Assembly (NCBI RefSeq): GCF_000214375.1 | Contig: NC_015578.1 | Span: 2,728,001 to 2,792,000, forward strand | DNA length: 64,000 nucleotides | DNA from: Treponema primitia ZAS-2 | GTDB taxonomy: Bacteria; Spirochaetota; Spirochaetia; Treponematales; Breznakiellaceae | Reading direction: 5' to 3' | In this document: positions 1 to 64,000 of the stretch, piece by piece | Numbering within the stretch: the first letter of the stretch is position 1 | How the letters are laid out: every line of letters starts with the position of its first letter | Made by a program: the position numbers and the translations under genes | The notes under the pieces: generated by a model | What the model was told of the DNA's origin: nothing | The model's input: the letters and a program-made list of their open reading frames with translations, nothing else | Database searches by the model: none

Positions 1-559
1 CTTCCCGGACATACCGGGCATATAACTCTTCCTGGTAATCGTAGGACCGGTAGCTTGAGGAAGCCAGGAGTATCGCTCCATCGACCTGGGCAGCGGCGGC
101 CATGGTTTCCAGGGCCCGGGCGGCTTCCCGGCGGAGCATGAGGCTCCGGCGGTTTATCTGGTAGGCGCCCCCCCTAAGCTCCTCAAGGTCCGCAGGCTCA
201 TAGTGGTCCGGCAGGGGGTGGGTCTTGTCCACCAGGCGGCGGAGAAAGGGGTCCCCTTCCATACAGGCTAAAAGGTCCAGGATAAAATCCGGGCCCTCCG
301 TTGCGGCGGCCAGGACACGCCGGGAAAGATCCCCGGGAATCAATGCATCCGACAGGGCTCGCTGGAGTTTGTCAAAAAAAACCAGTTCCTCCTCCCCGCC
401 AGCCTGACCGGTTCCGGCAGTATCCCCGCCAAGGGCGGCACTGTTTCTGCCGGCAGAGCCCGCCGTGTTTTCAGCGGATGCCTGTGAAGCAGCCCGAGAA
501 CAGGAACACAGCATTACTAACAGGAACACCGGCAATATCCTGGAGGGTATACTCGTCAT
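1..559 (-). CDS. VanY-type D-Ala-D-Ala carboxypeptidase lipoprotein (partial)
   Basis: The 3' end runs off the window at base 1, leaving 186 codons. The start ATG at 559 overlaps the TGA of the upstream gene (ATGA), so translation is probably coupled. The protein opens with a hydrophobic signal peptide ending in a loose lipobox (VMLCSCS) and then a low-complexity Gly/Ala/Ser linker. Further in are the segments THPLPDHYEPADL and SSYRSYDYQEEL, typical of the Zn-dependent VanY/peptidase M15B family, which trims D-Ala from peptidoglycan stem peptides in the periplasm. The His/Asp zinc ligands lie beyond the edge and cannot be checked. The family call is fairly sure; the exact peptide substrate is unknown. 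Confidence 0.8.
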   Translation of the reverse strand, partial: MTSIPSRILPVFLLVMLCSCSRAASQASAENTAGSAGRNSAALGGDTAGTGQAGGEEELVFFDKLQRALSDALIPGDLSRRVLAAATEGPDFILDLLACMEGDPFLRRLVDKTHPLPDHYEPADLEELRGGAYQINRRSLMLRREAARALETMAAAAQVDGAILLASSSYRSYDYQEELYARYVRE

Positions 560-1125
560 AAGACCGATGGCTCTTGGGTTGAAAAAATGGACACATATTT
601 ACGCCGGGATTCTACCAGGGAATGGAGCTCATTCAACATAGCCTTATCCACCTCTTCGGCGATGGGGATGATATATTTGACCGTCTCTTCGGTGTAACGG
701 CTGATAAATTCACAGTTGATCACAAAGCCCAGGGATATCATGTTGGAAATACGATCCGCCACCTTGAGTATCTTAGCCTGCCGGGAGCCGCTTTCCCTGA
801 TCCGGGTGAGAAATTCCGGCTTGGTCTCATTGGGAAAGCGGGTTACCTCCATCACCAGATCGTACACCTGGGGGCCCTCAAAGTCGATGGACAGCAGAAG
901 GTTGTGATTGAAGTCGGGAACGTCCTCGATCAGATCGTGGACTATGGATGCCTTCAGGAGCACCGAGTCGATGTACCCATAATCAATCAGGGTCGCCATG
1001 GTATCAAGCTGATGCCGGAACATATTGCCCCCCCCATCCCTCACCTTTCCAATAAGAGCGGTGGCAAGCTGCATATAGGGGGCGAGAAAGGTTCCTTTTA
1101 GGCGAAGCATCTCCTCGGTGGTCAT
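556..1125 (-). CDS. Stand-alone HD-domain (p)ppGpp hydrolase-like protein
   Basis: This 189-residue protein is a single HD domain resembling the hydrolase half of RelA/SpoT proteins. Visible motifs are H38, the HD pair at 63-64 followed by E67/D68 (IVHDLIEDV), and KVADRISNM at about 121-129, which matches the LADRxHNM motif of the family. No synthetase or regulatory domain is present. This fits a small alarmone hydrolase that removes pyrophosphate from (p)ppGpp in the cytoplasm, although other nucleotides are possible. The start ATG at 1125 lies 9 nt after the valS stop, so the gene is probably co-transcribed with valS, and it overlaps the VanY gene downstream by 4 nt. Confidence 0.75.
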   Translation of the reverse strand: MTTEEMLRLKGTFLAPYMQLATALIGKVRDGGGNMFRHQLDTMATLIDYGYIDSVLLKASIVHDLIEDVPDFNHNLLLSIDFEGPQVYDLVMEVTRFPNETKPEFLTRIRESGSRQAKILKVADRISNMISLGFVINCEFISRYTEETVKYIIPIAEEVDKAMLNELHSLVESRRKYVSIFSTQEPSVL

Positions 1126-1134
1126 GGTTGTTCC

Positions 1135-3825
1135 TTACGCCATATCACGAATATAGACTTCCAGTTTGCCCATACGCTGCTGGGCCTCCCGGAGCTTGAG
1201 TTTTTCCCCAGCCACCAGTTCAGGCGGCGCGTTCTTCAAAAAATTTTCATTACCCAGCTTCGATTCCAGGGAAGCAATAAACTTGCGATCCTTTTCGATA
1301 TCTCTGGTAAATTTCTGTTTAAGCTGGGCCAGGTCGGCTGCTTCTGCGATAAACACAAAGGCCTCAAATCCGACACCCACAACGGCTATGGAACCCCGGG
1401 GCCTCTCGGTACCGTGGGAAGTACCGGGATCATCCCCTTCCGCCACGGCTATTTCCAGGTTTCCTATTCCCCCCAGAAGCTTTACCAGATCGGTGTTTTC
1501 CCCAAGAATTTTTCCCTTAGCGCCCCCCAGCCGTACTAGGACCCGCACTTTTTTCTCCGGGCTAATCGTACATTCGCTGCGGAGGGTCCTGACCAGGGTG
1601 ACTAATTCCTGAAGGAAAGCAAAATCCTCCTCAGCCTTGGGGTCATTCCGCTTTTCAGAAAAAGCAGGATAGGAAGCGGTAGTTAGAAGTTCTGTATTGC
1701 TCCCGGTGGAAACACCATCACCTTTTGCAGCATTGAGTTTGCCGTAGATTTCCTCGGTAACAAAGGGCAGCAGGGGGTGGAGCAGCTTGATCGACTCCCC
1801 CAGCACATCCAGGAGCACCGTAGTAGCCCGGTCCTTTTCATGGTCATCTTCGCTTTTAAGGGAAAGCTTGGTGGCTTCCACATACCAGTCGCAGAAATCG
1901 TTCCAGAAGAATTCGTAGGCTTTCTGTGCGGCATCGTTATAGCGGTAGGAGAGGAAGGCCTCCCGCATGGCTGCCGCAGCCCCGTTAAGCCGGGAGTAGA
2001 TCCATTTGTCCACCGGCCGGAGCATTGGGTCTGTAACCAGGTTCCGGCCTTCCAGATTCATCAGTATGTAACGGCAGGCATTCCAGATCTTGTTGGCAAA
2101 TTTGGAACCCAGTTTGAAGGACTCCTTATCCACCAGCAGGTCCTGACCCTGGGCGCACATAAAGGCCAGGGTAAATTTGAAAGCATCCGCACCGTATTCG
2201 TCCACCAATTCCAGGGGGTCCAGGCCGTTCCCCAGGCTCTTGCTCATCTTCCGGCCCTGTTTGTCCCGGACCAGTCCGTGGATATAGATATCCCGGAAAG
2301 GGGCCTTCCCGGTAAACTCAAGCCCCGCCATGATCATCCGGGCAACCCAGAAAAAGATAATATCGTAGGCGGTTACCAATGCGGTTGTTGGATAAAAGTT
2401 TTTCAGATCAGCAGTGTCCTCAGGCCATCCTAAGGTGCTGAAGGGCCAGAGCCAGCTGGAGAACCAGGTATCCAGCACATCCGGGTCCTGCTCAATATTG
2501 GTGCTCCCGCAATGGGGACAGGACGATAAATCGGTCCGGGAAACCGCGGTTTTTCCACAGTCAGCGCAGTGCCAGGCGGGTATACGGTGCCCCCACCAAA
2601 GTTGACGGCTCACGCACCAGTCCCGAATATTTTCCAGCCAGTGCTGGTAGGTGTTTTCCCATTTCCGGGGATAAAAAACGACCTCCCCCCGGCGCCAGCT
2701 TGCTAGGGCCTTTTCCGCCAGGGGCTTCATCCGCACAAACCACTGTTCCGAAAGGAAAGGCTCGATCACCGTATGGCAGCGGTAACAGTGTCCCACCGCA
2801 TGGGTGATATCTTCTTCCTTAATATAGAAGCCTCCGGCCTTAAGGTCCTCCAAGACTGCTTCCCGGGCTTGCTTTACGGTCATACCCCGGTACTTGGGCG
2901 GAACATCGTCGTTGAGTTTCCCATCCGGGGTAAGGATGTTGATCACCGGAAGCCCGTGCCTTTTGGAAAGCTCCCAGTCATTGGGATCATGGGCGGGGGT
3001 GATCTTCACCACCCCGGTACCAAATTCCTTGTCCACATAGGTATCCGCCACCACCGGGAGTTCCCGGTCAGTCAGGGGGAGAGCGACCTTCTGCCCCACC
3101 AGGTCCTTGTACCGGTCATCTTCCGGGTGGACTGCAACAGCAGTATCCCCCAGCAAAGTCTCCGGCCTGGTGGTGGCCAGCTCCACAAAGCCCTTGCCGT
3201 CAATCCGGGGGTAGCGCAGGTGGTACATTTTTCCCGGGGTATCCTCGTGATCCACCTCGTCGTCAGAAAGGGCGGTCCCGCAGGAGGGACACCAGTTCAC
3301 CAGGTAATTGCCCTTATAGAGCAGATCCCGCTCATAGAGGGTGACGAAGACCTCCCGGACCGCCTTGGAAAGCCCCTCATCCAGGGTAAAGCGTTCCCGG
3401 GACCAATCCACACTGGCCCCTATACGCTCAAGCTGCCGAGAGATGATGGCATGGTGTTCCTGCTTAACCTTCCAGGTTTCCTCAACAAATTTTTCCCGTC
3501 CCAGGTCATGCCGGCTCAGCCCTTTCGCTTTGAGCCGCCTTTCTACGACATTCTGGGTGGCAATCCCCGCATGATCCGTGCCCGGCACCCACAGGGTAGC
3601 CTCCCCCAGCATACGGTGAAAACGAACTACGATATCCTGGAGGGAATTGTTCAGCCCATGCCCCAGATGAAGGACCCCGGTGACATTGGGAGGCGGGATA
3701 ACCACCGTAAAATACCCCTGCCCCCCTAACTTGGGCTTAAAGGAGCCTTCCTCCTGCCACTTTGCATAGATCCGATCTTCAAAGGTTTTAGGATCATAGG
3801 CTTTTGCCAGTTCAACTGCCTTCAT
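1135..3825 (-). CDS. valS: Valine--tRNA ligase
   Basis: This 896-residue class I aminoacyl-tRNA synthetase charges tRNA-Val and edits misactivated threonine. The HLGH version of the HIGH motif lies at about 53-56 after PPPNVTG, and KMSKS is at about 526-530. Four CxxC pairs (near 179, 347, 420 and 436) suggest structural zinc sites. The editing domain carries the ATTRPETLLGDTAVAVHP segment. The C-terminus is the usual charged coiled coil (about 830-895). The ATG at 3825 is preferred over a TTG one codon upstream because GAGGAG sits just before it. A possible promoter (TTGGAC, 16 nt, TAATGT) lies in the 90 nt upstream. Confidence 0.97.
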   Translation of the reverse strand: MKAVELAKAYDPKTFEDRIYAKWQEEGSFKPKLGGQGYFTVVIPPPNVTGVLHLGHGLNNSLQDIVVRFHRMLGEATLWVPGTDHAGIATQNVVERRLKAKGLSRHDLGREKFVEETWKVKQEHHAIISRQLERIGASVDWSRERFTLDEGLSKAVREVFVTLYERDLLYKGNYLVNWCPSCGTALSDDEVDHEDTPGKMYHLRYPRIDGKGFVELATTRPETLLGDTAVAVHPEDDRYKDLVGQKVALPLTDRELPVVADTYVDKEFGTGVVKITPAHDPNDWELSKRHGLPVINILTPDGKLNDDVPPKYRGMTVKQAREAVLEDLKAGGFYIKEEDITHAVGHCYRCHTVIEPFLSEQWFVRMKPLAEKALASWRRGEVVFYPRKWENTYQHWLENIRDWCVSRQLWWGHRIPAWHCADCGKTAVSRTDLSSCPHCGSTNIEQDPDVLDTWFSSWLWPFSTLGWPEDTADLKNFYPTTALVTAYDIIFFWVARMIMAGLEFTGKAPFRDIYIHGLVRDKQGRKMSKSLGNGLDPLELVDEYGADAFKFTLAFMCAQGQDLLVDKESFKLGSKFANKIWNACRYILMNLEGRNLVTDPMLRPVDKWIYSRLNGAAAAMREAFLSYRYNDAAQKAYEFFWNDFCDWYVEATKLSLKSEDDHEKDRATTVLLDVLGESIKLLHPLLPFVTEEIYGKLNAAKGDGVSTGSNTELLTTASYPAFSEKRNDPKAEEDFAFLQELVTLVRTLRSECTISPEKKVRVLVRLGGAKGKILGENTDLVKLLGGIGNLEIAVAEGDDPGTSHGTERPRGSIAVVGVGFEAFVFIAEAADLAQLKQKFTRDIEKDRKFIASLESKLGNENFLKNAPPELVAGEKLKLREAQQRMGKLEVYIRDMA

Positions 3826-3913
3826 CAACTCTCCTCATGGCATTTACATTATCATGGTATAAAAATAGTCCAAAGTATTCAACGGGGCGTAGCTGTCATG
3901 CCCGATTATCCCT

Positions 3914-5287
3914 TCAGCCGATGTTTTTTATCTTTCGGGAATAAATACGGGCCATAAATATCAAGCTAAGGACCAGAGAGCCAATTTCCGATATGGGAAA
4001 GGCCCACCAGACGGCAGCGAGGGAACCGGTCCTGGATAAGAGCCATGCCGCCGGGAGCAGGATGACAAGCTGGCGGGCAAAAGACACGATGAGGCTTTCC
4101 GTACCGTGCCCCAGGGCTTGAAATACCGAATTAAGCACAACGCATAGCCCGGCAAATATAAAGATAAGGCTTATAATTCTGAGAACAGGAATTCCGATGG
4201 CCAGCATTTCCTCCGTAGCGTTAAACATCCTGAGCAGGGGTCCCGGTATAAGCTGAAAAAGTACGAGCCCTACCAACATAATACCCGTCGCATAGATTAC
4301 ACTCATCCGTATGGTTTTAATAATACGGATCTTTTTCTTCGCCCCATAATTGTAGGCAATAATCGGCACCATGGCATTACTAAGGCCAAAGATAGGCATA
4401 AATACAAAACTTTGCAGTTTGAAGTAAACCCCGAACACCGCTGCCGCAGTCGCGGTAAAGGGGAGTACAATCTTGTTTATACCGTAGGTCATGATTGACC
4501 CGATGGCTGTCATGAGTATGGCGGGAATACCCACCCCGTAAATAGCCTTTATGATCCTCCCATTTGGCCTGAATTTCCGGAAAGACAGTTTGATATCATG
4601 ATTTACCCTGAGGTTAAAAAACAGGGCGATGAGGGCGCCCAGGGACTGGCCAATGACCGTGGCAATGGCCGCTCCCCGTACCCCCATTTTAGGGAAACCC
4701 AGGAGCCCGAATATCATGATGGGGTCCAATATGATGTTGATCACCGCTCCGGCGGCTTGGGAGCACATGGCATAAAAGGTTTTCCCCGTGGAGCTTAAGA
4801 GCCGTTCCAAGGTAACCTGGTTGAAAATCCCCAAAGAAAAAACACAGACTATAAACATATAGTCCTGTCCGTATTCTATAATTTCCTGAATATCCGTCTG
4901 GGCGCGAAAATAAGCTTGCGAAAAAAAAATGCCGGCGATTATAAATACTGCGCTGCTTAGCCAAATGACAAAAAGCCCATTTACCGCAGAACCGTTTGCT
5001 GCATCAGAATTTTTTTCCCCCAGGCTCCTGGAAAGAAAAGCGTTTATACCGACCCCGGTTCCGACACTTACCGCTATCATTAAATTCTGTACCGGGAAAG
5101 CCAGGGAAACCGCCGTTAAAGCGTTCTCATTGATCTGTGCCACAAAGATGCTGTCCACTATGTTGTACAAGGCCTGTACGGTCATTGATATAACCATTGG
5201 GATGGACAGGGTAAGGAGAAGCCTATTTTCTGTCATAACGCCCATTATATTTTCTGTTAGGGTGCCGGAAGTTTTTTTATTGCTCAT
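3914..5287 (-). CDS. MATE family efflux transporter
   Basis: This is a 457-residue inner-membrane protein with about 12 hydrophobic segments arranged as two six-helix halves, the usual size and layout of MATE (MatE/DinF-type) cation-coupled drug or metabolite exporters. The segment SIPMVISMTVQALYNIVD near the N-terminus is typical, as is PIIAYNYGAK in the second half. No strong Shine-Dalgarno sequence precedes the ATG at 5287. The upstream neighbour is a RACo remnant ending at 5303, so any original operon link to methyl metabolism has been lost. The exported substrate cannot be inferred. Confidence 0.9.
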   Translation of the reverse strand: MSNKKTSGTLTENIMGVMTENRLLLTLSIPMVISMTVQALYNIVDSIFVAQINENALTAVSLAFPVQNLMIAVSVGTGVGINAFLSRSLGEKNSDAANGSAVNGLFVIWLSSAVFIIAGIFFSQAYFRAQTDIQEIIEYGQDYMFIVCVFSLGIFNQVTLERLLSSTGKTFYAMCSQAAGAVINIILDPIMIFGLLGFPKMGVRGAAIATVIGQSLGALIALFFNLRVNHDIKLSFRKFRPNGRIIKAIYGVGIPAILMTAIGSIMTYGINKIVLPFTATAAAVFGVYFKLQSFVFMPIFGLSNAMVPIIAYNYGAKKKIRIIKTIRMSVIYATGIMLVGLVLFQLIPGPLLRMFNATEEMLAIGIPVLRIISLIFIFAGLCVVLNSVFQALGHGTESLIVSFARQLVILLPAAWLLSRTGSLAAVWWAFPISEIGSLVLSLIFMARIYSRKIKNIG

Positions 5288-5302
5288 AAATGGTTACTCA
5301 AA

Positions 5303-5818
5303 TTAGTGTCCAAAATTAATATTGTTGATAAATATCTTATTAAAATACATATCCTCGGGCAAACTGTATTCGGAAGAAATGCGTACAATGCCGTTCAGGG
5401 CTTCATCGCTATCCGGATTCAGTAGGTACTTGACGGTTCCGCCCAGGGCACTGCCGGTTCCCAATTGTATATGGCCCCCCTCAAAGGCGGGCCATACGGC
5501 GGTGGCGGCGCAGAGCAGCAGCCCCCTCAAAAAGTTCGGCAAAGGCACAGGAGACAAAGTCCAGGGTGACCGGGGTAAAGGGAAACTGCCCCAGAGTCTT
5601 ACAACTGAGGCCCTATAAAAGATGGAGCATGGTGGTATTTCCCGCAATGGCGACCTTGGATACGTCCCGGGCTTCAATACCCCCGTTACGGCACAATGCC
5701 CTATGCCTGCGAAAATTTGCCGCCCTATGCTTTGGGTAAGCAGGGGCAAATCCCCTTTATTGGCCCGCTGCATACGGCTTATCACATCGGCGCCGAATTC
5801 CCGCTATTTATTTACCAT
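5303..5818 (-). pseudogene. Deleted remnant of a RACo (corrinoid activator) gene
   Basis: Translated pieces match the intact RACo at 15714-17528 in order. They are VNK, a stop, then REFGADVISRMQRANKGD (RACo residues about 238-275); ARDVSKVAIAGNTT through FPFTPVT (about 284-335, in another frame and with a stop); PAFEGGHIQLGTGS (about 390-413); and ALGGTVKYLL to INNINF (about 557-604). Two internal stretches are deleted, there are frameshifts and at least two stops, and the N-terminal half including the 2Fe-2S domain is absent. The 160-codon open frame through it is a chance product of the deletions. The copy differs at many residues from the intact gene, so it is an old paralogue rather than a recent duplicate. 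Confidence 0.88.
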
Positions 5819-6016
5819 AAATAGTCCTATCTGTCAAGAAAAAAATTAAATTTCCTTAATATCTGTCTGGGCATCGGGGCCGCCTATGCCTTTACGCCAC
5901 CAAGAACCCTTCCAACATTTTATAGTCAAATTTTTTGATAATACCTCATATTTATAAATTTGTATAGAAGAATTCACTGAATTTATGGAAAATATTTTAA
6001 AATTAAAAAATGTTAT

Positions 6017-6045
6017 TTGACATAACTTATAAAGTATAATATCAT
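6017..6045 (+). promoter_or_regulatory. Sigma70-type promoter of the APC permease block
   Basis: TTGACA at 6017-6022 and TATCAT at 6040-6045 are separated by 17 nt in very AT-rich DNA. Transcription would start near 6052, reading into the short open frame at 6069 and the APC permease gene. This is a sequence match only. Confidence 0.5.
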
Positions 6046-6068
6046 AATAAATATTCTTTACAAAGGAG

Positions 6069-6329
6069 GTGATTTTGCGAAAAACCTATAATCCAGTTTT
6101 ACCACCCCCGATAGATTTACTAGGATATAGCCATCCTTGCTTTTTCGGACAGTCCGCCTCCTACAAATATCTAATTGATTTTTCATATTTTCCAAATAGC
6201 CTTCCCATACTCTGTATGGTTTTTCCTAACCTATCCCATGTAGTACTAAAGCGAGATAGATTCAGTAAAGGCAGTCAGATTGACAGCTTAAATCAAAAAC
6301 AGGAAAGAGTAACACCCCATGAAAAATGA
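6069..6329 (+). CDS. Doubtful 86-residue open frame ahead of the permease
   Basis: The stretch from 5830 to 6318 holds no convincing gene except possibly this frame. In its favour, a perfect anti-16S sequence AAAGGAGGTGAT spans 6062-6073, a good promoter lies just upstream, and the frame ends by overlapping the permease start. Possible starts are GTG at 6069, which falls inside the Shine-Dalgarno sequence, or TTG at 6075, which is only 4 nt from it; both are awkward. The product is rich in Pro, Phe and Ser and resembles nothing I recognise. It may be a leader region or a decayed insertion remnant. Confidence 0.25.
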   Translation: MILRKTYNPVLPPPIDLLGYSHPCFFGQSASYKYLIDFSYFPNSLPILCMVFPNLSHVVLKRDRFSKGSQIDSLNQKQERVTPHEK

Positions 6330-7692
6330 ATATAAACTGTCTTTTTTTGCAACATTGACAATGGCCACCGGTTTTACAATAGGTTCCGGTATTATTACGC
6401 AGACAGGAATAGGTATAGCAATGACCGGTAGGAGCATATTCCTTGCTTTCCCGGTCGCTGCTATACTCTACCTCATTTGTTTCAGGCCTATTATCATTTT
6501 AAGCAGCGTTTTACCAAGTACAAGCGCTTCTTATGTTTATACAAAAACGCTTCTTTCGCCAGAAGCCGGCGGGCTGTATGTTTATATTTTCTTTCTGGGA
6601 CGCATAACAATTGCTATTTTTGGAATCTCCTTTGTACAGTATCTATCAAGTATCGTTCCGATTTTCGGCGATCCAATATTGTCAAAAATAACGGCGATTG
6701 GCGTCTTAAGCTTGTTTTTTATCATCAATCTCTTCGGTGTAAAAATGGCATCCATTATACAAAATACTATGTTCTTTATTCTTTTAGCCGGTTTGGTTAC
6801 TTTTGTTTTTTTTGGCATCGGTAAGATAAGCCCGAATTTTTTTTCTACTGCGACATTATTCACAAACGGGTTCAAAGGTTTCTATTCGGCAGTGTCGTTG
6901 CTCTTTTTTGCAGTCGGCGGTTCATATATCATTACTGACTTTGCCCCGGGTATAAAAAACTCAAAAACAGTAATTCCAAAGATAATTGGTTTTGTAACCA
7001 TCGGTGTGTGTATTCTTTATATGCTCCTCGGCATAGTAGGGAGTGGAATCATACCTGTCGAGGAAGCTGCTGGTAAACCACTGACTCTTGCTGCTCGAAG
7101 TGTTTTTTCTTCACATGAAGCCCTGTTTATTTTCTTCGTAGTGGGAGGCTGCCTTGGAGCGCTCGTTACAACCCTAAATTCGAGCTTTGTCTGGTATTCA
7201 CACTCTCTGATCAACGCCTGCCGTGAAGGTTGGCTGCCTGCCAGTTGGGCAAAGCTTAATAAAAGAGGTGTGCCCTATAGGCTCATGAGTATATTTTATC
7301 TGTTTGGTTTTATTCCGACATTATTCGGTGTTGATTTAACCGTGCTTTCCAAAATGGCTATAGGGCTAACGATTATGTCCGCATATTTACCCATGTTAAG
7401 CATCATAAACCTGCCAAAGATATATCCTAAGGAATGGGCGGATTCAAAATATGCCAAACAATATCCAACCTGGCGTATCAGAATCATGGTTTGTATAAGC
7501 AGTATAATTATGCTCACACAGGTTGTGGCGTTATTTGCCAGTAATCCAGTGGCATCTAACATTATTATAATCGTTTATATTATGTCAGTAAGTTTATACC
7601 TCATATTGCGTTACCAAATGCAGAAAAAAAAACGGCTTCAAGCAGAATTAAATAGGGAATTACAGGTAAATATTCAGCAGGAAATAAAATAA
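6319..7692 (+). CDS. APC superfamily amino acid/amine permease
   Basis: This 457-residue integral membrane protein has about 12 hydrophobic helices. The first helix contains the Gly-rich substrate-binding loop TIGSGIITQTG typical of the amino acid-polyamine-organocation superfamily. The C-terminal tail is charged and cytoplasmic (QKKKRLQAELNRELQ). GGAAAGAG precedes the ATG. It leads a short AT-rich operon with a G3E GTPase 18 nt downstream and a His-rich protein. Because this block abuts the methyl-transfer cluster, the substrate could be a methylated amine or amino acid, but the sequence alone does not show this. Confidence 0.88.
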   Translation: MKNEYKLSFFATLTMATGFTIGSGIITQTGIGIAMTGRSIFLAFPVAAILYLICFRPIIILSSVLPSTSASYVYTKTLLSPEAGGLYVYIFFLGRITIAIFGISFVQYLSSIVPIFGDPILSKITAIGVLSLFFIINLFGVKMASIIQNTMFFILLAGLVTFVFFGIGKISPNFFSTATLFTNGFKGFYSAVSLLFFAVGGSYIITDFAPGIKNSKTVIPKIIGFVTIGVCILYMLLGIVGSGIIPVEEAAGKPLTLAARSVFSSHEALFIFFVVGGCLGALVTTLNSSFVWYSHSLINACREGWLPASWAKLNKRGVPYRLMSIFYLFGFIPTLFGVDLTVLSKMAIGLTIMSAYLPMLSIINLPKIYPKEWADSKYAKQYPTWRIRIMVCISSIIMLTQVVALFASNPVASNIIIIVYIMSVSLYLILRYQMQKKKRLQAELNRELQVNIQQEIK

Positions 7693-7710
7693 GGAGTTGT
7701 TTTAATTAAA

Positions 7711-8307
7711 ATGAAAGTTATCATTGTCGGAGGTTTTTTAGGTTCTGGAAAGACAAGCATTGTGCTGCAAATGGCGCAGTTTTTTGCGGATAAATATCGC
7801 TCTGATAAAAAAAATTCCGTTGTGATTATCGAAAATGAAATCGGAGAAGTTGGTATAGACGATAAGGTACTGAAAAATGCGGGGTATCAGGTCCAGGACA
7901 TGTTTTCCGGATGTGTATGCTGTACAATGTCAGGTGAACTTTTGATAAATATAAACCGCGTTATTAAAGATTTACACCCTGAAATTATTATAATGGAGGC
8001 AACCGGCGTTGCCTATCCAAAAAATATCCAAGATACCCTGACATCGGACCTTCATCTTGATTGTAAAATTTGCTGTATTGCTGATGCAAAACGCTGGCAA
8101 CGCCTACAAAAACCCCTGGGGGAAATGATAAAAAACCAATTGGATGGAGCGGACGAAATACTTATTAACAAAATCGATTTAGTGGACAAAGAATCCCTGA
8201 AATTAACTGAGAAATCAATAAGGGATTTTAACGAAACAGCGGATGTTTTTTTGGTAACGGCAATGGAAAAAGTTGATAATGCAGTTTGGAATAAACTTAT
8301 TGATTAA
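7711..8307 (+). CDS. Short G3E (CobW/HypB/UreG-like) GTPase
   Basis: This 198-residue P-loop GTPase carries the family marks in order: Walker A GGFLGSGKTS at 7-16, ENEIGEVGID at about 47-56, the metal-binding GCVCCTM loop (CxCC), the Walker B-type segment IIIMEATG, and the guanine-specificity motif NKIDL. The C-terminal CobW_C domain of typical 300-400 residue members is missing. The next gene encodes a His-rich stretch plus a small domain, which may supply the missing part in trans. G3E GTPases insert or deliver Zn, Ni or Co cofactors. The setting next to Zn/corrinoid methyltransferases suggests a metal chaperone role there; this is inference. Confidence 0.85.
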   Translation: MKVIIVGGFLGSGKTSIVLQMAQFFADKYRSDKKNSVVIIENEIGEVGIDDKVLKNAGYQVQDMFSGCVCCTMSGELLININRVIKDLHPEIIIMEATGVAYPKNIQDTLTSDLHLDCKICCIADAKRWQRLQKPLGEMIKNQLDGADEILINKIDLVDKESLKLTEKSIRDFNETADVFLVTAMEKVDNAVWNKLID

Positions 8308-8318
8308 GGAGGTATGGG

Positions 8319-8750
8319 ATGAGCGAAAAACCGAGTAATCATCATGAGCACGACCACCATGACCATGACCATGAGCACAACCACGACCACCATGAGCACG
8401 ACCACCATGAGCACGAGCACGACAATATCACCATTTCCAGGCATGAAGAATCACTTATTGGAGTGTTAAAAGGCAATATAAGTGATAATTTTACAGAAGC
8501 CGTTGCCATCGTGGATAGTAAAATGAAAACCGTAGCCCAGGCTATTATTAATTGCGGCGGGATAATTGGCCATATAAAATCCATTATAACTTCAGAAAAT
8601 GAAAAATGTATGATTTCAATAACCGATATGGAAATAGGTTCTCAAAAAAGATTCATGGATGAAAAAACAGCCAGATTTGAAATGGTTGTCATTGTTTTTT
8701 GCATTGGTGAAGATAAGCTATGCGAAATCATTCATTCTGTTGAGGACTAA
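8319..8750 (+). CDS. Histidine-rich metal-binding protein
   Basis: This 143-residue protein starts with a dense His/Asp/Glu tract (about residues 7-36) encoded by a repetitive CAC/CAT/GAC run, followed by a compact domain of about 105 residues that I do not recognise. Strong AAGGAGG precedes the ATG, and the gap from the GTPase stop is 11 nt, so the two are surely co-transcribed. His-rich tracts bind Zn, Ni or Co. In many G3E GTPases such a tract sits between the GTPase and the CobW_C domains, so this protein may be the separated second half of the chaperone. Confidence 0.75.
   Translation: MSEKPSNHHEHDHHDHDHEHNHDHHEHDHHEHEHDNITISRHEESLIGVLKGNISDNFTEAVAIVDSKMKTVAQAIINCGGIIGHIKSIITSENEKCMISITDMEIGSQKRFMDEKTARFEMVVIVFCIGEDKLCEIIHSVED
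8346..8425 (+). repeat. His/Asp/Glu codon repeat tract
   Basis: Near-repeats of CATGAGCACGACCAC and CATGACCATGAC encode the metal-binding His tract of the overlapping gene. They are low-complexity and in frame, and not a mobile element. Confidence 0.8.
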
Positions 8751-8774
8751 ATAATATCTGAATTGAAATACTGG

Positions 8775-8789
8775 AAAATTGACAATTTT
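8775..8789. promoter_or_regulatory. Inverted repeat upstream of the LysR gene
   Basis: AAAATTG A CAATTTT is a perfect 7+1+7 nt inverted repeat about 105 nt before the LysR start. It is AT-rich, as autoregulatory LysR sites often are, but no T-N11-A half-site consensus for this regulator is known. Confidence 0.3.
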
Positions 8790-8892
8790 ATCCGGGCAAT
8801 AGTTTTAAAATTACCTGGGTTCTAGCTTGTATGTTTTGCTCCTTGTTTTTTCACTCCTGTTTTGAAAACTTAAAAGGAGGTTCCAGAGATAC

Positions 8893-9801
8893 ATGACGGA
8901 TTTACAAATTGACTACTTTATGGCTGTTGCAAGGGAGAGCAGCTTTGTTAAAGCCTCAGAACGGCTATATGTTTCTCAACCTGCGATAAGTCGGCAAATT
9001 TCTAACATGGAAAAAGAATTGGAGTGCCTGCTCTTTGATCGGACTAAGAGAAACACAAGATTGACAGCTGCAGGAGAGATGTTTTATAAGTTTTTTAAAG
9101 ACTATAAAAACGGCTTGTCAATAACAAAGTATCACGCAAAAATTATAACTGAAAAAATGGAAGGGACTTTCCGTATAGGATATCTGGAAGGCTGGTCGTT
9201 GCCGGATTTTTTCCCCTCGCTTTTAAACAGTTTCTCCCGGGATTACCCGTCGATAAATATCACTCTATATGCCTGGAACCTGCGGGAACTTATGGAGGAG
9301 TTAGAAGATAATAATCTTGATATCATCATATTTCTCAATATGATTTATCCTATTTCGCCGTTATTCTCCGTTCGGCAGATAACTAAAATTCCCAATATTC
9401 TACTCTATTCAAGGTATTCGCCCCAAGCAAAACTGGAAAACCCTCAAGTGGAAAATTTTAACAATTGTTCATTTTATGTTATCAACACTTTCGATAGTAT
9501 TATTGATTATATACACGATCTCTTTCAGTTATACACGATTGATGAAAGAAACATAATACCTGTTCCCAACATTGAGACCGCAATAGGCAGGGTTAGTAAT
9601 AATCTTGGAGTTGTTATTTTGAATACATGGAACAGAGAACAATACAATCAGCAGTTCCGGTACATTGTTCTCAATAACTTTCAGGAAACAGCCTTCGCAT
9701 GGCTTAAAAACGATACCAATCCATTTCTTGATATTTTCATGGATAAGTTTATGAAACATTTTACCAAAAAGGAGGTACTAAAAAAATTCATCCCTAGTTA
9801 G
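8893..9801 (+). CDS. LysR family transcriptional regulator
   Basis: This 302-residue protein has the LysR winged helix-turn-helix at about 4-62 (AVARESSFVKASERLYVSQP, then LFDRTKRNTRLTAAGE) and a C-terminal effector domain of the periplasmic-binding-protein type. AAGGAGG lies 12 nt before the ATG. It sits at the end of the AT-rich permease/GTPase block and directly before the first URO-D methyltransferase gene in the same direction, separated by a terminator. It is a good candidate to control one or both. The inducer is unknown, perhaps the methylated substrate. Confidence 0.92.
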   Translation: MTDLQIDYFMAVARESSFVKASERLYVSQPAISRQISNMEKELECLLFDRTKRNTRLTAAGEMFYKFFKDYKNGLSITKYHAKIITEKMEGTFRIGYLEGWSLPDFFPSLLNSFSRDYPSINITLYAWNLRELMEELEDNNLDIIIFLNMIYPISPLFSVRQITKIPNILLYSRYSPQAKLENPQVENFNNCSFYVINTFDSIIDYIHDLFQLYTIDERNIIPVPNIETAIGRVSNNLGVVILNTWNREQYNQQFRYIVLNNFQETAFAWLKNDTNPFLDIFMDKFMKHFTKKEVLKKFIPS

Positions 9802-9808
9802 GGTGAAT

Positions 9809-9837
9809 GTATAACCAGATGGTTATACCCTTTTTTT
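9809..9837 (+). terminator. Rho-independent terminator after the LysR gene
   Basis: GTATAACC-AGAT-GGTTATAC forms an 8-bp perfect stem followed by CC and seven T residues, 8 nt after the LysR stop. Confidence 0.85.
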
Positions 9838-9846
9838 AAAAAGGTA

Positions 9847-9877
9847 TTGGACGACTTGAAATTTATGCCTATATAAT
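9847..9877 (+). promoter_or_regulatory. Candidate promoter of the first methyltransferase gene
   Basis: TTGGAC at 9847-9852 and TATATA/TATAAT at 9870-9877 are spaced 17-19 nt apart, between the LysR terminator and the ATG at 9930. Confidence 0.45.
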
Positions 9878-9929
9878 GATTCCAATATGTGCTTGTACAG
9901 CATATAACCAAGTAAACCCGGAGGAAACT

Positions 9930-10973
9930 ATGTCGAAATTAACACCAAGAGAAAATTACCTGAAAATGATGAAAGGAGAAGTACCCGAGTCGGTGCCAAT
10001 ATACAGCTTGGGGCCTGCCTTAAAGGGCGCCCCGCCCACAGTACGGGTTGGCCCAACGGTTTTGTCCGGAGCCCAGGCATTCTTGCCGGGAATTCCCGAT
10101 CCTAATGGCCGTGTTGACTGTTGGGGAATTAAATATATAGCTACTAAGGAAACTGGTAATCAGGCTATTCCGGAACCCGGAGTTTTCCTTCTTGAGGATA
10201 TCCGTAAGTATAGGGATGTTCTGAAACTACCTCAGCTTCCCGATGGCTTCAGCTGGGAAGAACAGGCAAAAAAAGATATCGCCGCATCCAGAATTGATCG
10301 AACCCAGTCCTGTGCTATGGCCTTAGCAATGTTTAGCCCCTTCCAGCAAACGATGGCTTTAATGGGCTTCACCGAAGGGCTTTGCGCCTTTTTTGAAGAG
10401 CCGGAACTTGTTAAAGAGATGCTAAATTGGATGGTTGATTTTTTTGTACCCCATATTGTCAATGTAATGGATTATTATAAACCCGACGTAATGTTTTTTG
10501 CCGATGATACTGCAACGAAAAGCAATCCCTTTATTTCGCTTGAAATGTTTAAGGATATTCTTAAACCCATTTACATGAAAATGGCAAAGCCCGTCATGGA
10601 ACGGGGTATCCCTATCCAGTTTCACAACTGTGGCCGCTGCGAAGATTTTTTAGCAGATAAAATTGATTTTGGCGTTAAGGTCTGGGATCCCGCACAGGTC
10701 GATAATAATCTGGATGAAGTAAAAAGGAAGTTCGGTAACAAAATGTGCATCGCCGGCGGATTCGAATACAAAGTACCCCCGGAATCAAAGGTTGATGAAG
10801 GACAAATACGCCAGATGGTCCGGGATACCGTCGATAGATATGCTCCGGGTGGCGGCTATGCTTACTCTGGCAGCGCATTTCTTAATCCCACAAATGACAA
10901 TGATAAACAGGTAAACGCCTGGATCGCGGAAGAATCCTATGACTACTGTGACGGCTGGTACACCCGGCATTAA
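9930..10973 (+). CDS. URO-D family corrinoid methyltransferase 1
   Basis: This 347-residue protein belongs to the uroporphyrinogen decarboxylase superfamily, in the branch of MtaA/MtvB/OdmB-type methyltransferases rather than true HemE. The zinc-site-like motif is FHNCGRC (H232, C234, C237), followed by VWDPAQ and CIAGGFE. The ATG at 9930 follows GGAGG and is preferred over an in-frame upstream start without a ribosome site. It probably moves a methyl group from an O- or N-methyl substrate to the corrinoid protein encoded at 14463. It is closely similar in layout to the gene at 12341; an MFS carrier lies between them. The substrate is unknown; methoxylated aromatics would fit an acetogenic gut treponeme. 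Confidence 0.82.
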   Translation: MSKLTPRENYLKMMKGEVPESVPIYSLGPALKGAPPTVRVGPTVLSGAQAFLPGIPDPNGRVDCWGIKYIATKETGNQAIPEPGVFLLEDIRKYRDVLKLPQLPDGFSWEEQAKKDIAASRIDRTQSCAMALAMFSPFQQTMALMGFTEGLCAFFEEPELVKEMLNWMVDFFVPHIVNVMDYYKPDVMFFADDTATKSNPFISLEMFKDILKPIYMKMAKPVMERGIPIQFHNCGRCEDFLADKIDFGVKVWDPAQVDNNLDEVKRKFGNKMCIAGGFEYKVPPESKVDEGQIRQMVRDTVDRYAPGGGYAYSGSAFLNPTNDNDKQVNAWIAEESYDYCDGWYTRH

Positions 10974-10983
10974 ATCGGCAATT

Positions 10984-10998
10984 CCGGACTTAGTCCGG
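10984..10998 (+). other. Intercistronic hairpin
   Basis: CCGGAC-TTA-GTCCGG forms a 6-bp stem 10 nt after the methyltransferase stop with no T tract. It may protect the upstream mRNA end or reduce read-through into the MFS gene. Confidence 0.4.
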
Positions 10999-11042
10999 TA
11001 ATATTCCTGTTAAAGCCAGGAGTAAATATTTAGGAGAAAAGT

Positions 11043-12224
11043 ATGCAGGAAAAAGGCAAACTTACTAAGGTTTCGTTGTTATTCAGCGGATGTACTTACA
11101 ACATCAACGTGGTTTCTTTTGCAGTAGCCCTCGGCGCGATTGCAGGGAATTTCCACGCCACACCGACTCAGCTTTCTCAACTTACAAACCTACCGGCTCT
11201 CTTCATGATCCCTGCCGTTTTAATCAGTGCAAAACTGGCAGAGCGGATCAGCAAAAAGGATATACTCCTTGTTGCATGGATATTGTTTATGCTTGGCGGT
11301 CTAATAACAACCCTGGCGCCTTCGATTATGGTTCTCTATGTTGCGAGGGCATTAACCGGTTTTGCCATTGGGTTAATTTCTTCGATTCCCAGAGCCATGA
11401 TTGCTCAACTTTATCCTACGGAAATAGGAAAGCTCACAGGATTTCAAACATCTTGTACTGCTGCAGTTAGCGTCACCTGTTCTTTACTCGCAGGCTTTCT
11501 AGCGACCATAAGCTGGAGACACCCGATTTATTTGTTCTACCTTGGCATAATTGTATTCCTATTGATTCTATTCTTTATTCCCCGGGTACCCGCAGAAAAA
11601 AAGGAATTTGCGGAAGAAAAGAAAGAAAGGAAACCCTATGGCGCGCGGATTTTGTTTACCGTTTTATCCGGCACCCTTGCATTTATGCTCTTTGTTCCCA
11701 TTCAAACTAAATTAACCTTGATCATCATGCAGGGTGGATTTGGGGGCAGTGTAGAAGCAGGGTACGCCAGGGCGATTCTTACGGTTGGTTCTGTAACCGG
11801 CGGTCTGGTTTTTGCAGCATTGGCTAAGAAAAACAAAAAAGCCGTATTGATTCTGGCATTGGGATTGGCAGCTATAGGGTATTACTTCGTATCTACCACA
11901 AACAGCCTGTATGTCCTTTTTGTTTCAATCTTCTTTGCCGGTTTGGGTTCCTTAGGGATGACCCTTCCATGGTTCGGCTCTACCATTGCCCAGTCGGTAG
12001 ATCGGTCAAGGGTTACCATGCTTCTCTCGATTTTTACCATCTGTAATTACCTGTCACAATTTTTGACCACCTATTTAGTCGCAGGTATGGAAATGATCGC
12101 CGGTAACTCTAAACCGACCACGGCTATTTTTGGAACCTTTATACTAATCGTAATTTTCCTTGTTGGTGCGACAATTGTTCTCTTTATTGTACCCAAAAAA
12201 CCAGCTCCAGCAGCAACAGCCTAA
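11043..12224 (+). CDS. MFS transporter
   Basis: This 393-residue, 12-helix major facilitator protein has a central charged loop (about 183-200, rich in Lys/Glu) between its two six-helix halves. The loop between helices 2 and 3 contains KLAERISKKD, matching the family GxLaDrxGrkr signature in weakened form. AGGAG precedes the ATG. Lying between two related URO-D methyltransferase genes, with a terminator after it, it is the likely importer of their methylated substrate, though an exporter of the demethylated product is equally possible. Confidence 0.88.
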   Translation: MQEKGKLTKVSLLFSGCTYNINVVSFAVALGAIAGNFHATPTQLSQLTNLPALFMIPAVLISAKLAERISKKDILLVAWILFMLGGLITTLAPSIMVLYVARALTGFAIGLISSIPRAMIAQLYPTEIGKLTGFQTSCTAAVSVTCSLLAGFLATISWRHPIYLFYLGIIVFLLILFFIPRVPAEKKEFAEEKKERKPYGARILFTVLSGTLAFMLFVPIQTKLTLIIMQGGFGGSVEAGYARAILTVGSVTGGLVFAALAKKNKKAVLILALGLAAIGYYFVSTTNSLYVLFVSIFFAGLGSLGMTLPWFGSTIAQSVDRSRVTMLLSIFTICNYLSQFLTTYLVAGMEMIAGNSKPTTAIFGTFILIVIFLVGATIVLFIVPKKPAPAATA

Positions 12225-12248
12225 TACTTAAGAAGACTGATGCGATTG

Positions 12249-12282
12249 CCCCTAAAAACGGTTGTTTTTAGGGGTTTGTTTT
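12249..12282 (+). terminator. Rho-independent terminator after the MFS gene
   Basis: CCCCTAAAAAC-GGTT-GTTTTTAGGGG is an 11-bp perfect stem followed by TTTGTTTT. Confidence 0.92.
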
Positions 12283-12340
12283 AATACACCATATGTAATT
12301 TACGCGAAGGGTTTAATATTGGTTCGTTAGGAGGATTGCT

Positions 12341-13351
12341 ATGCTTACTGAGAAAGAAAATTATCTAATGTGTCTGAGGGGCGAGCAGCCGGAATGGGTC
12401 CCCAGATATACCATGTTTCAAATTCCCGGACAAGCACCGGTTGCTAGTATCATACTTGCACCGGGTTTACTCAGCCAGTATCGCCGTGTCGGTGGTAAAG
12501 ATGTTTGGGGGGTAAACTACGTTCGAACCTATGAGGCTGGCAATGCTCAAATACCTGAACCGAATAACTTTATTCTAAAAGATATCAGAAAATGGCGGGA
12601 TGTTATCAAGGCGCCTTCCCTGGAAGGGATCGATTGGGAAGACATGGTAAAAAAAGACCTTGAATACTACAAGGTTGATCGAAGCCAAACAGCAGTAGCC
12701 CTGAACATGCAGGTAGGTTTTTTCCAGAACCTTATGGCCTTTATGGGATTTACCGAGGGTCTTATGGCTTTCCATGAGGAACCCGAGGAAGTTAAAGCCC
12801 TACTGAATTACCTCTGCGATTTTTATGTGGCTGTTCAGTCCAAGTATGTGGATATTTTAAAACCCGATGTGATCGCTACCATGGACGATACCGCCACTTG
12901 GGCGGCCCCCTTTATCTCCCCGGAAATGTACCGGGAGTTTATCCTGCCTTTCCATGATCGACAGGTCAAGGTTGGTAGAGACCGAGGACTACCTATAAGT
13001 ATGCATAACTGCGGAAAATCCGAGGCTTTTTTTGATGATCTGGTCAAGATTGGTGTATGTGTTTGGGATCCCTGTCAGACAAGCAACGATGTTGTGGGTA
13101 TTAAAAAGAAGTATGGCAACAAACTGATAATCGCCGGCGGCTGGGATGCCAGAGGCCGACTCCTGGAACCGGATACAACTGAGGAAGAAATTTATGAATC
13201 AGTCCGTTCTACCATGAATTTGCTGGCGACTGGAGGGGGATATGCCTTTTCCGGCCAATTCCTGGGGCCTATGGACGATCCGGTGACGCGAAGGAAGAAC
13301 GGCATTCTTTCTAAAGCGATTAAAGAACTGGGACATGCATTTTACAACTAA
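12341..13351 (+). CDS. URO-D family corrinoid methyltransferase 2
   Basis: This 336-residue URO-D superfamily protein is a clear paralogue of the product of 9930-10973, sharing ExNYL, IPEP, MGFTEGL, DDTAT and HNCG blocks. The metal site reads MHNCGKSE (H222, C224), and VWDPCQ follows. A strong TTAGGAGG sits before the ATG. Like its paralogue it should act as methyltransferase I, demethylating a small substrate onto a corrinoid protein. The N-terminal substrate region differs most between the two, so they may serve different methyl donors. It is flanked by strong terminators on both sides and so is probably its own transcription unit. Confidence 0.82.
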   Translation: MLTEKENYLMCLRGEQPEWVPRYTMFQIPGQAPVASIILAPGLLSQYRRVGGKDVWGVNYVRTYEAGNAQIPEPNNFILKDIRKWRDVIKAPSLEGIDWEDMVKKDLEYYKVDRSQTAVALNMQVGFFQNLMAFMGFTEGLMAFHEEPEEVKALLNYLCDFYVAVQSKYVDILKPDVIATMDDTATWAAPFISPEMYREFILPFHDRQVKVGRDRGLPISMHNCGKSEAFFDDLVKIGVCVWDPCQTSNDVVGIKKKYGNKLIIAGGWDARGRLLEPDTTEEEIYESVRSTMNLLATGGGYAFSGQFLGPMDDPVTRRKNGILSKAIKELGHAFYN

Positions 13352-13361
13352 GCATGCGCCG

Positions 13362-13399
13362 TACTCTCCGCAAAGTATCTTGCGGAGAGTATTATTTTT
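13362..13399 (+). terminator. Strong terminator after methyltransferase 2
   Basis: TACTCTCCGCAA-AGTATC-TTGCGGAGAGTA is a perfect 12-bp stem followed by TTATTTTT, 10 nt after the stop codon. Confidence 0.92.
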
Positions 13400-13485
13400 A
13401 CAATATTCTCAATATTTCCTGCTTATCCTCTCTCTCCTGCAGCGAGAGTTGAGAATTCTTTTCCATCCATATTTTACGGTAATCC

Positions 13486-13520
13486 AAAGTATTCCTGCAT
13501 TTTGTAGGAATACTTTTTTT
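13486..13520 (+). terminator. Second terminator-like hairpin, possible leader attenuator
   Basis: AAAGTATTCCTGCA pairs with TGTAGGAATACTTT (one G-T pair) over a short loop, with seven T residues at 13514-13520. It lies 80 nt before the DHPS-like methyltransferase start, where no gene ends, so it could be an attenuator in that operon's leader or a back-up terminator. Confidence 0.7.
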
Positions 13521-13600
13521 AAATTCCGTCAAAGTATAGAATTGCATATATATCACAGTCATGTAATAATAAATAAAATTAACATAAGGTGGAGTTTCTA

Positions 13601-14401
13601 ATGATTATTATCGGTGAAAAAATCAACGGTTCGATTCCTTCTATGGCGAAGGCAATCGCAGAAAAGAATGAGGATTACATTCGGGATCTGGCAAAAAAGC
13701 AGTCTGAAGCAGGAGCAACCTTCATCGACGTGTGCGCGTCTGTTTCGGAAGACATTGAACTTGAAACCCTTAAATGGTTGATTAATCTGGTGCAGGACGT
13801 TACGGATACCCCTATTTCCGTTGACAGCCCCAGCGCTACGATCTGTGCCAAGGCTATTGAGTTTTGTAAGAAACCTGGCCTGGTAAACTCGGTATCCATG
13901 GAAGGGGACAAGGTTGACCAGGTATTCCCCCTTATTGCCAATACAGGGTGGGAATGTGTGGCCCTGTTAAGCGACGATACGGGGATCCCTAAAAGCGCGG
14001 AAAAGCGGCTCCAGGTTTTTGATGCCCTGATGAAAAAGGCGGATCAATACAAAATTGCCCCAAAACGCCTCCATATCGATCCCCTGGTGGAAATGCTCTG
14101 TACCTCCGAAGACGGTATTGCCAAAATTGTGGAGACCATGACCAAAATAAAGGCCCAGTACCCGGACATCCATTTAACTGGCGGCGCCAGCAATATCTCT
14201 TTCAACCTGCCGGCCCGGAAGTTTGTGAACCGCGCCTTTATCATCCTGTCCATGAGCGCAGGACTGGACAGCGCCATCCTGGACCCCCTTAATACGGAAA
14301 TGATCGGATTGATCTACGCCACAGAAGCCCTGCTGGGTAAGGATGATTTCTGTATTGAATACATTAATGCCTTCAGGGCGGGGCTTTTCGATAAGAAGTA
14401 G
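13601..14401 (+). CDS. Methyltetrahydrofolate:corrinoid methyltransferase (DHPS-like, MtvA/AcsE type)
   Basis: This 266-residue TIM-barrel protein is of the pterin-binding family, close to the usual AcsE/MtvA size. Visible blocks are IIIGEKINGS at the start, FIDVCAS (pterin-contact Asp), PISVDSPS, NSVSMEGDK, IDPLVEMLC and LTGGASNISFNLP. It should transfer methyl between the corrinoid protein and tetrahydrofolate, feeding the Wood-Ljungdahl methyl branch. The ATG at 13601 follows AAGGTGGAG; a GTG four codons upstream lies inside that ribosome site and is rejected. It opens the unit with the corrinoid protein 61 nt downstream. Confidence 0.88.
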   Translation: MIIIGEKINGSIPSMAKAIAEKNEDYIRDLAKKQSEAGATFIDVCASVSEDIELETLKWLINLVQDVTDTPISVDSPSATICAKAIEFCKKPGLVNSVSMEGDKVDQVFPLIANTGWECVALLSDDTGIPKSAEKRLQVFDALMKKADQYKIAPKRLHIDPLVEMLCTSEDGIAKIVETMTKIKAQYPDIHLTGGASNISFNLPARKFVNRAFIILSMSAGLDSAILDPLNTEMIGLIYATEALLGKDDFCIEYINAFRAGLFDKK

Positions 14402-14462
14402 AGATTATTTTTTGAGATCAGGGTTTGTAAAACCCATCTAATATTTTTTCAAGGAGCAAATA

Positions 14463-15092
14463 ATGTCAAAGATTGATGAGATTAAGCAGACCGTAGAAAC
14501 CGGAAAGTCAAAACTTATTGAAGGCCTGGTAGCGGATGCTTTAGCGGAAGGTCTTGATCCTACCAAGATCCTTAATAGCATGATTGATGCCATGGCGGTC
14601 ATTGGTGAAAAGTTCCAGAAAGCGGAAGTCTTCGTTCCTGAAATGCTGGTAGCTGCCAGGACCATGAAGAAGGGCGTTGAGGTGCTTAAGCCCAAATTGG
14701 CCGCCGGCGCCAGCACAAGCCTTGGCAAGTGTATCATCGGCACCGTACATGGGGACCTGCACGATATCGGCAAGAACCTGGTGGCTCTGATGATTGAAAG
14801 CGCCGGGTTTGAAGTGATCGACTTGGGTGTCGATGTAACCGCCGAAACTTTCCTGAACTCCATCAAAGCCAATCCGGATGTGAAAGTCGTGGCCCTGTCC
14901 TGTCTGCTAACCACCACCATGCCTTCCCTGAAGGAAATTGCCGCAGCCGTAAAGGGCAGCCCGGTGAAGAGCTTCAAGCTCATCATCGGCGGTGCGCCTA
15001 TTACCCAGGATTTTGCGAACCAGGTTGGCGCCGATGGCTTTACCACCGATGCAGCCGGCGCCGCACAGCTCGCTAAAAAACTGGCCAGCTAA
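14463..15092 (+). CDS. Corrinoid (B12-binding) methyl-carrier protein, MtaC/MtvC type
   Basis: This 209-residue two-domain carrier has an N-terminal four-helix cap (about 1-85) and a C-terminal Rossmann B12 domain (about 88-209). The cobalamin motif is complete: DLHDIG at 98-103 with H100 as the lower cobalt ligand, the SxL loop at 146-148, and GG at 176-177. CAAGGAGC precedes the ATG. It accepts methyl from the URO-D proteins and hands it to the DHPS-like enzyme encoded just upstream. It is the only corrinoid protein in the window, so all four URO-D proteins here may share it. Confidence 0.95.
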   Translation: MSKIDEIKQTVETGKSKLIEGLVADALAEGLDPTKILNSMIDAMAVIGEKFQKAEVFVPEMLVAARTMKKGVEVLKPKLAAGASTSLGKCIIGTVHGDLHDIGKNLVALMIESAGFEVIDLGVDVTAETFLNSIKANPDVKVVALSCLLTTTMPSLKEIAAAVKGSPVKSFKLIIGGAPITQDFANQVGADGFTTDAAGAAQLAKKLAS

Positions 15093-15120
15093 TTCTACAC
15101 AAGTAAGGAAATAGTCTTTG

Positions 15121-15143
15121 GGGCTCCGGTATTGCCGGAGCCC
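15121..15143 (+). other. Intercistronic 9-bp hairpin
   Basis: GGGCTCCGG-TATTG-CCGGAGCCC lies 28 nt after the corrinoid gene and is followed by TTGTCT. It resembles a leaky terminator that would let the abundant carrier be expressed above the downstream DUF2284 and RACo genes. Confidence 0.6.
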
Positions 15144-15167
15144 TTGTCTAAAGCAAGAGGTATAGTA

Positions 15168-15710
15168 ATGCCGGATCAATTGGAAAAAATTAAAGAGATA
15201 GCCCTGGATTGCGGATTTTCCCATACCGGGATTTTAAATGTGGATACCATAAAGGTTAGGACAGAGGTCCGTGACGCCTGTGCGGTGAATAAATGCGGCA
15301 TCTACAACAAAAAATGGTCCTGTCCCCCGGGCTGCGGCACCCTGGATGAATGTGAAGCCAGAATCCGAAAATTTAAATGGGGGATCCTGGTTCAAACTAC
15401 GGGTATACTGGAGGACTCCCTGGATTATGAGACCATGGAACAAACCGGCAAAGACCATGGGCAGCATATGCAAGCTTTTGCTGAAAAAATACGAAAATTA
15501 TACCCTTCATCAATGGTGATGGGTTCAGGCGGGTGCAGGATATGCGAAACCTGCGCCTTTCCGGATGAACCTTGCCGTTTCCCCCAAGAGATGAATTCCT
15601 CCATGGAAGCCTACGGCCTCCTGGTAAGTGATGTTTGCCAGGATAACAAGCTTCCCTATTATTATGGAAATGGCACCCTAACCTATACGGGCTGTGTGTT
15701 ACTGGAGTAA
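15168..15710 (+). CDS. DUF2284-type Cys-rich metal-binding protein
   Basis: This 180-residue protein has two cysteine clusters, CAVNKCG...SCPPGCGTLDEC at about 33-66 and GGCRICETCAFPDEPC at about 124-140, matching the DUF2284 predicted metal-binding family, which probably carries an Fe-S cluster. The ATG at 15168 has AAGAGG before it; an in-frame TTG upstream lies inside the hairpin and is rejected. It sits 3 nt before RACo. Its role is not established. The position suggests electron supply to RACo or help with corrinoid reactivation, but this is inference. Confidence 0.75.
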   Translation: MPDQLEKIKEIALDCGFSHTGILNVDTIKVRTEVRDACAVNKCGIYNKKWSCPPGCGTLDECEARIRKFKWGILVQTTGILEDSLDYETMEQTGKDHGQHMQAFAEKIRKLYPSSMVMGSGGCRICETCAFPDEPCRFPQEMNSSMEAYGLLVSDVCQDNKLPYYYGNGTLTYTGCVLLE

Positions 15711-15713
15711 CTC

Positions 15714-17528
15714 ATGAATACTAATAATTCTGTAGCGCCGCTTATAACCGTGGTTTCCGGCGATACGGAACAAACCATACGTTTCGATATCCAAAAGGAT
15801 GATAATCTGCTGAAATCCCTGCAAGTCGGGGGCCTGTATGTGCCGGCGATCTGCGGCGGAAGAGGTACCTGTGGTAAATGCAAGGTCAAGGTAACCCGGG
15901 GAAACCTTGAGCCATCCCAGGCGGACAGGGATTATTTTTCTGAAAGTGATATTAATGATGGATGGCGGCTTGGCTGCAATGCGCGCCCAGGGGAGGATCT
16001 GCGGATCATCATCCCCAAATCTGATGAACAGTCTTTTGAATCGGTGATCAGCTTCGGGACCGGAGAAACTGAAGAGTCCGCTACAGGTCCGGCGGCGCAG
16101 ACTGAAAAGATAGCCCTGCAACGAAGCGCCACCAGTTTTGCCCACCAGCTAGCGGGTAACCAGGATAAATACCTTTCCCTGCACTCCCTTACCCAAATTG
16201 CCCTCTGCGCCGATATGGCGGCGGCCAAGGATGCGGCGCCGGTGGGGTCCGAGGAAGCCATCAGGGAGCCCGCAGTATACCTGTACCGGGACAAAGGCGC
16301 CATTGTTTCGGTACAGAGCGGACCTGAGCCGGTCTACGGCATAGGTATAGACATAGGCACCACCACCATTGCCATAGCTCTGGTCGACCTCGTGACCGGC
16401 CGGATTCGGGACCGCTTTTCCACGGTAAACAAACAGCGGGCATTCGGCGCCGATGTGATCAGTCGCATGCAGCGGGCCAGTAAGGGTGATCTGTCCCTGC
16501 TCACCGGAAGTGTGCGGAAACAAATCTCTGTGGGCATAGAAACCCTGTTGGCCACTAATACGATCAGGGCAAGGGATGTGTGCAAGGTTGCTGTGGCGGG
16601 CAATACCACCATGATGCACCTGCTTTTAGGCCTGAGCTGCGCCACCCTGGGGCAGTTTCCCTTTACCCCGGTTACCTTGAATTTTGTATTCTGCTCCTTC
16701 CCTGAACTTTTTGAGGGGGATCTGAGCTGCCAAGTAGCTATACTGCCCGGCATTTCCACCTATGTGGGGGCGGATATCACTGCGGGGATATACTTCTCCA
16801 ATATGTACAAAAGCCGGGAGCCGGAACTCCTCATGGACATCGGGACCAACGGGGAAATGGCCCTCATGGTTTCAGGAAAACTGCTCTGTACCGCCACTGC
16901 GGCGGGGCCCGCATTTGAAGGGGGCAATATACAGTGGGGGACCGGCAGCGTACCCGGGGCTATTTCTTCGGTAGTATGGCAGAATGGACAGTTTGAGCTT
17001 AAGACCATCGGGAATCGTCCCCCTGGGGGGATCTGCGGTTCCGGGGTGGTGGACTTGGTCAATGAGGGCTTGAAAAGCTCTCTTATAGAACCCAGCGGCA
17101 GATTCGATAAATCAGTCCCGAAAACCGGAATTTTCCTGGCCAAGACCGTCGATGGGCAGGATATCAATTTTTGCCAGAAGGATGTCCGGGAGCTGCAGCT
17201 TGCAAAAAGCGCCGTCCGGTCCGGGGTGGATGCCCTGATTCGCCATGCCGGCCTTTCCTACGGGGATATAAAAAATCTGTTTGTTGCCGGCGGGTTCGGG
17301 TATAACCTCAATTTTTCCAGCGGCGCCGGGATAGGGCTCATTCCCCCGGAACTCCAGCCAAAGGTCCGCCTTATTGGAAACAGCGCCCTGGGCGGAACCG
17401 TACGGTACCTACTGGAAGGGGACAGCGAGGAAACCCTGAACGCCATTGTAGGCCTTTCCGAGGAATACAGTTTGCCTGAAGATTCCTATTTTAATGAAAT
17501 GTTTATTGAAAATATCAATTTTGAATAG
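15714..17528 (+). CDS. RACo: reductive activator of corrinoid proteins
   Basis: This 604-residue cytoplasmic protein joins an N-terminal plant-type 2Fe-2S ferredoxin domain (C47, C53, C56, C88) to a C-terminal ASKHA ATPase fold. ASKHA marks include GIDIGTTTIA near 211-220, AGNTTMMHLL near 295-304, DIGTNGEM near 375-382 and VAGGFG near 524-529. RACo proteins use ATP and a low-potential electron to return inactive Co(II) corrinoid to Co(I). The gene starts 3 nt after the DUF2284 stop and ends the methyl-transfer operon. A decayed paralogue lies at 5303-5818. The length is within the usual range. Confidence 0.93.
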   Translation: MNTNNSVAPLITVVSGDTEQTIRFDIQKDDNLLKSLQVGGLYVPAICGGRGTCGKCKVKVTRGNLEPSQADRDYFSESDINDGWRLGCNARPGEDLRIIIPKSDEQSFESVISFGTGETEESATGPAAQTEKIALQRSATSFAHQLAGNQDKYLSLHSLTQIALCADMAAAKDAAPVGSEEAIREPAVYLYRDKGAIVSVQSGPEPVYGIGIDIGTTTIAIALVDLVTGRIRDRFSTVNKQRAFGADVISRMQRASKGDLSLLTGSVRKQISVGIETLLATNTIRARDVCKVAVAGNTTMMHLLLGLSCATLGQFPFTPVTLNFVFCSFPELFEGDLSCQVAILPGISTYVGADITAGIYFSNMYKSREPELLMDIGTNGEMALMVSGKLLCTATAAGPAFEGGNIQWGTGSVPGAISSVVWQNGQFELKTIGNRPPGGICGSGVVDLVNEGLKSSLIEPSGRFDKSVPKTGIFLAKTVDGQDINFCQKDVRELQLAKSAVRSGVDALIRHAGLSYGDIKNLFVAGGFGYNLNFSSGAGIGLIPPELQPKVRLIGNSALGGTVRYLLEGDSEETLNAIVGLSEEYSLPEDSYFNEMFIENINFE

Positions 17529-17576
17529 CAGGGGCATTCCAAATTAGGAATAACCACGGAGTACACGAACTAAAAC

Positions 17577-17620
17577 AAAGCGGCTGTCCCGGAAGCTTAT
17601 AGGTTTGGAACAGCCGCTTT
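17577..17620 (-). terminator. Terminator between convergent RACo and methyltransferase 3 genes
   Basis: AAAGCGGCTGT and ACAGCCGCTTT form an 11-bp perfect stem with a 22-nt loop. Reading the minus strand, the stem is followed by a T-rich run (TTGTTTTAG), 13 nt past the stop of the minus-strand gene. It may also stop RACo transcripts. Confidence 0.75.
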
Positions 17621-17633
17621 AGAAAAAATGGAA

Positions 17634-18638
17634 CTAGAACAGCTCCTTACTCATACGATCGATTTCTTCATTGACCGCTTCATATACGCCGGGGAAGGTG
17701 CTGCCTGGGCCGCCCATGGTAAGGCAGGGAATATAGTAGAGTTTGCCGTTATTCCGGCAGGCCCGTTCGACTTCCGAGCGTACCAGCTCTTTTGTCCAGT
17801 CCCCTTTGTCCAATACCCCATTGTTGAGATCACCCATAAAGGATATTTTTCCGCCGTACTTTTTCACCAGGTCGGGAACATTGTTTTGGGTCGTACAGCC
17901 CTGGAAGACATCAACCCCCATTTCGATCATCTGGGGTACCAGGGTCGCGGCATAGGAATCGCTGTGGTGCACAATAATTTCTACTCCGTGACTCTTGTAA
18001 TAAGCGTAGACCTTCTTGTACGAGTCCAGGTAAAACTCGTCAAACATGGCAGGGGACATGAAGGTTGAAATCTGGGTTCCCCAGTCATCGTGGTGGAACA
18101 GGGCATCCGGCTTGAGGTACTTGCAAACCCCTTCGGCATATTTAAGCTCGTATTCGGTTATAAACTCCACCAGTTCATGCATCGCCTCAGGCTCTTCGTA
18201 AAAAGCTGCCAGACAGTCATCGATCCCCATAAGGTAATGAGTCTGTTCAAAAAGCCCGCAAAAGTAACCTACAGTGCAAAAAACATTTTCCCTGTCCACT
18301 GCTCCCGCAATTTTTACATACTGCTCCCAGTCCGAGGCGGGATAGTCGGTTCTCGGCATCTTAACCACGCTCTTCCACTTGGTAATATCCTTGACCACCT
18401 TGTGCGCATCGTCATGCAAGGGGAAGGGGCCGGGATGGCCTTCCACAAACTTAATGGTAACCCCCCAGGAATTGACCGCTTCGCCTCCAGGCGCCGGTCC
18501 CCGGGAATTCACGCCTATCGGGTTTTGCGCCTGATACGCCGGGGTCATGAGAAGATGCAAAGCCTCATACTGCTTAACAAACCGGTCGGGCTTGCCTCCG
18601 TGGATGGTTTCCAGAAAGTTTTGTCTTTTAGTAAGCAT
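17634..18638 (-). CDS. URO-D family protein 3 (methyltransferase-like, lacks the H-x-C motif)
   Basis: This 334-residue URO-D superfamily protein is transcribed toward the RACo gene. At the position where the two paralogues at 9930 and 12341 have HNCG, it has HHSDS (H224, H225, S226, D227), followed by GVDVFQGCTTQNNVPDL and ISFMGDLNNG. It is thus a different subfamily, possibly with altered metal ligation. FHHDDWGTQ near 181-189 is another conserved block. AAGGAGAAATT lies before the ATG. It is divergent from a PucR-type gene across a palindrome-rich region and is probably controlled by it. The substrate is unknown. Confidence 0.75.
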   Translation of the reverse strand: MLTKRQNFLETIHGGKPDRFVKQYEALHLLMTPAYQAQNPIGVNSRGPAPGGEAVNSWGVTIKFVEGHPGPFPLHDDAHKVVKDITKWKSVVKMPRTDYPASDWEQYVKIAGAVDRENVFCTVGYFCGLFEQTHYLMGIDDCLAAFYEEPEAMHELVEFITEYELKYAEGVCKYLKPDALFHHDDWGTQISTFMSPAMFDEFYLDSYKKVYAYYKSHGVEIIVHHSDSYAATLVPQMIEMGVDVFQGCTTQNNVPDLVKKYGGKISFMGDLNNGVLDKGDWTKELVRSEVERACRNNGKLYYIPCLTMGGPGSTFPGVYEAVNEEIDRMSKELF

Positions 18639-18725
18639 AATTTCTCCTTATGAATGTATTGATATTGAGGTTAAACAAACCACAGGCCGAAACCCTGACC
18701 TTTTTATAGCATGTTTTTCTTTACT

Positions 18726-18780
18726 TTGACAGTTTCATAAAGTTGCAACTTTAAAAAATATACGCTACACTTAGTAGCGT
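18726..18780 (+). promoter_or_regulatory. Divergent control region with palindrome inside a promoter
   Basis: TTGACA at 18726-18731 and TTTAAA at 18750-18755 (18 nt apart) frame the perfect 16-nt palindrome TAAAGTTGCAACTTTA at 18738-18753. A second inverted repeat, ACGCTAC-ACTTA-GTAGCGT, lies at 18762-18780. A regulator bound here could act on both divergent genes. Confidence 0.55.
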
Positions 18781-18816
18781 GACCTTGGGCTGGGTCATTA
18801 AAAAGGGAGAGATGCC

Positions 18817-20352
18817 ATTCAAATCACTTCATCCATGCTTTTTTACCTATTTGAAAAAAAACAGAGACTTAGCTATCTGAGCGGAGGTTCCGGGAGTTTT
18901 GTTTCTTCGGTCCGGGTCCTTGATACGGATAGCCCGGAGCCGGATTTTTTGTATATATGCGGCAGCCTGGAAGATCTGGACCGTATTACAAAACCGGTTT
19001 CCTGTTCTTTCCTGCTTACCGGCCCGGTGGAGAAACAGAGCATACCGGAGCAGCTGCGCGGCCTGGACATAGCCTGCGTTACCGAGTCTACGCCGGTGGT
19101 CAAGGTTCTACAGGATGTTTTTGCCTTGATCCTGAGCCTGGTGAATTGGGACATCCGCCTTAATAACGCCAGCTTTGAAGGAACCGAGTATGCCAATTTA
19201 TTTAAAATTATCCGGGAACAGTTTACCATGCCCTTTCTCCTCCATGACCGGAATTTTGGAATTATTGCCTATTCTCAGGATAGTTTAGCGGATCCAAAAA
19301 GGGAACTTGTCCCCATAGAGAGGGTTAATGAAATAATTATGGAAGAGGGGACGGTTCACAAAATTTTTGAACATCGGGAGCCCTATATTTACCCCCCCTT
19401 TCCCTGTGAAGAACGGTGGCTCTGTAGTAATTTTTTCAGCGGAAACCACTTTGAATGCCGTTTTATCGCCGCTTACGATCAAAGTTCCCCCAATATAAAC
19501 GGGCAGTTGGAATTGCTGAAGATTTGCTGCGCTTACACAGGCAAAATTTTTATCAATAAATCGGGGAAGCTGATCGACAAAAGACAGAATGAAGAACTCC
19601 ATGAATTGATACGGAGTTATATCCAACAGTCAAGCGATCTTACCGGTCAGGATATTATCCCCATTATCAAAAGGACAGACTGGCAAATACAGGATCAATA
19701 TAGGGTAGTGATTTTTCGTATGCCCGATGCCATGGAGTTTAAAAACAGCTCATCCTATCTGTGCAGATACCTGGAAACCGATGTTATACATTCCTGCGCA
19801 CTGATTATGGAGCCCCTGATTATATGGATAATGAATTACCGGTTTCAGGGAAAGACGAAATATCAATTTGGGGATTACCGTAAAGTAGTTCCCTATCTGG
19901 TTCGGGAATTTAACTGTAAGGCGGGAATGTCAAACAAGATGGGTTCTTTTATGGGCCTGCGGGACGCTTACACCCAGGCCAATGCGGCGCTGCGATTGGG
20001 GGAAAAAAAGGATCCCCATCTTTGGTGTTATAATTTTGCTGACTATACCATGGAATATATTACCGATCGCCTTACCAGCGAGTTATCCCCGGAAAACATG
20101 CTCCACCCCGGGGTTATCGCCCTTACGGAATACGATAAACAAAACGGCACTGAATATCTGAAGACTATCCAATATTTTTCTGATGCGCGGTATAATATGA
20201 CGACTGCAGCTGCAAGGCTGCCGGTTCACCGCTTAACTTTTCTGCGCCGCTTGGAAAAGATAAAGGAGATATCCAGGATAGATTTTGAAAACTCCGATGA
20301 ACTGCTCCTTATCCAGCTTTCATTAAATATTTTGGGCGCCTCTAAAAACTAA
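18817..20352 (+). CDS. PucR-type transcriptional regulator 1 (probable ATT start)
   Basis: The protein is about 511 residues long with a C-terminal PucR/CdaR helix-turn-helix (YNMTTAAARLPVHRLTFLRR) and a preceding GGDEF-like regulatory region, as in the PucR family. The first in-frame ATG at 18835 is 24 nt from the ribosome site GGGAGAG (18805-18811). ATT at 18817 is at proper spacing and gives xQITSSMLFYLF, which aligns with the N-terminus MRISADILFMEL of the paralogue at 20374-21945. The gene is divergent from URO-D gene 3. It probably regulates methyl-substrate genes; the effector is unknown. Confidence 0.8.
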   Translation: MQITSSMLFYLFEKKQRLSYLSGGSGSFVSSVRVLDTDSPEPDFLYICGSLEDLDRITKPVSCSFLLTGPVEKQSIPEQLRGLDIACVTESTPVVKVLQDVFALILSLVNWDIRLNNASFEGTEYANLFKIIREQFTMPFLLHDRNFGIIAYSQDSLADPKRELVPIERVNEIIMEEGTVHKIFEHREPYIYPPFPCEERWLCSNFFSGNHFECRFIAAYDQSSPNINGQLELLKICCAYTGKIFINKSGKLIDKRQNEELHELIRSYIQQSSDLTGQDIIPIIKRTDWQIQDQYRVVIFRMPDAMEFKNSSSYLCRYLETDVIHSCALIMEPLIIWIMNYRFQGKTKYQFGDYRKVVPYLVREFNCKAGMSNKMGSFMGLRDAYTQANAALRLGEKKDPHLWCYNFADYTMEYITDRLTSELSPENMLHPGVIALTEYDKQNGTEYLKTIQYFSDARYNMTTAAARLPVHRLTFLRRLEKIKEISRIDFENSDELLLIQLSLNILGASKN

Positions 20353-20373
20353 CCGGATTTTTGGGGATTCCCA

Positions 20374-21945
20374 TCATTCCTGCCCGGTATCCAGTTCCAG
20401 CAATTTAAATGACAACAGCAAATACCACTGATTGCTGCTGTCTTCGATATTCAAACCGCTTATTTCCCTGATCCGTTCCAGCCGATATGTAAGGGTACTA
20501 CGGTGTATGGATAATTCTATAGCCGTCCCGGTGATATTCAAATGATTTTCCAGATATTTTAAAAGGGTTCGGAATAAATCGGCTTTATGCTTACGATCAT
20601 AATCACGCAGTTTTATTAATTCAGGTGAACAGATCATGGAGGGAGGAAATTCGCCGGCACAAAAGTCAAGGATCAGGGATTTAACAATATTTTTAAAATA
20701 ATACAAATGAGCCAGAGGGCTGCTGCGATTGCCTGCCTTTAACGCCAATTCCGCCTGTCGGTAATACAGTTTTAATGTATCAAAACCCGAAAATTTATCG
20801 CTGATACCGGCTTTAAGATTATTATTAATGAGGAATGTGCCCATGATAACCGAAAACCGGTCGACTTTTTCCCCCGAAAAGCCGTCAAAGCTGTCAATTT
20901 TCGCGTCCGGGATGTTCTCACCCATATCATTCATATTGATAAATACCGCTACTGCAGCATCGTACTCAAAAACACAGGCTTCGGGAATAATTTCTTTTAT
21001 ACCTGCCTCTATAAAAGAAAGGGCGGGATGTTCATCATAACTTGAGTCAAAGAAAACTTTCATACATACATACTGATAATCATCGATCCAGTTGAATGTG
21101 CCAAGCAGCTCTTTAATAGAAACTGCATCGGTAAATTCTCCAATCAGAATATTCCTGATAATGTTTGGTAAAACCATCTGCCTGGCAGCATCTGCGGATG
21201 ACCCTGTTATAATCGGCTGAACCCTCTCCGCCAAATGTTCTAGAAGGGCGCTGTCACTGGGGTTAAATTTTCGGGAATATTCCAGAACCAACAGCCGGTA
21301 TTGCAAACGGTTTTTTTGAAAAATGTTCACATAAAGGCTGCGGACGCCGGTTATACTGGTGGGGAACAGTACTGCCCGCTGCATGGAATAAATATCGTAC
21401 TCTGAAAGATCAATATGATCAGCGTCTTTTTCCTGTAGTATATAGGGCATCCGGGGAAATGCATCGGTATATTTTTTTGAAAAACTGATAACCTTGTAAT
21501 AATTATCATGGAGAATCAGTGGGTTATTGAATATGTTATCACTGGCATCAAGCATGGCCTGGATATCCCTGTTATGGTTCAGAGCTTCCAGAAGATCTGC
21601 ATCCCATTTATCGAAACGGGAATAGATATTCTGCACTATATCATAAATATCCAGGGGCAAAACATCACGGAAGGTAAAAATAGCTTCGAATAATCCAAAA
21701 TATTTTTCCACGGTCCCCAAATTTGTATTTGGCTGCATATATAAAAGGATGGAACGGGTTTTTTTATCCGGCACGGCGCTTACCGTATTTGCATCGCATA
21801 TATAGATCTGATCATCCTTTACAACCGTACCATCCCGTAAAAACTGCGGCCGCTCAAGGGTAAGTTCACCGTTCAGGTTACCAAAAAACGCAACTGTAAA
21901 CCTGCCGCTTAATTCCATGAACAGTATATCTGCGCTAATCCTCAT
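20374..21945 (-). CDS. PucR-type transcriptional regulator 2
   Basis: This 523-residue protein has the same architecture as its convergent neighbour: an N-terminal sensory region, a middle domain with LKAGISDKFSGFDTLKLYYRQAELALKAG, and a C-terminal helix-turn-helix (HLNITGTAIELSIHRSTLTY). Its ATG overlaps the ispH stop by 4 nt (ATGA at 21945-21942), so it is translated from the sec-ispH mRNA. The stop lies 21 nt from that of regulator 1. The two PucR genes probably arose by duplication; this copy has been tied to a housekeeping operon. Confidence 0.85.
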   Translation of the reverse strand: MRISADILFMELSGRFTVAFFGNLNGELTLERPQFLRDGTVVKDDQIYICDANTVSAVPDKKTRSILLYMQPNTNLGTVEKYFGLFEAIFTFRDVLPLDIYDIVQNIYSRFDKWDADLLEALNHNRDIQAMLDASDNIFNNPLILHDNYYKVISFSKKYTDAFPRMPYILQEKDADHIDLSEYDIYSMQRAVLFPTSITGVRSLYVNIFQKNRLQYRLLVLEYSRKFNPSDSALLEHLAERVQPIITGSSADAARQMVLPNIIRNILIGEFTDAVSIKELLGTFNWIDDYQYVCMKVFFDSSYDEHPALSFIEAGIKEIIPEACVFEYDAAVAVFINMNDMGENIPDAKIDSFDGFSGEKVDRFSVIMGTFLINNNLKAGISDKFSGFDTLKLYYRQAELALKAGNRSSPLAHLYYFKNIVKSLILDFCAGEFPPSMICSPELIKLRDYDRKHKADLFRTLLKYLENHLNITGTAIELSIHRSTLTYRLERIREISGLNIEDSSNQWYLLLSFKLLELDTGQE

Positions 21946-22832
21946 GGTTCAGGCCCCTCTTTCAACAGCGCCTTTTCTATAGCGCCAATCAGGCTTTCTG
22001 GGGTTGAAGCCCCGGCGCAAAGCCCCAGGGTTTTAAATGTCCTTGTCTCCGGAGGAATTTCAGCGGGGGATTCAACCAACCATGCGGGTTTTCCCTCCTG
22101 ACGGGCTATGGCAAGGAGCCGCCGGGTATTGGCGGAGGAGCGGCCCCCGGCGACGACTATGGCATCCGCCTCAGCGCAGAGGGAACGGAGGCTGTCCTGC
22201 CGCGCTTCGGTGGCCCCGCAGATGGTATCCAATAGCTCCAGGGCGGGAAAAAATGAGCGGATGCGCTCTTCGATCGCCCTATACTCAGCGGGGCTTATGG
22301 TGGTCTGCCCGATGAGAGCGGTCCTGGCCTCAGGATCTTCCCGTAAAAGTTTTTTTGCAGCTTCCGCCGCTTCGGTGCTATTTGCGGCCAGGATGCAATG
22401 GGGGGCATAACCCTGAATGCCGATAATCTCCCCATGATCCCGGTCGCCGGCGAGGAATATCCGGTATCCCTCTTCGTGGAGGGCACGAGCTTTTAACTGA
22501 CTGGCTTTAACTTTGGGACAGGTGGCGTCTACGAGATGAGCCTTCCGGTTTACCAGGGTCAGCTCCAACTGGGGGGTGATCCCATGGGCACGTATAATTA
22601 CGGTGGAGGCGCTAAGGTCTAGAGGAAGTTCATCCCCATCCAGAACCTCAAGACCCTGCCCTTTCAGGGCGTCCATAGCCTGGGGGTTGTGGATCAGGGG
22701 ACCCATGGCAAACACCCGGCCCGGGCCGGATCTTTGCTTCAGGGTTTTTTCCGCCATATCCATGGCCCGACGGACCCCCATGCAATACCCCAGAATACGG
22801 GCGCGGATTACCTTCACTGAAGTGAATTGCAC
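21942..22832 (-). CDS. ispH: 4-hydroxy-3-methylbut-2-enyl diphosphate reductase
   Basis: This 296-residue Fe-S enzyme catalyses the last step of the MEP isoprenoid pathway, making IPP and DMAPP. The three cluster cysteines are present: C17 (LGYCMGV), C105 (DATCPKV) and C205 (DTICGAT). The substrate residues H48, H83, H133 and E135 (DRDHGEI) are also visible. The start is a GTG, since no ATG fits, and the ribosome site is weak. It follows secF by 15 nt and so is probably read from the yajC-secDF transcript, an unusual but plausible envelope-linked arrangement. Confidence 0.95.
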   Translation of the reverse strand: MQFTSVKVIRARILGYCMGVRRAMDMAEKTLKQRSGPGRVFAMGPLIHNPQAMDALKGQGLEVLDGDELPLDLSASTVIIRAHGITPQLELTLVNRKAHLVDATCPKVKASQLKARALHEEGYRIFLAGDRDHGEIIGIQGYAPHCILAANSTEAAEAAKKLLREDPEARTALIGQTTISPAEYRAIEERIRSFFPALELLDTICGATEARQDSLRSLCAEADAIVVAGGRSSANTRRLLAIARQEGKPAWLVESPAEIPPETRTFKTLGLCAGASTPESLIGAIEKALLKEGPEP

Positions 22833-22847
22833 CGCCCTACTTTGTAC

Positions 22848-24068
22848 TTACACACTTACTTTTACCACGGCGGACCTTTTCTTAGCCCGTTTTTTTGCCT
22901 GGACGTCCCAGAAATTGACAAACCCGGAGGCGATAAAGATAGTAGAATACACCCCGGAAAGCATACCTACCAACAGGGCCTGGGCAAAATCCTTCATGGA
23001 CCCGGTGGTAAATATAAAGAGGGATAAAACCGCCAGCATAGTGGTAAGGGTGGTAATAATGGTACGGCTCAGGGTTTCTGTCATGGCCCGATCCAGAACG
23101 TCTACAAAGGCGGCATCGGGATAGATACGCCGGGTTTCCCGGATACGGTCGAAGATAACGATAGTATCGTTGATGGAATACCCTAAGATGGTGAGGATCG
23201 CCGCAATGGTGGTGGTGTTAAATTCCATACGGGTCCAGGTTACAAAGGCCACGATGATAAGGGCATCATGGGCAATGGCCAGAACCGCGCCTATGGCGAA
23301 TTGGGGCTTAAACCGTATGGAAGCATAGATCAGGATTAAGAGCAGGGTAAGGGCCATGAGGATACCCGCCTGATCCGAGAGCTGCTTGGAAAACCGGGAA
23401 CCTACATAGTCCGACCGGGTTACCGCTACCCCGCCTGTTCCAAAGACCTCTTCCAGGACAGAGATAATTTTTTCCGCAGGAATTCCCTGGCCACCATCAA
23501 TTTCACTATCCTCCATACGGATCATAAAATTACGATCCGCGTCCTGTCCCAGAACCTGGACCGAAACAGTTCCCAGGGGTGTTAAGGCGGAGCGGACATC
23601 CTCAATGGGGATCACCGGTAAGTTGTCGGGGAGGTAGTGGATCCTATAGGGATCCGAACCAAGCTGGGGATTACCCTGGGCGCTCTGGACCAGGGATAGT
23701 GATACTGCGCTGCCCGGAGCCGAGGTATTTACCTGTATTCCATCCACCGTGGAAGACAGGGCAGCGGTTAAAGTACCGATGCTTGGGTAGGCGGTGAAAG
23801 GAAAGTTATGGGTTACCCCTTCTACACCGGAACCGGATATAACAATATAGAAACCATTACGGTCCATAGAAACAGAGGCGTTTCCCCGGCCATTGTAGGT
23901 CAGGGAAAAAGCCGTGGGGGCAAACTGCACTTCCTGGATGAGCCCTGCCTGGAAATCGACCCCCAGGTTAAAGCCCTTTAAGGAATAGCTGATAAGCCCC
24001 CCAATAATCAAGACCGTCGAAACAATCGCCGTAGGAACAAACAAGCGCGAAAAACGAATAATCTTCAT
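22848..24068 (-). CDS. secF: Protein translocase subunit SecF
   Basis: This 406-residue RND-type inner-membrane protein partners SecD in proton-driven late steps of Sec export. It has a short N-terminal helix, a long periplasmic segment (about 30-210), and a block of five helices with GYSINDTIVIFDRIRE, the typical SecF TM4-TM5 motif. It is longer than the usual ~310 residues because the periplasmic part is enlarged, with about 90 extra residues. The ATG overlaps the secD stop by one base (TAATG). Confidence 0.96.
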   Translation of the reverse strand: MKIIRFSRLFVPTAIVSTVLIIGGLISYSLKGFNLGVDFQAGLIQEVQFAPTAFSLTYNGRGNASVSMDRNGFYIVISGSGVEGVTHNFPFTAYPSIGTLTAALSSTVDGIQVNTSAPGSAVSLSLVQSAQGNPQLGSDPYRIHYLPDNLPVIPIEDVRSALTPLGTVSVQVLGQDADRNFMIRMEDSEIDGGQGIPAEKIISVLEEVFGTGGVAVTRSDYVGSRFSKQLSDQAGILMALTLLLILIYASIRFKPQFAIGAVLAIAHDALIIVAFVTWTRMEFNTTTIAAILTILGYSINDTIVIFDRIRETRRIYPDAAFVDVLDRAMTETLSRTIITTLTTMLAVLSLFIFTTGSMKDFAQALLVGMLSGVYSTIFIASGFVNFWDVQAKKRAKKRSAVVKVSV

Positions 24069-25810
24069 TATTTGATCCCCCGTGAGACTTCACCGATTTT
24101 TGGGGAGAACCAGCTGACTGAAAGCTTTTTACTGCCCAACACGTCGGTGCCGAAGTCAAAGATAAGCCGCGATACAAAAAGGGCGGTAAAGACCGAGGAA
24201 AACACCCCGATGGCCAAGCTGACCGCAAAGCCCTGAATGGGGCCGGAGCCGAGCTGGGAAAGGAACAGGGCGGCAATAAAGGTAGTGATATTGGAGTCCA
24301 TGATGGCCCAGAAGGCCTTGTTGAACCCCGCATCTATGGCGGCTTTCCGGGACTTGCCCAGCCGCAGTTCCTCCTTCATCCGCTCAAAGATGATAACATT
24401 GGCGTCCACCGCCATGCCTATGGTCAGGATGAAGCCGGCGATACTGGGCAGGGTCAGGGTAAAGTTAAAGGCTGAAAGTATGCTGCCCATGAGGTAAATA
24501 TTCAGGACTTGGGCGACAACCGCATTTACCCCGGACCCTTTATAGTAAGCAAGCATGAAGATCATCACCACTGCCAGGCCGCCGAGCAAGGCATAAAGCC
24601 CCTGGCGTATGGTATCCGACCCCATGGAGGCGCCGATGGCCTGCTGGTTGACTACCTCAAGCTCCACGGGCAATGCCGCGGTTCGCAGGGTAAGGGCAAT
24701 ATTATTGGCTTCTTCCAGGCCGAACCCGGTGAGCCGCACTTGGTCCCGTATGGGGGACTGGATGGTGGCCTGGGACTTAACCCGGTCATCCAGCACTATG
24801 GCCAAGGGTATACCCACGTTGTTGGAGGTAAGCTCATAGAAAATATCCCCCCCCTCGGCATCCAGCCCGAAGGTAACCTCAGGCTGGCCGTTCAGGGAAT
24901 TCCGTTCCACCAGGGCGCTCTGTATATGGTTGCCGTCCAGGCCGATTTCACGTTTGATCGCCGTATACCCGGTAAATTCGTCCAAGCCGTAGCGGTCCTT
25001 GGTATAGACCCCCCGGATAATCACGTCCGCAGGCACGATGGAAGGATCGATAAGTTCTCCGGCGCTGTTAAAGGTTGATGTGGGATGGGTGGCGTAATAC
25101 TGGTTGAAGGTACTGAGGGCGTCCCGATCCACAATATGGAAGTTCAGCCCCCCCTTGCCCATGATGATGGAACCGATCCGTTCCGGGTCCGCAGCTCCGG
25201 GTATTTCCACATAGATCTGGTCCGCCCCCTGGCGGCGTATCACCGGCTCGGTAAGGCCGAACTTGTCGATACGACTGTTCAGCACTTCCAGGGCCCGATT
25301 TACCGCATCGGTCCGATCTTCTTCGGTAAGTTCCCTGCCCAGCCGGTCCCGAAGAGCGTCCATGTCGGCCTGCAACACGATACTTAAGCCCCCGGAAAGA
25401 TCCAGACCCAACTGGACTGCATTTTTCTGAAGGTCCTTTAGCTTGAAGATATTTTCACGATACCGAGTTTCAATGGTTTCCTGGGCTTCCTGGCGGCTTA
25501 TAAAGCTGGAAAGCACCGTCTGGGCATTCCACACCGCATTTTTAAGATCCCGGTTGTTCTTTTTGGCAATAGTTGTGAGGAAGGAAAGCCGTTCCGGCAC
25601 ATCAGCGCCGGAACGGGCCGCATCTATCAAGGATTGAAGATCCGCCTGGGCTGTCTGGGAAGCATATATTTTAATCTGCTCCCGGGATCCCAAAGCCAAA
25701 ACCTGATCTTCCTTGGGAACCATAAAATACCAACGTATAGTTGGAAACAGGAAGACAAAACACACCCCAATCGTCAGAAGGACGATTAAGAACCGATATC
25801 GTTTACTCAT
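24068..25810 (-). CDS. secD: Protein translocase subunit SecD
   Basis: This 580-residue SecD has an N-terminal helix, the periplasmic P1 domain with LDLSGGLSIVLQADM, NSRIDKFGL and PVIRRQGADQIYVEIPG, and a C-terminal six-helix domain containing TIGMAVDANVIIFERMKEE, the proton-relay Asp motif. It works with SecF and YajC at the SecYEG channel. The intergenic stretch from yajC (81 nt) is rich in inverted repeats. Confidence 0.97.
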   Translation of the reverse strand: MSKRYRFLIVLLTIGVCFVFLFPTIRWYFMVPKEDQVLALGSREQIKIYASQTAQADLQSLIDAARSGADVPERLSFLTTIAKKNNRDLKNAVWNAQTVLSSFISRQEAQETIETRYRENIFKLKDLQKNAVQLGLDLSGGLSIVLQADMDALRDRLGRELTEEDRTDAVNRALEVLNSRIDKFGLTEPVIRRQGADQIYVEIPGAADPERIGSIIMGKGGLNFHIVDRDALSTFNQYYATHPTSTFNSAGELIDPSIVPADVIIRGVYTKDRYGLDEFTGYTAIKREIGLDGNHIQSALVERNSLNGQPEVTFGLDAEGGDIFYELTSNNVGIPLAIVLDDRVKSQATIQSPIRDQVRLTGFGLEEANNIALTLRTAALPVELEVVNQQAIGASMGSDTIRQGLYALLGGLAVVMIFMLAYYKGSGVNAVVAQVLNIYLMGSILSAFNFTLTLPSIAGFILTIGMAVDANVIIFERMKEELRLGKSRKAAIDAGFNKAFWAIMDSNITTFIAALFLSQLGSGPIQGFAVSLAIGVFSSVFTALFVSRLIFDFGTDVLGSKKLSVSWFSPKIGEVSRGIK

Positions 25811-25823
25811 GTATCCGCTCCAC

Positions 25824-25885
25824 GAAGCGGATGCTTGATGTTTGAAACATAACGCTCCAAGCGCCCTGTTTCATGCATCCGCTTC
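25824..25885 (-). other. Intercistronic long-range stem-loop between yajC and secD
   Basis: GAAGCGGATGC (25824-25834) is perfectly complementary to GCATCCGCTTC (25875-25885). The 40-nt loop holds further pairs (TGAAACA with TGTTTCA). A third copy of the core, ATCCGCT (25813-25819), can pair alternatively with AGCGGAT (25826-25832), giving two mutually exclusive folds close to the secD start. Confidence 0.6.
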
Positions 25886-25891
25886 AAAAAA

Positions 25892-26317
25892 TTAGTTCTT
25901 AGAATCTTCCGCACCACCCTCCTGGGCAGGCTTGTCATCCGAGGTTTCCGTTTTCTTATCTTCGATCTTTTCAACCTTTTCGGCTTTTCCGCCACCATCC
26001 GCCACCACCGTGGCTATGGCACTGCGGCTGAATTCGACCTTGACGCTTTCGTCTATTTTAACTACCACCGTGGATTCCTTCACGGTCTGGATAACCCCGT
26101 GGATACCGCCGATAGTGACGATTTTATCGCCCTTTTTTATGGCATTCAGCATTTTCTGGGTTTCTTTCTGTTTTTTGTTCTGGGGCCGGATGATAAGAAA
26201 GTAGAAGATACCAATGATCAGGATAAAGGGAACAAAGGTGCTGATAATGGAACCGGAACCCCCACCCTCGGCCCCTCCCTGGGCGCCCAAAAGAAGAGAA
26301 AAAATAAGTGAATTCAT
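25892..26317 (-). CDS. yajC: Preprotein translocase subunit YajC
   Basis: This 141-residue protein has one N-terminal transmembrane helix followed by FLIIRPQNKKQKETQKML, the YajC signature, and GDKIVTIGGIHGVI. The C-terminal tail (about 105-141) is unusually long and rich in Lys, Glu and Asp. It is the first gene of the sec operon, with AAGGATG before the ATG. Confidence 0.95.
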   Translation of the reverse strand: MNSLIFSLLLGAQGGAEGGGSGSIISTFVPFILIIGIFYFLIIRPQNKKQKETQKMLNAIKKGDKIVTIGGIHGVIQTVKESTVVVKIDESVKVEFSRSAIATVVADGGGKAEKVEKIEDKKTETSDDKPAQEGGAEDSKN

Positions 26318-26414
26318 AGTTTAACATCCTTACGTAAATAGAGCTTTTTGTACGCTAGCATGGGAGGGCGGGGAGGGTCAAGGGGAGGAAAAGAAATTCA
26401 GTTTATGATGGCTG

Positions 26415-26705
26415 TTACAGAACGATCGCCCGTTTGACATCTACCAGGAAAACCCCGAAGAGGCGGTCCAGGGGAGAATCAACCGTAAGAGAGGCGCCGG
26501 CTGCCTTGTTATAGAGTTCCACCACGGTTTCCAGCTCGGTCTTTTCCTTAGAGTAGATTGCCGAGGAATAGGCCGCCCGGAACAGGCCTTTTTCGGCCAG
26601 TTCCCGGGTGGACAAGCTGCGATACCGGTTTCTGGCTTGGCCATCCACCACTGCGGAAGGTCCGTCATAGCCAATGGTGAAGACAAAATCTTCCCTTTTG
26701 AGCAT
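26415..26705 (-). CDS. Small conserved-looking protein of unknown function
   Basis: The product is 96 residues, soluble, with no signal peptide and no motif I recognise. AAAGGGG precedes the ATG. Codon use looks like real coding sequence and there is no competing frame. It lies between rubredoxin and yajC, all on the same strand, and is preceded by a strongly folded 46-nt element at 26736-26781. Its function cannot be inferred. Confidence 0.6.
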   Translation of the reverse strand: MLKREDFVFTIGYDGPSAVVDGQARNRYRSLSTRELAEKGLFRAAYSSAIYSKEKTELETVVELYNKAAGASLTVDSPLDRLFGVFLVDVKRAIVL

Positions 26706-26735
26706 AAAAACCCCTTTCTTCGAGAGTCCGGTCTA

Positions 26736-26781
26736 ACACCCTCCGCACAAGGCCCGAGGCTTTGTGTTTATTCGAGGGTGT
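26736..26781 (-). other. Two-tier stem-loop in the leader of the 96-residue gene
   Basis: An outer stem ACACCCTC/GAGGGTGT (8 bp, perfect) encloses an inner stem CACAAGGCC-CGA-GGCTTTGTG (9 bp with one G-T pair). No T tract follows on the minus strand, so it is not a standard terminator for the rubredoxin gene, whose stop is 20 nt away. Confidence 0.55.
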
Positions 26782-26800
26782 ACTTCATTCGTAAGCGACT

Positions 26801-26962
26801 TCACTGAGGATCGAAACTATCCTTCCCAACCCCGCAGGTAGGGCACGCCCAATCGCTGGGGAGGTCCGCAAAGGCGGTTCCGGGCTTAATATCCCCCCCT
26901 TTATCGCCTACTGCGGGATCGTAGATATAACCGCACACATTACACACGTATTTCTGACCCAT
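26801..26962 (-). CDS. Rubredoxin
   Basis: This 53-residue one-iron electron carrier has both knuckles: [10 protein letters not shown] near the start and [11 protein letters not shown] near the end. Aromatic residues (Y5, Y12, Y14 and W near 39) are in the expected places. AGGAGGACAAG sits before the ATG at 26962, and the gene starts 9 nt after rubrerythrin, so the two form an oxidative-stress pair in which rubredoxin passes electrons to rubrerythrin for peroxide reduction. Confidence 0.95.
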
Positions 26963-26971
26963 CTTGTCCTC

Positions 26972-27547
26972 CTACCAATTTTCGCCTAATACTTCAAAAT
27001 AGTCCTGGGGGTGGGCGCAGGCCGGGCAGGCTTTGGGCGCTTCGGTCCCCTCAAAAATATATCCGCAGTTCAGGCAGCGCCAGATGACGCTTTTGTCCTT
27101 TTTAAAGACCTTCCCGGCATCCAGGTTGGCCTTGAGTTCGTGGAACCGTTTGGCGTGCTGTTTTTCCGCCACCGCAATATTCGTAAAAATCACCGCAATG
27201 GCGGAAAAACCCTCTTCTTGGGCGATTTTGGCAAAGTCAGGGTACATTTCCTTCCATTCGTGATCCTCCCCGGCGGCGGCATCCGCCAGGTTTTGAGAGG
27301 TCTTGCCAATGACCCCCGCAGGGAAAGAGGCCTGGATGGTCAAATCCCCGCCCTCAAGAAACTTAAAGAGCCGTTCGGCATGTTCCTTTTCCTGGGCGGC
27401 GGTTTCGGTGAAAATATTGGAAATCTGTACTAAACCGTCTTTTTTGGCAGCGCTGGCATAAAAAGTATACCGGTTCCGGGCCTGGGATTCCCCGGCAAAG
27501 GCGATCAGCAGGTTTTTTTCTGTCTTAGTTCCCTTTAAATTAGGCAT
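26972..27547 (-). CDS. rbr: Rubrerythrin
   Basis: This 191-residue protein has an N-terminal ferritin-like di-iron domain (TEKNLLIAFAGESQARNRY, then EKEHAERL and EKQHAKRF carrying the Glu/His ligands) and a C-terminal rubredoxin domain (CLNCGYIF...CPACAHPQ). It reduces hydrogen peroxide to water in anaerobes. The ATG at 27547 follows GGAGC; a longer frame upstream lacks a ribosome site. A candidate promoter lies at 27581-27609. Confidence 0.96.
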   Translation of the reverse strand: MPNLKGTKTEKNLLIAFAGESQARNRYTFYASAAKKDGLVQISNIFTETAAQEKEHAERLFKFLEGGDLTIQASFPAGVIGKTSQNLADAAAGEDHEWKEMYPDFAKIAQEEGFSAIAVIFTNIAVAEKQHAKRFHELKANLDAGKVFKKDKSVIWRCLNCGYIFEGTEAPKACPACAHPQDYFEVLGENW

Positions 27548-27580
27548 ATTTTGCTCCTTCAAATGAAAGTATATCACGTA

Positions 27581-27609
27581 AGTATTCACCTTTCCATGAG
27601 GATTTTCAA
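27581..27609 (-). promoter_or_regulatory. Candidate promoter of rubrerythrin-rubredoxin
   Basis: On the minus strand TTGAAA (27609-27604) and AATACT (27586-27581) are separated by 17 nt, about 35 nt before the rubrerythrin ATG. Confidence 0.45.
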
Positions 27610-27796
27610 GTGATATTTTTTGAAAAACAGGCTGTTTTCAGTTTATAGCTGTGCTGGGTTACTGACCGGGGAGGGAGGGCAAGGCCCCGACGGCGATTAT
27701 GCCATTGCCCAAACGACGACGGTATACCCAGAATCCTCATTCCTGAATGTTATATTGGAAACAACGCCGACAATCTCCATTCCCCCATTTTAACAT

Positions 27797-27826
27797 AAAA
27801 AAATGTGCCAACCGACACATTTTTTT
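27797..27826 (-). terminator. Terminator of the InlB-repeat lipoprotein gene
   Basis: AAAAAAATGTG and CACATTTTTTT form an 11-bp perfect stem with an 8-nt loop, symmetric and so possibly two-way. On the minus strand it begins 13 nt after the TAA at 27839, not near the TAG at 28085. Confidence 0.8.
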
Positions 27827-27838
27827 ATTCATTGTTTT

Positions 27839-28084
27839 TTACACAATCTTTTCGTCTTTTTTATTCAATGGCGTAAAATTACCCGTGTATTCACTGCCGT
27901 ATGCACCCTTGATTGCCCCCGTCGGGAATGAGGTGCCAACACTTGCCAATTTTACGGATTGTTGTTCCAATGGTTCCGCCTGTGCCAAAGTGCCTGTTGT
28001 ATATGTTAATATCCCAGTTAAAGTTGAGTCAAATGCTGCCTCTTTTTCCAAATCGGTTCTGAATGCCCGCAATTCTTCCTGGTC
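27839..28084 (-). other. In-frame continuation of the lipoprotein gene after an amber codon
   Basis: Directly after the TAG at 28087-28085 the same reading frame stays open for 81 more codons (DQEELRAFRTDLEKEAAF onward) and ends in TAA at 27839, right before a terminator. It has no convincing start or ribosome site of its own. It is either a C-terminal part lost by a nonsense mutation or one reached by read-through. Confidence 0.65.
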
Positions 28085-29875
28085 CTAGCCCAATTGAATA
28101 ATCAACGCCTCCGCCATTTTCTCTGCGTCTGCACCGGAAATACCCAATGCCCCGGTAATTTGTGTCACCATGTTGTTTTTCAGTATAGTAAGCTGATTAC
28201 CTATAATGGAGCTATTCCCAATTGGAATACTCGTTCCACGTGTAGAATATCCATCAGTATCAGTGGCATTGTTCACCCCAGCAGTTGTGCGGGCATTGAT
28301 AAACGCAGTAACCGCGCTGTTAAGTTCAACATGCTCTGATTGTGCATCCGGTTCCGTCTGCCAATCTCTGCTTATCAAATAGTGACCTGCCTTGTATGCG
28401 TTAAAATTCTTATCAAATGCCGTGGTATCGTCACTAAAAACTGTGTTAATTATAACAGTCCTTTGTGCATCCATAGTCGCAAGGAATGTCGTAATTGACG
28501 GTTTGGTGCCTGCACCCCTTATTATCGTTTCGGCATCTTTCAACGCGGTAAGTTTGGCGGAGGGGTTACCAATAGTGCCAATGTATTGTTCCAATATCCT
28601 GGCCTGATTGGACAGTTCTGGCAATACAGCGTCTATAACATTCGCAGCCTCAGACCCTGAAAGTAGACCGTGGATAATGGGCGACGCAGGATTTGAATTT
28701 GCGTAAATATGACTTCCTGTGTCCACATTTTTTGGTGTGCCAAAAGGTGTTGCGGGTAAAGAATTCTGCTCCCCGGTCGGGATGCCGCCGCCAGCTGGTG
28801 CGGTATTAGATGTGTTGAACGTTATCTGGAAGGTACCGGTAGCGGTAGCGATGCCGCTGTAACTTAACGGCGTTATCTCCAAATAATATGTACCTCCATT
28901 ATAACCACCGCCGCTCTGGTACACCGGCATATAAATGAAGGTGACATCATCGTCGTAATAGATGGTTTGCTCGCCTCCAATCCTGCCATCCATGCTAACG
29001 TACCACACTTGTATCTTTAGGACTTTTAGTGTGCCGAATTTGACATGGATACGGTGTTGATTTGAGGTTACATTCAAAGAAAACCACTGTTTACCGGATG
29101 TCACAAAGTTTCCGTTTGTCCAGGTACCGGCAGTCAAACTTATAGCGGTGTCCCGGCTGGAGCCGGGAACTTTTTCTTTCCAGGATGCAGTTATTATTAT
29201 ATCACCGCTTACATTTGTGTAATCACCCTCCCAGCCATCGAAATCGTAACCGGTTTTTGTTGGGGCAGAGGGTGGCACAGCACTATCACCCTGAGCTACA
29301 CTTCGGACACCTATTGTACGTTCACCATCCATAAATGTTACTGTATAATGCGGAAGCTCCGGAACCTCCTGAAGATGAGCATAACCCTCTGAATCCATCG
29401 TATAGCCTGGTTGAATAGTATATGTGGCAAGTTTCAGGCTTGAGTCGGTAGTATAGTCTATCGTCTGAACCTGAACCTCGTCACAGTCAGGGTATGTGCA
29501 CGATTGCCTGCCCACCTTATCATGCACAGCATACACTGTGCCCGTCTGTCCAGAGCCGAGTGGTCCAGCAGGAACCACAGTTACAAAACGAGAGTTCTCC
29601 AAGGTCCACACCGTTTCCCCGTATGTATGCTCGTGTGCGGGCGTTGTTGGTGTTGTTGGTGTTGTTGGTGTTGTTGGTGTTGTTGGTGTTGTTGGTGTTG
29701 TTGGCGTTTGTGAGCCCCCTTTTTCATCACCATTATTACCACCACCCCCTGGCATCTCACATCCCGTAACCACGACCGACGTCACCGCCAATCCAGCCGC
29801 CAAAATCATCACTAGTAAATTTAATTTACTCCTCCGTGACTTTGGTTGTCCATTTTCTTGTTTCTGTTCTTCCAT
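28085..29875 (-). CDS. InlB-repeat surface lipoprotein with (Thr-Thr-Pro) linker
   Basis: This 596-residue lipoprotein has its lipobox at VVVTGC, with C39 as the lipidated residue, followed by a Gly/Asn-rich stretch and seven Thr-Thr-Pro repeats (about 57-79). An InlB B-repeat-like module (about 177-235, YTVTFMDGERTIGVRSVAQG through GYDFDGWEGDY) comes next, as in many surface proteins of gut bacteria. The remainder is not recognised. GGAGAAAAC precedes the ATG. The frame continues past the stop as described for 27839-28084. It probably lies on the outer surface; adhesion is a guess. Confidence 0.8.
   Translation of the reverse strand: MEEQKQENGQPKSRRSKLNLLVMILAAGLAVTSVVVTGCEMPGGGGNNGDEKGGSQTPTTPTTPTTPTTPTTPTTPTTPAHEHTYGETVWTLENSRFVTVVPAGPLGSGQTGTVYAVHDKVGRQSCTYPDCDEVQVQTIDYTTDSSLKLATYTIQPGYTMDSEGYAHLQEVPELPHYTVTFMDGERTIGVRSVAQGDSAVPPSAPTKTGYDFDGWEGDYTNVSGDIIITASWKEKVPGSSRDTAISLTAGTWTNGNFVTSGKQWFSLNVTSNQHRIHVKFGTLKVLKIQVWYVSMDGRIGGEQTIYYDDDVTFIYMPVYQSGGGYNGGTYYLEITPLSYSGIATATGTFQITFNTSNTAPAGGGIPTGEQNSLPATPFGTPKNVDTGSHIYANSNPASPIIHGLLSGSEAANVIDAVLPELSNQARILEQYIGTIGNPSAKLTALKDAETIIRGAGTKPSITTFLATMDAQRTVIINTVFSDDTTAFDKNFNAYKAGHYLISRDWQTEPDAQSEHVELNSAVTAFINARTTAGVNNATDTDGYSTRGTSIPIGNSSIIGNQLTILKNNMVTQITGALGISGADAEKMAEALIIQLG
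29643..29705 (-). repeat. 9-bp minisatellite coding for Thr-Thr-Pro
   Basis: Seven tandem units of GTTGTTGGT (plus-strand sense), the last ending GGC. The nine-base unit keeps the frame, so slippage would only change linker length. Confidence 0.95.
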
Positions 29876-29932
29876 TTTGTTTTCTCCTTTTTTAAGGTAT
29901 CATCGGAGTAATGCTACGCAACACTCCATGCC

Positions 29933-30273
29933 TGAATGGGGTGTTAGGGTTTCCGAATGAGGCGTTAGGTATCTTGACAAGTTGTGTTTTAGCTAAAGTA
30001 TAACGGGAGCCGGGAGCCGGGAGAGGTGAGGTCTGCTTTATGAGACACAACCCTACTTGGAGTTTTAGTGTCGCCGTTGCCTGAAACATGGGAATATCCT
30101 AGTCAATACGGAAGATTTATTCAATAACTTCTCCAAAAATGAAAATCAGACAATTTTTGCCCGCTATTAAAACTTGTAGGCACAATGGCACATAACCCCA
30201 CCGTAAAACGGTTACTATGCACAACGGTATCCCTCACGGCGGATATGAGCCACCCTTGGTTGCACTGAGAATT
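29933..30273. other. Gene-free stretch with short repeats
   Basis: From 29876 to 30273 I see no supportable gene. It contains two imperfect 15-nt direct repeats (GAATGGGGTGTTAGG at 29933-29947 and GAATGAGGCGTTAGG at 29955-29969), a small tandem GGGAGCC repeat near 30005-30020, and a short ACCGT-AAA-ACGGT hairpin near 30202. Confidence 0.5.
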
Positions 30274-32046
30274 TCAGTTCTTCATAACGTTTTCATACTC
30301 CGCCTCGTAACCCTTGAGCTGGGGGTTATCCGGGGCCAGGGCTAGGGCTTGCTTGAGGTAGTATACTGCCCGGCGTTCGTCCTTCCGGCGGTGGTATATT
30401 TCAAACATGCTTATCAGGGAGTTCAGATTGCGGGGGTCCTCAAAAAGGCTGGACCGGAGCTCGGTCATCACCGCTTCTGGGTTGGTCCGGAGGCGGCTGC
30501 GGAGATAGTAGTAACGGCTTTTCAGGGTGCCTCCGGGCAGGGTGTTAAGGCGGCTTTCCAGCAGCCTTCCCGCTTCAGCTTGCCGGCTTGAGTCGATCAG
30601 GGCGGCAATGTAGGCCAAGGCCCCTTCCTCAAAGGAGGGATCCTTTTCGTAGAGTTCCAGGGCATAGGATAGGGCAGCTGCATGGTTTCCCAGGCCCCGC
30701 TCCACGGTATAGGCAGAAAGCAGGTCCTGGTAGGAGCGGCGCTCGGTCAAAAGCCGGTTTAAATACTGCGAGGCCTCCTCCCAGGCCTGGCGGTGTATTG
30801 CATCCTGAAGCGCCAGGGCTAATACTTCCAGAGAGGGCTCCCGGACACTTCCACCGGAATTTTCCGGGGCACCCAAGAGGCGGCTCAGGATTTCCCGGCC
30901 TTCATCATGGTCCTCCTGGCGGTTCGATTCCATCAGAAGTTGTGCGGCATATACTGACACTTCTTCATCCCCGGGATCGGAGCGGAGTATAGCCCGGAGG
31001 TAATTCAGGGCGCCATCCCGGTTCCGGTACCCTTCGGCCTGGAGGCGGGCGCGAAGGAAAAGGTATAGCCGGTTATTGGGATTGATGGATGCATAGAGAT
31101 CCAGGGGAATCTGAGCCTGGAGGAACTGGCCCCGCTCCACTAGTATATGGGCTTGCATGAGGATAAACCGCCCGTCCCGGTTGTTTCGTTGCAGTATCTC
31201 GGATATGGCAGGCTCGGCCCGGGACCAGTCCCGGCTGTTGTAATAAGCCAATGCAAGCTGCCGCTTTACCGTGTCGTTGTCGGGATACTGGATAACCAGG
31301 TCGGAAAGCAGGCGTATCCCCTCCTGATCCTGGCCTTCCCGAATCAGGAGCCGGGATAATTCCAGGGCAGCGGGATAACATTCCCGGGATATGGTATAGA
31401 CCTTGGTAAATTCCCCCTTGGCCTCTTCGATGCGCCCGGCCCGTTCATAGGTGATACCGATAAAATAGATGGCCAGGACACCCCGGGGGTTTAATTCCCG
31501 GGCGCGGTTCAGATCCGGCAGGGCATTTAAAACCTGAGATTCCCGGGATTCCCCCAGAAAAACCAGGAAAGGAAGGACATGCTCAAGGTAATCCTGGGAA
31601 TTTGCCGGGGGAGGGGTATAGATGCCCAAATCGGCCTCCCGGAGTATCCTGGTATACGGGTGGGTCAAGGGGGGAGTCACAATGGGCATCTCGGCCTGCA
31701 CATCCGGGTAAAGCCTTTTCAGCAGGGTCACCGCCACGGCGGACATGGCCCTGCCAAAATCTCCCTGTTCCAGGCCCCGGGTTTTTATTATATCCAGGGC
31801 TCTGATCAGGGAAGAAGGGACCCCGGATTCCACTAGTGCGCGAATCTCATCCGCCGTGCCCCCGGAATTTTTTGGGAAGAAAGGCGTCTCCTGAACCGGG
31901 CTTGTAGGAATGGTAAGAAGAGTTTCCACCGGTTCGGGGCCGCTAACACAGGAAAAAACCGGGAAGCAAAAAAGAAAAACAACCGGAGGAATACTCCAAA
32001 AAGCGATTCTCCGGGGATTATTCCGGGGATCGCCGCACACTGTCAC
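30274..32046 (-). CDS. TPR-repeat lipoprotein
   Basis: The product is 590 residues from a GTG at 32046 that overlaps the upstream TGA (GTGA) and has GGAGGA before it. The N-terminus is a signal peptide with a loose lipobox (FLFCFPVFSC). From about residue 140 on there are multiple tetratricopeptide-like helices, for example LLSDLVIQYPDNDTVKRQLA and YLKQALALAPDNPQLKGYE. TPR lipoproteins of this kind act as periplasmic scaffolds in spirochaetes. The specific partner is unknown. A longer upstream reading is rejected because it would run through the neighbouring membrane-protein gene. Confidence 0.82.
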   Translation of the reverse strand: MTVCGDPRNNPRRIAFWSIPPVVFLFCFPVFSCVSGPEPVETLLTIPTSPVQETPFFPKNSGGTADEIRALVESGVPSSLIRALDIIKTRGLEQGDFGRAMSAVAVTLLKRLYPDVQAEMPIVTPPLTHPYTRILREADLGIYTPPPANSQDYLEHVLPFLVFLGESRESQVLNALPDLNRARELNPRGVLAIYFIGITYERAGRIEEAKGEFTKVYTISRECYPAALELSRLLIREGQDQEGIRLLSDLVIQYPDNDTVKRQLALAYYNSRDWSRAEPAISEILQRNNRDGRFILMQAHILVERGQFLQAQIPLDLYASINPNNRLYLFLRARLQAEGYRNRDGALNYLRAILRSDPGDEEVSVYAAQLLMESNRQEDHDEGREILSRLLGAPENSGGSVREPSLEVLALALQDAIHRQAWEEASQYLNRLLTERRSYQDLLSAYTVERGLGNHAAALSYALELYEKDPSFEEGALAYIAALIDSSRQAEAGRLLESRLNTLPGGTLKSRYYYLRSRLRTNPEAVMTELRSSLFEDPRNLNSLISMFEIYHRRKDERRAVYYLKQALALAPDNPQLKGYEAEYENVMKN

Positions 32047-32681
32047 GGTTTGGAGTCCTCCGGGAAACTTCGACCCCCAGGGGTTTCGGCGACGGGTTCC
32101 GAAGGGGGAATCCGGTCCGAAGCGCCGCCATTTGAAGAGCTTTCTGATTTTTTTTTCGTTCCCAGGGACAGCAAAACCAGAAGCAACCCTGCTAAAACTA
32201 CAAAAAGGAACCACCAGTCCACTACGAACTGTTTAAAGGAAAAGGGAACCACCCGAAAGGAAAAAATCATCAGCATACAGCCCAGGAAAACAAAGGCGAT
32301 GGCGGGGACCACATAACGGATGCGGACAGCCCCAAAATGGTGCCAGCCCGCAGGCAAAAGGGCAAGACCTGAGAATACCGACAGCAGGGGCCAACTCTGG
32401 GAGAAGGAAAAGGGGATAATCTGTAGGGCGGAAAGGAAAAGAAACAACCCGACCAACAGGAAGAAGGTGGCAAAAAACAAATAAAGTGAGCGTTTGTTCA
32501 ATTTAATTGCAAAAAAGGCAAATAATACGCCGATAATTACAAAGAAAAAGGCCCTTAGTACGGAAAATGGGGTAGTTCCCCCACGGGTTCCCAGTAAAAA
32601 GGCGCTTCCGATAAACATCAGCAGGAGACCGAAGAAAAATACAATGCGTGCGGTGATCTTGTAGCTTGTTTGTAGGGCCAT
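32043..32681 (-). CDS. Multi-helix membrane protein (probably leaderless)
   Basis: This 212-residue protein has about six hydrophobic helices (to about residue 172) and a Ser/Pro/Glu-rich cytoplasmic tail. I do not recognise a family. No Shine-Dalgarno sequence precedes the ATG, while a good promoter ends 6 nt before it. Its stop overlaps the start of the TPR lipoprotein, so the two form an operon. Confidence 0.75.
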   Translation of the reverse strand: MALQTSYKITARIVFFFGLLLMFIGSAFLLGTRGGTTPFSVLRAFFFVIIGVLFAFFAIKLNKRSLYLFFATFFLLVGLFLFLSALQIIPFSFSQSWPLLSVFSGLALLPAGWHHFGAVRIRYVVPAIAFVFLGCMLMIFSFRVVPFSFKQFVVDWWFLFVVLAGLLLVLLSLGTKKKSESSSNGGASDRIPPSEPVAETPGGRSFPEDSKP

Positions 32682-32687
32682 ATGGTA

Positions 32688-32716
32688 AGTATAACAAGAC
32701 TTGGCTTTGCTGCCAA
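32688..32716 (-). promoter_or_regulatory. Promoter giving a leaderless transcript
   Basis: On the minus strand TTGGCA (32716-32711), 17 nt, then TATACT (32693-32688). The ATG begins at 32681, 6 nt beyond the -10 box, so the expected transcription start is the A of the ATG. Confidence 0.7.
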
Positions 32717-32745
32717 TGGGAAAACCTTATGTTAGGATCAAGGTT

Positions 32746-33846
32746 GTGAAAAAAAAATTGACTTCTTTGTTTGTTCTGCCCCGCCTGTGGCGGTTTTTTC
32801 TTGCCCTTTTGTTACTGGGTATCCTGGCGGTATGCGCCACCGGGGATTCCCAAAATATCAACGATGGGATAGATCCTTACTATCTAATTGGTTCCAAGGA
32901 GCAACAGCGGGTATTTCGGGATCTCTTCAGCCTGCTGTCCAAGGAAGCCCAAAGCGGGGAGGAGCAATTTTCGGTGGTCAGGGAAATTGCCAATGAGTAT
33001 GCCAAAATGAAAGAATACAGCCGTTTAATCAACTTCCTCAGTTCCTGGACCTATACCCATCCGGATGATCCCTATATTGCCTATTACTTACTCATGACCG
33101 CCTACGGTTACGGCCAGCAGGATGCGTTTACCATGGCGGGGCTGTACTTTGATCTGATCGTCAAAAACTACCCGGACCTGACTATCCGGGGAGAATCAAT
33201 ACACCTGACCTGCCTGAATCAGCTGATCAACCTTTCGGACAACCCGGAGCAGCGGGTCTGGTACTACCAGGAGCTGATCTCCCGGTTTTCTGACAAGATC
33301 GACCTGGGGGTTACCTATTTTATGCTGGGCCAGGCCTATGAGCATATTGGCGAATGGAACGGCGCCATCCAGGCCTATACCCAGTTTCTGCCCTATTACG
33401 GGGCAGTCATCCCAGGGTTCCCCGAAGCGGACAGTTACGCCAAACAGTTGGTAGACTTCAATAACTCCCGCAAGGACTGGACCTTTGAGACCCTGGGTTC
33501 CCTTTTGACGGCGGTCCGTTCCGCTCTGGATAATGGGAGCAGTTGGCAGTTGCGGCGTTATCAGGCCAAGGTCAACTTCTTTGCCCGGTCCTGGGGGCAG
33601 GAAGACCGTGATGGTTCGGGGATGGCGGAATTCAACCTTTCGGATTTTATGATGAGCAACCATATCCGCTACGCCGCCGAACTGGACGCCACATCCAACG
33701 CCAACGAAGCCTACCTCCGTACCTGGGGCTGGTCCCAGTATATTTCCACCTGGTATCTCTACTTCCGAAAGATCAACTTCCCCTCGGACCCGGAGATTCA
33801 TGGCCGTTGGGAATGGGCGGGGATCTATTATGGAGAAAAATTTTAA
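32746..33846 (+). CDS. TPR-like periplasmic lipoprotein
   Basis: The product is about 366 residues from a GTG at 32746; an in-frame TTG at 32701 would add 15 residues and cannot be excluded. The N-terminus is positively charged and then hydrophobic, with a loose lipobox (GILAVCATG). The mature part has helix-turn-helix repeats typical of TPR or Sel1-like scaffolds (FMLGQAYEHIGEWNGAIQAY). It overlaps the lytic transglycosylase gene by one base (TAATG), suggesting a shared role in cell-wall turnover. Confidence 0.75.
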   Translation: MKKKLTSLFVLPRLWRFFLALLLLGILAVCATGDSQNINDGIDPYYLIGSKEQQRVFRDLFSLLSKEAQSGEEQFSVVREIANEYAKMKEYSRLINFLSSWTYTHPDDPYIAYYLLMTAYGYGQQDAFTMAGLYFDLIVKNYPDLTIRGESIHLTCLNQLINLSDNPEQRVWYYQELISRFSDKIDLGVTYFMLGQAYEHIGEWNGAIQAYTQFLPYYGAVIPGFPEADSYAKQLVDFNNSRKDWTFETLGSLLTAVRSALDNGSSWQLRRYQAKVNFFARSWGQEDRDGSGMAEFNLSDFMMSNHIRYAAELDATSNANEAYLRTWGWSQYISTWYLYFRKINFPSDPEIHGRWEWAGIYYGEKF

Positions 33847-35309
33847 TGAACCGGTATTTCCCCCGAAAATGGATTCCACGGCCCCGGTCATGCGGGGCCC
33901 TTTTTTTATTGTCTCTGCTCCTGACCTTCCCACTTCCCTCCCCTGTCTCCGGGGCTGAACCCCTGGATCCCCCGGTGCAAAATCCGTTACCGGCGCTCCC
34001 CCCCACGCAAACGCCGGTAACGGCCCTGAGTCCGGCGCCTCCCCCGGCAAGCCCGGAAAATCAGGCGGCCCCAGAGCCGGCTTTCCCCCGGCCCCTGCGG
34101 CAGGTTTATGCCACCCCGCCGGCGCGGCTTATGCGTCGGAACGGCTCGCTTCCTGAAAACACCCTTTCCCCGGCCCTGCCAGGACTGAACAAGCCTCTGA
34201 CCCGGCATTATATCCAGCAATACTCCGGGAAAGGCGGGCTTGTCTGGCTTGCTGCGGTGATGGAGCGCGCAGGACCTTATATTTTCTTTGTACGTCAGGA
34301 AATACGCGCCCGGAATCTTCCGGAAGAACTGGCCTACCTGCCGGTGATTGAGTCTGGGTACCTTTCAAGCGCCCTGAGCCGTTCCGGTGCTGCCGGGCTC
34401 TGGCAGTTCATGCGGAACAGCATAGGCGGCTACGATATGAGGATCACCGATTATGCGGACGAGCGTATGGATTTCTGGAAATCCACCCAAGGAGCCCTGC
34501 GCAAGCTGGAGGACAATTACAAGCAACTGGGTGACTGGCCCCTGGCCCTGGCGGCCTACAATGCCGGCCTGGGAGGGGTGACCAGGCTGATCCGGGAAAC
34601 CGGCATCCGGGACTACTGGCAGCTTGCGGAGAAGGGGAAGCTGAAAACCGAAACCGCCCACTATGTGCCCAAACTGCTGGCGGTTTCCTATATTTTGTCC
34701 AACCCCCGGCAGTTCGGCTTTAGCCCATCCTGGCCCGAGGACCCCCGGTGGACCCGGATCACCCTGGATCGTCCGGTGGACCTGGTTCTTCTGGCGGAAT
34801 ATTCCGGGGTGAACGTGGAAACCCTTAAAAAGGGAAACCCAGAACTCCGCTATACCATAACGCCCCCGGAACGGGGCTACCAGCTCAAGGTGCGGGACGC
34901 CGATGCCCCGGCAGTGCTAGCGGCCCTGGAACGGGAGGACCTTTCCCTGATACGCTACTACTTCCACACCGTAGGCTATGGGGACACCCTTTCCGCCCTG
35001 GCCCAGCATTACCGGCTTACGGTGGACCGTCTCTTAGCGGATAACCCCGGGGTCAACCCCCGGACCCTCCAAATCGGCAGCAAGCTGCGCATCCCCGCCA
35101 TTACCGACGCAGGCCCCTATCAGCGGCAAACCGCAAGCGGGGCCGGCCTTGCCTTTGAGGGGACCCATCTGGTAAAACGGGGGGAGACCCTGTGGTCCAT
35201 TGCCCTGGCCTACGAGGTGGACCCGGAAGTTCTGGCAGAATTCAACGGTATGGGCTTAAACGACACCCTGCGTGAGGGAAGGGTGTTGAAAACGCCGATA
35301 ATAAAATAG
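33846..35309 (+). CDS. LysM-containing lytic transglycosylase (MltD-like)
   Basis: The product is 487 residues from the ATG at 33846 (GGAG upstream). A signal peptide and a Pro-rich linker (about 35-95) lead to a goose-lysozyme/SLT-type domain with LPEELAYLPVIESGY (catalytic Glu), SRSGAAGLWQFM and ALAAYNAGLGGV, the MltD family blocks. Two LysM peptidoglycan-binding repeats follow (YFHTVGYGDTLSALAQHYRL and THLVKRGETLWSIALAYEVD). It cleaves glycan strands to 1,6-anhydro ends in the periplasm. Confidence 0.93.
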   Translation: MNRYFPRKWIPRPRSCGALFLLSLLLTFPLPSPVSGAEPLDPPVQNPLPALPPTQTPVTALSPAPPPASPENQAAPEPAFPRPLRQVYATPPARLMRRNGSLPENTLSPALPGLNKPLTRHYIQQYSGKGGLVWLAAVMERAGPYIFFVRQEIRARNLPEELAYLPVIESGYLSSALSRSGAAGLWQFMRNSIGGYDMRITDYADERMDFWKSTQGALRKLEDNYKQLGDWPLALAAYNAGLGGVTRLIRETGIRDYWQLAEKGKLKTETAHYVPKLLAVSYILSNPRQFGFSPSWPEDPRWTRITLDRPVDLVLLAEYSGVNVETLKKGNPELRYTITPPERGYQLKVRDADAPAVLAALEREDLSLIRYYFHTVGYGDTLSALAQHYRLTVDRLLADNPGVNPRTLQIGSKLRIPAITDAGPYQRQTASGAGLAFEGTHLVKRGETLWSIALAYEVDPEVLAEFNGMGLNDTLREGRVLKTPIIK

Positions 35310-35323
35310 CGAGGGTTTGAGGG

Positions 35324-36211
35324 TTGAGGAAAGCCGCTTTCTTTTTTATAGCAATTTTTCTTGTCATAGAAGTGTCCGGGCAGGAGATTGGCATCACCGG
35401 GTCCGTGGAATGGGAAGGGATGGATATCCACACATCCGTGGCCCTGCGCCTGGCTTCCGTGGGGATACGCTTGCCCACCGGCCGGGCCCAGGCGGAAGAG
35501 CTGATCAGCACCGAATACCCCCGGCTGGTGCGGCCCTCCCTGCTTTCTATACCGGTGGATTCCTCCAACACCGTGGAGGACCTGATTAATTCCGGAGAAT
35601 TCTCCCTGCGCACCGTGGGGAGCATTGCCCTATCCGCCAAGCGCATCCCCCCGGCCCTGTCCACGGACCTGGCCTTCCTCACCGCCAACTACACCATCGA
35701 CCTTACCCGCATAGGGGCGGCCCTCATCCGGCACAGTGCCCCCATGGAAGTGGCCCGGCCCCTGCGGCCCATCCCTGCGGCGGCATATACGGGAATCATC
35801 ATCATCGCCAATGAGGCTCTGCCGATCCACGGCCGGAACGCGGGCGCCAGGGTTCTCCCCTGCCTGTTCCCCAAGGTCTGGGATACGGAAATGAACCTAA
35901 TCTACGAACGAAATATGCTGTACAACGAAACCGCCCAAAACGCTGGTATGGTCCGCTATGTATCCGAAGAGAGTATCTTCCGCCCCACCCCTTCAGGGCT
36001 GAGCCCGGAACTGAGCGCCCTGGTGGGAAATAACCCCCTGCGCATCATAGCCCGAGCTGTCTACGGCATACGGCCCACGGACCCTATCATCGACCGGCAG
36101 GATGCCCTGACCATCCTGTCCTCGGATGCAAATATCCGGCTCCTCAGGGAAGGCCGGGTCGCCCTGGTATTGCACCGGGATGTGCTGAGAAACCCTATTA
36201 CCAGCGAATAA
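35324..36211 (+). CDS. Secreted protein of unknown function
   Basis: The product is 295 residues from a TTG start (GAGGG upstream). The signal peptide ends near VSGQE, and the rest is a soluble, probably periplasmic, beta-rich protein with no family I recognise. It follows the lytic transglycosylase by 14 nt, in the same operon, so a cell-envelope role is likely. The next gene has its own promoter. Confidence 0.7.
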   Translation: MRKAAFFFIAIFLVIEVSGQEIGITGSVEWEGMDIHTSVALRLASVGIRLPTGRAQAEELISTEYPRLVRPSLLSIPVDSSNTVEDLINSGEFSLRTVGSIALSAKRIPPALSTDLAFLTANYTIDLTRIGAALIRHSAPMEVARPLRPIPAAAYTGIIIIANEALPIHGRNAGARVLPCLFPKVWDTEMNLIYERNMLYNETAQNAGMVRYVSEESIFRPTPSGLSPELSALVGNNPLRIIARAVYGIRPTDPIIDRQDALTILSSDANIRLLREGRVALVLHRDVLRNPITSE

Positions 36212-36224
36212 TTTTTTTGTCGCG

Positions 36225-36253
36225 TTGACAGCCCCACTCTGCCCGGCTAAGAT
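36225..36253 (+). promoter_or_regulatory. Consensus promoter of the peptide ABC operon, leaderless
   Basis: TTGACA (36225-36230), 17 nt, TAAGAT (36248-36253). The ATG is at 36260, 6 nt after the -10 box, and there is no Shine-Dalgarno sequence. Confidence 0.75.
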
Positions 36254-36259
36254 AAAATC

Positions 36260-38077
36260 ATGAAAAAGTTGGCGATGATTGTGGTCCTGGCCGTTCTGGC
36301 CCTTTCCTGCTCCAGAAATGACGAGCTTTCCATGGAAGATATTAGCGCCCTCACCGGGGCGGGGGTTACGGAAATCCTGGCAAAGACCAGTGCAAAGCCC
36401 TGGCGGGGAGAGGAATTCACCCCCGGAAAACTGGGCGGAACCTGGAACAGTGTGATGGATCAGGACCCGAAAACGTTTAATATCCTTATCGCCCAGCAGG
36501 ACAATATAAGTGCAGGGATAGTAAATTCCATGCTGGACTATCTGGTGGATTACGATCCCCTCACCAAAGAATGGAAACCCCACTGCGCGTCCTTTGAGAT
36601 CATCCCGGATGAAAAAACTGATACTCTGGATCTGATCTATACCCTCCGGGATGATATGTACTGGAGTTTTTACAATTCGAATAGAAAAATTAAAGTTACC
36701 AGCGATGATGTAATCTTCTGGTACAATGAAATTGACGGTGACCCCGCGTTCCAGAGTTCTGGCTATTACCAGCAGTTCCTCACCATGGAGGACGGCACTG
36801 AGGCGCACATTGATATTGAAAAAATTGATGATCGGCGTTTTGTGTTTCACTTCCCCCGGATAGTGGCGGAACCCCTGCTGGCGACCAATACTGACATAGC
36901 GCCCCGGCTTGACTACGAGCAGGCCAAACGGGAAAAGGGCGTCCAGGGGGTACAGGACCTGTTCAGCGTGAACACCGACCCGAAAAACATACCTTCCATG
37001 GGGAAGTGGTTTCTGGCGGAATACACCCCCGGGCAGCGGCTGGTGTTCAAGCGCAATGGCGATTACTGGGACAGGGATAGCAAGGGTACCGCCATTCCCT
37101 ACTACGAAGAACAAATTGTGCGGATCATCCCGGATGAGAACACACAATTCCTGCTCTTCAAGGAAGGGCAGATCGAAACCTATACCGCCCGCCCGGAAGA
37201 CCTGGATGAACTGGTAACCAAGGCAAACAGCGATTATACGGTATTCAACAACGAAGGCGCCCTGAGCGCGAGTTTCTGGACCTTTAACCAGAACCCGGCC
37301 AACAACGAAACTCCTCAGTACGAATGGTTCACCAAAAAAGAATTCCGCCAGGCCATGAGCTGCCTCCTGAACCGGGACCGGATCATCTACCAGGTGTACC
37401 GGGGGCTCGCGGCGCCGAAACTCAGCTTCTTCCCCGAGCCGAACCGCTTCTACGATCCGGAAATAGTCCTGCAATATACCTACAGTCCGGAACAGGCGGA
37501 AAAACTCCTAGCCGGTATAGGCATCAAAAAGGACAGCGCAGGGATAATGCGGGACAGCCAAAACCGCCCCATTGAATTCAATTTAACTATCCGTTCCGAA
37601 AGTGCGGTGATGAACGATATTGCCTCTATTATCAGTGATGAATGCGGTAAGCTGGGCATCAAAATAAATATACGGGTCCTGGATTTCCAGAAACTGGTGG
37701 AACAGATATTCAATACCTTTGACTGGGAGTCGATCATCATGGGGCTTTCGGGCTCCCAGATATTCCCCAGCCAGGGAAGCAATGTCTGGGCCTCAGGCGG
37801 CAACCTCCACCTCTGGTATCCCCAGCAAAAAAGCCCGGCCACGGACTGGGAAGCCCGGGTGGACTACCTCTACAACGAGGGGGCCTTTACAGTGGATCCC
37901 CAAAAGGCAAAGGCCTATTGGGATGAATTCCAGGGGATACTCCTGGAACAGTGCCCGGTAATTTACCTGGTACGGCCCAGGAGCTTTGAAGCCCTGCTGA
38001 ACCGCTGGAATCAGTCGAATGTCTACTTTGACAATCTCAACGGCTTCGAAATAACCCATATCTTCCTGAATCAGTGA
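36260..38077 (+). CDS. Peptide/oligosaccharide ABC substrate-binding lipoprotein (SBP family 5)
   Basis: This 605-residue lipoprotein (lipobox VLALSCSRN) has the family 5 extracellular solute-binding fold of OppA/DppA: LIYTLRDDMYWSFYN, SDDVIFWYNEI, WFLAEYTPGQRLVFKRNGDYW and FRQAMSCLLNRDRI. It captures peptides or similar ligands for the permease-ATPase genes that follow. It heads a four-gene operon. Confidence 0.92.
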   Translation: MKKLAMIVVLAVLALSCSRNDELSMEDISALTGAGVTEILAKTSAKPWRGEEFTPGKLGGTWNSVMDQDPKTFNILIAQQDNISAGIVNSMLDYLVDYDPLTKEWKPHCASFEIIPDEKTDTLDLIYTLRDDMYWSFYNSNRKIKVTSDDVIFWYNEIDGDPAFQSSGYYQQFLTMEDGTEAHIDIEKIDDRRFVFHFPRIVAEPLLATNTDIAPRLDYEQAKREKGVQGVQDLFSVNTDPKNIPSMGKWFLAEYTPGQRLVFKRNGDYWDRDSKGTAIPYYEEQIVRIIPDENTQFLLFKEGQIETYTARPEDLDELVTKANSDYTVFNNEGALSASFWTFNQNPANNETPQYEWFTKKEFRQAMSCLLNRDRIIYQVYRGLAAPKLSFFPEPNRFYDPEIVLQYTYSPEQAEKLLAGIGIKKDSAGIMRDSQNRPIEFNLTIRSESAVMNDIASIISDECGKLGIKINIRVLDFQKLVEQIFNTFDWESIIMGLSGSQIFPSQGSNVWASGGNLHLWYPQQKSPATDWEARVDYLYNEGAFTVDPQKAKAYWDEFQGILLEQCPVIYLVRPRSFEALLNRWNQSNVYFDNLNGFEITHIFLNQ

Positions 38078-38084
38078 GAGTTCC

Positions 38085-39185
38085 GTGAATCGTGTCGCAG
38101 CCGCAGCCCGAAGAATCGCAGCATTACTATTCCGGCCCTTTTACCTTTTTAAACAAAAGGCGCCGCTAACTGCGTATATTCTGAACAGGCTTGTTACCAT
38201 GGCGGTGATGCTCTTTCTCCTGGGCTTCGCCGTATTCGGCCTCATGGAGCTTGCCCCGGGGGATATTGTGGATCAGATCATGATGCAGCAGCTTTTCTCG
38301 GAAGGGGATTCCCAGAGAGGGGCAGTGAGGAACCAGCAGGCCATGTCCATGGATCAGCTTGAAGCCCGCCGGGCAAGCCTGGGCCTGGACCAGCCCTTTT
38401 ACATACAGTACCTCCGCTGGCTTGAACGGGTTATCCTCCACCATGACCTGGGGACGAGCCTCATATCCCGGGCGCCGGTTTCCTTCCTCATCGCCTCCCG
38501 CCTGGCAAATTCAGTGTTACTGAACATCATCTCCCTGGTGCTGATAACCTTCTTCTCGTTTTTTCTGGGGGTATACTTTTCCACCAAGGCGGGGACCCAT
38601 GCGGATCTGGCGGTTACCTTCTTTGCCCTGGTACTCCACGCCTTTCCGGGGATGCTCCTACTGATACTGTTGCAGCTTTTCGCTTCGGTTAGCGGGCTCT
38701 TTCCGGTCACCGCTTATCCCCCCTTCCCCTTTGCCTCAAACCCCCCAGGGTTTGTGTTTTCCTACGCACATCATATCTTTCTGCCACTGCTGGCCTCCTT
38801 TCTGGGAGGCATTGGGGGAACCCTCAGGATGATCCGGGCCACCATGCTGGACCAGCTGGGGCAGCCCTACATTACCAGCATACGGGCACGGGGCATAGGC
38901 GAATGGCGGGTCTACTTCCACCACGCATTCCGGAACACCCTGAACCCCTACATCACCGGGAGCGCCAACCTCCTGGCAAGCCTCTTTTCAGGCTCATTGA
39001 TTTTAGAAATCATCTTCGCCTATCCCGGCATAGGCCGGCTCATGTACGAGGCGGTACTCCAGGAGGACATCAACCTGGTGCTGGCCAATATCATGTTCGT
39101 ATCCTTCCTGGTTCTCTTAGGCATGGTCCTGGCGGACATACTCCTGGCCCTGGTGGATCCCCGTATCCGCTACGGAAAGGATTAG
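38085..39185 (+). CDS. OppB/DppB-type ABC permease
   Basis: This 366-residue inner-membrane permease from a GTG start has about six helices and the EAA-like loop RARGIGEWRVYFHHAFRNTL before the last two helices. It starts 8 nt after the binding-protein gene. It forms the channel with the permease part of the next, fused, protein. Confidence 0.92.
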   Translation: MNRVAAAARRIAALLFRPFYLFKQKAPLTAYILNRLVTMAVMLFLLGFAVFGLMELAPGDIVDQIMMQQLFSEGDSQRGAVRNQQAMSMDQLEARRASLGLDQPFYIQYLRWLERVILHHDLGTSLISRAPVSFLIASRLANSVLLNIISLVLITFFSFFLGVYFSTKAGTHADLAVTFFALVLHAFPGMLLLILLQLFASVSGLFPVTAYPPFPFASNPPGFVFSYAHHIFLPLLASFLGGIGGTLRMIRATMLDQLGQPYITSIRARGIGEWRVYFHHAFRNTLNPYITGSANLLASLFSGSLILEIIFAYPGIGRLMYEAVLQEDINLVLANIMFVSFLVLLGMVLADILLALVDPRIRYGKD

Positions 39186-39192
39186 TGTTGCC

Positions 39193-41508
39193 ATGAAACG
39201 CTTTTTAAACTACCTGAAGGCCCGTCCCCTGGGCCTGGTTTCCCTGATAGTAATACTGTTCCTCTACCTGGTTATGATCTTCGCAGAATTTGTGGCCCCC
39301 TATAAGCCCACCACCACTTTTGGAAGCATGACCTACCACCCGCCCAACCTGCACATAGGCTCTGAAGGCCCTGCAGCCCAGGAAGCCCGGGTGATCAATT
39401 CGGTAAACTGGAAGTACGCCCGGGTCAGGGGCGCCTACCACGGGGTGCGTTTTCTTGCCCGGGGCGAACCCTACAAACTCTGGGGCCTCATCCCTGCAGA
39501 GCGGCATCTCTTCACCACTGGCCCCGCAGCGGGTTTATCCGGAACCTACCCGATCTTCATCCTGGGAGCGGATCACCTGGGAAGGGATCTTTTCTCCCGC
39601 ATCGTCTACGGTTCCCGTATCTCCCTCACCATCGGCTTTATCGCCACCGCCATCTCACTGTTTCTGTCCATGCTCCTGGGGGGCCTTTCAGGCTTTTTCG
39701 GGGGCCTCACAGACTGGACCGTCATGCGCTTTTCAGAATTCTTCATGCTCATACCAGGGCTCTACCTGATACTATTCCTGCGCTCCCTTTTATCCTCCAC
39801 CATGGACTCAGGCCAATCCTACATGATGATCACAATTATTCTCTCCCTGGTAGGCTGGCCCGGATCAGCCAGGACCATACGAGGTATGGTACACGCCATC
39901 AAACGTGAAGAATTCGTCATGAATGCCCACCTTGAGATGATCCCTTCACCGGTAATCATCCTGGGACACATCATCCCCCAGATCGCCAGTCTCCTTATTG
40001 TAAGCATCGCCCTTTCTGTGCCCGGTTTCATCATGACTGAAACCACCCTGTCCTATCTGGGCCTTGGCATAGTGGACCCCGCAGTAAGCTGGGGCTCCCT
40101 GATCCGCCGGGACATCTCCACCATCAGCAATCTAAGAAATTTCCCCTGGCTCCTCTCCCCGGTCTGGGCCCTCCTGGCAGTCACCCTGGGTTTCAACTTC
40201 CTGGGCGATGCCCTGCGGGACTACTACGACCCCTACCACACAGTGTTCCGTGGCCGCCGGCTGTTCAAGAGGAGGACCCCAAAGGACGAATCAGCAGTAG
40301 CGTTACACACCGGGACAGGTATTTTAGCGAGGGAACCAGCGGTTCAGAACACAGGGCCAGATGGTTCAGAAACAGCGCCACAACACAACGGGGCTCCAAT
40401 TTCAGCGCCCCTGCTCGCCGTAAAAGATCTGTCGGTCAGTTTTACCGTGCTACGCGGCAATGAGGCAGTTTCCGTTCAGGCGGTACGGGGAGTTTCTTTT
40501 ACCCTGGAGCGGGGAGAAATCCTGGGCATAGTCGGGGAAAGCGGGTCAGGGAAGAGCGTTACCACCCAGGCCATACCGGGCTTGCTTCCGGAAAGCGCCG
40601 TTGTTAACGGTTCCATAAAATACGAAGGCGAAGAGATCATCAATCTGGAAACAGAAAAACTGCGGTCTTACAGGGGCAGGAAAATTGGCATGATCTTCCA
40701 GGAGCCGGGCCGCTCCTACGACCCCCTTCAGAACATGGGAAGTGTGTTTCTGGAAACCTTCCGCAACAGCGATCCTGCCATTACCCGTGAGGCAGCCCTG
40801 AAAAAAGCCGCCGCCCTGCTTAACGAGACCGGGCTCCCAAATGGCCGGGAGCGGCTTTCCAATTTTCCCCACCAGTTTTCCGGAGGCCAGTTGCAGCGCA
40901 TCGGCATAGCCCTGGCCCTGGCCCAATCCTGCGAACTCCTGATCGCCGACGAGCCTACCACCGCCCTGGACGTGACCATACAAGCCCAAATAGTGGATCT
41001 CCTTAAGACTTTGCGGAAAACCCGTCGCATATCAATTATCTTCATCAGCCACGACATCGATCTGGTGGCGGACATCTCGGACCGTATCATGGTGATGTAT
41101 GGCGGCCTGGTGATGGAATCCGGCCCATCCAAAGCCTTCACCGCGGCGGCACAGGTGGTGGCAACCGGCCCGGCTAATGCCGTCACCGATGGCACACACA
41201 GGGCACCCTCCTCCGATGTCGTATCCCATCCCTACACCAAGGCCCTGCTGGCGGCCTCCCCCCGTTTCGGAACCCATTACTCCGGAACCCGGCTCATCTC
41301 CATACCAGGAAAGGTGAGCGATCCTGCCCGCCCCGAGCCAGGATGCCCCTTTGCCCCCCGCTGCCCGGAAGCGCAACATAGCTGCGCGGGGAACTCTCCG
41401 ACCAAAGTCGGCGTTGCAAGTTGCGCCCAGGACATACCGTCTCTCCGCTCCCTCCTTGGGGATCGCGTAATACGATGCGTATTACATAGCGAAAAGGCGG
41501 GTGTATAG
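39193..41508 (+). CDS. Fused ABC permease (OppC-type) and ATPase (OppD-type)
   Basis: This 771-residue protein holds two proteins that are normally separate. Residues 1-355 are an OppC-type permease with about six helices and HIIPQIASLLIV in the coupling loop. Residues 356-405 are a polar linker. Residues 406-771 are an OppD-type ATPase with Walker A GESGSGKS at 448-455, signature FSGGQ near 562, Walker B IADEPTTALD near 584-593, and a C-terminal CPFAPRCPEA oligopeptide-binding motif. No stop or frameshift separates the halves. The stop directly abuts the OppF-type gene. Confidence 0.92.
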   Translation: MKRFLNYLKARPLGLVSLIVILFLYLVMIFAEFVAPYKPTTTFGSMTYHPPNLHIGSEGPAAQEARVINSVNWKYARVRGAYHGVRFLARGEPYKLWGLIPAERHLFTTGPAAGLSGTYPIFILGADHLGRDLFSRIVYGSRISLTIGFIATAISLFLSMLLGGLSGFFGGLTDWTVMRFSEFFMLIPGLYLILFLRSLLSSTMDSGQSYMMITIILSLVGWPGSARTIRGMVHAIKREEFVMNAHLEMIPSPVIILGHIIPQIASLLIVSIALSVPGFIMTETTLSYLGLGIVDPAVSWGSLIRRDISTISNLRNFPWLLSPVWALLAVTLGFNFLGDALRDYYDPYHTVFRGRRLFKRRTPKDESAVALHTGTGILAREPAVQNTGPDGSETAPQHNGAPISAPLLAVKDLSVSFTVLRGNEAVSVQAVRGVSFTLERGEILGIVGESGSGKSVTTQAIPGLLPESAVVNGSIKYEGEEIINLETEKLRSYRGRKIGMIFQEPGRSYDPLQNMGSVFLETFRNSDPAITREAALKKAAALLNETGLPNGRERLSNFPHQFSGGQLQRIGIALALAQSCELLIADEPTTALDVTIQAQIVDLLKTLRKTRRISIIFISHDIDLVADISDRIMVMYGGLVMESGPSKAFTAAAQVVATGPANAVTDGTHRAPSSDVVSHPYTKALLAASPRFGTHYSGTRLISIPGKVSDPARPEPGCPFAPRCPEAQHSCAGNSPTKVGVASCAQDIPSLRSLLGDRVIRCVLHSEKAGV

Positions 41509-42492
41509 ATGGCTTTGATCAGCGTAACAAATCTGCGTAAACGCTTTAACCTGGAAGCAGGCTTCTTCGCCCGGTTCGGCCGCTTCGTCTATGCGGTGAA
41601 TGGCGTTTCATTCACCATTGGCCAAAACGAAACCTACGGCCTGGTAGGGGAATCGGGATGCGGCAAAACCACCACCGCCCGGCTCCTGGTCAGGATGTAC
41701 GAAAGCGACGAAGGCACCATCAGCTTTCAGGACACCATTGATGTGGGCTCCCTCAAAGGTTCCTCTTTGAAAAAATACCGTGAACAGGTAAAGTACGTGT
41801 TCCAGGACCCAGCCCGTTCCCTTAACCCACGGATGAGCATTTACAAAGTACTCACCGCCGGGTACCGCCATTCCACCCGCTGGCCCGGCGAAAAACAGGC
41901 CCGTGAAGAAGCGGAGGCGATCCTGGAAGAAGTAGGCCTGGGCGCGGCAGACCTGGAACGGCGGCCCGCAGAATTTTCCGGGGGCCAGCGTCAGCGCATC
42001 TCTATTGCCCGGGGCCTCCTGCCCCAGCCGGATCTCCTGATCTGCGACGAAGTAGTTTCCGCCCTGGACGTTTCCATCCAGGGGCAGATCCTCAACCTGT
42101 TAATAGACTTAAGGCAGCGGCACAATCTCTCCTTCCTGTTCATCGCCCACGACCTCAAGGTTGCCTCCTATTTTTGCGACCGTATCGGCGTTATGTATCG
42201 GGGCGAACTTATGGAAGAGGCGCCGGCAGCGGACCTTTTCCGGAACTGCCTGCACCCCTATACCAAGCTGCTCTTTTCTTCTGCGGGAAGCCTTAACAGC
42301 AATCCTACGGGGCCTACCACAGCCAGAGAACCCCTAAGGCTCAGCGGAGAACTGCAAACCCCGGTCACGGAGCTTACAGGCTGCGCCTTTGCGGAACGCT
42401 GCCCCCTGGCGGAGGAACGCTGCCGCCGGGAACACCCGGAGATGCGGGAAACCGGGTGGATGGGGCAGAAGGTGCGATGTTTTATTTTGTAA
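41509..42492 (+). CDS. OppF/DppF-type ABC ATPase
   Basis: This 327-residue ATPase has Walker A GESGCGKT at 47-54, FSGGQRQR, CDEVVSALD (Walker B) and the C-terminal cysteine-rich CAFAERCPLAEERC motif of the family. It pairs with the ATPase half of the preceding fusion protein. Its ATG follows the TAG of that gene without a gap. Confidence 0.93.
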   Translation: MALISVTNLRKRFNLEAGFFARFGRFVYAVNGVSFTIGQNETYGLVGESGCGKTTTARLLVRMYESDEGTISFQDTIDVGSLKGSSLKKYREQVKYVFQDPARSLNPRMSIYKVLTAGYRHSTRWPGEKQAREEAEAILEEVGLGAADLERRPAEFSGGQRQRISIARGLLPQPDLLICDEVVSALDVSIQGQILNLLIDLRQRHNLSFLFIAHDLKVASYFCDRIGVMYRGELMEEAPAADLFRNCLHPYTKLLFSSAGSLNSNPTGPTTAREPLRLSGELQTPVTELTGCAFAERCPLAEERCRREHPEMRETGWMGQKVRCFIL

Positions 42493-42571
42493 GAAATTAT
42501 CAAATTTCTCTCTCTATCATTATATGATATACCAGTTATACTATAACAACCCCGAAAGAGCGCATCGCCGT

Positions 42572-43360
42572 TTATCTCAAGACTGCGAATCTTCCCCGAG
42601 GCCAGCGCCCCGCCTCCATCTCCCGGTGACGGATCGTAACAGGGCACCCCTTTTCTTGCATCCTGCTGCCCAGGGCTTCCGCCATGGCCACTGATCGGTG
42701 CTGTCCGCCGGTACAGCCTATGCAGATCCTCAGCAGAGGCTTTCCCTGTTCCCTGAATGAACGGATAAGGGTTTCTGCAAGGAGTACAAGGGCTTCCAGG
42801 GTTTTATGAGAATTTTCAAAGCTAAAAACATAGCCCGCGCAGGCTTTGTCTCTTCCGGTAAGGGGCCTGAGGGAATATACGTAATAGGGATTGGGGATAA
42901 ACCGGACATCGATCACCGCATCCCCTGAGGCAATCCCGTAGCGGTAACCGAAGGACAGGATCTCCAGGGCGGTATCCGCCCGGTAAACACGGTTTTCCCC
43001 AAGGGCGGCAACCCGGTCCGCTTCTTCCTGAACGTTCATATACCCGCTGTTAAGGATAAGATCCGCCCGGGACCGGAGGGGCTCAAGGATCTTCCGGCAG
43101 TTTTCCAGTTCTGCGGCCCATCCTTCCGGGTAAAGCCCGGGGGCCTGTCCGATTGGAATATTTTCTGTTCCCGCCCGGCGTTCAAGCAGGACCGAATCCC
43201 CGGCTTCCATGAACACCAGGGCCGCTTCCGGAGGAAGGTTTTCCGGCTCAGGGCCTGCCGCTATGAAGAGTTCTTTCCCCACGAGGCCCCTGGTCTTCAG
43301 TTCTTCTAATAATGTGGTACGTCCCGAAAAAGGATACCCCGCCAATACAACCGGAATCAT
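42572..43360 (-). CDS. rapZ: RapZ/YvcJ-like protein with degenerate P-loop
   Basis: This 262-residue protein has the conserved C-terminal RapZ domain (VIDVRFIPNPYYVYSLRPLTG and IGCTGGQHRSVAMAEAL). The N-terminal nucleotide-binding half is altered: the Walker A region reads GYPFSGRTT, with Arg in place of the catalytic Lys. RapZ proteins sense or regulate amino-sugar synthesis or RNA decay. It is the last gene after a three-gene ABC importer (27-nt gap), though the two functions are probably unrelated. Confidence 0.85.
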   Translation of the reverse strand: MIPVVLAGYPFSGRTTLLEELKTRGLVGKELFIAAGPEPENLPPEAALVFMEAGDSVLLERRAGTENIPIGQAPGLYPEGWAAELENCRKILEPLRSRADLILNSGYMNVQEEADRVAALGENRVYRADTALEILSFGYRYGIASGDAVIDVRFIPNPYYVYSLRPLTGRDKACAGYVFSFENSHKTLEALVLLAETLIRSFREQGKPLLRICIGCTGGQHRSVAMAEALGSRMQEKGCPVTIRHREMEAGRWPRGRFAVLR

Positions 43361-43387
43361 ACTACAGATAATCTACCTGCAAAGCGC

Positions 43388-44500
43388 CTATACCACAGAA
43401 AGCTTGCCGAGACCCAGGTTATTCCCGCTGGCCTTATCAAAGAGGATACAATTGTCTCCTGCAAAGGCGATCCCGATTTCGGCATCCACCTGATAATCCA
43501 CGGCGCCAAAGACGACCAGGGTAAGTATCAATTTCCCCAGGCTGATCTTCACAATGGTTTCCATTCCTGAAGGCAGGGCCGCATAGATCCTGGCCTTCAC
43601 CTTACTGGTATTGTCAATCCGGATAAATTCGGGACGTATTCCCAGGGTAACCGGAGTACCGTCCACACTCTTTTTCTCTCCTGCGGGAGTAAACAACAGG
43701 TCCAGCCCCTGGGCCTTTACGTGTATCCCCTCCGGGCTGCTCTGGGCGTCGCCGTCAATAAAATTCATGGTCGGACTACCGACAAAATCACCCACAAAGG
43801 CATTGGCAGGATTATTGTATACCTCCAGGGGCGGCGCATACTGCTGAACAATCCCCTCCTTCATGAGGCAGGTCTTGGTAGAAAGGGTCATGGCCTCCAG
43901 CTGATCATGGGTTACGTATACAAAGGTAGCATGGGTCTCCGCATGGAGCCGCTTGAGTTCCGAACGCATTTCGGTCCGCAGTTTTGCATCCAGGTTGGAC
44001 AGGGGTTCGTCCATGAAAAGCACCGAAGGGTTTGTTGCCAGGGTCCGGGCTATGGCAACCCGCTGCTGCTGGCCCCCGGAAAGTTCACTGGGGTAGCGTT
44101 TACCCAGGGCTTCAATCTTGAGCGTACCTAGCAGTTCAGCAATTCTGTCGCGGATTTTCTCTTTGCTCCACTTCATATTTTCGAGGCCGAAACCAATATT
44201 CTGTTCCACCGTCATGTGGGGCCAGAGGGCATAATTCTGAAACAGGAAGCCCACATCCCGCTTGGCCGGGGAAACATCGGTCCCTTTCTCGGAGGAATAA
44301 ACGATTTTTCCATCGATGGTAATTTCCCCCTCGGTGGGCGTTTCCAGTCCGGCGATCATCCGCAGGGTTGTGGTCTTTCCGCACCCCGAAGGACCCAGGA
44401 GGGTTACAAAACTGCCATCCGTAATGGTCAGGTTAAGATTATCCACCGCGGCAAATTTGCCGTACATCTTCGTTACGTTCTTAAGAATTATTTCTGGCAT
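43388..44500 (-). CDS. Fe3+/sugar-phosphate-type ABC importer ATPase (FbpC/AfuC-like)
   Basis: This 370-residue ATPase has Walker A GPSGCGKTT, LSGGQQQRVAIARTL, MDEPLSNLDAKLR and a C-terminal TOBE regulatory domain (about 240-370), as in FbpC and other CUT1/Fe3+ family ATPases. It lies 1 nt after the permease gene. The ligand of this system is uncertain, since the same family transports iron, 2-aminoethylphosphonate or hexose phosphates. Confidence 0.92.
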   Translation of the reverse strand: MPEIILKNVTKMYGKFAAVDNLNLTITDGSFVTLLGPSGCGKTTTLRMIAGLETPTEGEITIDGKIVYSSEKGTDVSPAKRDVGFLFQNYALWPHMTVEQNIGFGLENMKWSKEKIRDRIAELLGTLKIEALGKRYPSELSGGQQQRVAIARTLATNPSVLFMDEPLSNLDAKLRTEMRSELKRLHAETHATFVYVTHDQLEAMTLSTKTCLMKEGIVQQYAPPLEVYNNPANAFVGDFVGSPTMNFIDGDAQSSPEGIHVKAQGLDLLFTPAGEKKSVDGTPVTLGIRPEFIRIDNTSKVKARIYAALPSGMETIVKISLGKLILTLVVFGAVDYQVDAEIGIAFAGDNCILFDKASGNNLGLGKLSVV

Positions 44501-44501
44501 A

Positions 44502-46295
44502 TTATCCTCCGATTCCCTTGTCTATTGATGCGCCGGTCAGTTTATTAATGACGCCGTTGAAGAGCAGAACAATGAGTATGATCATCAAATTGATAGCATT
44601 GGCATACTGATTCCATCCCTTTTCATTGTACTGAAAAAGCATGGTGGTGAGTATTCGGGTACTCGGTACGATTAACAATACAAAGAGGGACAGTTCCCGC
44701 ATACAGGAAATAAAGGGCAAAAGGTATCCCGAAAGGAAACTGGCTTTTTGTATGGGGAAAATGATCCGCAGCATCCGTTTCCACCAGGGAATTCCCACGA
44801 TAAGCGCCGCCTCTTCTATTTCGTTGGAGAGCTGCAGCATGGCGTTCATCCCCGACCGGGAGGCAAAGGGAAGGTACTTTACCGAACCCACCAGCACCAG
44901 CAGGGCAAAGGAACCGTACAGGGCGGGGATAAACAGAACCGGCCGGGCAAACATGGAAAGGTACACCGCGCCAAAGGCCATGGAAGGCATCAGGTAAGGA
45001 AAGAATGCCAGGTTGTTTACAAAGGCGGAGAGTTTACTGCCCCGCCTTCTGACTATGGCATACCCCGCCAGGGCGCCCACGGTGCCGGAAATAACCGCCA
45101 CCACCACCGAAAGCCGTATGCTGTTCCAGAGCCCCAAATAGATAAACTGGTTCCGCAGTATCCCTGGCTCACCGCCGCCTATATCCTCCCGGCCTGCCCC
45201 GGCCCAGAATTGCAGGGTGAAATTCTTAAGGGAATAATCCCCCGGGGCCATGATGAAGGATTCTATAGTAAATGAAATAAGGGGCAGAATGGCTACAACG
45301 GCGACCAAAACCAAAAGGATTATGGAAATGGGAAGCCTGAGATTTTTAAGGTGTACCAGAGAAATATTGGAGCTCTTCCCGGTAACCGTGGTAAAGGACC
45401 GCCGTTTTCCCACAAACCACTGCTGGAACATCAGAATCCCCGTACCAATGACGATCATCACCAGGGCCATGATATAGCCATAACCCGGATTAAGGCCGTT
45501 GAGGGTACGGTAAAGCTGGGTGGTCAGCACCTGGAAGCGAACGGGCATCCCCAAAAAGGCCGGCACCGCAAAGGCGCTCATGCAGCTGGAAAATACCAGG
45601 AGGAAGGTGGAAAGCACCGCGGGCATGACAATGGGCAGGGTAATCCGGCAGAATATTTTTATACGGCTGGTTTTGAGGATCACCGCCGCCTCTTCCAGGT
45701 TGGCGTCCATGTTGCGGAGAATGCCCCCGATAAGGATATACGCAAAGGGGGCATAGTGCAGTCCCTGGACCACAATGATGGGAAACACCCCGTAGGCAAA
45801 CCAGTTGGCGGTCTCTATCCCCGTGATGGCGGTAAAGAGCCCCTGGGCGCCCCCGATAAGACGGTTGCGGAAAAAGTTCCGCCATGCCATAGCCAGGGTC
45901 CAGGAGGGCATGATATAGGGAAGGATAAAGGTTGTCGAAATGAAGGACTTCCACTTTAGATCACTGCGGGTAATGAGCCAGGCGACGCTGCCCCCCAGCA
46001 ACAGGGATACTACGCAGCTCCAGAGACTCGTCATTATGGTATTCCAGAAGGGACGGTAAAAAATATTCAGACTGGTCTCCCCGTCCAAAAATATCTTCCG
46101 CCAGTGAAAATTGGTAATGTCCCCGATTTTTGCACCCCGGACCGACATCACCTCCGAGGGATGCACAAGCACTGTGTCCCGAATCAGGGATATCAGGGGA
46201 AACAGGGTAAGAAATACCAGGAGAACCGCCAGAACCGCCAGAATCACATTGTGCGGTTTCCGTGAAAAAGCCCGTAATTGCCTTCCTATTGTCAT
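44502..46295 (-). CDS. Two-domain ABC permease (FbpB/AfuB-like)
   Basis: This 597-residue inner-membrane protein has about 12 helices in two homologous permease halves, each with an EAA loop (NLEEAAVILKTSRIKIFCRI and EIEEAALIVGIPWWKRMLRI). This internal fusion is the usual form for FbpB/AfuB-type transporters. It is the second gene of the binding protein-permease-ATPase operon. Confidence 0.92.
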   Translation of the reverse strand: MTIGRQLRAFSRKPHNVILAVLAVLLVFLTLFPLISLIRDTVLVHPSEVMSVRGAKIGDITNFHWRKIFLDGETSLNIFYRPFWNTIMTSLWSCVVSLLLGGSVAWLITRSDLKWKSFISTTFILPYIMPSWTLAMAWRNFFRNRLIGGAQGLFTAITGIETANWFAYGVFPIIVVQGLHYAPFAYILIGGILRNMDANLEEAAVILKTSRIKIFCRITLPIVMPAVLSTFLLVFSSCMSAFAVPAFLGMPVRFQVLTTQLYRTLNGLNPGYGYIMALVMIVIGTGILMFQQWFVGKRRSFTTVTGKSSNISLVHLKNLRLPISIILLVLVAVVAILPLISFTIESFIMAPGDYSLKNFTLQFWAGAGREDIGGGEPGILRNQFIYLGLWNSIRLSVVVAVISGTVGALAGYAIVRRRGSKLSAFVNNLAFFPYLMPSMAFGAVYLSMFARPVLFIPALYGSFALLVLVGSVKYLPFASRSGMNAMLQLSNEIEEAALIVGIPWWKRMLRIIFPIQKASFLSGYLLPFISCMRELSLFVLLIVPSTRILTTMLFQYNEKGWNQYANAINLMIILIVLLFNGVINKLTGASIDKGIGG

Positions 46296-46392
46296 AGTAG
46301 GCCCCCTTGTGTTCTATAACCGGCCCGGTTAAGGAGCCGGGCGGGCGAAACATTCTAATTGCGCTACTTGCAACGCAGTTCCCTGCGCAGAA

Positions 46393-47523
46393 CTATTTTT
46401 TATAGGCGATGTTGTTTACAAATTCTTCCACATCCGCGCGATTTTCAAAAATAAACTGGGGATCCTCGGGAACAAGCCGGGTTTCCCAGAAGGATACCGG
46501 ATGATCCCCGTCGTTAATTTTGACCGACGGATTGGGGGAATAGGCGCCCACATCCTTTGCCCAGGGGGCGAATCCTTCGGCGGTCATGAGGTACTCAATG
46601 AACAGCTTAGCCGCATTGGGATGCCGGGCATTGGCGGTAAGGTGGAGGAACGCGGGATACATGAACCCCGAAAAGGGTTCAAGTTCGGTCATAGCGGTAA
46701 GCGCCAGGTTTTTACCCGCATCAAACCGGGTCTTGGAATACACAAAAAGTCCCATGGTGGTCGCAGGCTGACCCTTAACACCGATGTTTTCGGAAATAGT
46801 GGTATCGCTGTTACCCAAAACCAGCCCGTTTCCAAAAAAGGCCTTGATCCATTCATACCCGGCATTCTTGGTGGTTAACACAAGCTTCTTGCCGTAGAGG
46901 TTTTCATAGGCCTTTTCCAGTTTGCCGCTCCATTCAGGAGAGGTAAGCATGGTAAGAAAATTCATGTTAACCCCTTCGGTATTGGGGTCCTTAAACTGGA
47001 CCAGTCCCTTCCATTTGGGTTCCGTAACTTCCCACACATTTTTGATCACCGGCTGATCGGTTTTTTCGCTGTTAAAGATGAATACCTTATTGATAAGCTG
47101 GAAGATCAGGGGGTCCTGATACTGGGCGGGGATCACACTTTTAAGGGATTCGGGAACATAATTTACCAGGTAATTTGTAGCAATCAGCTGGCCATAAACC
47201 CTGCCTGAATCCTGGGAAATGACAAAATCCGCCCCGTCGATGCGACCGCCCACCTCTTTAGTCACCTTTTCGATGAGTTCACCGTCTTTAAGATTGGAAT
47301 ATTCTACTTTGATGCCATACAGCTTTTCAAAAGCCTCGGATGCGCTGGAAATCCGGGAAGTAATGGAATAAACCACCACCCGGCCTTCCTCCTTGGCTGC
47401 GCTTACCAGTTCGTCATGGGTCAGTACCTTTTCGGCCCCCGCTCCGCCCTTAGCAGTATCCCCAGATTTTTGACACCCCGCCAAAAGAACGCCAATGGCC
47501 AGTAAAACAAGTATCTTTTTCAT
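46393..47523 (-). CDS. Fe3+/sugar-phosphate-type ABC binding lipoprotein
   Basis: This 376-residue lipoprotein (LLAIGVLLAGCQKSG) is of the family that includes FbpA and AfuA (ARGYPE: VVVYSITSRISSASEAFEKLY, DFVISQDSGRVYGQL, HPNAAKLFIEYLMTAEG). GAGGAG precedes the ATG. A TTGACA box lies at 47643-47638 on the minus strand, and a GCTTTC-TTTC-GAAAGC repeat (47556-47571) lies between it and the start. The ligand is not deducible. Confidence 0.88.
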   Translation of the reverse strand: MKKILVLLAIGVLLAGCQKSGDTAKGGAGAEKVLTHDELVSAAKEEGRVVVYSITSRISSASEAFEKLYGIKVEYSNLKDGELIEKVTKEVGGRIDGADFVISQDSGRVYGQLIATNYLVNYVPESLKSVIPAQYQDPLIFQLINKVFIFNSEKTDQPVIKNVWEVTEPKWKGLVQFKDPNTEGVNMNFLTMLTSPEWSGKLEKAYENLYGKKLVLTTKNAGYEWIKAFFGNGLVLGNSDTTISENIGVKGQPATTMGLFVYSKTRFDAGKNLALTAMTELEPFSGFMYPAFLHLTANARHPNAAKLFIEYLMTAEGFAPWAKDVGAYSPNPSVKINDGDHPVSFWETRLVPEDPQFIFENRADVEEFVNNIAYKK

Positions 47524-47555
47524 AAGTTCTCCTCAAAGTAACATTTAGATGCCTG

Positions 47556-47571
47556 GCTTTCTTTCGAAAGC
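47556..47571. promoter_or_regulatory. Inverted repeat upstream of the ABC binding-protein gene
   Basis: GCTTTC-TTTC-GAAAGC, about 35 nt upstream of the start at 47523; it could be an operator or a short leader hairpin. Confidence 0.3.
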
Positions 47572-47761
47572 ATTTTTATCGAAAATACCATCCATACGTA
47601 AGAACAATGGACTAAGTCTTGCCCACTTTAACGATAATGTCAAGATAAATCGCCGATTTCACCAGAACCCTATGTCCAAGCAGAATACCCCCTGGTCATC
47701 GTAACCCGGTATTACCCAATACCTTCATACATAACCAAAGAACTACTATATATAAAGCCCC

Positions 47762-47790
47762 TTCCCATTTTCACAAAAAACCTATATAAA
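47762..47790 (+). promoter_or_regulatory. Candidate promoter of the DEAD-box helicase gene
   Basis: TTCCCA (47762-47767), 17 nt, TATAAA (47785-47790); the ATG is at 47799, 8 nt later, and no Shine-Dalgarno sequence is visible. The -35 match is weak. Confidence 0.4.
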
Positions 47791-47798
47791 TTAAGTAC

Positions 47799-49685
47799 AT
47801 GAATTTTACCGAATTTAACCTGCACCCCGACCTCCAACGGGGCATTGCAGATATGGGCTATGAAAACTGTATGCCCGTTCAGGAACAGGTGCTTAGCAAC
47901 GCCTTTGGAGGGCAGGACCTCTATGTGCAATCCCAGACCGGGACGGGGAAAACCGCCGCCTTTCTGGTTGTCATATTTCAGCGTCTCCTTTCGGAACCCC
48001 TGATAAACGGGAAAAAGGCCCTGATCATGGCCCCTACCAGGGAGTTGGCGGTCCAGATCGAGGAAGAGGCCAAGGAACTGGGCAAATACCTCCCTTTTAA
48101 GGTAGGGAGCTTTTACGGCGGAGTCGGCTATGCCCAGCAGCAGCAGCTCCTCAGGGATAATGCCCAGATCATGGTAGGAACCCCCGGGCGGGTCCTGGAT
48201 TTGAACAGTTCAGGCTATATGAACCTCATGGATCTGGCCTTCCTGGTCCTGGACGAAGCGGATCGCATGTTCGACATGGGCTTTTACCCGGATCTGCGGA
48301 AACTTATCAAGGTAGTACCCCCCGCAGATCGGCGGCAGACCATGCTTTTCAGCGCCACCCTCAATGCCTGGGTAAAAAACCTTGCCTGGGAGTATACCAA
48401 GACCCCTCTGGAAATCGAGATTGAGCCGGAAACGGTCACGGTGGTGGAAATCGAGCAAACCCTCTACCACGTACCCAGCGACGACAAGATGAAGTTCCTC
48501 ATGGGCATTTTTGAGCGGGAAAAGCCTGAAAGCGCCATTATTTTCTGCAATACCAAAAAATACACCGAAATCGTAGCAAGGCGACTGGAGATAAACGGCA
48601 TAAAATGCGAATTCATCATGGGTGACCTGCCCCAGGCAAAGCGGCTCAAGATCATCGAAGATGTAAAAGCCGGTATTACCCGGTTCCTGGTAGCCACCGA
48701 TGTAGCCGCCCGGGGCCTGGACATTGATAACCTTGCCATGGTGATAAACTACGACCTCCCCACGGAGGCGGAAAACTACGTCCACCGCATAGGCCGCACC
48801 GCCCGGGCGGGCAAAACCGGCAAGGCCATAACCCTGGCCAGCGAACAGGACGTGTACGAACTGCCCCCCATAGAGCGCTATATTGGGAATAAAATCCCTA
48901 CCATCATAGCCGAAGAATCCCTCTACGGAGTGGACAAGAGCGAAGGTATGCGTATCCGTACCGATTCCTACGATGACCGAGGCCACCGTGACCGTGACAG
49001 AGGCGGCTCCCGGGACAGGCGTCCGGAAGGCGGCAGAGGCCGCGGTGATGGCCGTCGGGACGGAGGACGCGGCGAAGGCGGTTTCGGCCGGAACGGAGGC
49101 CGCAGCCGAGACGGGGGGCGAAACGAAGGCAGCTTCCCCCGGGACAGAGAAAGGCCCGCAGAACAAGCCCAGGATACTCGATCCTCCGGCCCGCGCTCAG
49201 GGGACCAAAGGCCCGGAGGCCGCCGCCGCGAAGGCCCACAACTTGCAACGAAGTTCCCCGCGCAAAACCGGAGCCAGGGAAGGCGCCCGGAAAACGCCAC
49301 AACAGCCTCGGCGCCCCAGGACGCAGAACTAACCAAGCTTTCCTACGATGAACGCATGGCCTTCTATAAGCAGAAGTACGGAGAATCCGGGGATGGGACT
49401 GGCGAAAAAGGACGGGGTAAAAGGCCCGGCAACCGGCAACGGAATTCCGAAGCCGGCCCGGCTTCTTCCGGAACTCCCCGGGCCGACTCCGAAGGGGGCC
49501 GGAATGCTAAGCGTGGCAGAGGCCGTCGCCAAGACGGAAGGCCCCGGAACCAACGGGAAGATGGGCAAAGGGACAACAGGCCCCGGCAGGATCAGGGCAC
49601 CCAAACAGGGCAGAGTGGGCAGCCGAAAAAGGGCCTCCTGAGCAAGATTTTTGGTATTTTTAAGAAGGACCAAGAAAAAGGGTGA
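47799..49685 (+). CDS. DEAD-box RNA helicase with RGG-rich tail
   Basis: This 628-residue helicase has the Q motif, Walker A QTGTGKTAA, PTRELA, DEAD (VLDEADRMFDMGF), SAT and HRIGRTARAG in order. The C-terminal third (about 390-600) is a long tail of Arg/Gly/Asp repeats, an RNA-binding low-complexity region, and ends in a short amphipathic helix (KKGLLSKIFGIFKK). It probably remodels RNA in ribosome assembly or mRNA decay, especially in the cold. The start lacks a ribosome site. Confidence 0.95.
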   Translation: MNFTEFNLHPDLQRGIADMGYENCMPVQEQVLSNAFGGQDLYVQSQTGTGKTAAFLVVIFQRLLSEPLINGKKALIMAPTRELAVQIEEEAKELGKYLPFKVGSFYGGVGYAQQQQLLRDNAQIMVGTPGRVLDLNSSGYMNLMDLAFLVLDEADRMFDMGFYPDLRKLIKVVPPADRRQTMLFSATLNAWVKNLAWEYTKTPLEIEIEPETVTVVEIEQTLYHVPSDDKMKFLMGIFEREKPESAIIFCNTKKYTEIVARRLEINGIKCEFIMGDLPQAKRLKIIEDVKAGITRFLVATDVAARGLDIDNLAMVINYDLPTEAENYVHRIGRTARAGKTGKAITLASEQDVYELPPIERYIGNKIPTIIAEESLYGVDKSEGMRIRTDSYDDRGHRDRDRGGSRDRRPEGGRGRGDGRRDGGRGEGGFGRNGGRSRDGGRNEGSFPRDRERPAEQAQDTRSSGPRSGDQRPGGRRREGPQLATKFPAQNRSQGRRPENATTASAPQDAELTKLSYDERMAFYKQKYGESGDGTGEKGRGKRPGNRQRNSEAGPASSGTPRADSEGGRNAKRGRGRRQDGRPRNQREDGQRDNRPRQDQGTQTGQSGQPKKGLLSKIFGIFKKDQEKG

Positions 49686-49739
49686 TTTCAAATGAAAGCA
49701 TTCTTTTAGATTTAATAGTTTAGTACAGATGGAGAACCA

Positions 49740-51437
49740 GTGATTACCGTAACCGATCTCAGCCTCAGCTTTGGAGAGCGCAGCCTCTTTAAGGACGTTA
49801 ACCTCAAATTCACCCCCGGAAACTGCTATGGCGTCATAGGCGCCAATGGAGCAGGAAAGTCCACCTTTCTCAACATCCTTTCCGGGGAAACCGAACATGA
49901 CAAGGGCGAAGTCTCGGTCAGTACCGGGGAGCGGATGGCAGTACTTCGCCAGGACCACTTTGCCTTCGAGTCCTACCAGGCCCTGGAAACGGTAATCATG
50001 GGCTATGAAAAGCTCTACCAGGTGCAGAAGGACCGGGAAGCGATCTACGCCAAGGAAGACTTCACCGAGGCGGACGGGATGAAGGCCAGCGAACTTGAGG
50101 CGGACTTCGCCGATTTGGGAGGCTGGGAAGCAGAAGCCCAAGCGGGGCAGCTCCTTTCCGGGCTCGGCCTGGACGAAGAAGACCACGGAAAACTCATGGC
50201 GGATCTGGACGAATCCAAAAAGGTGAGGGTGCTTCTGGCCCAGGCTCTTTTCGGCAACCCGGACCTGCTCCTTTTGGACGAACCCACCAACGGCCTGGAC
50301 CTGGAATCCATCGCCTGGCTTGAGGAATTCCTCATCAACTTTCCCAACACCGTAATAGTGGTGTCCCATGATCGGCACTTCCTCAACGCGGTATGCACCC
50401 ATGTCTGCGACATTGACTTTGGCAGGATCACCCTCTATTCGGGGAACTACGATTTCTGGTACCAGATGAGCCAAATGCTCCAGCGCCAGGCCAAGGACCA
50501 GCTCAAGAAGCGGGAAGAAAAGGCCCGGGACCTCAAGGAATTCATCCAGCGTTTCGCTTCCAACGCCGCCAAAAGCCGCCAGGCCACAAGCCGCAAAAAG
50601 GTCCTGGAAAAGCTGGACCTGGAAAATGTGGTGGTCACCAGCAGAAAGTTTCCCTACGTGGGCTTTAAGCCCGAACGGGAAATTGGCAACAACATACTGC
50701 GGATAGAAAAACTGCGGGTAGAACTTGGCAGCCACGCAATCGCCGTCAATAAAACTGATGCCGGCGGCAAAGGCAGCGAAAAAGACTCAGACTTCCAGGA
50801 ACTCAGTTTTACGGTTAACAAAAACGACAAAATCGCCTTTGTGGGAGCGGAACACCTTTCAAAGACCATGCTCTTTGACGCCATAGCCGGCATTGCCAAA
50901 CAGGAAAGTGGCGACTACTACTGGGGGCAGACCACCTCCTTCTCCTACCTCCCCAAAGAAAACAGCAGTTTTTTTGACTCCGACCTTTCCATCACCGACT
51001 GGCTCAAGCAGTACTCGGCAGACCAGGACGACACCTATGTGCGCAGCTTCCTGGGGCGCATGCTCTTTTCCGGTGACGAGGCGTTAAAACCGGTGAATGT
51101 CCTGTCCGGGGGCGAAAAAGTCCGGTGTATGCTCTCAAAGATGATGCTCTCAGGGGCCAACATCCTCATCCTGGACGAACCCACCAACCACCTGGACCTG
51201 GAATCCATCACCGCCCTCAACGACGGCCTCATCGCCTTCCCCGGGGTGATCCTCTTCAACTCCCACGACCATGAATTTGTCACCTCCGTAGCCACCCGGA
51301 TCATCGAAATAGTGCCTGGCGCCATCCCCGGAGGCATCATCGACCGCATGATGCCCTTCGACGAATACCTGGAGGACGAGCAGGTAAAATCCCTGCGGGC
51401 CGAAGCCTACCACCATGCGGAACGGCTACGGATTTAG
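49740..51437 (+). CDS. ABC-F family ATP-binding protein
   Basis: This 565-residue soluble protein from a GTG start (GGAGAACCA upstream) has two ABC ATPase domains: Walker A GANGAGKSTF in the first, LLLDEPTNGLDLES and ILILDEPTNHLDLES as Walker B/D-loops, and LSGGEKVRCML as the second signature. No membrane segment is present. ABC-F proteins act on ribosomes, easing stalls or protecting against antibiotics. The Walker A of the second domain is weak (FVGAEHLSKTM), suggesting that this site no longer hydrolyses ATP. Confidence 0.93.
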   Translation: MITVTDLSLSFGERSLFKDVNLKFTPGNCYGVIGANGAGKSTFLNILSGETEHDKGEVSVSTGERMAVLRQDHFAFESYQALETVIMGYEKLYQVQKDREAIYAKEDFTEADGMKASELEADFADLGGWEAEAQAGQLLSGLGLDEEDHGKLMADLDESKKVRVLLAQALFGNPDLLLLDEPTNGLDLESIAWLEEFLINFPNTVIVVSHDRHFLNAVCTHVCDIDFGRITLYSGNYDFWYQMSQMLQRQAKDQLKKREEKARDLKEFIQRFASNAAKSRQATSRKKVLEKLDLENVVVTSRKFPYVGFKPEREIGNNILRIEKLRVELGSHAIAVNKTDAGGKGSEKDSDFQELSFTVNKNDKIAFVGAEHLSKTMLFDAIAGIAKQESGDYYWGQTTSFSYLPKENSSFFDSDLSITDWLKQYSADQDDTYVRSFLGRMLFSGDEALKPVNVLSGGEKVRCMLSKMMLSGANILILDEPTNHLDLESITALNDGLIAFPGVILFNSHDHEFVTSVATRIIEIVPGAIPGGIIDRMMPFDEYLEDEQVKSLRAEAYHHAERLRI

Positions 51438-51450
51438 GAGCCCTAAAGCC

Positions 51451-52704
51451 TTATTTCCGAAACTGTTTAACTGCCTCCAGCATAGCGAGAAAATTTTCAA
51501 TGGGCGTATTTAATTGGGTGTTATGGATAGTATTAAACACAAAACCCCCGTTTTGGTTATAAATTTTGATCCGTTCGATTACCTGATCATAGACCTCCTG
51601 GGGAGTACCAAATGGCAGCGTTTTCTGGGTATCTACCCCGCCGCCCCAGAACGTTATCTTACTCCCAAATTTCTCTTTTAACTCCCCGGGATCCATTCCT
51701 GCGGCGCTATTCTGTACAGGATTAAGAATGTCTATTCCAGCCTTAATCAGGCTGGGGACCAGGGGCATTATTGAACCGCAGCAATGCTTAAATATCTTCC
51801 ATTTTGTATTCTGATGAATCCAATCGGTCATGCGGCGATAATAAGGAAGATATACTTCATCAAAGAGGACTGTGGAACACATGGGCGCCATTTGGGTCCC
51901 GAAGTCGGTCCCGCAGAGGTAGAGGATATCTATATTATCGCCAACTGCCTGATAATACCGTTTAAGATTTTCCACCGCTACCTCAGACTGCCTATCAAAT
52001 ACTTCTTTGAGAAAATCCTGGCGGCTTCCCATGGTTACATACCATTCAGTGATATCCCGAATACCTTTTGGGTTTTTCAGGAACACAGCGGGAACCATGG
52101 AAACATCCCCCAGGGCTGTCCCACCGATCCCGCCAATAACCGCACGTTCTGTTTTGCTTAAGGATTCAGCCTGCTGTTGAGCATAACGCAGTTCTTCTTC
52201 CTTTATGGGCACAAATTCCTCAGTGTTATCCTTTACTGAAGGATTGTCATCATCAAAAGGTTCCTGACGCACTATTGCATCAAAATAATATCCTCCCTTT
52301 GGTATAAAACCGCTGGGAGGCGCAGTCGTATCTCCCTCAGGATATTGGAAAATACCTCCATTTTGCTCTACTTTTGTATTGAAGTTTGCGGGCACCAGTA
52401 CCGGAGTACCATCAAAAAGAGTCCAGGGTTTCCATCCGTCATTACGAAAACCAAACATATTGTTATATGCCATAATAGGTATACAATCACAATCAAGCTT
52501 TTCCAGCAGCTCCTCATCGATTTCACCTAACAATTGATAACAGCAGGTTACACGTATCGGCTTATCGGCAAGCTTGAAGGCTTTGCGCAGTTTATAAACC
52601 GTAGATGCACTGATTCCCGTTACGGCGGTAGAGCCAAAATCTACCGGCACTTTATCAGGCTGGCGGTGTTCAAGCGCGGCCCGGACTCTTTCTTTTGATG
52701 TCAT
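51451..52704 (-). CDS. URO-D family methyltransferase 4, in an ABC importer operon
   Basis: This 417-residue URO-D superfamily protein is longer than the copies at 9.9-18.6 kb and belongs to another branch. The metal site reads FKHCCGS (H307, C308, C309), followed by GIDILNPVQNSA. A Cys pair CDCIPIM is near 72-74. It starts 20 nt after the ribose-type binding-protein gene and so is the last gene of that operon. The likely role is demethylation of the imported compound to a corrinoid protein. The nearest corrinoid gene is 37 kb away in this window. Confidence 0.8.
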   Translation of the reverse strand: MTSKERVRAALEHRQPDKVPVDFGSTAVTGISASTVYKLRKAFKLADKPIRVTCCYQLLGEIDEELLEKLDCDCIPIMAYNNMFGFRNDGWKPWTLFDGTPVLVPANFNTKVEQNGGIFQYPEGDTTAPPSGFIPKGGYYFDAIVRQEPFDDDNPSVKDNTEEFVPIKEEELRYAQQQAESLSKTERAVIGGIGGTALGDVSMVPAVFLKNPKGIRDITEWYVTMGSRQDFLKEVFDRQSEVAVENLKRYYQAVGDNIDILYLCGTDFGTQMAPMCSTVLFDEVYLPYYRRMTDWIHQNTKWKIFKHCCGSIMPLVPSLIKAGIDILNPVQNSAAGMDPGELKEKFGSKITFWGGGVDTQKTLPFGTPQEVYDQVIERIKIYNQNGGFVFNTIHNTQLNTPIENFLAMLEAVKQFRK

Positions 52705-52723
52705 ATTCTTTCTCCGTTTTACC

Positions 52724-53710
52724 TTATTTGTCCATATATTGAGTATAATTTGTGGGTGTCACATCAAATAAATCAATATAGGTACTTTGTGCAATCTCAT
52801 TGCCCAGATAATATTCTGCGGCAATATCTGCACAGAGTGTCCCGATGCTTGGCCAGAATACAAATACTGCATAATCTTCTACCCCTTCACGGATAGCATC
52901 AGCATCCCAGGTACCTAATGATATAACACCGCAGGTGGTTACATCATTAGTCATGTTAGCCGATTTAAGCGCTTCAATTGCCCCGGTAATCATTTGGCCG
53001 TCAGCAGCAACAATAGCACCAATTGTTTTACCGTATGCCTGTATCCAGTCTTCTGTTACCTGCATGGCCCGGGCAACTTCAAACATACCGGTCTGAGCCG
53101 AAATCACCTTGAGGTCCGGGCGGCCACCTATTCCTGCCCTGAACCCTTCTTCCCGGAACAAAGTCGCTTCACGGCCAGGCACACCCTGCAGGTAGCAAAT
53201 ATTTGTATTTTGGGGCAAATTAGCGGCGCACCAATCCCCTTGCTTTCGCCCAAGTTCGGTTTCATTAAAACCGACAAATTTCCATTCCCCTCCGGATGCT
53301 TCGGTACCAACCATAAATACCGGAACCCCTGCGGCATTGCATTGTTCCACAGAAGCGGTATTCCCTTCAGTATCAACTCCGATTATAAAAATAATATCAA
53401 TACCATTAGTCAGCATGGTCTCCACATTAGTTGCCTGCCTTTCAATATTTAAGTCTGAATCAGCAGTAAGGACCTCTATCTTATCAACCCCAACCTTTTT
53501 TAAAAGTTCATCGGATTTCATTCTGTCAATAAACTTGAGCATCGAAGGATAACAAACCGGATCCCGATCGGCAATGTTAACAAACCCAACCCTATACAGA
53601 TATTCACCGGATTTTTTCCCGGCGCCGCCATCTTTCCCCTTACATCCCGCAAGAAGACCGATACTAATAAGCCCAACCACCAACCAAAACAAACCATTAA
53701 TCCTCTTCAT
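52724..53710 (-). CDS. Ribose-type ABC sugar-binding lipoprotein
   Basis: This 328-residue type I periplasmic binding protein has a lipobox (SIGLLAGCKG). Segments such as IDIIFIIGVDTEGNTASVEQ and GAIVAADGQMITGAIEALK place it with RbsB/XylF-like carriers. It binds a pentose, hexose or sugar-like ligand outside the inner membrane. It is followed by the URO-D gene in the same operon. Confidence 0.88.
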   Translation of the reverse strand: MKRINGLFWLVVGLISIGLLAGCKGKDGGAGKKSGEYLYRVGFVNIADRDPVCYPSMLKFIDRMKSDELLKKVGVDKIEVLTADSDLNIERQATNVETMLTNGIDIIFIIGVDTEGNTASVEQCNAAGVPVFMVGTEASGGEWKFVGFNETELGRKQGDWCAANLPQNTNICYLQGVPGREATLFREEGFRAGIGGRPDLKVISAQTGMFEVARAMQVTEDWIQAYGKTIGAIVAADGQMITGAIEALKSANMTNDVTTCGVISLGTWDADAIREGVEDYAVFVFWPSIGTLCADIAAEYYLGNEIAQSTYIDLFDVTPTNYTQYMDK

Positions 53711-53768
53711 CCTTTCCTCCTCGAAAGTGATATATATATCAACCTTTAGGGTTAATATTTTTTATAAA

Positions 53769-54731
53769 TCAGTTGCTTTTAGCATTCCGTACCCTGATAT
53801 CAATGATAACCGCCACAGCAATAATGGCGCCCTTTGCTATCTTTTGAGAATAGGCGCTGACATTTAAAAGGGTCATAATATTAAGAAGTACGCCGACAAG
53901 TATTGCCCCTGCAACGGTGCCATAAACTTTACCAAGGCCTCCGCTCATGGAAGTGCCACCTATTATAGCCGCAGTAATCGCATCAAATTCATAATTTTCA
54001 GCCCCCAATGGCTGGCCTGAGTTCAGCCGGCTCATCAACATGACTCCCCCCAAACCTGCCATAACCCCTGCAAATACAAATGCTTTTATTTTTACCTTGT
54101 TTGAATTTATTCCCGAAGCCCTGGCTGCATCTTTGTTTCCCCCAACCGCATATACATACCGGCCAAAGCGCAAACGGTTCATCATAATCCAATATATTAC
54201 CAACACAATCATGGTGATTATAATCGAAACCGGTACTATACCAATGTAGCCTTGCCCTATAAAAGCAAAGGATCTGTCCAATCCTGTAACAGGCTGTGCA
54301 TTTGTAAATGCCAGAATTACGCCCCGGGCAATAAACTGAGTCGCCAGGGTCATAATAAACGAAGGTATACGGCAGGCGGTTATCACAAACCCGTTAAAAA
54401 AACCCAGGAGAAAACCACAAGCCAGGCCTGCCACAACAGCAAGTGCTACATTTTTCGTAGCCGACATGACCAGGGCAGCAACAACCCCGGAAAATGCAGC
54501 GACTGAACCGGCAGACAGATCAACTTCCCCTGATATTAACACCATCTGAGAACCAAAGGCTATTATCATTACCACGGCGTTCTGCCTGAGTATATTACTT
54601 AAATTCCTGAACGATAAAAAAGCACCGCTTAAGAAAGAAGAGATAATTACTGCGACAAACAATATTATAAAAATACCGTATCGCTGATACGTCTTTGCCA
54701 AATTAATATTACTCAGCCTTCGATTGTTCAT
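53769..54731 (-). CDS. Ribose-type ABC permease (RbsC-like)
   Basis: This 320-residue inner-membrane protein has about 8-10 helices and typical RbsC blocks (GEVDLSAGSVAAFSGVVAAL, GFLLGFFNGFVI, GGTSMSGGLGKVYGTVAGA). Its start overlaps the ATPase stop by 23 nt. It is the transmembrane part of the sugar importer. Confidence 0.93.
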   Translation of the reverse strand: MNNRRLSNINLAKTYQRYGIFIILFVAVIISSFLSGAFLSFRNLSNILRQNAVVMIIAFGSQMVLISGEVDLSAGSVAAFSGVVAALVMSATKNVALAVVAGLACGFLLGFFNGFVITACRIPSFIMTLATQFIARGVILAFTNAQPVTGLDRSFAFIGQGYIGIVPVSIIITMIVLVIYWIMMNRLRFGRYVYAVGGNKDAARASGINSNKVKIKAFVFAGVMAGLGGVMLMSRLNSGQPLGAENYEFDAITAAIIGGTSMSGGLGKVYGTVAGAILVGVLLNIMTLLNVSAYSQKIAKGAIIAVAVIIDIRVRNAKSN

Positions 54732-56217
54732 TTTCGAATCCCCTTATTGCAAATTCCATTATCCGCTTCTGAGAAAATTCAGAACGATTCATTTCGCCGG
54801 TAAGTTTGCCCCGGGACATAACTACAATACGGTCGCTCATACCGATTAGTTCAAGCAGTTCGGAGGAAATCATAATAATGGAAACTCCCTGTTTGGCAAG
54901 TACGCACATCAGCTTATAAATTTCGTATTTGGCCCCTACATCTATGCCCCTGGTTGGCTCATCAAGAATCAGAACCTTGGGTGATTTTAACAGCCACTTT
55001 GCCAGAACTACCTTCTGCTGGTTACCCCCCGAAAGCGAAGATACCAGATCGTTTTGAGATGATATCTTTATTGATAATTTTTCTATCATTTCATTAACAT
55101 TACTTTTTTCTTTCCTAAAATTTAATAATCCGTATTCCATAATTTCTTTTAAACTTGAAAGAATTATATTCTCCCGCACGGATAAACAAAGCACAACCCC
55201 TTCCCTTTTCCTGTCTTCACTTGTCATAAGGATCCCCGCTTCTATGGCATCCTTCGACTCCCTTATACGGAGCTGCTTCCCCTCAAGAAACATCTCCCCG
55301 CTTTTAATTTCTTCCAGTCCGAATACTGCACGAAATAGTTCGCTGCGGCCTGCGCCAACGAGGCCCGCCACTCCGACTATTTCTCCACGGCGCACATTCA
55401 GGCTGACATTATGAAACCGCCAGCCATCAAGTTCCCGGATTTCAAAGATACTGTCGCCAATTTCTACGTCTTCCTTAGGAAACTGCTCCCTTATTTCCCT
55501 GCCCACCATTTTTTCAATAATGCCATTTTTATCGATGTCCTTTATTGGGCAATTAAACACCCATTTACCGTCCCTAAAAATGGTTACCTCATCACATATT
55601 TCAAAGATTTCATCGATTTTATGGGATATATAAATAACGCTGATTCCCTGGGCCTTCAACTGCCTGATTTTTTCAAAAAGCAGCATTGTCTCTGATTCGG
55701 TGATAGAGGATGTAGGTTCGTCCATAATAACCACAGAGGCATCCCGTGAAACAGCTTTAACGATTTCTATTAAGGCAAGATCCGAAATGCTCAGATTTCT
55801 CATCGTAGTATGGGAATTATACTTAAACCCATAATCATCAAGGAGTTTTTGCGTATCCCTGTACAGTTTTCTTACATCAATCAAATTTATTTTATTAAGC
55901 GGTTCACGGCCAAGAAAGATATTTTCCGCTATGGTCATATCAAGGATGGGGCTTAGTTCCTGGTGAATCGTAGCCACCCCAAGATCAAGCATCTGCTTTG
56001 GATTCTGTGGTATTATCCTTTCTCCTTTATAAAAAATATCCCCTTGATCCATTTTATAAATACCATTTATAATCTTTATAAGCGTTGATTTTCCGGCGCC
56101 GTTTTCACCGCATAGTGCGTGAACACACCCGGGCTTAAGATTAAAATGGACATTATCCAATGCCCTTACGCCAGGAAATGCCTTTGAGATACCCTTCAGT
56201 TCAAGTACATATTCCAT
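54709..56217 (-). CDS. Ribose-type ABC ATPase (RbsA-like, two domains)
   Basis: This 502-residue protein has two ABC domains: Walker A GENGAGKST in the N-terminal half, IMDEPTSSIT as Walker B, LSGGNQQKVVLAKWL in the second half, and VLILDEPTRGIDVGAKYEI. It is the first gene of the operon, divergent from the AraC regulator. Confidence 0.94.
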   Translation of the reverse strand: MEYVLELKGISKAFPGVRALDNVHFNLKPGCVHALCGENGAGKSTLIKIINGIYKMDQGDIFYKGERIIPQNPKQMLDLGVATIHQELSPILDMTIAENIFLGREPLNKINLIDVRKLYRDTQKLLDDYGFKYNSHTTMRNLSISDLALIEIVKAVSRDASVVIMDEPTSSITESETMLLFEKIRQLKAQGISVIYISHKIDEIFEICDEVTIFRDGKWVFNCPIKDIDKNGIIEKMVGREIREQFPKEDVEIGDSIFEIRELDGWRFHNVSLNVRRGEIVGVAGLVGAGRSELFRAVFGLEEIKSGEMFLEGKQLRIRESKDAIEAGILMTSEDRKREGVVLCLSVRENIILSSLKEIMEYGLLNFRKEKSNVNEMIEKLSIKISSQNDLVSSLSGGNQQKVVLAKWLLKSPKVLILDEPTRGIDVGAKYEIYKLMCVLAKQGVSIIMISSELLELIGMSDRIVVMSRGKLTGEMNRSEFSQKRIMEFAIRGFENEQSKAE

Positions 56218-56317
56218 AGACTATCCCTGTACACAATTTCTATAATTATCACATGGCTTTTTTCAGAGCGGTAGCTCATTTCTTGCCAAGAAGTTAACAT
56301 TTCCTGCTATTTTTTTA

Positions 56318-56346
56318 TTGTTAATTTTAAAATTATGTTGTATACT
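56318..56346 (+). promoter_or_regulatory. Promoter of the AraC gene, near-leaderless
   Basis: TTGTTA (56318-56323), 17 nt, TATACT (56341-56346), with the ATG at 56355 and no Shine-Dalgarno sequence. The TTAACA/TGTTAA half-sites (56293-56298 and inside the -35 box) form an inverted repeat that could bind the regulator. Confidence 0.6.
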
Positions 56347-56354
56347 ATTTAATT

Positions 56355-57272
56355 ATGGATGAAAATTATTCTGCCCCGCACAGAAGGCTTGATCCGAACA
56401 GCGTGCGGACCATTCAACAGCTTCCTTTAAATGAACGCGGCATCTTAAAGAAATCAAAAATGTATCTTCATCTGCCATCCCAGTTTACCCACAAATCACT
56501 CTTTTATGCTCCGTATATCGGACAATTCTTCTGTGACGAATCATACTCCGTCCGGAGGGAAAATTTTGATTATTACTTGTTTATACTTATTGACAGCGGA
56601 TCCCTTTATGTAAACTTTGAAGGGGGAGAATATATTGCAGAACCTCAGAATGTTCTGCTTTTAAACTGCAAGAAACCTCATGGCTACTATGCCAAAGGAC
56701 CGCTGTCATTCCGTTTTTTTCATTTTGACGGCTCAATTAGCGCTCAACTATATGATCTCATCGTGTCCCGGCAGGGATATATCCTCCACCCTCCGGATCA
56801 GGTAATACTTGAAGACGCCCTTAACGCCATTCTGGCTTTAGGAACTGATGGCTACCATAATGAACTAAAAATATCTGCCCAGATCCATGTGATTCTTAGT
56901 GAGCTTTTATCCCAAACTATGCCGTCTTATGATGTACCTTCCAGAGTGGTAACAACAGCAATTAAACTGATGGAAAATCATTTCTTTGAAGATATTTCCG
57001 TTAAAGATATCGCCGATTCAGTTTTCTATAGTGAATACCATTTCAGCCGCCTATTCAAAAAGCAGATCGGCATACCACCCCACGCCTATATTATAAAACT
57101 TCGAATTACCCTGGCCAGACAATTATTGGCTAATACTAATAATCCGGTAGAAATAATCAGTGAAAAATGTGGTTTTAACAGCCCGCAGCATTTCATTCGC
57201 TGTTTCAGTCAGCATGTTGGACATACCCCAATCCAATACCGAAAGAAAGTCCAAAATTACCCGGAAAAATGA
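56355..57272 (+). CDS. AraC family transcriptional regulator
   Basis: This 305-residue protein has an N-terminal cupin-like sensing domain (YIAEPQNVLLLNCKKPHGYY) and two C-terminal helix-turn-helices (ISVKDIADSVFYSEYHFSRL and NPVEIISEKCGFNSPQHFIR). It is divergent from the ribose-type importer/URO-D operon and most likely controls it in response to the imported sugar. Confidence 0.92.
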   Translation: MDENYSAPHRRLDPNSVRTIQQLPLNERGILKKSKMYLHLPSQFTHKSLFYAPYIGQFFCDESYSVRRENFDYYLFILIDSGSLYVNFEGGEYIAEPQNVLLLNCKKPHGYYAKGPLSFRFFHFDGSISAQLYDLIVSRQGYILHPPDQVILEDALNAILALGTDGYHNELKISAQIHVILSELLSQTMPSYDVPSRVVTTAIKLMENHFFEDISVKDIADSVFYSEYHFSRLFKKQIGIPPHAYIIKLRITLARQLLANTNNPVEIISEKCGFNSPQHFIRCFSQHVGHTPIQYRKKVQNYPEK

Positions 57273-57317
57273 GCCTCCGCGGAAGCGGTTTCTTGGGTAT
57301 GTACCCCTCGGACGGAA

Positions 57318-58865
57318 TCACTGTATATTAATATAATACCGCTCCAGGTAAGCGATCCTCCGCTTTGCATCGGCGTAGCGTAGACTCTGGGGGTATTCGT
57401 TGACCAGCCGCCGGTAGTAGTCCAGTGCGGCGCGTATATCCCGCTCCGATCCCGGCGCTTCATAAAGCTGTGCATAGAGCCACCAGGCCTCGTCGCTTCC
57501 CAGAGGAAACTTGCTGCGGAATTGATCCAGGATGTTTAGGGCCTGGGGTATACGGCCGGCCTCGGATTCAGCGCGGGCCCGGCGCAGATATTCTTCCGGC
57601 AAGCTGCCCTCGGGAACGATCAGTGCCTGATCGGCGGCGCTTGCGGCAGCTTCTGGGGTGAAAGTACCAACTGCTCCCTCAGGGCTCGCCGGCCTGGCAG
57701 TTGCGGGAACAGCAGGCGCCTGGGCAGCGGAGCCCTGTCCCGGAACAGCAGCCCGGGGTGTCGCCGGGGCCGCCGGCCTTGTGGAACTTGCGGGCCCCGG
57801 GGGAGCCGGCGGTATAGCTGCCTCTGCTGGTGTACCCGGAACCGGGGGCCACCGGGGTTCAGCAACCACCACACCACGGTCAAGCGGAACGCCAAAGGGA
57901 AGCGCAGCAGCCGAAGCTTCCTCAACAATAAGCTTCACCGAATCGTTAATAATATAATCCCGGAGAAAATCCTGGCGATAAAATTTCAATTCATATTCAC
58001 CGGTTGCTCCGGCCCGGAAAACAAAGGTCTGACCTTCCGTATCCAGCCGGCGGGAACTGTAGTCCACTCCTGTTTTTGAAGCGGATTCCCCCAGATAGAC
58101 CCAACCTGTTCCCCGGAAAGGAACTTCAATGGTCTGCCCAACCCTTGCCCGGATGACCCGGGAAGAGTTCCCCATGCTTGCGGCAGAAGGCTCCGGAGTA
58201 AGGGGCGTTGCCGGTACAAGCGTGGAAGACGGGCGGGACGAACCGGGGGGCGGCATGGCAGGAGAGGCCGGAATAGGGTTTACCGGAAGGGGTATGGGTT
58301 CCCGGGCCAATGGCGGCGGCGGTATGGGCGCCGAGGGCCTAACCAGCCGGGGCGGCAGCGGAGGCGGACCGGCTGGTTCAGCCGGCACAGGTGTTTCCGA
58401 GGAAGCAGGTGCAGGGGGCTCCGGTTCAGCTATCACCGGAGCAGACGGCTCCTGAACTAATCCAGGCAATTCAGGGGCCAGAGGTTCCGGAAGCTCCCCC
58501 AGGATAATTTCCGTAGGGGTTCCGGGAAGAAAGGCTTCCCCGTATTCAAAGAGGGGTTCAGGCAGTTCCCCCGTTTCACCTATAAGGGGAATTCCCGGAG
58601 GCAGACTGAGAGAAGGATCATCATCCCCGGTTTCCCAGGATCCTCCTGCCCCCCAGTCCCCTTCCCCTTCATTCTCACTCTCCCCTTCCCAATCGCTTTC
58701 GCCATAGAGATCATCCAGGGACCAGCTATCAAGATCAGAATCAGTAGTATCATAAGCATAGGAAGGGTCAAAGGGTTCGGCCTCTTCAACTGCAGGAATA
58801 GTCTTGCAGGACAGGACAGCCCAGAGAATTAGCAGCAGGGGGAAAAACCGGGCTAAACGATTCAT
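57318..58865 (-). CDS. Pro/Ala-rich lipoprotein with C-terminal repeats
   Basis: The product is 515 residues from the ATG at 58865 (GGAGGGG upstream). The lipobox is ILWAVLSCKT. After an acidic stretch comes a very Pro/Ala/Glu-rich region of about 150 residues, then a beta-type module (about 240-325, GQTIEVPFRGTGWVYLG) and a second Pro-rich linker. The C-terminal 95 residues are TPR-like (ALDYYRRLVNEYPQSLRYAD), as in YbgF/CpoB proteins. It overlaps the upstream gene by 4 nt. A role across the periplasm, perhaps linked to peptidoglycan, is likely. Confidence 0.7.
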   Translation of the reverse strand: MNRLARFFPLLLILWAVLSCKTIPAVEEAEPFDPSYAYDTTDSDLDSWSLDDLYGESDWEGESENEGEGDWGAGGSWETGDDDPSLSLPPGIPLIGETGELPEPLFEYGEAFLPGTPTEIILGELPEPLAPELPGLVQEPSAPVIAEPEPPAPASSETPVPAEPAGPPPLPPRLVRPSAPIPPPPLAREPIPLPVNPIPASPAMPPPGSSRPSSTLVPATPLTPEPSAASMGNSSRVIRARVGQTIEVPFRGTGWVYLGESASKTGVDYSSRRLDTEGQTFVFRAGATGEYELKFYRQDFLRDYIINDSVKLIVEEASAAALPFGVPLDRGVVVAEPRWPPVPGTPAEAAIPPAPPGPASSTRPAAPATPRAAVPGQGSAAQAPAVPATARPASPEGAVGTFTPEAAASAADQALIVPEGSLPEEYLRRARAESEAGRIPQALNILDQFRSKFPLGSDEAWWLYAQLYEAPGSERDIRAALDYYRRLVNEYPQSLRYADAKRRIAYLERYYINIQ

Positions 58866-59296
58866 GGAATCCCCTCCATCAAATCGTCGATTACCTTTTC
58901 CGCCCGGTTCCGCCAAATTTCGTCTTTTCCCTTCAAAGGGTCGGTCCAAAATTCTCGGGCATCCTCAGCAGTCCAGGTTTCCCGGGGTTCCCGTTCCAGT
59001 ATCACCTCCGGGAGAAAGTCCGGTTCATCGGGAAGAAAAAGTTCCTCCGGAGAAATAGCCAGGGGACGGAAAGAATCCGCCAAGTCCCGGGCAGCAGCCT
59101 CAGCCTGACTGCGGCGATTATGGTTCAGAATCAAAATCACCGCAACAAAGGCTAGAAACAAAACCAACACCACCCCCCCAAGGGTCACCAAAACCATTTT
59201 TCGCCGGGTAGAAAGAAATTCCGGAATTATGTCTTGGAACAAGTTCCGTACCCATTCCCGGATTTTGTAGATCAGCTCCCCTACCTGTATCTGCAT
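58862..59296 (-). CDS. Small membrane-anchored protein of unknown function
   Basis: The product is 144 residues from the ATG at 59296 (GGAAG upstream). It has a short N-terminal cytoplasmic part, one strong transmembrane helix (about 34-58), and an acidic outer domain. I recognise no family. Translation is coupled to the Pro-rich lipoprotein (ATGA overlap). A longer upstream reading would run through the promoter and operator of the divergent sugar operon and is rejected. Confidence 0.7.
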   Translation of the reverse strand: MQIQVGELIYKIREWVRNLFQDIIPEFLSTRRKMVLVTLGGVVLVLFLAFVAVILILNHNRRSQAEAAARDLADSFRPLAISPEELFLPDEPDFLPEVILEREPRETWTAEDAREFWTDPLKGKDEIWRNRAEKVIDDLMEGIP

Positions 59297-59357
59297 ACTA
59301 CTTCCATTGTAACAAAAAAACCAAACCCTGACACCCCCTGGTTTGTATAGATTTTTG

Positions 59358-59387
59358 TTGACAGCTTCCAATTTTCCAGGATAAAAT
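59358..59387 (+). promoter_or_regulatory. Promoter of the PfkB-LacI-GH4 operon
   Basis: TTGACA (59358-59363) is spaced 17-18 nt from the -10 box (ATAAAA/TAAAAT at 59381-59387). Expected transcription starts near 59394, inside the palindromic operator. Confidence 0.75.
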
Positions 59388-59409
59388 GTTTCATAAATAT
59401 TCATGAAAC
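59388..59409 (+). promoter_or_regulatory. LacI-type operator (imperfect palindrome)
   Basis: The half-sites GTTTCATAAAT and ATTCATGAAAC match at 10 of 11 positions as a dyad. A second small dyad, TTTCATGAAA, lies at 59417-59426. The position over the transcription start fits repression by the LacI protein at 60356. Confidence 0.65.
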
Positions 59410-59444
59410 CACATTGTTTCATGAAATTATTTGAGGATAGGTCC

Positions 59445-60359
59445 ATGGATCGAACAGCCCTACACGAAATTGGAGCGATAAATCTTATCACCCTGGATTT
59501 TATCTATTCCGGGCTTCCCAAAATACCTTCTCTGGGGGAGGAAGTCACCACCGATAATCTACTCCTCGCCCTAGGAGGGGGCCCTGTAGCCGCCCTGGTC
59601 ACCGCATCCCGGCTCGGAGCAAAGGCCCGGCTTGCCACCTGTTTGGGAACCGATCATATCAGTGCCATCGCCCGATCCTTTCTGGATCGGGAGCCTATCG
59701 CCTATTCCAGTTTCAGCAGGGGGGAAACAAAGACCCCGGTAAATATTAGCTCGGTTATGACCTTTGAAAATAAGGATCGTTCCTTTGTCTCCTACTTTTC
59801 TGACTCTGATTTTTGTGAGGTCTTTGAGGATGAGATCTATGCCTATCTTCGGGGACTCCCCTTTTGCATTGCTTCGACCCCCCAGGATACCCTCTTTCGC
59901 CGGCTGAACCAGAAGGGCTGCCGGATTATCTACGATGTGGGGTGGAGCGAGGATCTGAGCCTCAGGGCTTTGGAAAGCACCCTGACCCAGGTGTATCTTT
60001 TTGCACCCAATGAAAAGGAAGCCCTGAAGATTACCGGCGCAGAGGATCCCGAGGAAGCCCTGAAGATTTTGGCCCAACATGTACCGATCCCGGTGATTAA
60101 GCTGGGCAAAGATGGCGCTCTGGTATGGAAGGATGGCCGGGCGGTGAGGGTACCGGCCTTTGATTTTCCCCATATTGATTCCACCGGCGCCGGAGATGCC
60201 TTCCTGGGAGGGGTGAGCTACGGGCTGCTCCAAGGTTGGGATATACTCCGCTGTGTGGAACTGGGAAATTATACCGGCGGCAAGTCCGCCACCACCCTGG
60301 GCTGTGTGACCGCCCCGGTGAGCCTGGAGGAGTATATGACGAAGGTTTGCAGGGTATGA
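59445..60359 (+). CDS. PfkB family carbohydrate kinase
   Basis: The product is 304 residues from the ATG at 59445 (GAGGATAGG upstream). It has the ribokinase/PfkB fold with the N-terminal Gly-rich ALGGGPVAALVTASRLG and the C-terminal anion-hole motif DSTGAGDAFLGG, whose Asp is catalytic. It phosphorylates a sugar or sugar phosphate. As first gene of an operon with a GH4 enzyme and an importer, it probably processes the released sugar. Its stop overlaps the LacI start (ATGA). Confidence 0.92.
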   Translation: MDRTALHEIGAINLITLDFIYSGLPKIPSLGEEVTTDNLLLALGGGPVAALVTASRLGAKARLATCLGTDHISAIARSFLDREPIAYSSFSRGETKTPVNISSVMTFENKDRSFVSYFSDSDFCEVFEDEIYAYLRGLPFCIASTPQDTLFRRLNQKGCRIIYDVGWSEDLSLRALESTLTQVYLFAPNEKEALKITGAEDPEEALKILAQHVPIPVIKLGKDGALVWKDGRAVRVPAFDFPHIDSTGAGDAFLGGVSYGLLQGWDILRCVELGNYTGGKSATTLGCVTAPVSLEEYMTKVCRV

Positions 60360-61339
60360 CCATGCGGGAGTTGGCAAAGATATGCGGGGTTTCTCCGGCA
60401 ACGGTATCCCGATCTATCAACGGCCAGGCGCCGGTAAATGAGTTAACCCGGCAGAAGATCAATACCGCCATAGCCCGTCATGGGTATGCACCCCGGCCGA
60501 TACACCGATCCCCCCAGGCGGATCGGTGCAATATGATCGGGCTAATGCTGCCTACCATGGATCACGATTTTTTTCAGTGCGTACTGGGAACAATCCTGGG
60601 TACCCTCCCCCGGTACCGGCAGGGGATAGTGATCATTCCCGAGGATACCGGTGCTCTGGAAGAATTGCACCGGATCCCCCTGGATGGGGTTATCCTGCTG
60701 AGTGAAGAGATTAGCCCGGATATTATCCTCAAACTGAACAGTTTGGGACTTGCCCTGGTGATGTGCGGCGCCCTGTCCCTGTCCCGGTCATTCTCTGCGG
60801 TCCATGTGGATGATTTGGCGGCCGCCTATGACGGTACAAATTATTTGCTGGATCTGGGGCACCGGAAGATTGGCCTTATTGCCCATTCCCCTTTTTCCAT
60901 CAGCTCAGGATTTCAGCGCATCGCCGGATGCCGCAAGGCTATGGAAGATCGCGGCCTGGCCCTGCTTGACCACCTGGTGATAAGTGATGGCTGTGATTAT
61001 GAGAAGGGCTACCGGGGAGCACAAACCCTGTTGGAAAGGGAACCAGAGCTGAGCGCCATATTTGCCCACAGCGATACTGCGGCCCTGGGGGTGATGTCGG
61101 CCCTGGAAGATCGGGGTGTCAAGGTTCCCGGTGATGTTTCGGTACTGGGTTTTGACGATACCGGCGCAGGGGAGCGGAGCCGCCCCCGGCTCAGTTCTGT
61201 GCACCAGCCGATTCCGGATATTGTGGCCAAGTCCCTGGAATTGCTGATCCACGACATTGAGCATCCCGAGGCAAAAAACCGGGAGTCAGTTATTCTGCCC
61301 CATACAATTACCCGCCGGGACAGCTGCCGGGAAATTTGA
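60356..61339 (+). CDS. LacI family repressor
   Basis: The product is 327 residues from the ATG at 60356. It has the N-terminal LacI helix-turn-helix (MRELAKICGVSPATVSRSIN) and hinge, and a periplasmic-binding-like sensor domain (RSFSAVHVDDLAAAYDGTNYL, VPGDVSVLGFDDTGAGE). It most likely represses its own operon at the palindrome before the PfkB gene and responds to the imported sugar. An earlier in-frame start would lie inside the kinase gene and is rejected. Confidence 0.93.
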   Translation: MTMRELAKICGVSPATVSRSINGQAPVNELTRQKINTAIARHGYAPRPIHRSPQADRCNMIGLMLPTMDHDFFQCVLGTILGTLPRYRQGIVIIPEDTGALEELHRIPLDGVILLSEEISPDIILKLNSLGLALVMCGALSLSRSFSAVHVDDLAAAYDGTNYLLDLGHRKIGLIAHSPFSISSGFQRIAGCRKAMEDRGLALLDHLVISDGCDYEKGYRGAQTLLEREPELSAIFAHSDTAALGVMSALEDRGVKVPGDVSVLGFDDTGAGERSRPRLSSVHQPIPDIVAKSLELLIHDIEHPEAKNRESVILPHTITRRDSCREI

Positions 61340-61376
61340 TGTTTCGAAGTTTACATTTGATGGAGAGAAGCGGTTT

Positions 61377-62741
61377 ATGAAAAAGATGACGGTTATCGGC
61401 GGCGCCAGTGTGCGGGCCCCTTTTTTTGCATACGGCCTGGCAAAACGGGCGGCGGAGCTTGGTATTTCCGAGCTCTGCCTCTTTGATACGGACAGGGAAA
61501 AACTGGACTCCATCGGGCATCTGGCAATTCTTGCCGCCCAAAAGGCCAATTCTTCCTTAAAGGTGGTATTGGAAACCGATGAGGATCGGGCTATCCGGGG
61601 GGTCGATTATTTTGTAGTGACCATCCGGGTAGGGGGGGATCATTCCCGGGTGATCGACGAAGAGATCGCCCGGAAGAACGGGGTACTAGGTCAGGAGACC
61701 ACCGGGGCGGGGGGCTTCTTTATGGCGGCCCGGAGCATTCCCATTTTGGTCCGGTACTGCGACAAGATCCGTTCTCTGGCACCCGGGGCCTGGATTTTTA
61801 ATTTCACCAACCCCTCGGGGCTGGTAGCCCAGGCACTGCGCTCCCTGGGTTATGACCGGGTAATTGGCATTTGCGATACCCCCAGTTCCACAAAACTGCG
61901 GATCGCCGGGGCCATGGGCTATGACAATGAAAATTTTTATATGGAATTTTTCGGCTTAAACCACCTATCCTGGGCGCGAAAGGCGGTGTATGATGGCAGG
62001 GACGTACTGCAGGAGATACTCCATACCCCGGATATTACCCGACAGGTGGGGGAACTGGGGATGTTTGATCCGGACCTGCTCAGGCTCATCGGCCATGTGC
62101 CTAATGAATATTTGTACTATTATTACTACCGGGATCAAAGCATGGCCAATATAAAAAATGCGGAGACCACCCGGGGACGCACGGTGGAGGAAAACAATAT
62201 ACGTATGATGGCAGCCCTGACTGCGGCGGATGTAAAGGGAAATCCCGAAGAGGCCCTGAGGATATACCTGAAACATATGTTTGCCCGGGAATCTTCGTAT
62301 ATGCAAATAGAAACGGCGAAGAAGGTTATAAACGCCCCAACAGAATTAGTAATGCCCGACAGCGAAGGCTATGCGGGAATCGCCATGGCATTTATTTCGG
62401 CCATGGAAAAGAAGGAAAGCCGGTATGTGGTACTTTCGGTACCCAACCAGGGCAGCATCCGGGGCCTTGGGGATGACGATGTGGTGGAAATTACCTGCAA
62501 AGTCGATGGGAACGGCCCGACCCCGGTACCCATAGGCGTTGTGGGAGAAGATATCTTTTCAATTATCAAGGCCGTTAAGGCATTTGAACGGCTGAGCGTA
62601 CAGGCCATCATTGAAGGTTCGGCGGACTGCGCTGTCCGGGCCCTGATGGCCCACCCCCTGATTGGCTCTTATGGTGCCGCAAAAAACCTGATTGCCGATT
62701 TTATGGATCGGCAGGGCGTATACAGCGGACATTGGAGATAA
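61377..62741 (+). CDS. Glycoside hydrolase family 4 enzyme
   Basis: The product is 454 residues from the ATG at 61377 (GGAGAGAAG upstream). It has the NAD-binding N-terminus (MTVIGGASVRAPFF), NPSGLVAQALRS, GICDTPSS with the metal-ligand Cys, and FGLNHLSW with the metal-ligand His. GH4 enzymes need NAD and Mn and often cleave 6-phospho-alpha- or beta-glycosides by a redox mechanism. Which sugar is cleaved cannot be read from sequence alone. Confidence 0.92.
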   Translation: MKKMTVIGGASVRAPFFAYGLAKRAAELGISELCLFDTDREKLDSIGHLAILAAQKANSSLKVVLETDEDRAIRGVDYFVVTIRVGGDHSRVIDEEIARKNGVLGQETTGAGGFFMAARSIPILVRYCDKIRSLAPGAWIFNFTNPSGLVAQALRSLGYDRVIGICDTPSSTKLRIAGAMGYDNENFYMEFFGLNHLSWARKAVYDGRDVLQEILHTPDITRQVGELGMFDPDLLRLIGHVPNEYLYYYYYRDQSMANIKNAETTRGRTVEENNIRMMAALTAADVKGNPEEALRIYLKHMFARESSYMQIETAKKVINAPTELVMPDSEGYAGIAMAFISAMEKKESRYVVLSVPNQGSIRGLGDDDVVEITCKVDGNGPTPVPIGVVGEDIFSIIKAVKAFERLSVQAIIEGSADCAVRALMAHPLIGSYGAAKNLIADFMDRQGVYSGHWR

Positions 62742-62767
62742 ATTTTAGAGAGAGAAGGAGAAGAAGA

Positions 62768-63778
62768 ATGAAACTAATGAAGAAGTGTACAGGCGCGTTT
62801 CTCACGGTACTCCTGCTGGTTTTACCCGCAGGGTGTAGTAAAAAAGACGGGAATTCTACGGCGAATACAAAAGCCGGGGGAAATCTGGTTATCTATACCG
62901 GGTCAGGGACAGAAATTACCGATCCCATCCTGGCATTATTTAGCCGGCAAAATCCCAACATCAAGGTGGAGATTATCAAGGCCGGCTCCGGCGAATTGAT
63001 GGCCCGAATCAGGGCGGAGATCGGAAACCCCGGTGGGGATCTGCTTATCGGGGGAGAACCCTATTTGTATGAATCCAGCGCCGAAGTTTTTGAACCCTAT
63101 GTTTCCCCCACGGATAAGGATATGGTCATTTCCGCATCCGATGGTCTCTGGCATCCCTGGAGTGTAATGCTCACCCCCATTGCGGTGAACAAAGACAGGC
63201 TGCCCAATCAAAGTGCATGGCCGACCAAACTGAGCGATCTGAAAGAGCCCAGGTACAAGGCCGAAAAAATTGCCTTCTGCGATCCCGGCAAAAGCGGTAC
63301 CGGGGCAACCATCGCGAACAATATTGCTTCCCTCTATGACTGGGAGTTCTTTACATCCATGCTGGATAACAGCGAAGTTCTCTCCGGCTCCGACCCGATG
63401 TTTGATGCGGTCAAGGACGGAACCTATCCCATTGGTTTTGTCAACGAAGACTTGGGGGTAAAATGGCTGGAAGTGGGACTACCGATAGCCCTGGTGTATC
63501 CCACCGACGGGGTCATCAACACTGTAGACTGCCTTGGGATCATCAAGGGTGCAAAAAATATGGACAACGCGAAACTGTTTGTCGATTTCTTTGGCTCACC
63601 GGAAAACCACCAGATCCTGGTGAATGAAGTCAAGCGCCGTTCTACCCGCAAAGATGCGAAGTTGGCAGAGGGCATGACCCCCACCACCGCCTACAAGCTA
63701 ATCCAGGCAAACCGTATCTCCCGGGGAGAAATCACCGAGAAATACAACGAAGCCTATGAAATATCCCGCAAGAAGTAG
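62768..63778 (+). CDS. Fe3+/sugar-phosphate-type ABC binding lipoprotein (AfuA-like)
   Basis: The product is 336 residues from the ATG at 62768 (GAAGGAGAAG upstream), with lipobox LLVLPAGCSKK. It belongs to the same extracellular binding-protein group as FbpA/AfuA (LVIYTGSGTEITDPILALFS, GEPYLYESSAEVFEPY, AKLFVDFFGSPENHQIL). In a sugar operon with GH4 and PfkB genes, a hexose-phosphate or phospho-glycoside ligand is more likely than iron. It is similar in type to the protein at 46393. Confidence 0.85.
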   Translation: MKLMKKCTGAFLTVLLLVLPAGCSKKDGNSTANTKAGGNLVIYTGSGTEITDPILALFSRQNPNIKVEIIKAGSGELMARIRAEIGNPGGDLLIGGEPYLYESSAEVFEPYVSPTDKDMVISASDGLWHPWSVMLTPIAVNKDRLPNQSAWPTKLSDLKEPRYKAEKIAFCDPGKSGTGATIANNIASLYDWEFFTSMLDNSEVLSGSDPMFDAVKDGTYPIGFVNEDLGVKWLEVGLPIALVYPTDGVINTVDCLGIIKGAKNMDNAKLFVDFFGSPENHQILVNEVKRRSTRKDAKLAEGMTPTTAYKLIQANRISRGEITEKYNEAYEISRKK

Positions 63779-63805
63779 GTAACTGTAAATGAGAGGAGGA
63801 GAATC

Positions 63806-64000
63806 ATGAAATATTCTGCCGGTACCCTGGCACGGGGATTTCGGGACCCATGGATTTTGTTTGCCCTTTTTTGTATACTTATTTCCATCGGCCTAATTAT
63901 CCTCCCTCAGTTATCTATATTTCTATCGTCCTTCAGGAACGATCAGGGTATGTTTTCTATCGCTCATTATAAAACTTTCTTTACCGGTTACCGGTATCAA
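63806..64000 (+). CDS. ABC permease (partial, runs off the window)
   Basis: Only the first 65 residues are present. GAGGAGGA precedes the ATG. The fragment has a charged N-terminus and one long hydrophobic helix (FALFCILISIGLIILPQLSI) followed by the SSFRND...HYKTFF segment seen at the start of FbpB/AfuB-type two-domain permeases. It is surely the membrane part of the importer whose binding protein precedes it by 27 nt. Confidence 0.8.
   Translation, partial: MKYSAGTLARGFRDPWILFALFCILISIGLIILPQLSIFLSSFRNDQGMFSIAHYKTFFTGYRYQ

Follow-up and report, generated by a model that had tools for sequence, protein, structure and literature searches.

A gene cluster of the acetogenic spirochete Treponema primitia ZAS-2 that probably encodes an Acetobacterium-like corrinoid methyl-transfer system of the O-demethylase type

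Corrinoid-dependent methyl-transfer systems of several organisms resemble one another in gene content. The Odm/Vdm systems of Acetobacterium comprise a substrate-side methyltransferase (MT I), a corrinoid protein, a second methyltransferase (MT II), and an activase. The vanillate O-demethylase of Moorella thermoacetica, MtvABC, includes a URO-D-family MT I, a corrinoid protein, and an MT II, with an MFS transporter and two URO-D genes at the locus (L181). In Methermicoccus and Archaeoglobus, the Mto operon unites two MT I genes with genes for a corrinoid protein, an MT II, an activase, and an MFS transporter (PMC8630106, PMC8359953); MFS transporters and multiple MT I mark the characterized operon (PMC8630106). 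In Type 1 mlp clusters, a corrinoid protein and an activase accompany several URO-D proteins (PMC10418091). Termite hindguts demethylate methoxylated aromatics, and as of 2021 the responsible organisms were unidentified (PMC7886697). T. primitia is an H2/CO2 acetogen (PMC6011938).

The window analyzed here is a 64,000-nucleotide stretch of T. primitia ZAS-2 (NC_015578.1), and coordinates are window positions unless given as genome positions. A sequence-only reading had described positions 9930 to 18638 as a complete substrate-to-tetrahydrofolate methyl route of the type that acetogens use for vanillate and other methoxylated aromatics, made up of three URO-D genes and one gene each for a DHPS-like methyltransferase, a corrinoid protein, DUF2284, and RACo. 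All seven are intact open reading frames above the Pfam cut-off. The list had passed over an MFS transporter gene between the first two URO-D genes, and the system appears larger than that range, at about 6319 to 21945, with a permease, a GTPase, a His-rich protein, and three regulators flanking it:

6319 to 7692, + strand: APC-family permease (AA_permease_2, Pfam), candidate transporter of the system
7711 to 8307, + strand: COG0523/CobW-type G3E GTPase, short form, with a GCxCC motif (GCVCC); candidate metallochaperone (Pfam cobW, 1.4e-38)
8319 to 8750, + strand: small His-rich protein, from its sequence a probable metal-binding partner of the GTPase
8893 to 9801, + strand: LysR-type regulator (Pfam), followed by a terminator-like hairpin at 9809-9828
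9930 to 10973, + strand: UROD1, substrate-side methyltransferase (MT I) (Pfam URO-D, 6.5e-12; ATG at 9930, GGAGG upstream)
11043 to 12224, + strand: MFS transporter (Pfam MFS_1, 3e-41)
12341 to 13351, + strand: UROD2, MT I paralog of UROD1 (Pfam URO-D, 2.1e-14)
13601 to 14401, + strand: MT II, methyl-corrinoid:tetrahydrofolate methyltransferase (Pterin_bind, DHPS-like; ATG at 13601, AAGGTGG upstream)
14463 to 15092, + strand: corrinoid protein, the methyl carrier (Pfam B12-binding and B12-binding_2)
15132 to 15710, + strand: DUF2284 Cys-rich predicted metal-binding protein (Pfam, 1e-49)
15714 to 17528, + strand: RACo-type reductive activase (Pfam 2Fe-2S, RACo middle and C-terminal domains)
17634 to 18638, - strand: UROD3, Acetobacterium-subclade MT I (Pfam URO-D, 7.4e-18)
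18835 to 20352, + strand: PucR/CdaR-type regulator, divergent from UROD3 (Pfam HTH_30)
20374 to 21945, - strand: second PucR/CdaR-type regulator (Pfam HTH_30)

As a list of parts the route stands: MT I, corrinoid protein, MT II, and RACo-type activase are all present by Pfam and NCBIfam, E-values of cluster genes range from 6.5e-12 to 4.5e-61 (Pfam), and the same gene types are found together again in other genomes, so that the cluster is more than a chance grouping. The corrinoid protein carries DLHDIG (DxHxxG) and GG motifs. MT II scores 347 bits (cut-off, 259) against the NCBIfam model “methyltetrahydrofolate:corrinoid/iron-sulfur protein methyltransferase,” and the genome has just one RACo_C_ter match besides the activase. 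As a transcription unit the range fares less well. Terminator-like hairpins lie 3′ of the MFS gene (12248-12275) and of UROD2 (13361-13392 and 13486-13516), another hairpin separates the RACo gene from UROD3, and UROD3 is on the opposite strand; thus, the genes from 9930 to 18638 probably do not form a single operon. An Rfam search of the window found no RNA element.

We put at roughly 0.7 the probability that these genes encode a methyl-transfer system of the Acetobacterium O-demethylase kind in an acetogenic spirochete, one that has a single carrier for several substrate-side enzymes; in gene content this agrees with the earlier proposal of an acetogen-type route in which several MT I accompany a single corrinoid protein. 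RACo would reduce the corrinoid protein to Co(I), using ATP and a low-potential donor; UROD1, UROD2, or UROD3, each with its own donors, would transfer a methyl group to Co(I); and MT II would pass it from methyl-Co(III) to tetrahydrofolate, from which methyl-tetrahydrofolate could enter the Wood-Ljungdahl pathway toward acetate. The donor is most likely a methoxylated aromatic from lignocellulose, probably sensed by the LysR and PucR-type regulators, and the MFS transporter, possibly with the APC permease, may import donors or export phenols.

Pfam assigns all three MT I candidates to URO-D, which would also suit ordinary genes of heme or coenzyme M metabolism lying beside a corrinoid operon by chance. 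We regard that explanation as refuted by the tree and close to negligible in probability. UROD1-3 form one clade (UFboot 100, SH-aLRT 97) outside HemE, MtaA/Mlp, and MtvB, and URO-D genes are repeatedly associated with corrinoid genes. Grouping with HemE had been named in the sequence-only reading as an outcome that would refute it; the tree shows separate clades. Identities are 12-15% to HemE, 14-15% to MtaA, and 14-16% to Moorella MtvB (identities from alignments with free end gaps, meaningless for distant pairs, were excluded). Against the NCBIfam hemE model UROD3 reaches 20.5 bits (cut-off, 303) and UROD1 and UROD2 have no match. HemE membership was therefore rejected, as was MtaA/Mlp membership, against which stand the separate clade, scores far below the NCBIfam cut-off, and the MT II in the cluster; Type 1 mlp clusters have MtaA-like proteins and lack MT II (PMC10418091). 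AF2 models of UROD1 (pLDDT 90.9) and UROD3 (92.7) have the URO-D/MtaA fold.

The acetogen O-demethylase kind of the earlier reading was supported; its vanillate label needs correcting, as UROD1-3 are not close to MtvB. Moorella MtvB and UROD1-3 sit in separate clades (100/99 each), and the MtvB/MtoB/CdmB clade was rejected for UROD1-3 because they do not branch with it; MtoB is described as related to MtvB, and by that description the Mto operon is also set apart (PMC8630106, PMC8359953). UROD3 instead sits with Acetobacterium proteins in a subclade supported at 100/100 (28 rows of the tree), a comparison made at genus level with Acetobacterium-like genomes; OdmB and VdmB may also belong to this subclade. 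UROD3 is 57% identical to a protein encoded in a UROD3-MT II-corrinoid protein operon of one such genome, of A. woodii size (G838). In the order of G799, genomes of 3-4 Mb, G838 included, carry 3-11 UROD3-type genes each, and the UROD3 subclade dominates Acetobacterium genomes. The zinc motif of A. dehalogenans MT I, E-X14-E-X20-H, is found at a fixed position in some of the Acetobacterium proteins, whereas UROD3 reads D-X14-E-X20-K, in which the motif is not intact.

UROD1 and UROD2 (about 41-43% identical in alignment) belong to a neighboring subclade of gut anaerobes and carry HNCG, a His-x-Cys-Gly site, in place of that motif. A search for a characterized member of this subclade found none, and to our knowledge it holds no characterized enzyme; for UROD1 and UROD2 the vanillate label is accordingly an analogy. 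Their closest relatives are from Sporobacter termitidis (UROD1, 51% identity), a termite-gut bacterium that O-demethylates methoxylated aromatics (PMC8359953). Compared with Acetobacterium Odm/Vdm systems, ZAS-2 has these two extra MT I, an adjacent DUF2284 and RACo pair, and the COG0523/His-rich pair.

In trees, the corrinoid protein and MT II of the cluster group with those of organisms sharing the UROD relatives, Acetobacterium-like genomes included, and more narrowly with those of UROD3 operons; the system was probably acquired from Bacillota. The corrinoid protein is 75% identical to that of a termite-gut Spirochaetaceae metagenome-assembled genome. MT II matches Desulfitobacterium hafniense MT II (PDB 4o0q/4o1e/4o1f) at 304 bits (4o0q) over nearly its full length and AcsE at 140 bits, but the D. 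hafniense protein lies in a neighboring group, and its close relatives adjoin Mtv-clade MT I (L183-L186). A single carrier for UROD1-3 is plausible, because none of three further UROD paralogs elsewhere in the genome has a neighboring corrinoid gene. We think it unlikely that UROD3 is an independent unit with another carrier, leaving the corrinoid protein at 14463 to UROD1 and UROD2, or the reverse, even though UROD3 has the opposite strand, its own Shine-Dalgarno sequence, its own PucR regulator, and the intervening hairpin. The UROD3 type, not UROD1/2, adjoins corrinoid protein and MT II in a spirochete (G087) and Acetobacterium, and among 78 UROD1/2 loci only 2 include a corrinoid gene, which speaks for separate units; yet the clade positions of the carrier and MT II favor use of this carrier by UROD3, and the other corrinoid proteins of the genome are MetH, one of Mlp type, an Mtv-like pair, and an orphan.

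Family membership alone does not fix the substrate, because CdmB, a relative of the O-demethylases, uses haloalkanes and not methoxylated aromatics (PMC13222342). The genome also holds a separate cluster (genome positions 1280569-1291522, about 1.28 Mb) whose URO-D is of the MtvB clade and whose two corrinoid proteins are of the Mtv clade, together with MT II, MFS, CobW, and DUF1638; it is a candidate rival for the vanillate role. That cluster might handle methoxylated aromatics, and the one described here other donors, such as methylated amino acids or amines, methyl-sulfur compounds, or haloalkanes; the APC permease beside the GTPase, which could indicate an amino-acid-like donor, and another near a UROD1 relative (L055) fit this division. 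We consider it doubtful, since UROD1-3 lie outside the MtaA/Mlp (coenzyme M, methyl-sulfur) clades, methylamine and quaternary amine MT I belong to different families, and the nearest relatives of CdmB are MtoB and MtvB (PMC13222342), from whose clade UROD1-3 are absent. Close relatives are encoded by anaerobes from the guts of termites and plant-eating animals, including known acetogens and O-demethylators, which again favors methoxylated aromatics. Graber and Breznak reportedly described growth of ZAS-2 on methoxylated benzenoids in 2004; in the literature searched, which excluded that work, no paper paired ZAS-2 with methoxylated substrates. Among neighboring genes no substrate-fixing aromatic-degradation gene was found; the recurring ones are limited to regulators, transporters, and CobW.

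Machinery of this kind is already known; what is added is candidate genes for termite-gut demethylation of, probably, lignin-type methoxylated aromatics. Because a cultured acetogen from the termite gut carries a full gene set of the O-demethylase type, this activity becomes directly testable, and the layout of many MT I and one carrier is relevant to a known gap.

Metal (zinc) for the His-x-Cys-Gly site of UROD1 and UROD2 probably comes from the COG0523 GTPase and the His-rich protein. Relatives of the GTPase lie directly 3′ of UROD1/2 relatives on the same strand in 10 of 78 loci, and the His-rich protein also adjoins a UROD1 paralog and CobW in the same genome (L044) and several foreign loci; the recurring pair suggests an overlooked metal-delivery step. 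More speculatively, and with little weight on our part, UROD1/2 and relatives with the split pair may be an unexplored metal-chaperone-dependent MT I class, all served by one carrier, with donors beyond simple methoxylated aromatics (e.g., an amino-acid-like or glycosylated methoxy compound entering via APC or GPH transporters); a 533-bit relative of the APC permease lies near UROD1, CobW, and His-rich genes in L055. DUF2284 is found near corrinoid, RACo, and URO-D genes in G838, Acetitomaculum, Blautia, and an Mlp-like locus elsewhere in the T. primitia genome (L041), and its product is a recurrent predicted accessory of corrinoid methyltransferase loci. Relatives of the first PucR/CdaR regulator occur near URO-D genes elsewhere, and the second has 17 matches near URO-D genes among the loci compared.

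Treponema primitia is an H2/CO2 acetogen of termite hindguts (PMC6011938). The window, bases 2,728,001 to 2,792,000 of its complete 4,059,867-base genome, holds a complete Acetobacterium-type O-demethylase-like cluster, of an ordinary kind in an interesting place. ORFs and Pfam and NCBIfam matches recovered every gene named in the sequence-only reading at 9930-18638 and added an unlisted MFS gene at 11043-12224. The predicted O-demethylase-like mechanism is well supported by homology, and we infer that the substrates are most likely methoxylated aromatics; ZAS-2 reportedly grows on methoxylated benzenoids, which would fit this reading.

In a tree of 84 URO-D proteins including HemE, MtaA, an own Mlp protein, and the Moorella MtvB clade, the three substrate-side methyltransferases (MT I) UROD1, UROD2, and UROD3 all fall within one 61-row clade (support, 100/97). 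The MtvB clade (14 rows, 100/99) lies apart, as do MtaA and one own-genome Mlp protein, which group together; identities are 14 to 16% to MtvB, 12 to 15% to HemE, and 14 to 15% to MtaA. The expectation that these proteins would not group with HemE was thus borne out, and the separate clades rule out HemE, MtaA/Mlp, and MtvB membership alike. Homology upholds the O-demethylase-like part of the sequence-only reading; a close kinship with the vanillate enzyme MtvB fails on clade and identity. One genome was recognised as Moorella because it matches 1Y80, a corrinoid protein of M. thermoacetica, at 100%; its locus with MT II, URO-D, corrinoid protein, MFS, and a second URO-D is taken as mtv on gene content and order. 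This locus and the window cluster both hold MT II, a corrinoid protein, MFS, and more than one URO-D, but their URO-Ds belong to separate clades. The vanillate system of ZAS-2 could be not the window cluster but a second set at 1280569-1291522, which includes an MtvB-clade URO-D (383 aa, on a long branch) and two Mtv-clade corrinoid proteins, with MT II, MFS, DUF1638, and a CobW longer than that of the window.

The Acetobacterium-type assignment of the window cluster draws on several of its proteins. A 28-row clade (100/100) unites UROD3 with proteins of an order of Acetobacterium-like genomes, where UROD3-type genes (E below 1e-60) occur in 37 of 67 genomes searched, many of the 37 with 6 to 11 copies. 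Operons of a UROD3-type gene with MT II and corrinoid protein genes occur in three genomes, a clustering also known for the A. dehalogenans odm/vdm genes, and the trio recurs in a spirochaete outside the source family. MT II (methyl-corrinoid:tetrahydrofolate methyltransferase) scores 304 bits against PDB 4o0q/4o1e/4o1f, the MT II of a D. hafniense O-demethylase, versus 140 against AcsE. In its tree it shares an 11-row clade (99) with Acetobacterium-type, Sporobacter, Acetitomaculum, and MAG spirochaete proteins; 4o0q belongs to a neighboring group, and AcsE lies outside. The corrinoid protein clusters with its counterparts in two Spirochaetaceae MAGs (98), at identities of up to 75%, apart from Mtv corrinoid proteins (99). 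The activase RACo is one of two matches in the genome, the other being at 1.09 Mb.

A subset of UROD3-type proteins from the Acetobacterium-like genomes carries E-X14-E-X20-H at one fixed place, and others, including UROD3, lack it; judged from sequence, this could mark a functional split. The region 595680-600852 holds a UROD3 paralogue (63%), with a transporter of the GPH type (MFS_2), a further URO-D, and a LysR close by and no corrinoid gene within the fetched 19 kb. DUF2284 (15132-15710), which may act in electron transfer or corrinoid maturation, also adjoins corrinoid proteins or activases in six unrelated methyltransferase loci. At one of these, 3555023-3558429, two Mlp-like URO-D genes flank those for a corrinoid protein and DUF2284; neither RACo nor MT II profiles matched within its fetched 15 kb.

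Good ribosome-binding sites precede the UROD1 (ATG, 9930) and MT II (ATG, 13601) starts, and the following features separate the genes.

9809-9828, terminator-like hairpin 3′ of LysR
12248-12275, terminator-like hairpin 3′ of MFS
13361-13392 and 13486-13516, terminator-like hairpins 3′ of UROD2
about 17574-17621, inverted repeat (aaagcggctgt...acagccgcttt, by eye) between convergent RACo and UROD3, probably their two-way terminator

The terminator scan gave 24 terminator-like sites versus 16 expected, and it and the promoter scan are to be read as no more than suggestive. Likely transcription units are UROD1-MFS, UROD2, MTII-CP-DUF2284-RACo (CP, corrinoid protein), and UROD3 on the opposite strand; the arrangement is better described as a core plus interchangeable substrate modules than as a single operon. 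The genome has 14 URO-D, 6 B12-binding_2, and 4 Pterin_bind matches, and no corrinoid gene lies beside three own-genome UROD1/UROD3-like paralogues (595, 599, and 2301 kb). In each of the two Spirochaetaceae MAGs a single strong MT II stands against several UROD1-type genes, and just 2 of 78 UROD1/2 loci include a corrinoid gene. One carrier common to many MT I would fit these counts.

UROD1 and UROD2, MT I that are about 41 to 43% identical, belong to an unexplored subclade of gut-anaerobe proteins. Their closest relatives with named hosts come from Sporobacter termitidis (51%), Acetitomaculum ruminis, Blautia parvula, and MAGs of Spirochaetaceae with isolate codes that point to termite guts. 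Among 393 Spirochaetota genomes, just 7 had any match at 1e-20, none exceeding 30% identity outside the own genome; acquisition is therefore likely, with Bacillota as the putative donors.

UROD1/2 relatives keep H232-x-C234-G and D192-D193, in place of which UROD3 relatives keep HDDWG and HH-x-D. Confident AlphaFold models of UROD1 and UROD3 (pLDDT, 90.9 and 92.7) best match UROD and MtaA structures. Of 78 loci with clear UROD1/2 genes, 10 have a CobW/COG0523 GTPase gene directly 3′ of the UROD1/2 relative and on its strand, at gaps of -42 to 106 bases, and 9 of these 10 also hold a His-rich relative. The window has this probable metal-delivery pair 5′ of LysR and UROD1, at 7711-8750, and in the region 2301377-2303420 an own-genome UROD1 paralogue is directly followed by both genes. 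Since zinc is reported for veratrol and vanillate O-demethylases, and for neither CdmB nor the Moorella enzyme (PMC13222342), use of zinc with a COG0523 chaperone is a reasonable prediction for UROD1/2. Another locus (L055) has an APC permease relative (533 bits) near UROD1, CobW, and His-rich genes, and PucR-type regulators recur near such URO-D genes (17 matches for PucR2). Because CobW/His-rich, APC, and PucR relatives recur in this way, we take the system to span about 6319-21945.

Immediately 5′ of the UROD1 paralogue at 2.30 Mb lies a transposase-like ORF, of integrase type as judged by eye. A fourth window URO-D, UROD4 (51451-52704, minus strand; 417 aa; HCCG motif), lies 3′ of a set of sugar-type ABC transporter genes (Peripla_BP_4, BPD_transp_2, ABC ATPase), and its sister is an own-genome gene at 2.996 Mb.

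Follow-up and report, generated by a model that had tools for sequence, protein, structure and literature searches.

Promoter-to-ATG spacing predicts a leaderless solute-binding protein gene in Treponema primitia

The window analysed here, a 64,000-nucleotide stretch (positions 2728001–2792000) of the 4,059,867-base, single-contig genome of the cultured termite-gut species Treponema primitia (strain ZAS-2), contains an ABC-transporter gene which very probably makes a leaderless mRNA. Judging from sequence features, it is highly likely that RNA synthesis starts at or near A36260, the first base of the start codon, from an abutting sigma-70-type promoter, giving a putative operon mRNA devoid of a Shine-Dalgarno (SD) motif, on which a solute-binding protein (SBP) would be translated by the leaderless route and a permease by coupling. 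The leaderless start put forward in the original prediction is well supported by the position of the promoter, by conservation of that position when the gene is compared among relatives, and by a genome-wide, ATG-specific peak at the same spacing, the RNA start itself being predicted.

Promoter, start codon and putative operon

The promoter consists of a TTGACA hexamer, a 17-nt spacer and the hexamer TAAGAT, followed by the six bases AAAATC and the ATG of the SBP gene (Table 1). This layout is read directly from the DNA and confirms the original description, including its lack of a ribosome-binding site, as a search for the SD core motifs GGAG, GAGG and AGGA found none within 4–18 nt 5' of the ATG. 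Transcription usually starts at the seventh base after the -10 hexamer, and AUG is the preferred start codon of leaderless bacterial genes. The SBP gene shows sequence features of the leaderless class, namely an ATG start codon, no SD upstream and a TANNNT whose first T (36248) falls within the approximately 10–12 bp before the start codon that characterise TA-led genes. In the survey that describes these genes, the first T lies about 12 bp before the start codon (PMC3160421), and at the SBP gene this distance is exactly 12 bp.

Table 1 Features of the SBP gene, its promoter and its putative operon, in window positions.
Feature	Position	Strand	Basis
-35 hexamer TTGACA, 6/6 matches	36225–36230	+	sequence, promoter scan
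-10 hexamer TAAGAT (TANNNT; 4/6 matches), ending 6 nt 5' of the ATG	36248–36253	+	sequence, scan; position kept in relatives
Predicted transcription start, the A of the ATG and seventh base after the -10	36260	+	spacing
Family-5 extracellular solute-binding protein, putative lipoprotein (MKK...LALSC), 605 aa	36260–38077	+	SBP_bac_5, E 8.9e-53; lipobox read by eye
OppB-type permease, starting with GTG 7 nt beyond the SBP stop, without SD core motif	38085–39185	+	profile searches, start inspection
OppC-type permease fused to OppD-type ATPase, 771 aa	39193–41508	+	profile searches
OppF/DppF-type ATPase	41509–42492	+	profile searches
Upstream ORF, 295 aa, ending 48 nt 5' of the ATG; may give rise to read-through RNA	35324–36211	+	no Pfam/NCBIfam match

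The hexamer pair alone occurs at chance frequency in this region, where five promoter-like pairs were found between 33000 and 40000 against 4.0 ± 2.2 in shuffled sequences; it is the placement at an ATG that exceeds chance expectation. Because promoters of such quality are found at chance frequency here, the case rests on position and conservation. Use of another start codon was considered and rejected: three further in-frame starts near by have no SD core motif, as judged by eye, and the MKK sequence and lipobox fit the first ATG. An unusual 5' fold was also rejected, given ordinary z-scores of 0.31 and 0.26, and no Rfam match to a riboswitch or other RNA element was obtained in the window at gathering cut-offs.

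The 605-aa protein scored 180.1 bits against the SBP_bac_5 profile, whose curated cut-off is 32.4, and stayed below the NCBIfam equivalog cut-offs for Opp, Dpp and Nik substrate-binding proteins, the best being Opp4A with 89.8 against 650 bits. The earlier designation as a peptide-binding ABC protein is supported at the level of the family, the peptide substrate being putative. Spacings between the SBP, OppB-type, OppC-OppD fusion and OppF/DppF-type genes are 7, 7 and 0 nt. In 11 of the 13 loci inspected, window included, the OppB-type permease start is without an SD core motif, and so absence of an SD by itself proves little and is not special to the SBP gene. A leaderless layout was seen at the permease start in none of the 13 loci, and a permease with neither an SD nor a leaderless layout fits coupling to the SBP gene. 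The fusion gene gives one continuous match in locus L132 as well, the two halves match in different frames in L123, L125 and L127, and in L124 only the permease half was matched. Further downstream, on the reverse strand (42572–43360), lies a gene whose product carries a C-terminal RapZ domain, its N-terminal part giving a partial RapZ-like match.

Conservation of the layout in relatives

A search of 38 genomes returned 10 near-full-length SBP matches, one of them that of the window itself, at 55–100% identity. Scanning named genomes added 10 loci; the ten relatives with a record title are nine Treponema sp. and one Spirochaetales metagenome-assembled genomes. We compared 18 loci, window included, having dropped L009, which has no 5' end, and L128, which covers the same contig and region as L004. 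For the relatives we picked start codons manually, guided by signal peptide and lipobox while the upstream sequence was visible, and several loci have other in-frame starts.

A TANNNT ending 5–8 nt before the chosen start, together with a -35 matching in at least 4 of 6 positions, was observed in 15 of the 18 loci, a count which may be biased towards promoters because the upstream sequence was in view, and which comes from loci that are not independent, since they share descent and the promoters of L123 and L125 are nearly identical. When the same 60-nt segments were shuffled preserving dinucleotides (2000 rounds), the mean number of passing loci was 0.25 and the maximum 3. An SD core motif was found in the SD region of the SBP gene in none of the 18 loci. 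The closest relative (L002, 79% protein identity) has exactly TTGACA-17-TAAGAT-6-ATG. The three loci failing this strict test, L005 (gap of 10 nt), L127 (gap of 9 nt) and L131 (gap of 6 nt), each have a -35 of 3/6, and the leaders of L005 and L127 would be a few nucleotides long; L006 passes with only a poor -10 (TACCCT).

The surroundings of the gene differ between these loci. Neither the upstream ORF nor its neighbour with an SLT domain gave a tblastn match at 1e-8 in the loci of the 17 relatives (0.3 to 6 kb upstream covered), and the promoter is therefore kept in different surroundings. Downstream of the SBP gene, no permease match was found in L005 (1.5 kb covered), L126 (0.7 kb) or L129, L130 and L131 (4–6 kb), yet in the last three the -10 is still placed six nucleotides before the SBP start, so that the layout appears to accompany the SBP gene.

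A minority class in the genome, family and order

We sampled 1.264 Mb of the genome in 61 stretches, window included, in which a simple gene caller of our own predicted 833 genes. TANNNT motifs with a -35 of at least 4/6 preceded near-start ATGs 24, 14 and 14 times at gaps of 6, 7 and 8 nt, giving 52 pairs where 13.1 were expected from gaps of 20–49 nt. In the same sample this peak was absent from GTG (2 against 4.9 expected) and TTG (3 against 4.7) candidates, and 5273 internal ATGs showed no peak either, with 4, 12 and 3 pairs at gaps of 6, 7 and 8 nt. At the level of genes, 50 of 707 matched, compared with 10, 11, 12, 14 and 20 in five shifted search windows, an excess of approximately 30–40 genes or about 5% of sampled genes. 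Most of the genome relies on SD sequences, which peak at -9 to -13 across 464 kb sampled, and a 16S 3'-end sequence with the anti-SD CCTCCTT is found at two places in the genome, as located by the end sequence alone. Taken as sequence patterns, these numbers put the SBP gene very probably in a leaderless minority class of a mainly SD-using genome.

The stricter pattern TTGACA-N16..18-TANNNT-N5..7-ATG occurs 35 times in the whole genome, against 4 times for the same pattern backwards and 13 times for a gap of 11–13 nt. A gap of 26–28 nt (28 sites in the genome, several with an SD-like stretch before the ATG) was unsuitable as a control, as it includes ordinary leadered genes, and the gap of 11–13 nt was taken instead. 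With exact TTGACA, 39 genomes of the family contained 1236 sites at gaps of 5–7 nt and 396 at 11–13 nt, the former being more numerous in all 39. Among 58 genomes of the order, 17 of which belong to the same family, the numbers were 1385 and 510, with more sites at 5–7 nt in 56; the exceptions were G028 (4 against 5) and G072 (4 against 6). The highest count in the 39 family genomes, 129 TTGACA-TANNNT-gap 5–7-ATG sites, was that of the 3.1-Mb genome G048, in which the leaderless class may be much larger.

Four of five family-5 binding-protein paralogues in the T. primitia genome (L133, L134, L135 and L136) carry an SD core motif upstream of a plausible start. In the fifth, L137 (C1:1782500–1786500), TACTAT ends 5 nt before the ATG of a MNKKE start, preceded by a -35 of TTAAAA (4/6) and with no SD core motif; such a motif is found before a GTG seven codons further on. 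L137 is possibly a second leaderless binding-protein gene of the genome, and a leaderless-like layout is thus not specific to the gene at 36260 among these paralogues. The original prediction had also held that strong leaderless expression of a highly expressed type of gene, an ABC binding protein, would be unusual. The SD motifs of the four paralogues bear this out in part, but the leaderless-like L137 does not, and the layout is a regular minority in genome and family and has been described for spirochaetes. As to strong expression, codon adaptation of the SBP gene ranked at the 68th percentile when compared with 711 other sampled genes, and because this index separates poorly (mean of 0.709 for the reference against a median of 0.671 for the others), it neither supports nor excludes high expression. 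The reference consisted of 19 called genes of the ribosomal-protein region, picked on the basis of their position alone.

Competing explanations and significance

A chance match to the promoter consensus in front of a start codon could be entertained, given that hexamer pairs of such quality are found at chance frequency in the region, but it is contradicted by the conservation test and by the genome-wide position peak, and we regard it as extremely improbable. The promoter could also be a minor one, with most transcripts reading through from upstream genes and the SBP start lying on a leadered RNA without an SD, where initiation would depend on coupling to the upstream ORF, S1 or an open structure. 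This ORF runs in the same direction and stops 48 nt upstream, and as the scan listed no terminator between it and the SBP gene, read-through could yield some RNA of this kind. Nevertheless, relatives in which neither upstream protein was matched still keep the promoter layout, and read-through predicts an unconstrained distance between -10 and ATG, whereas this distance is constrained. We therefore consider that reading improbable.

A short leader, with RNA starting 1–4 nt before the ATG, is a variant of the preferred explanation and its odds overlap with those of the latter. A scatter of one or two bases is usual for transcription start sites, and gaps of 7–10 nt are found in L003, L005, L007, L008, L010 and L127. 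However, a gap of 6 nt is the commonest both among the loci of the relatives and in the genome sample (24 sites against 14 each at 7 and 8 nt), which is why we place the start on the A of the ATG and see a short leader as a rather unlikely, if serious, candidate. Either way, the RNA would have no SD. According to the preferred explanation, a leaderless mRNA, RNA polymerase would be directed by the adjoining sigma-70-type promoter to start at the A of the ATG or a few bases away, and the mRNA of the SBP-permease-permease/ATPase-ATPase operon would begin with AUG, or nearly so, and be free of an SD. Translation of the SBP would then proceed by recognition of the 5'-terminal AUG, a step which in other bacteria is carried out by the 70S ribosome, and the permease, 7 nt downstream and lacking an SD core motif, should be translated via coupling or reinitiation.

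Leaderless genes have been recognised before as a minority class among bacteria, and among spirochaetes too, and what is new here is a layout conserved at one ABC-transporter gene. They were reported in 6 of 18 spirochaete genomes, at 1.8–6.9% (Zheng et al. 2011, PMC3160421); that article is not known to report gene-level conservation for spirochaetes, whereas here the layout of a single gene, -35 included, recurs in 15/18 loci. In Leptospira interrogans, dRNA-seq mapped approximately 440 RNAs with 5' UTRs shorter than 10 nt, half of them shorter than 2 nt, and genes for amino-acid transport and metabolism were over-represented among leaderless genes at 37 °C (PMC5243855). The authors of that report found no E. 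coli-like promoter motif, in contrast to the near-consensus -35 and -10 predicted from sequence at the SBP gene. In Deinococcus-Thermus, a TANNNT a few bp before the ORF is the -10 of leaderless genes, and an added -35 raises transcription; leaderless genes make up about one third of genes in D. radiodurans (PMC12340547), unlike the minority of about 5% of sampled genes found here. A survey of non-SD genes detected no leaderless or S1-type signal on average in six spirochaete species (mean PC3 of -3.25), Treponema being unmentioned in its account of them (PMC5397173); where leaderless genes are a minority and most of the genome relies on SD sequences, such a survey would hardly reveal them. 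Our search of the literature on leaderless spirochaete genes, Borrelia included and most subscription papers outside it, found no start-site map for Treponema or T. primitia.

One speculation, which we think unlikely as it stands, is that the front of this operon dispenses with classical SD initiation because a leaderless AUG would load 70S ribosomes that continue to the SD-less permease, with the layout having been selected in gut Treponema for uptake under conditions that favour 70S initiation.

In Treponema, the SBP gene offers a clear and testable case of a single gene whose leaderless layout has been retained among relatives, and the data indicate that leaderless initiation is used regularly, by a minority of genes, throughout the family. 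When these genomes are annotated, a promoter that directly adjoins an ATG can be used as evidence for the start codon.
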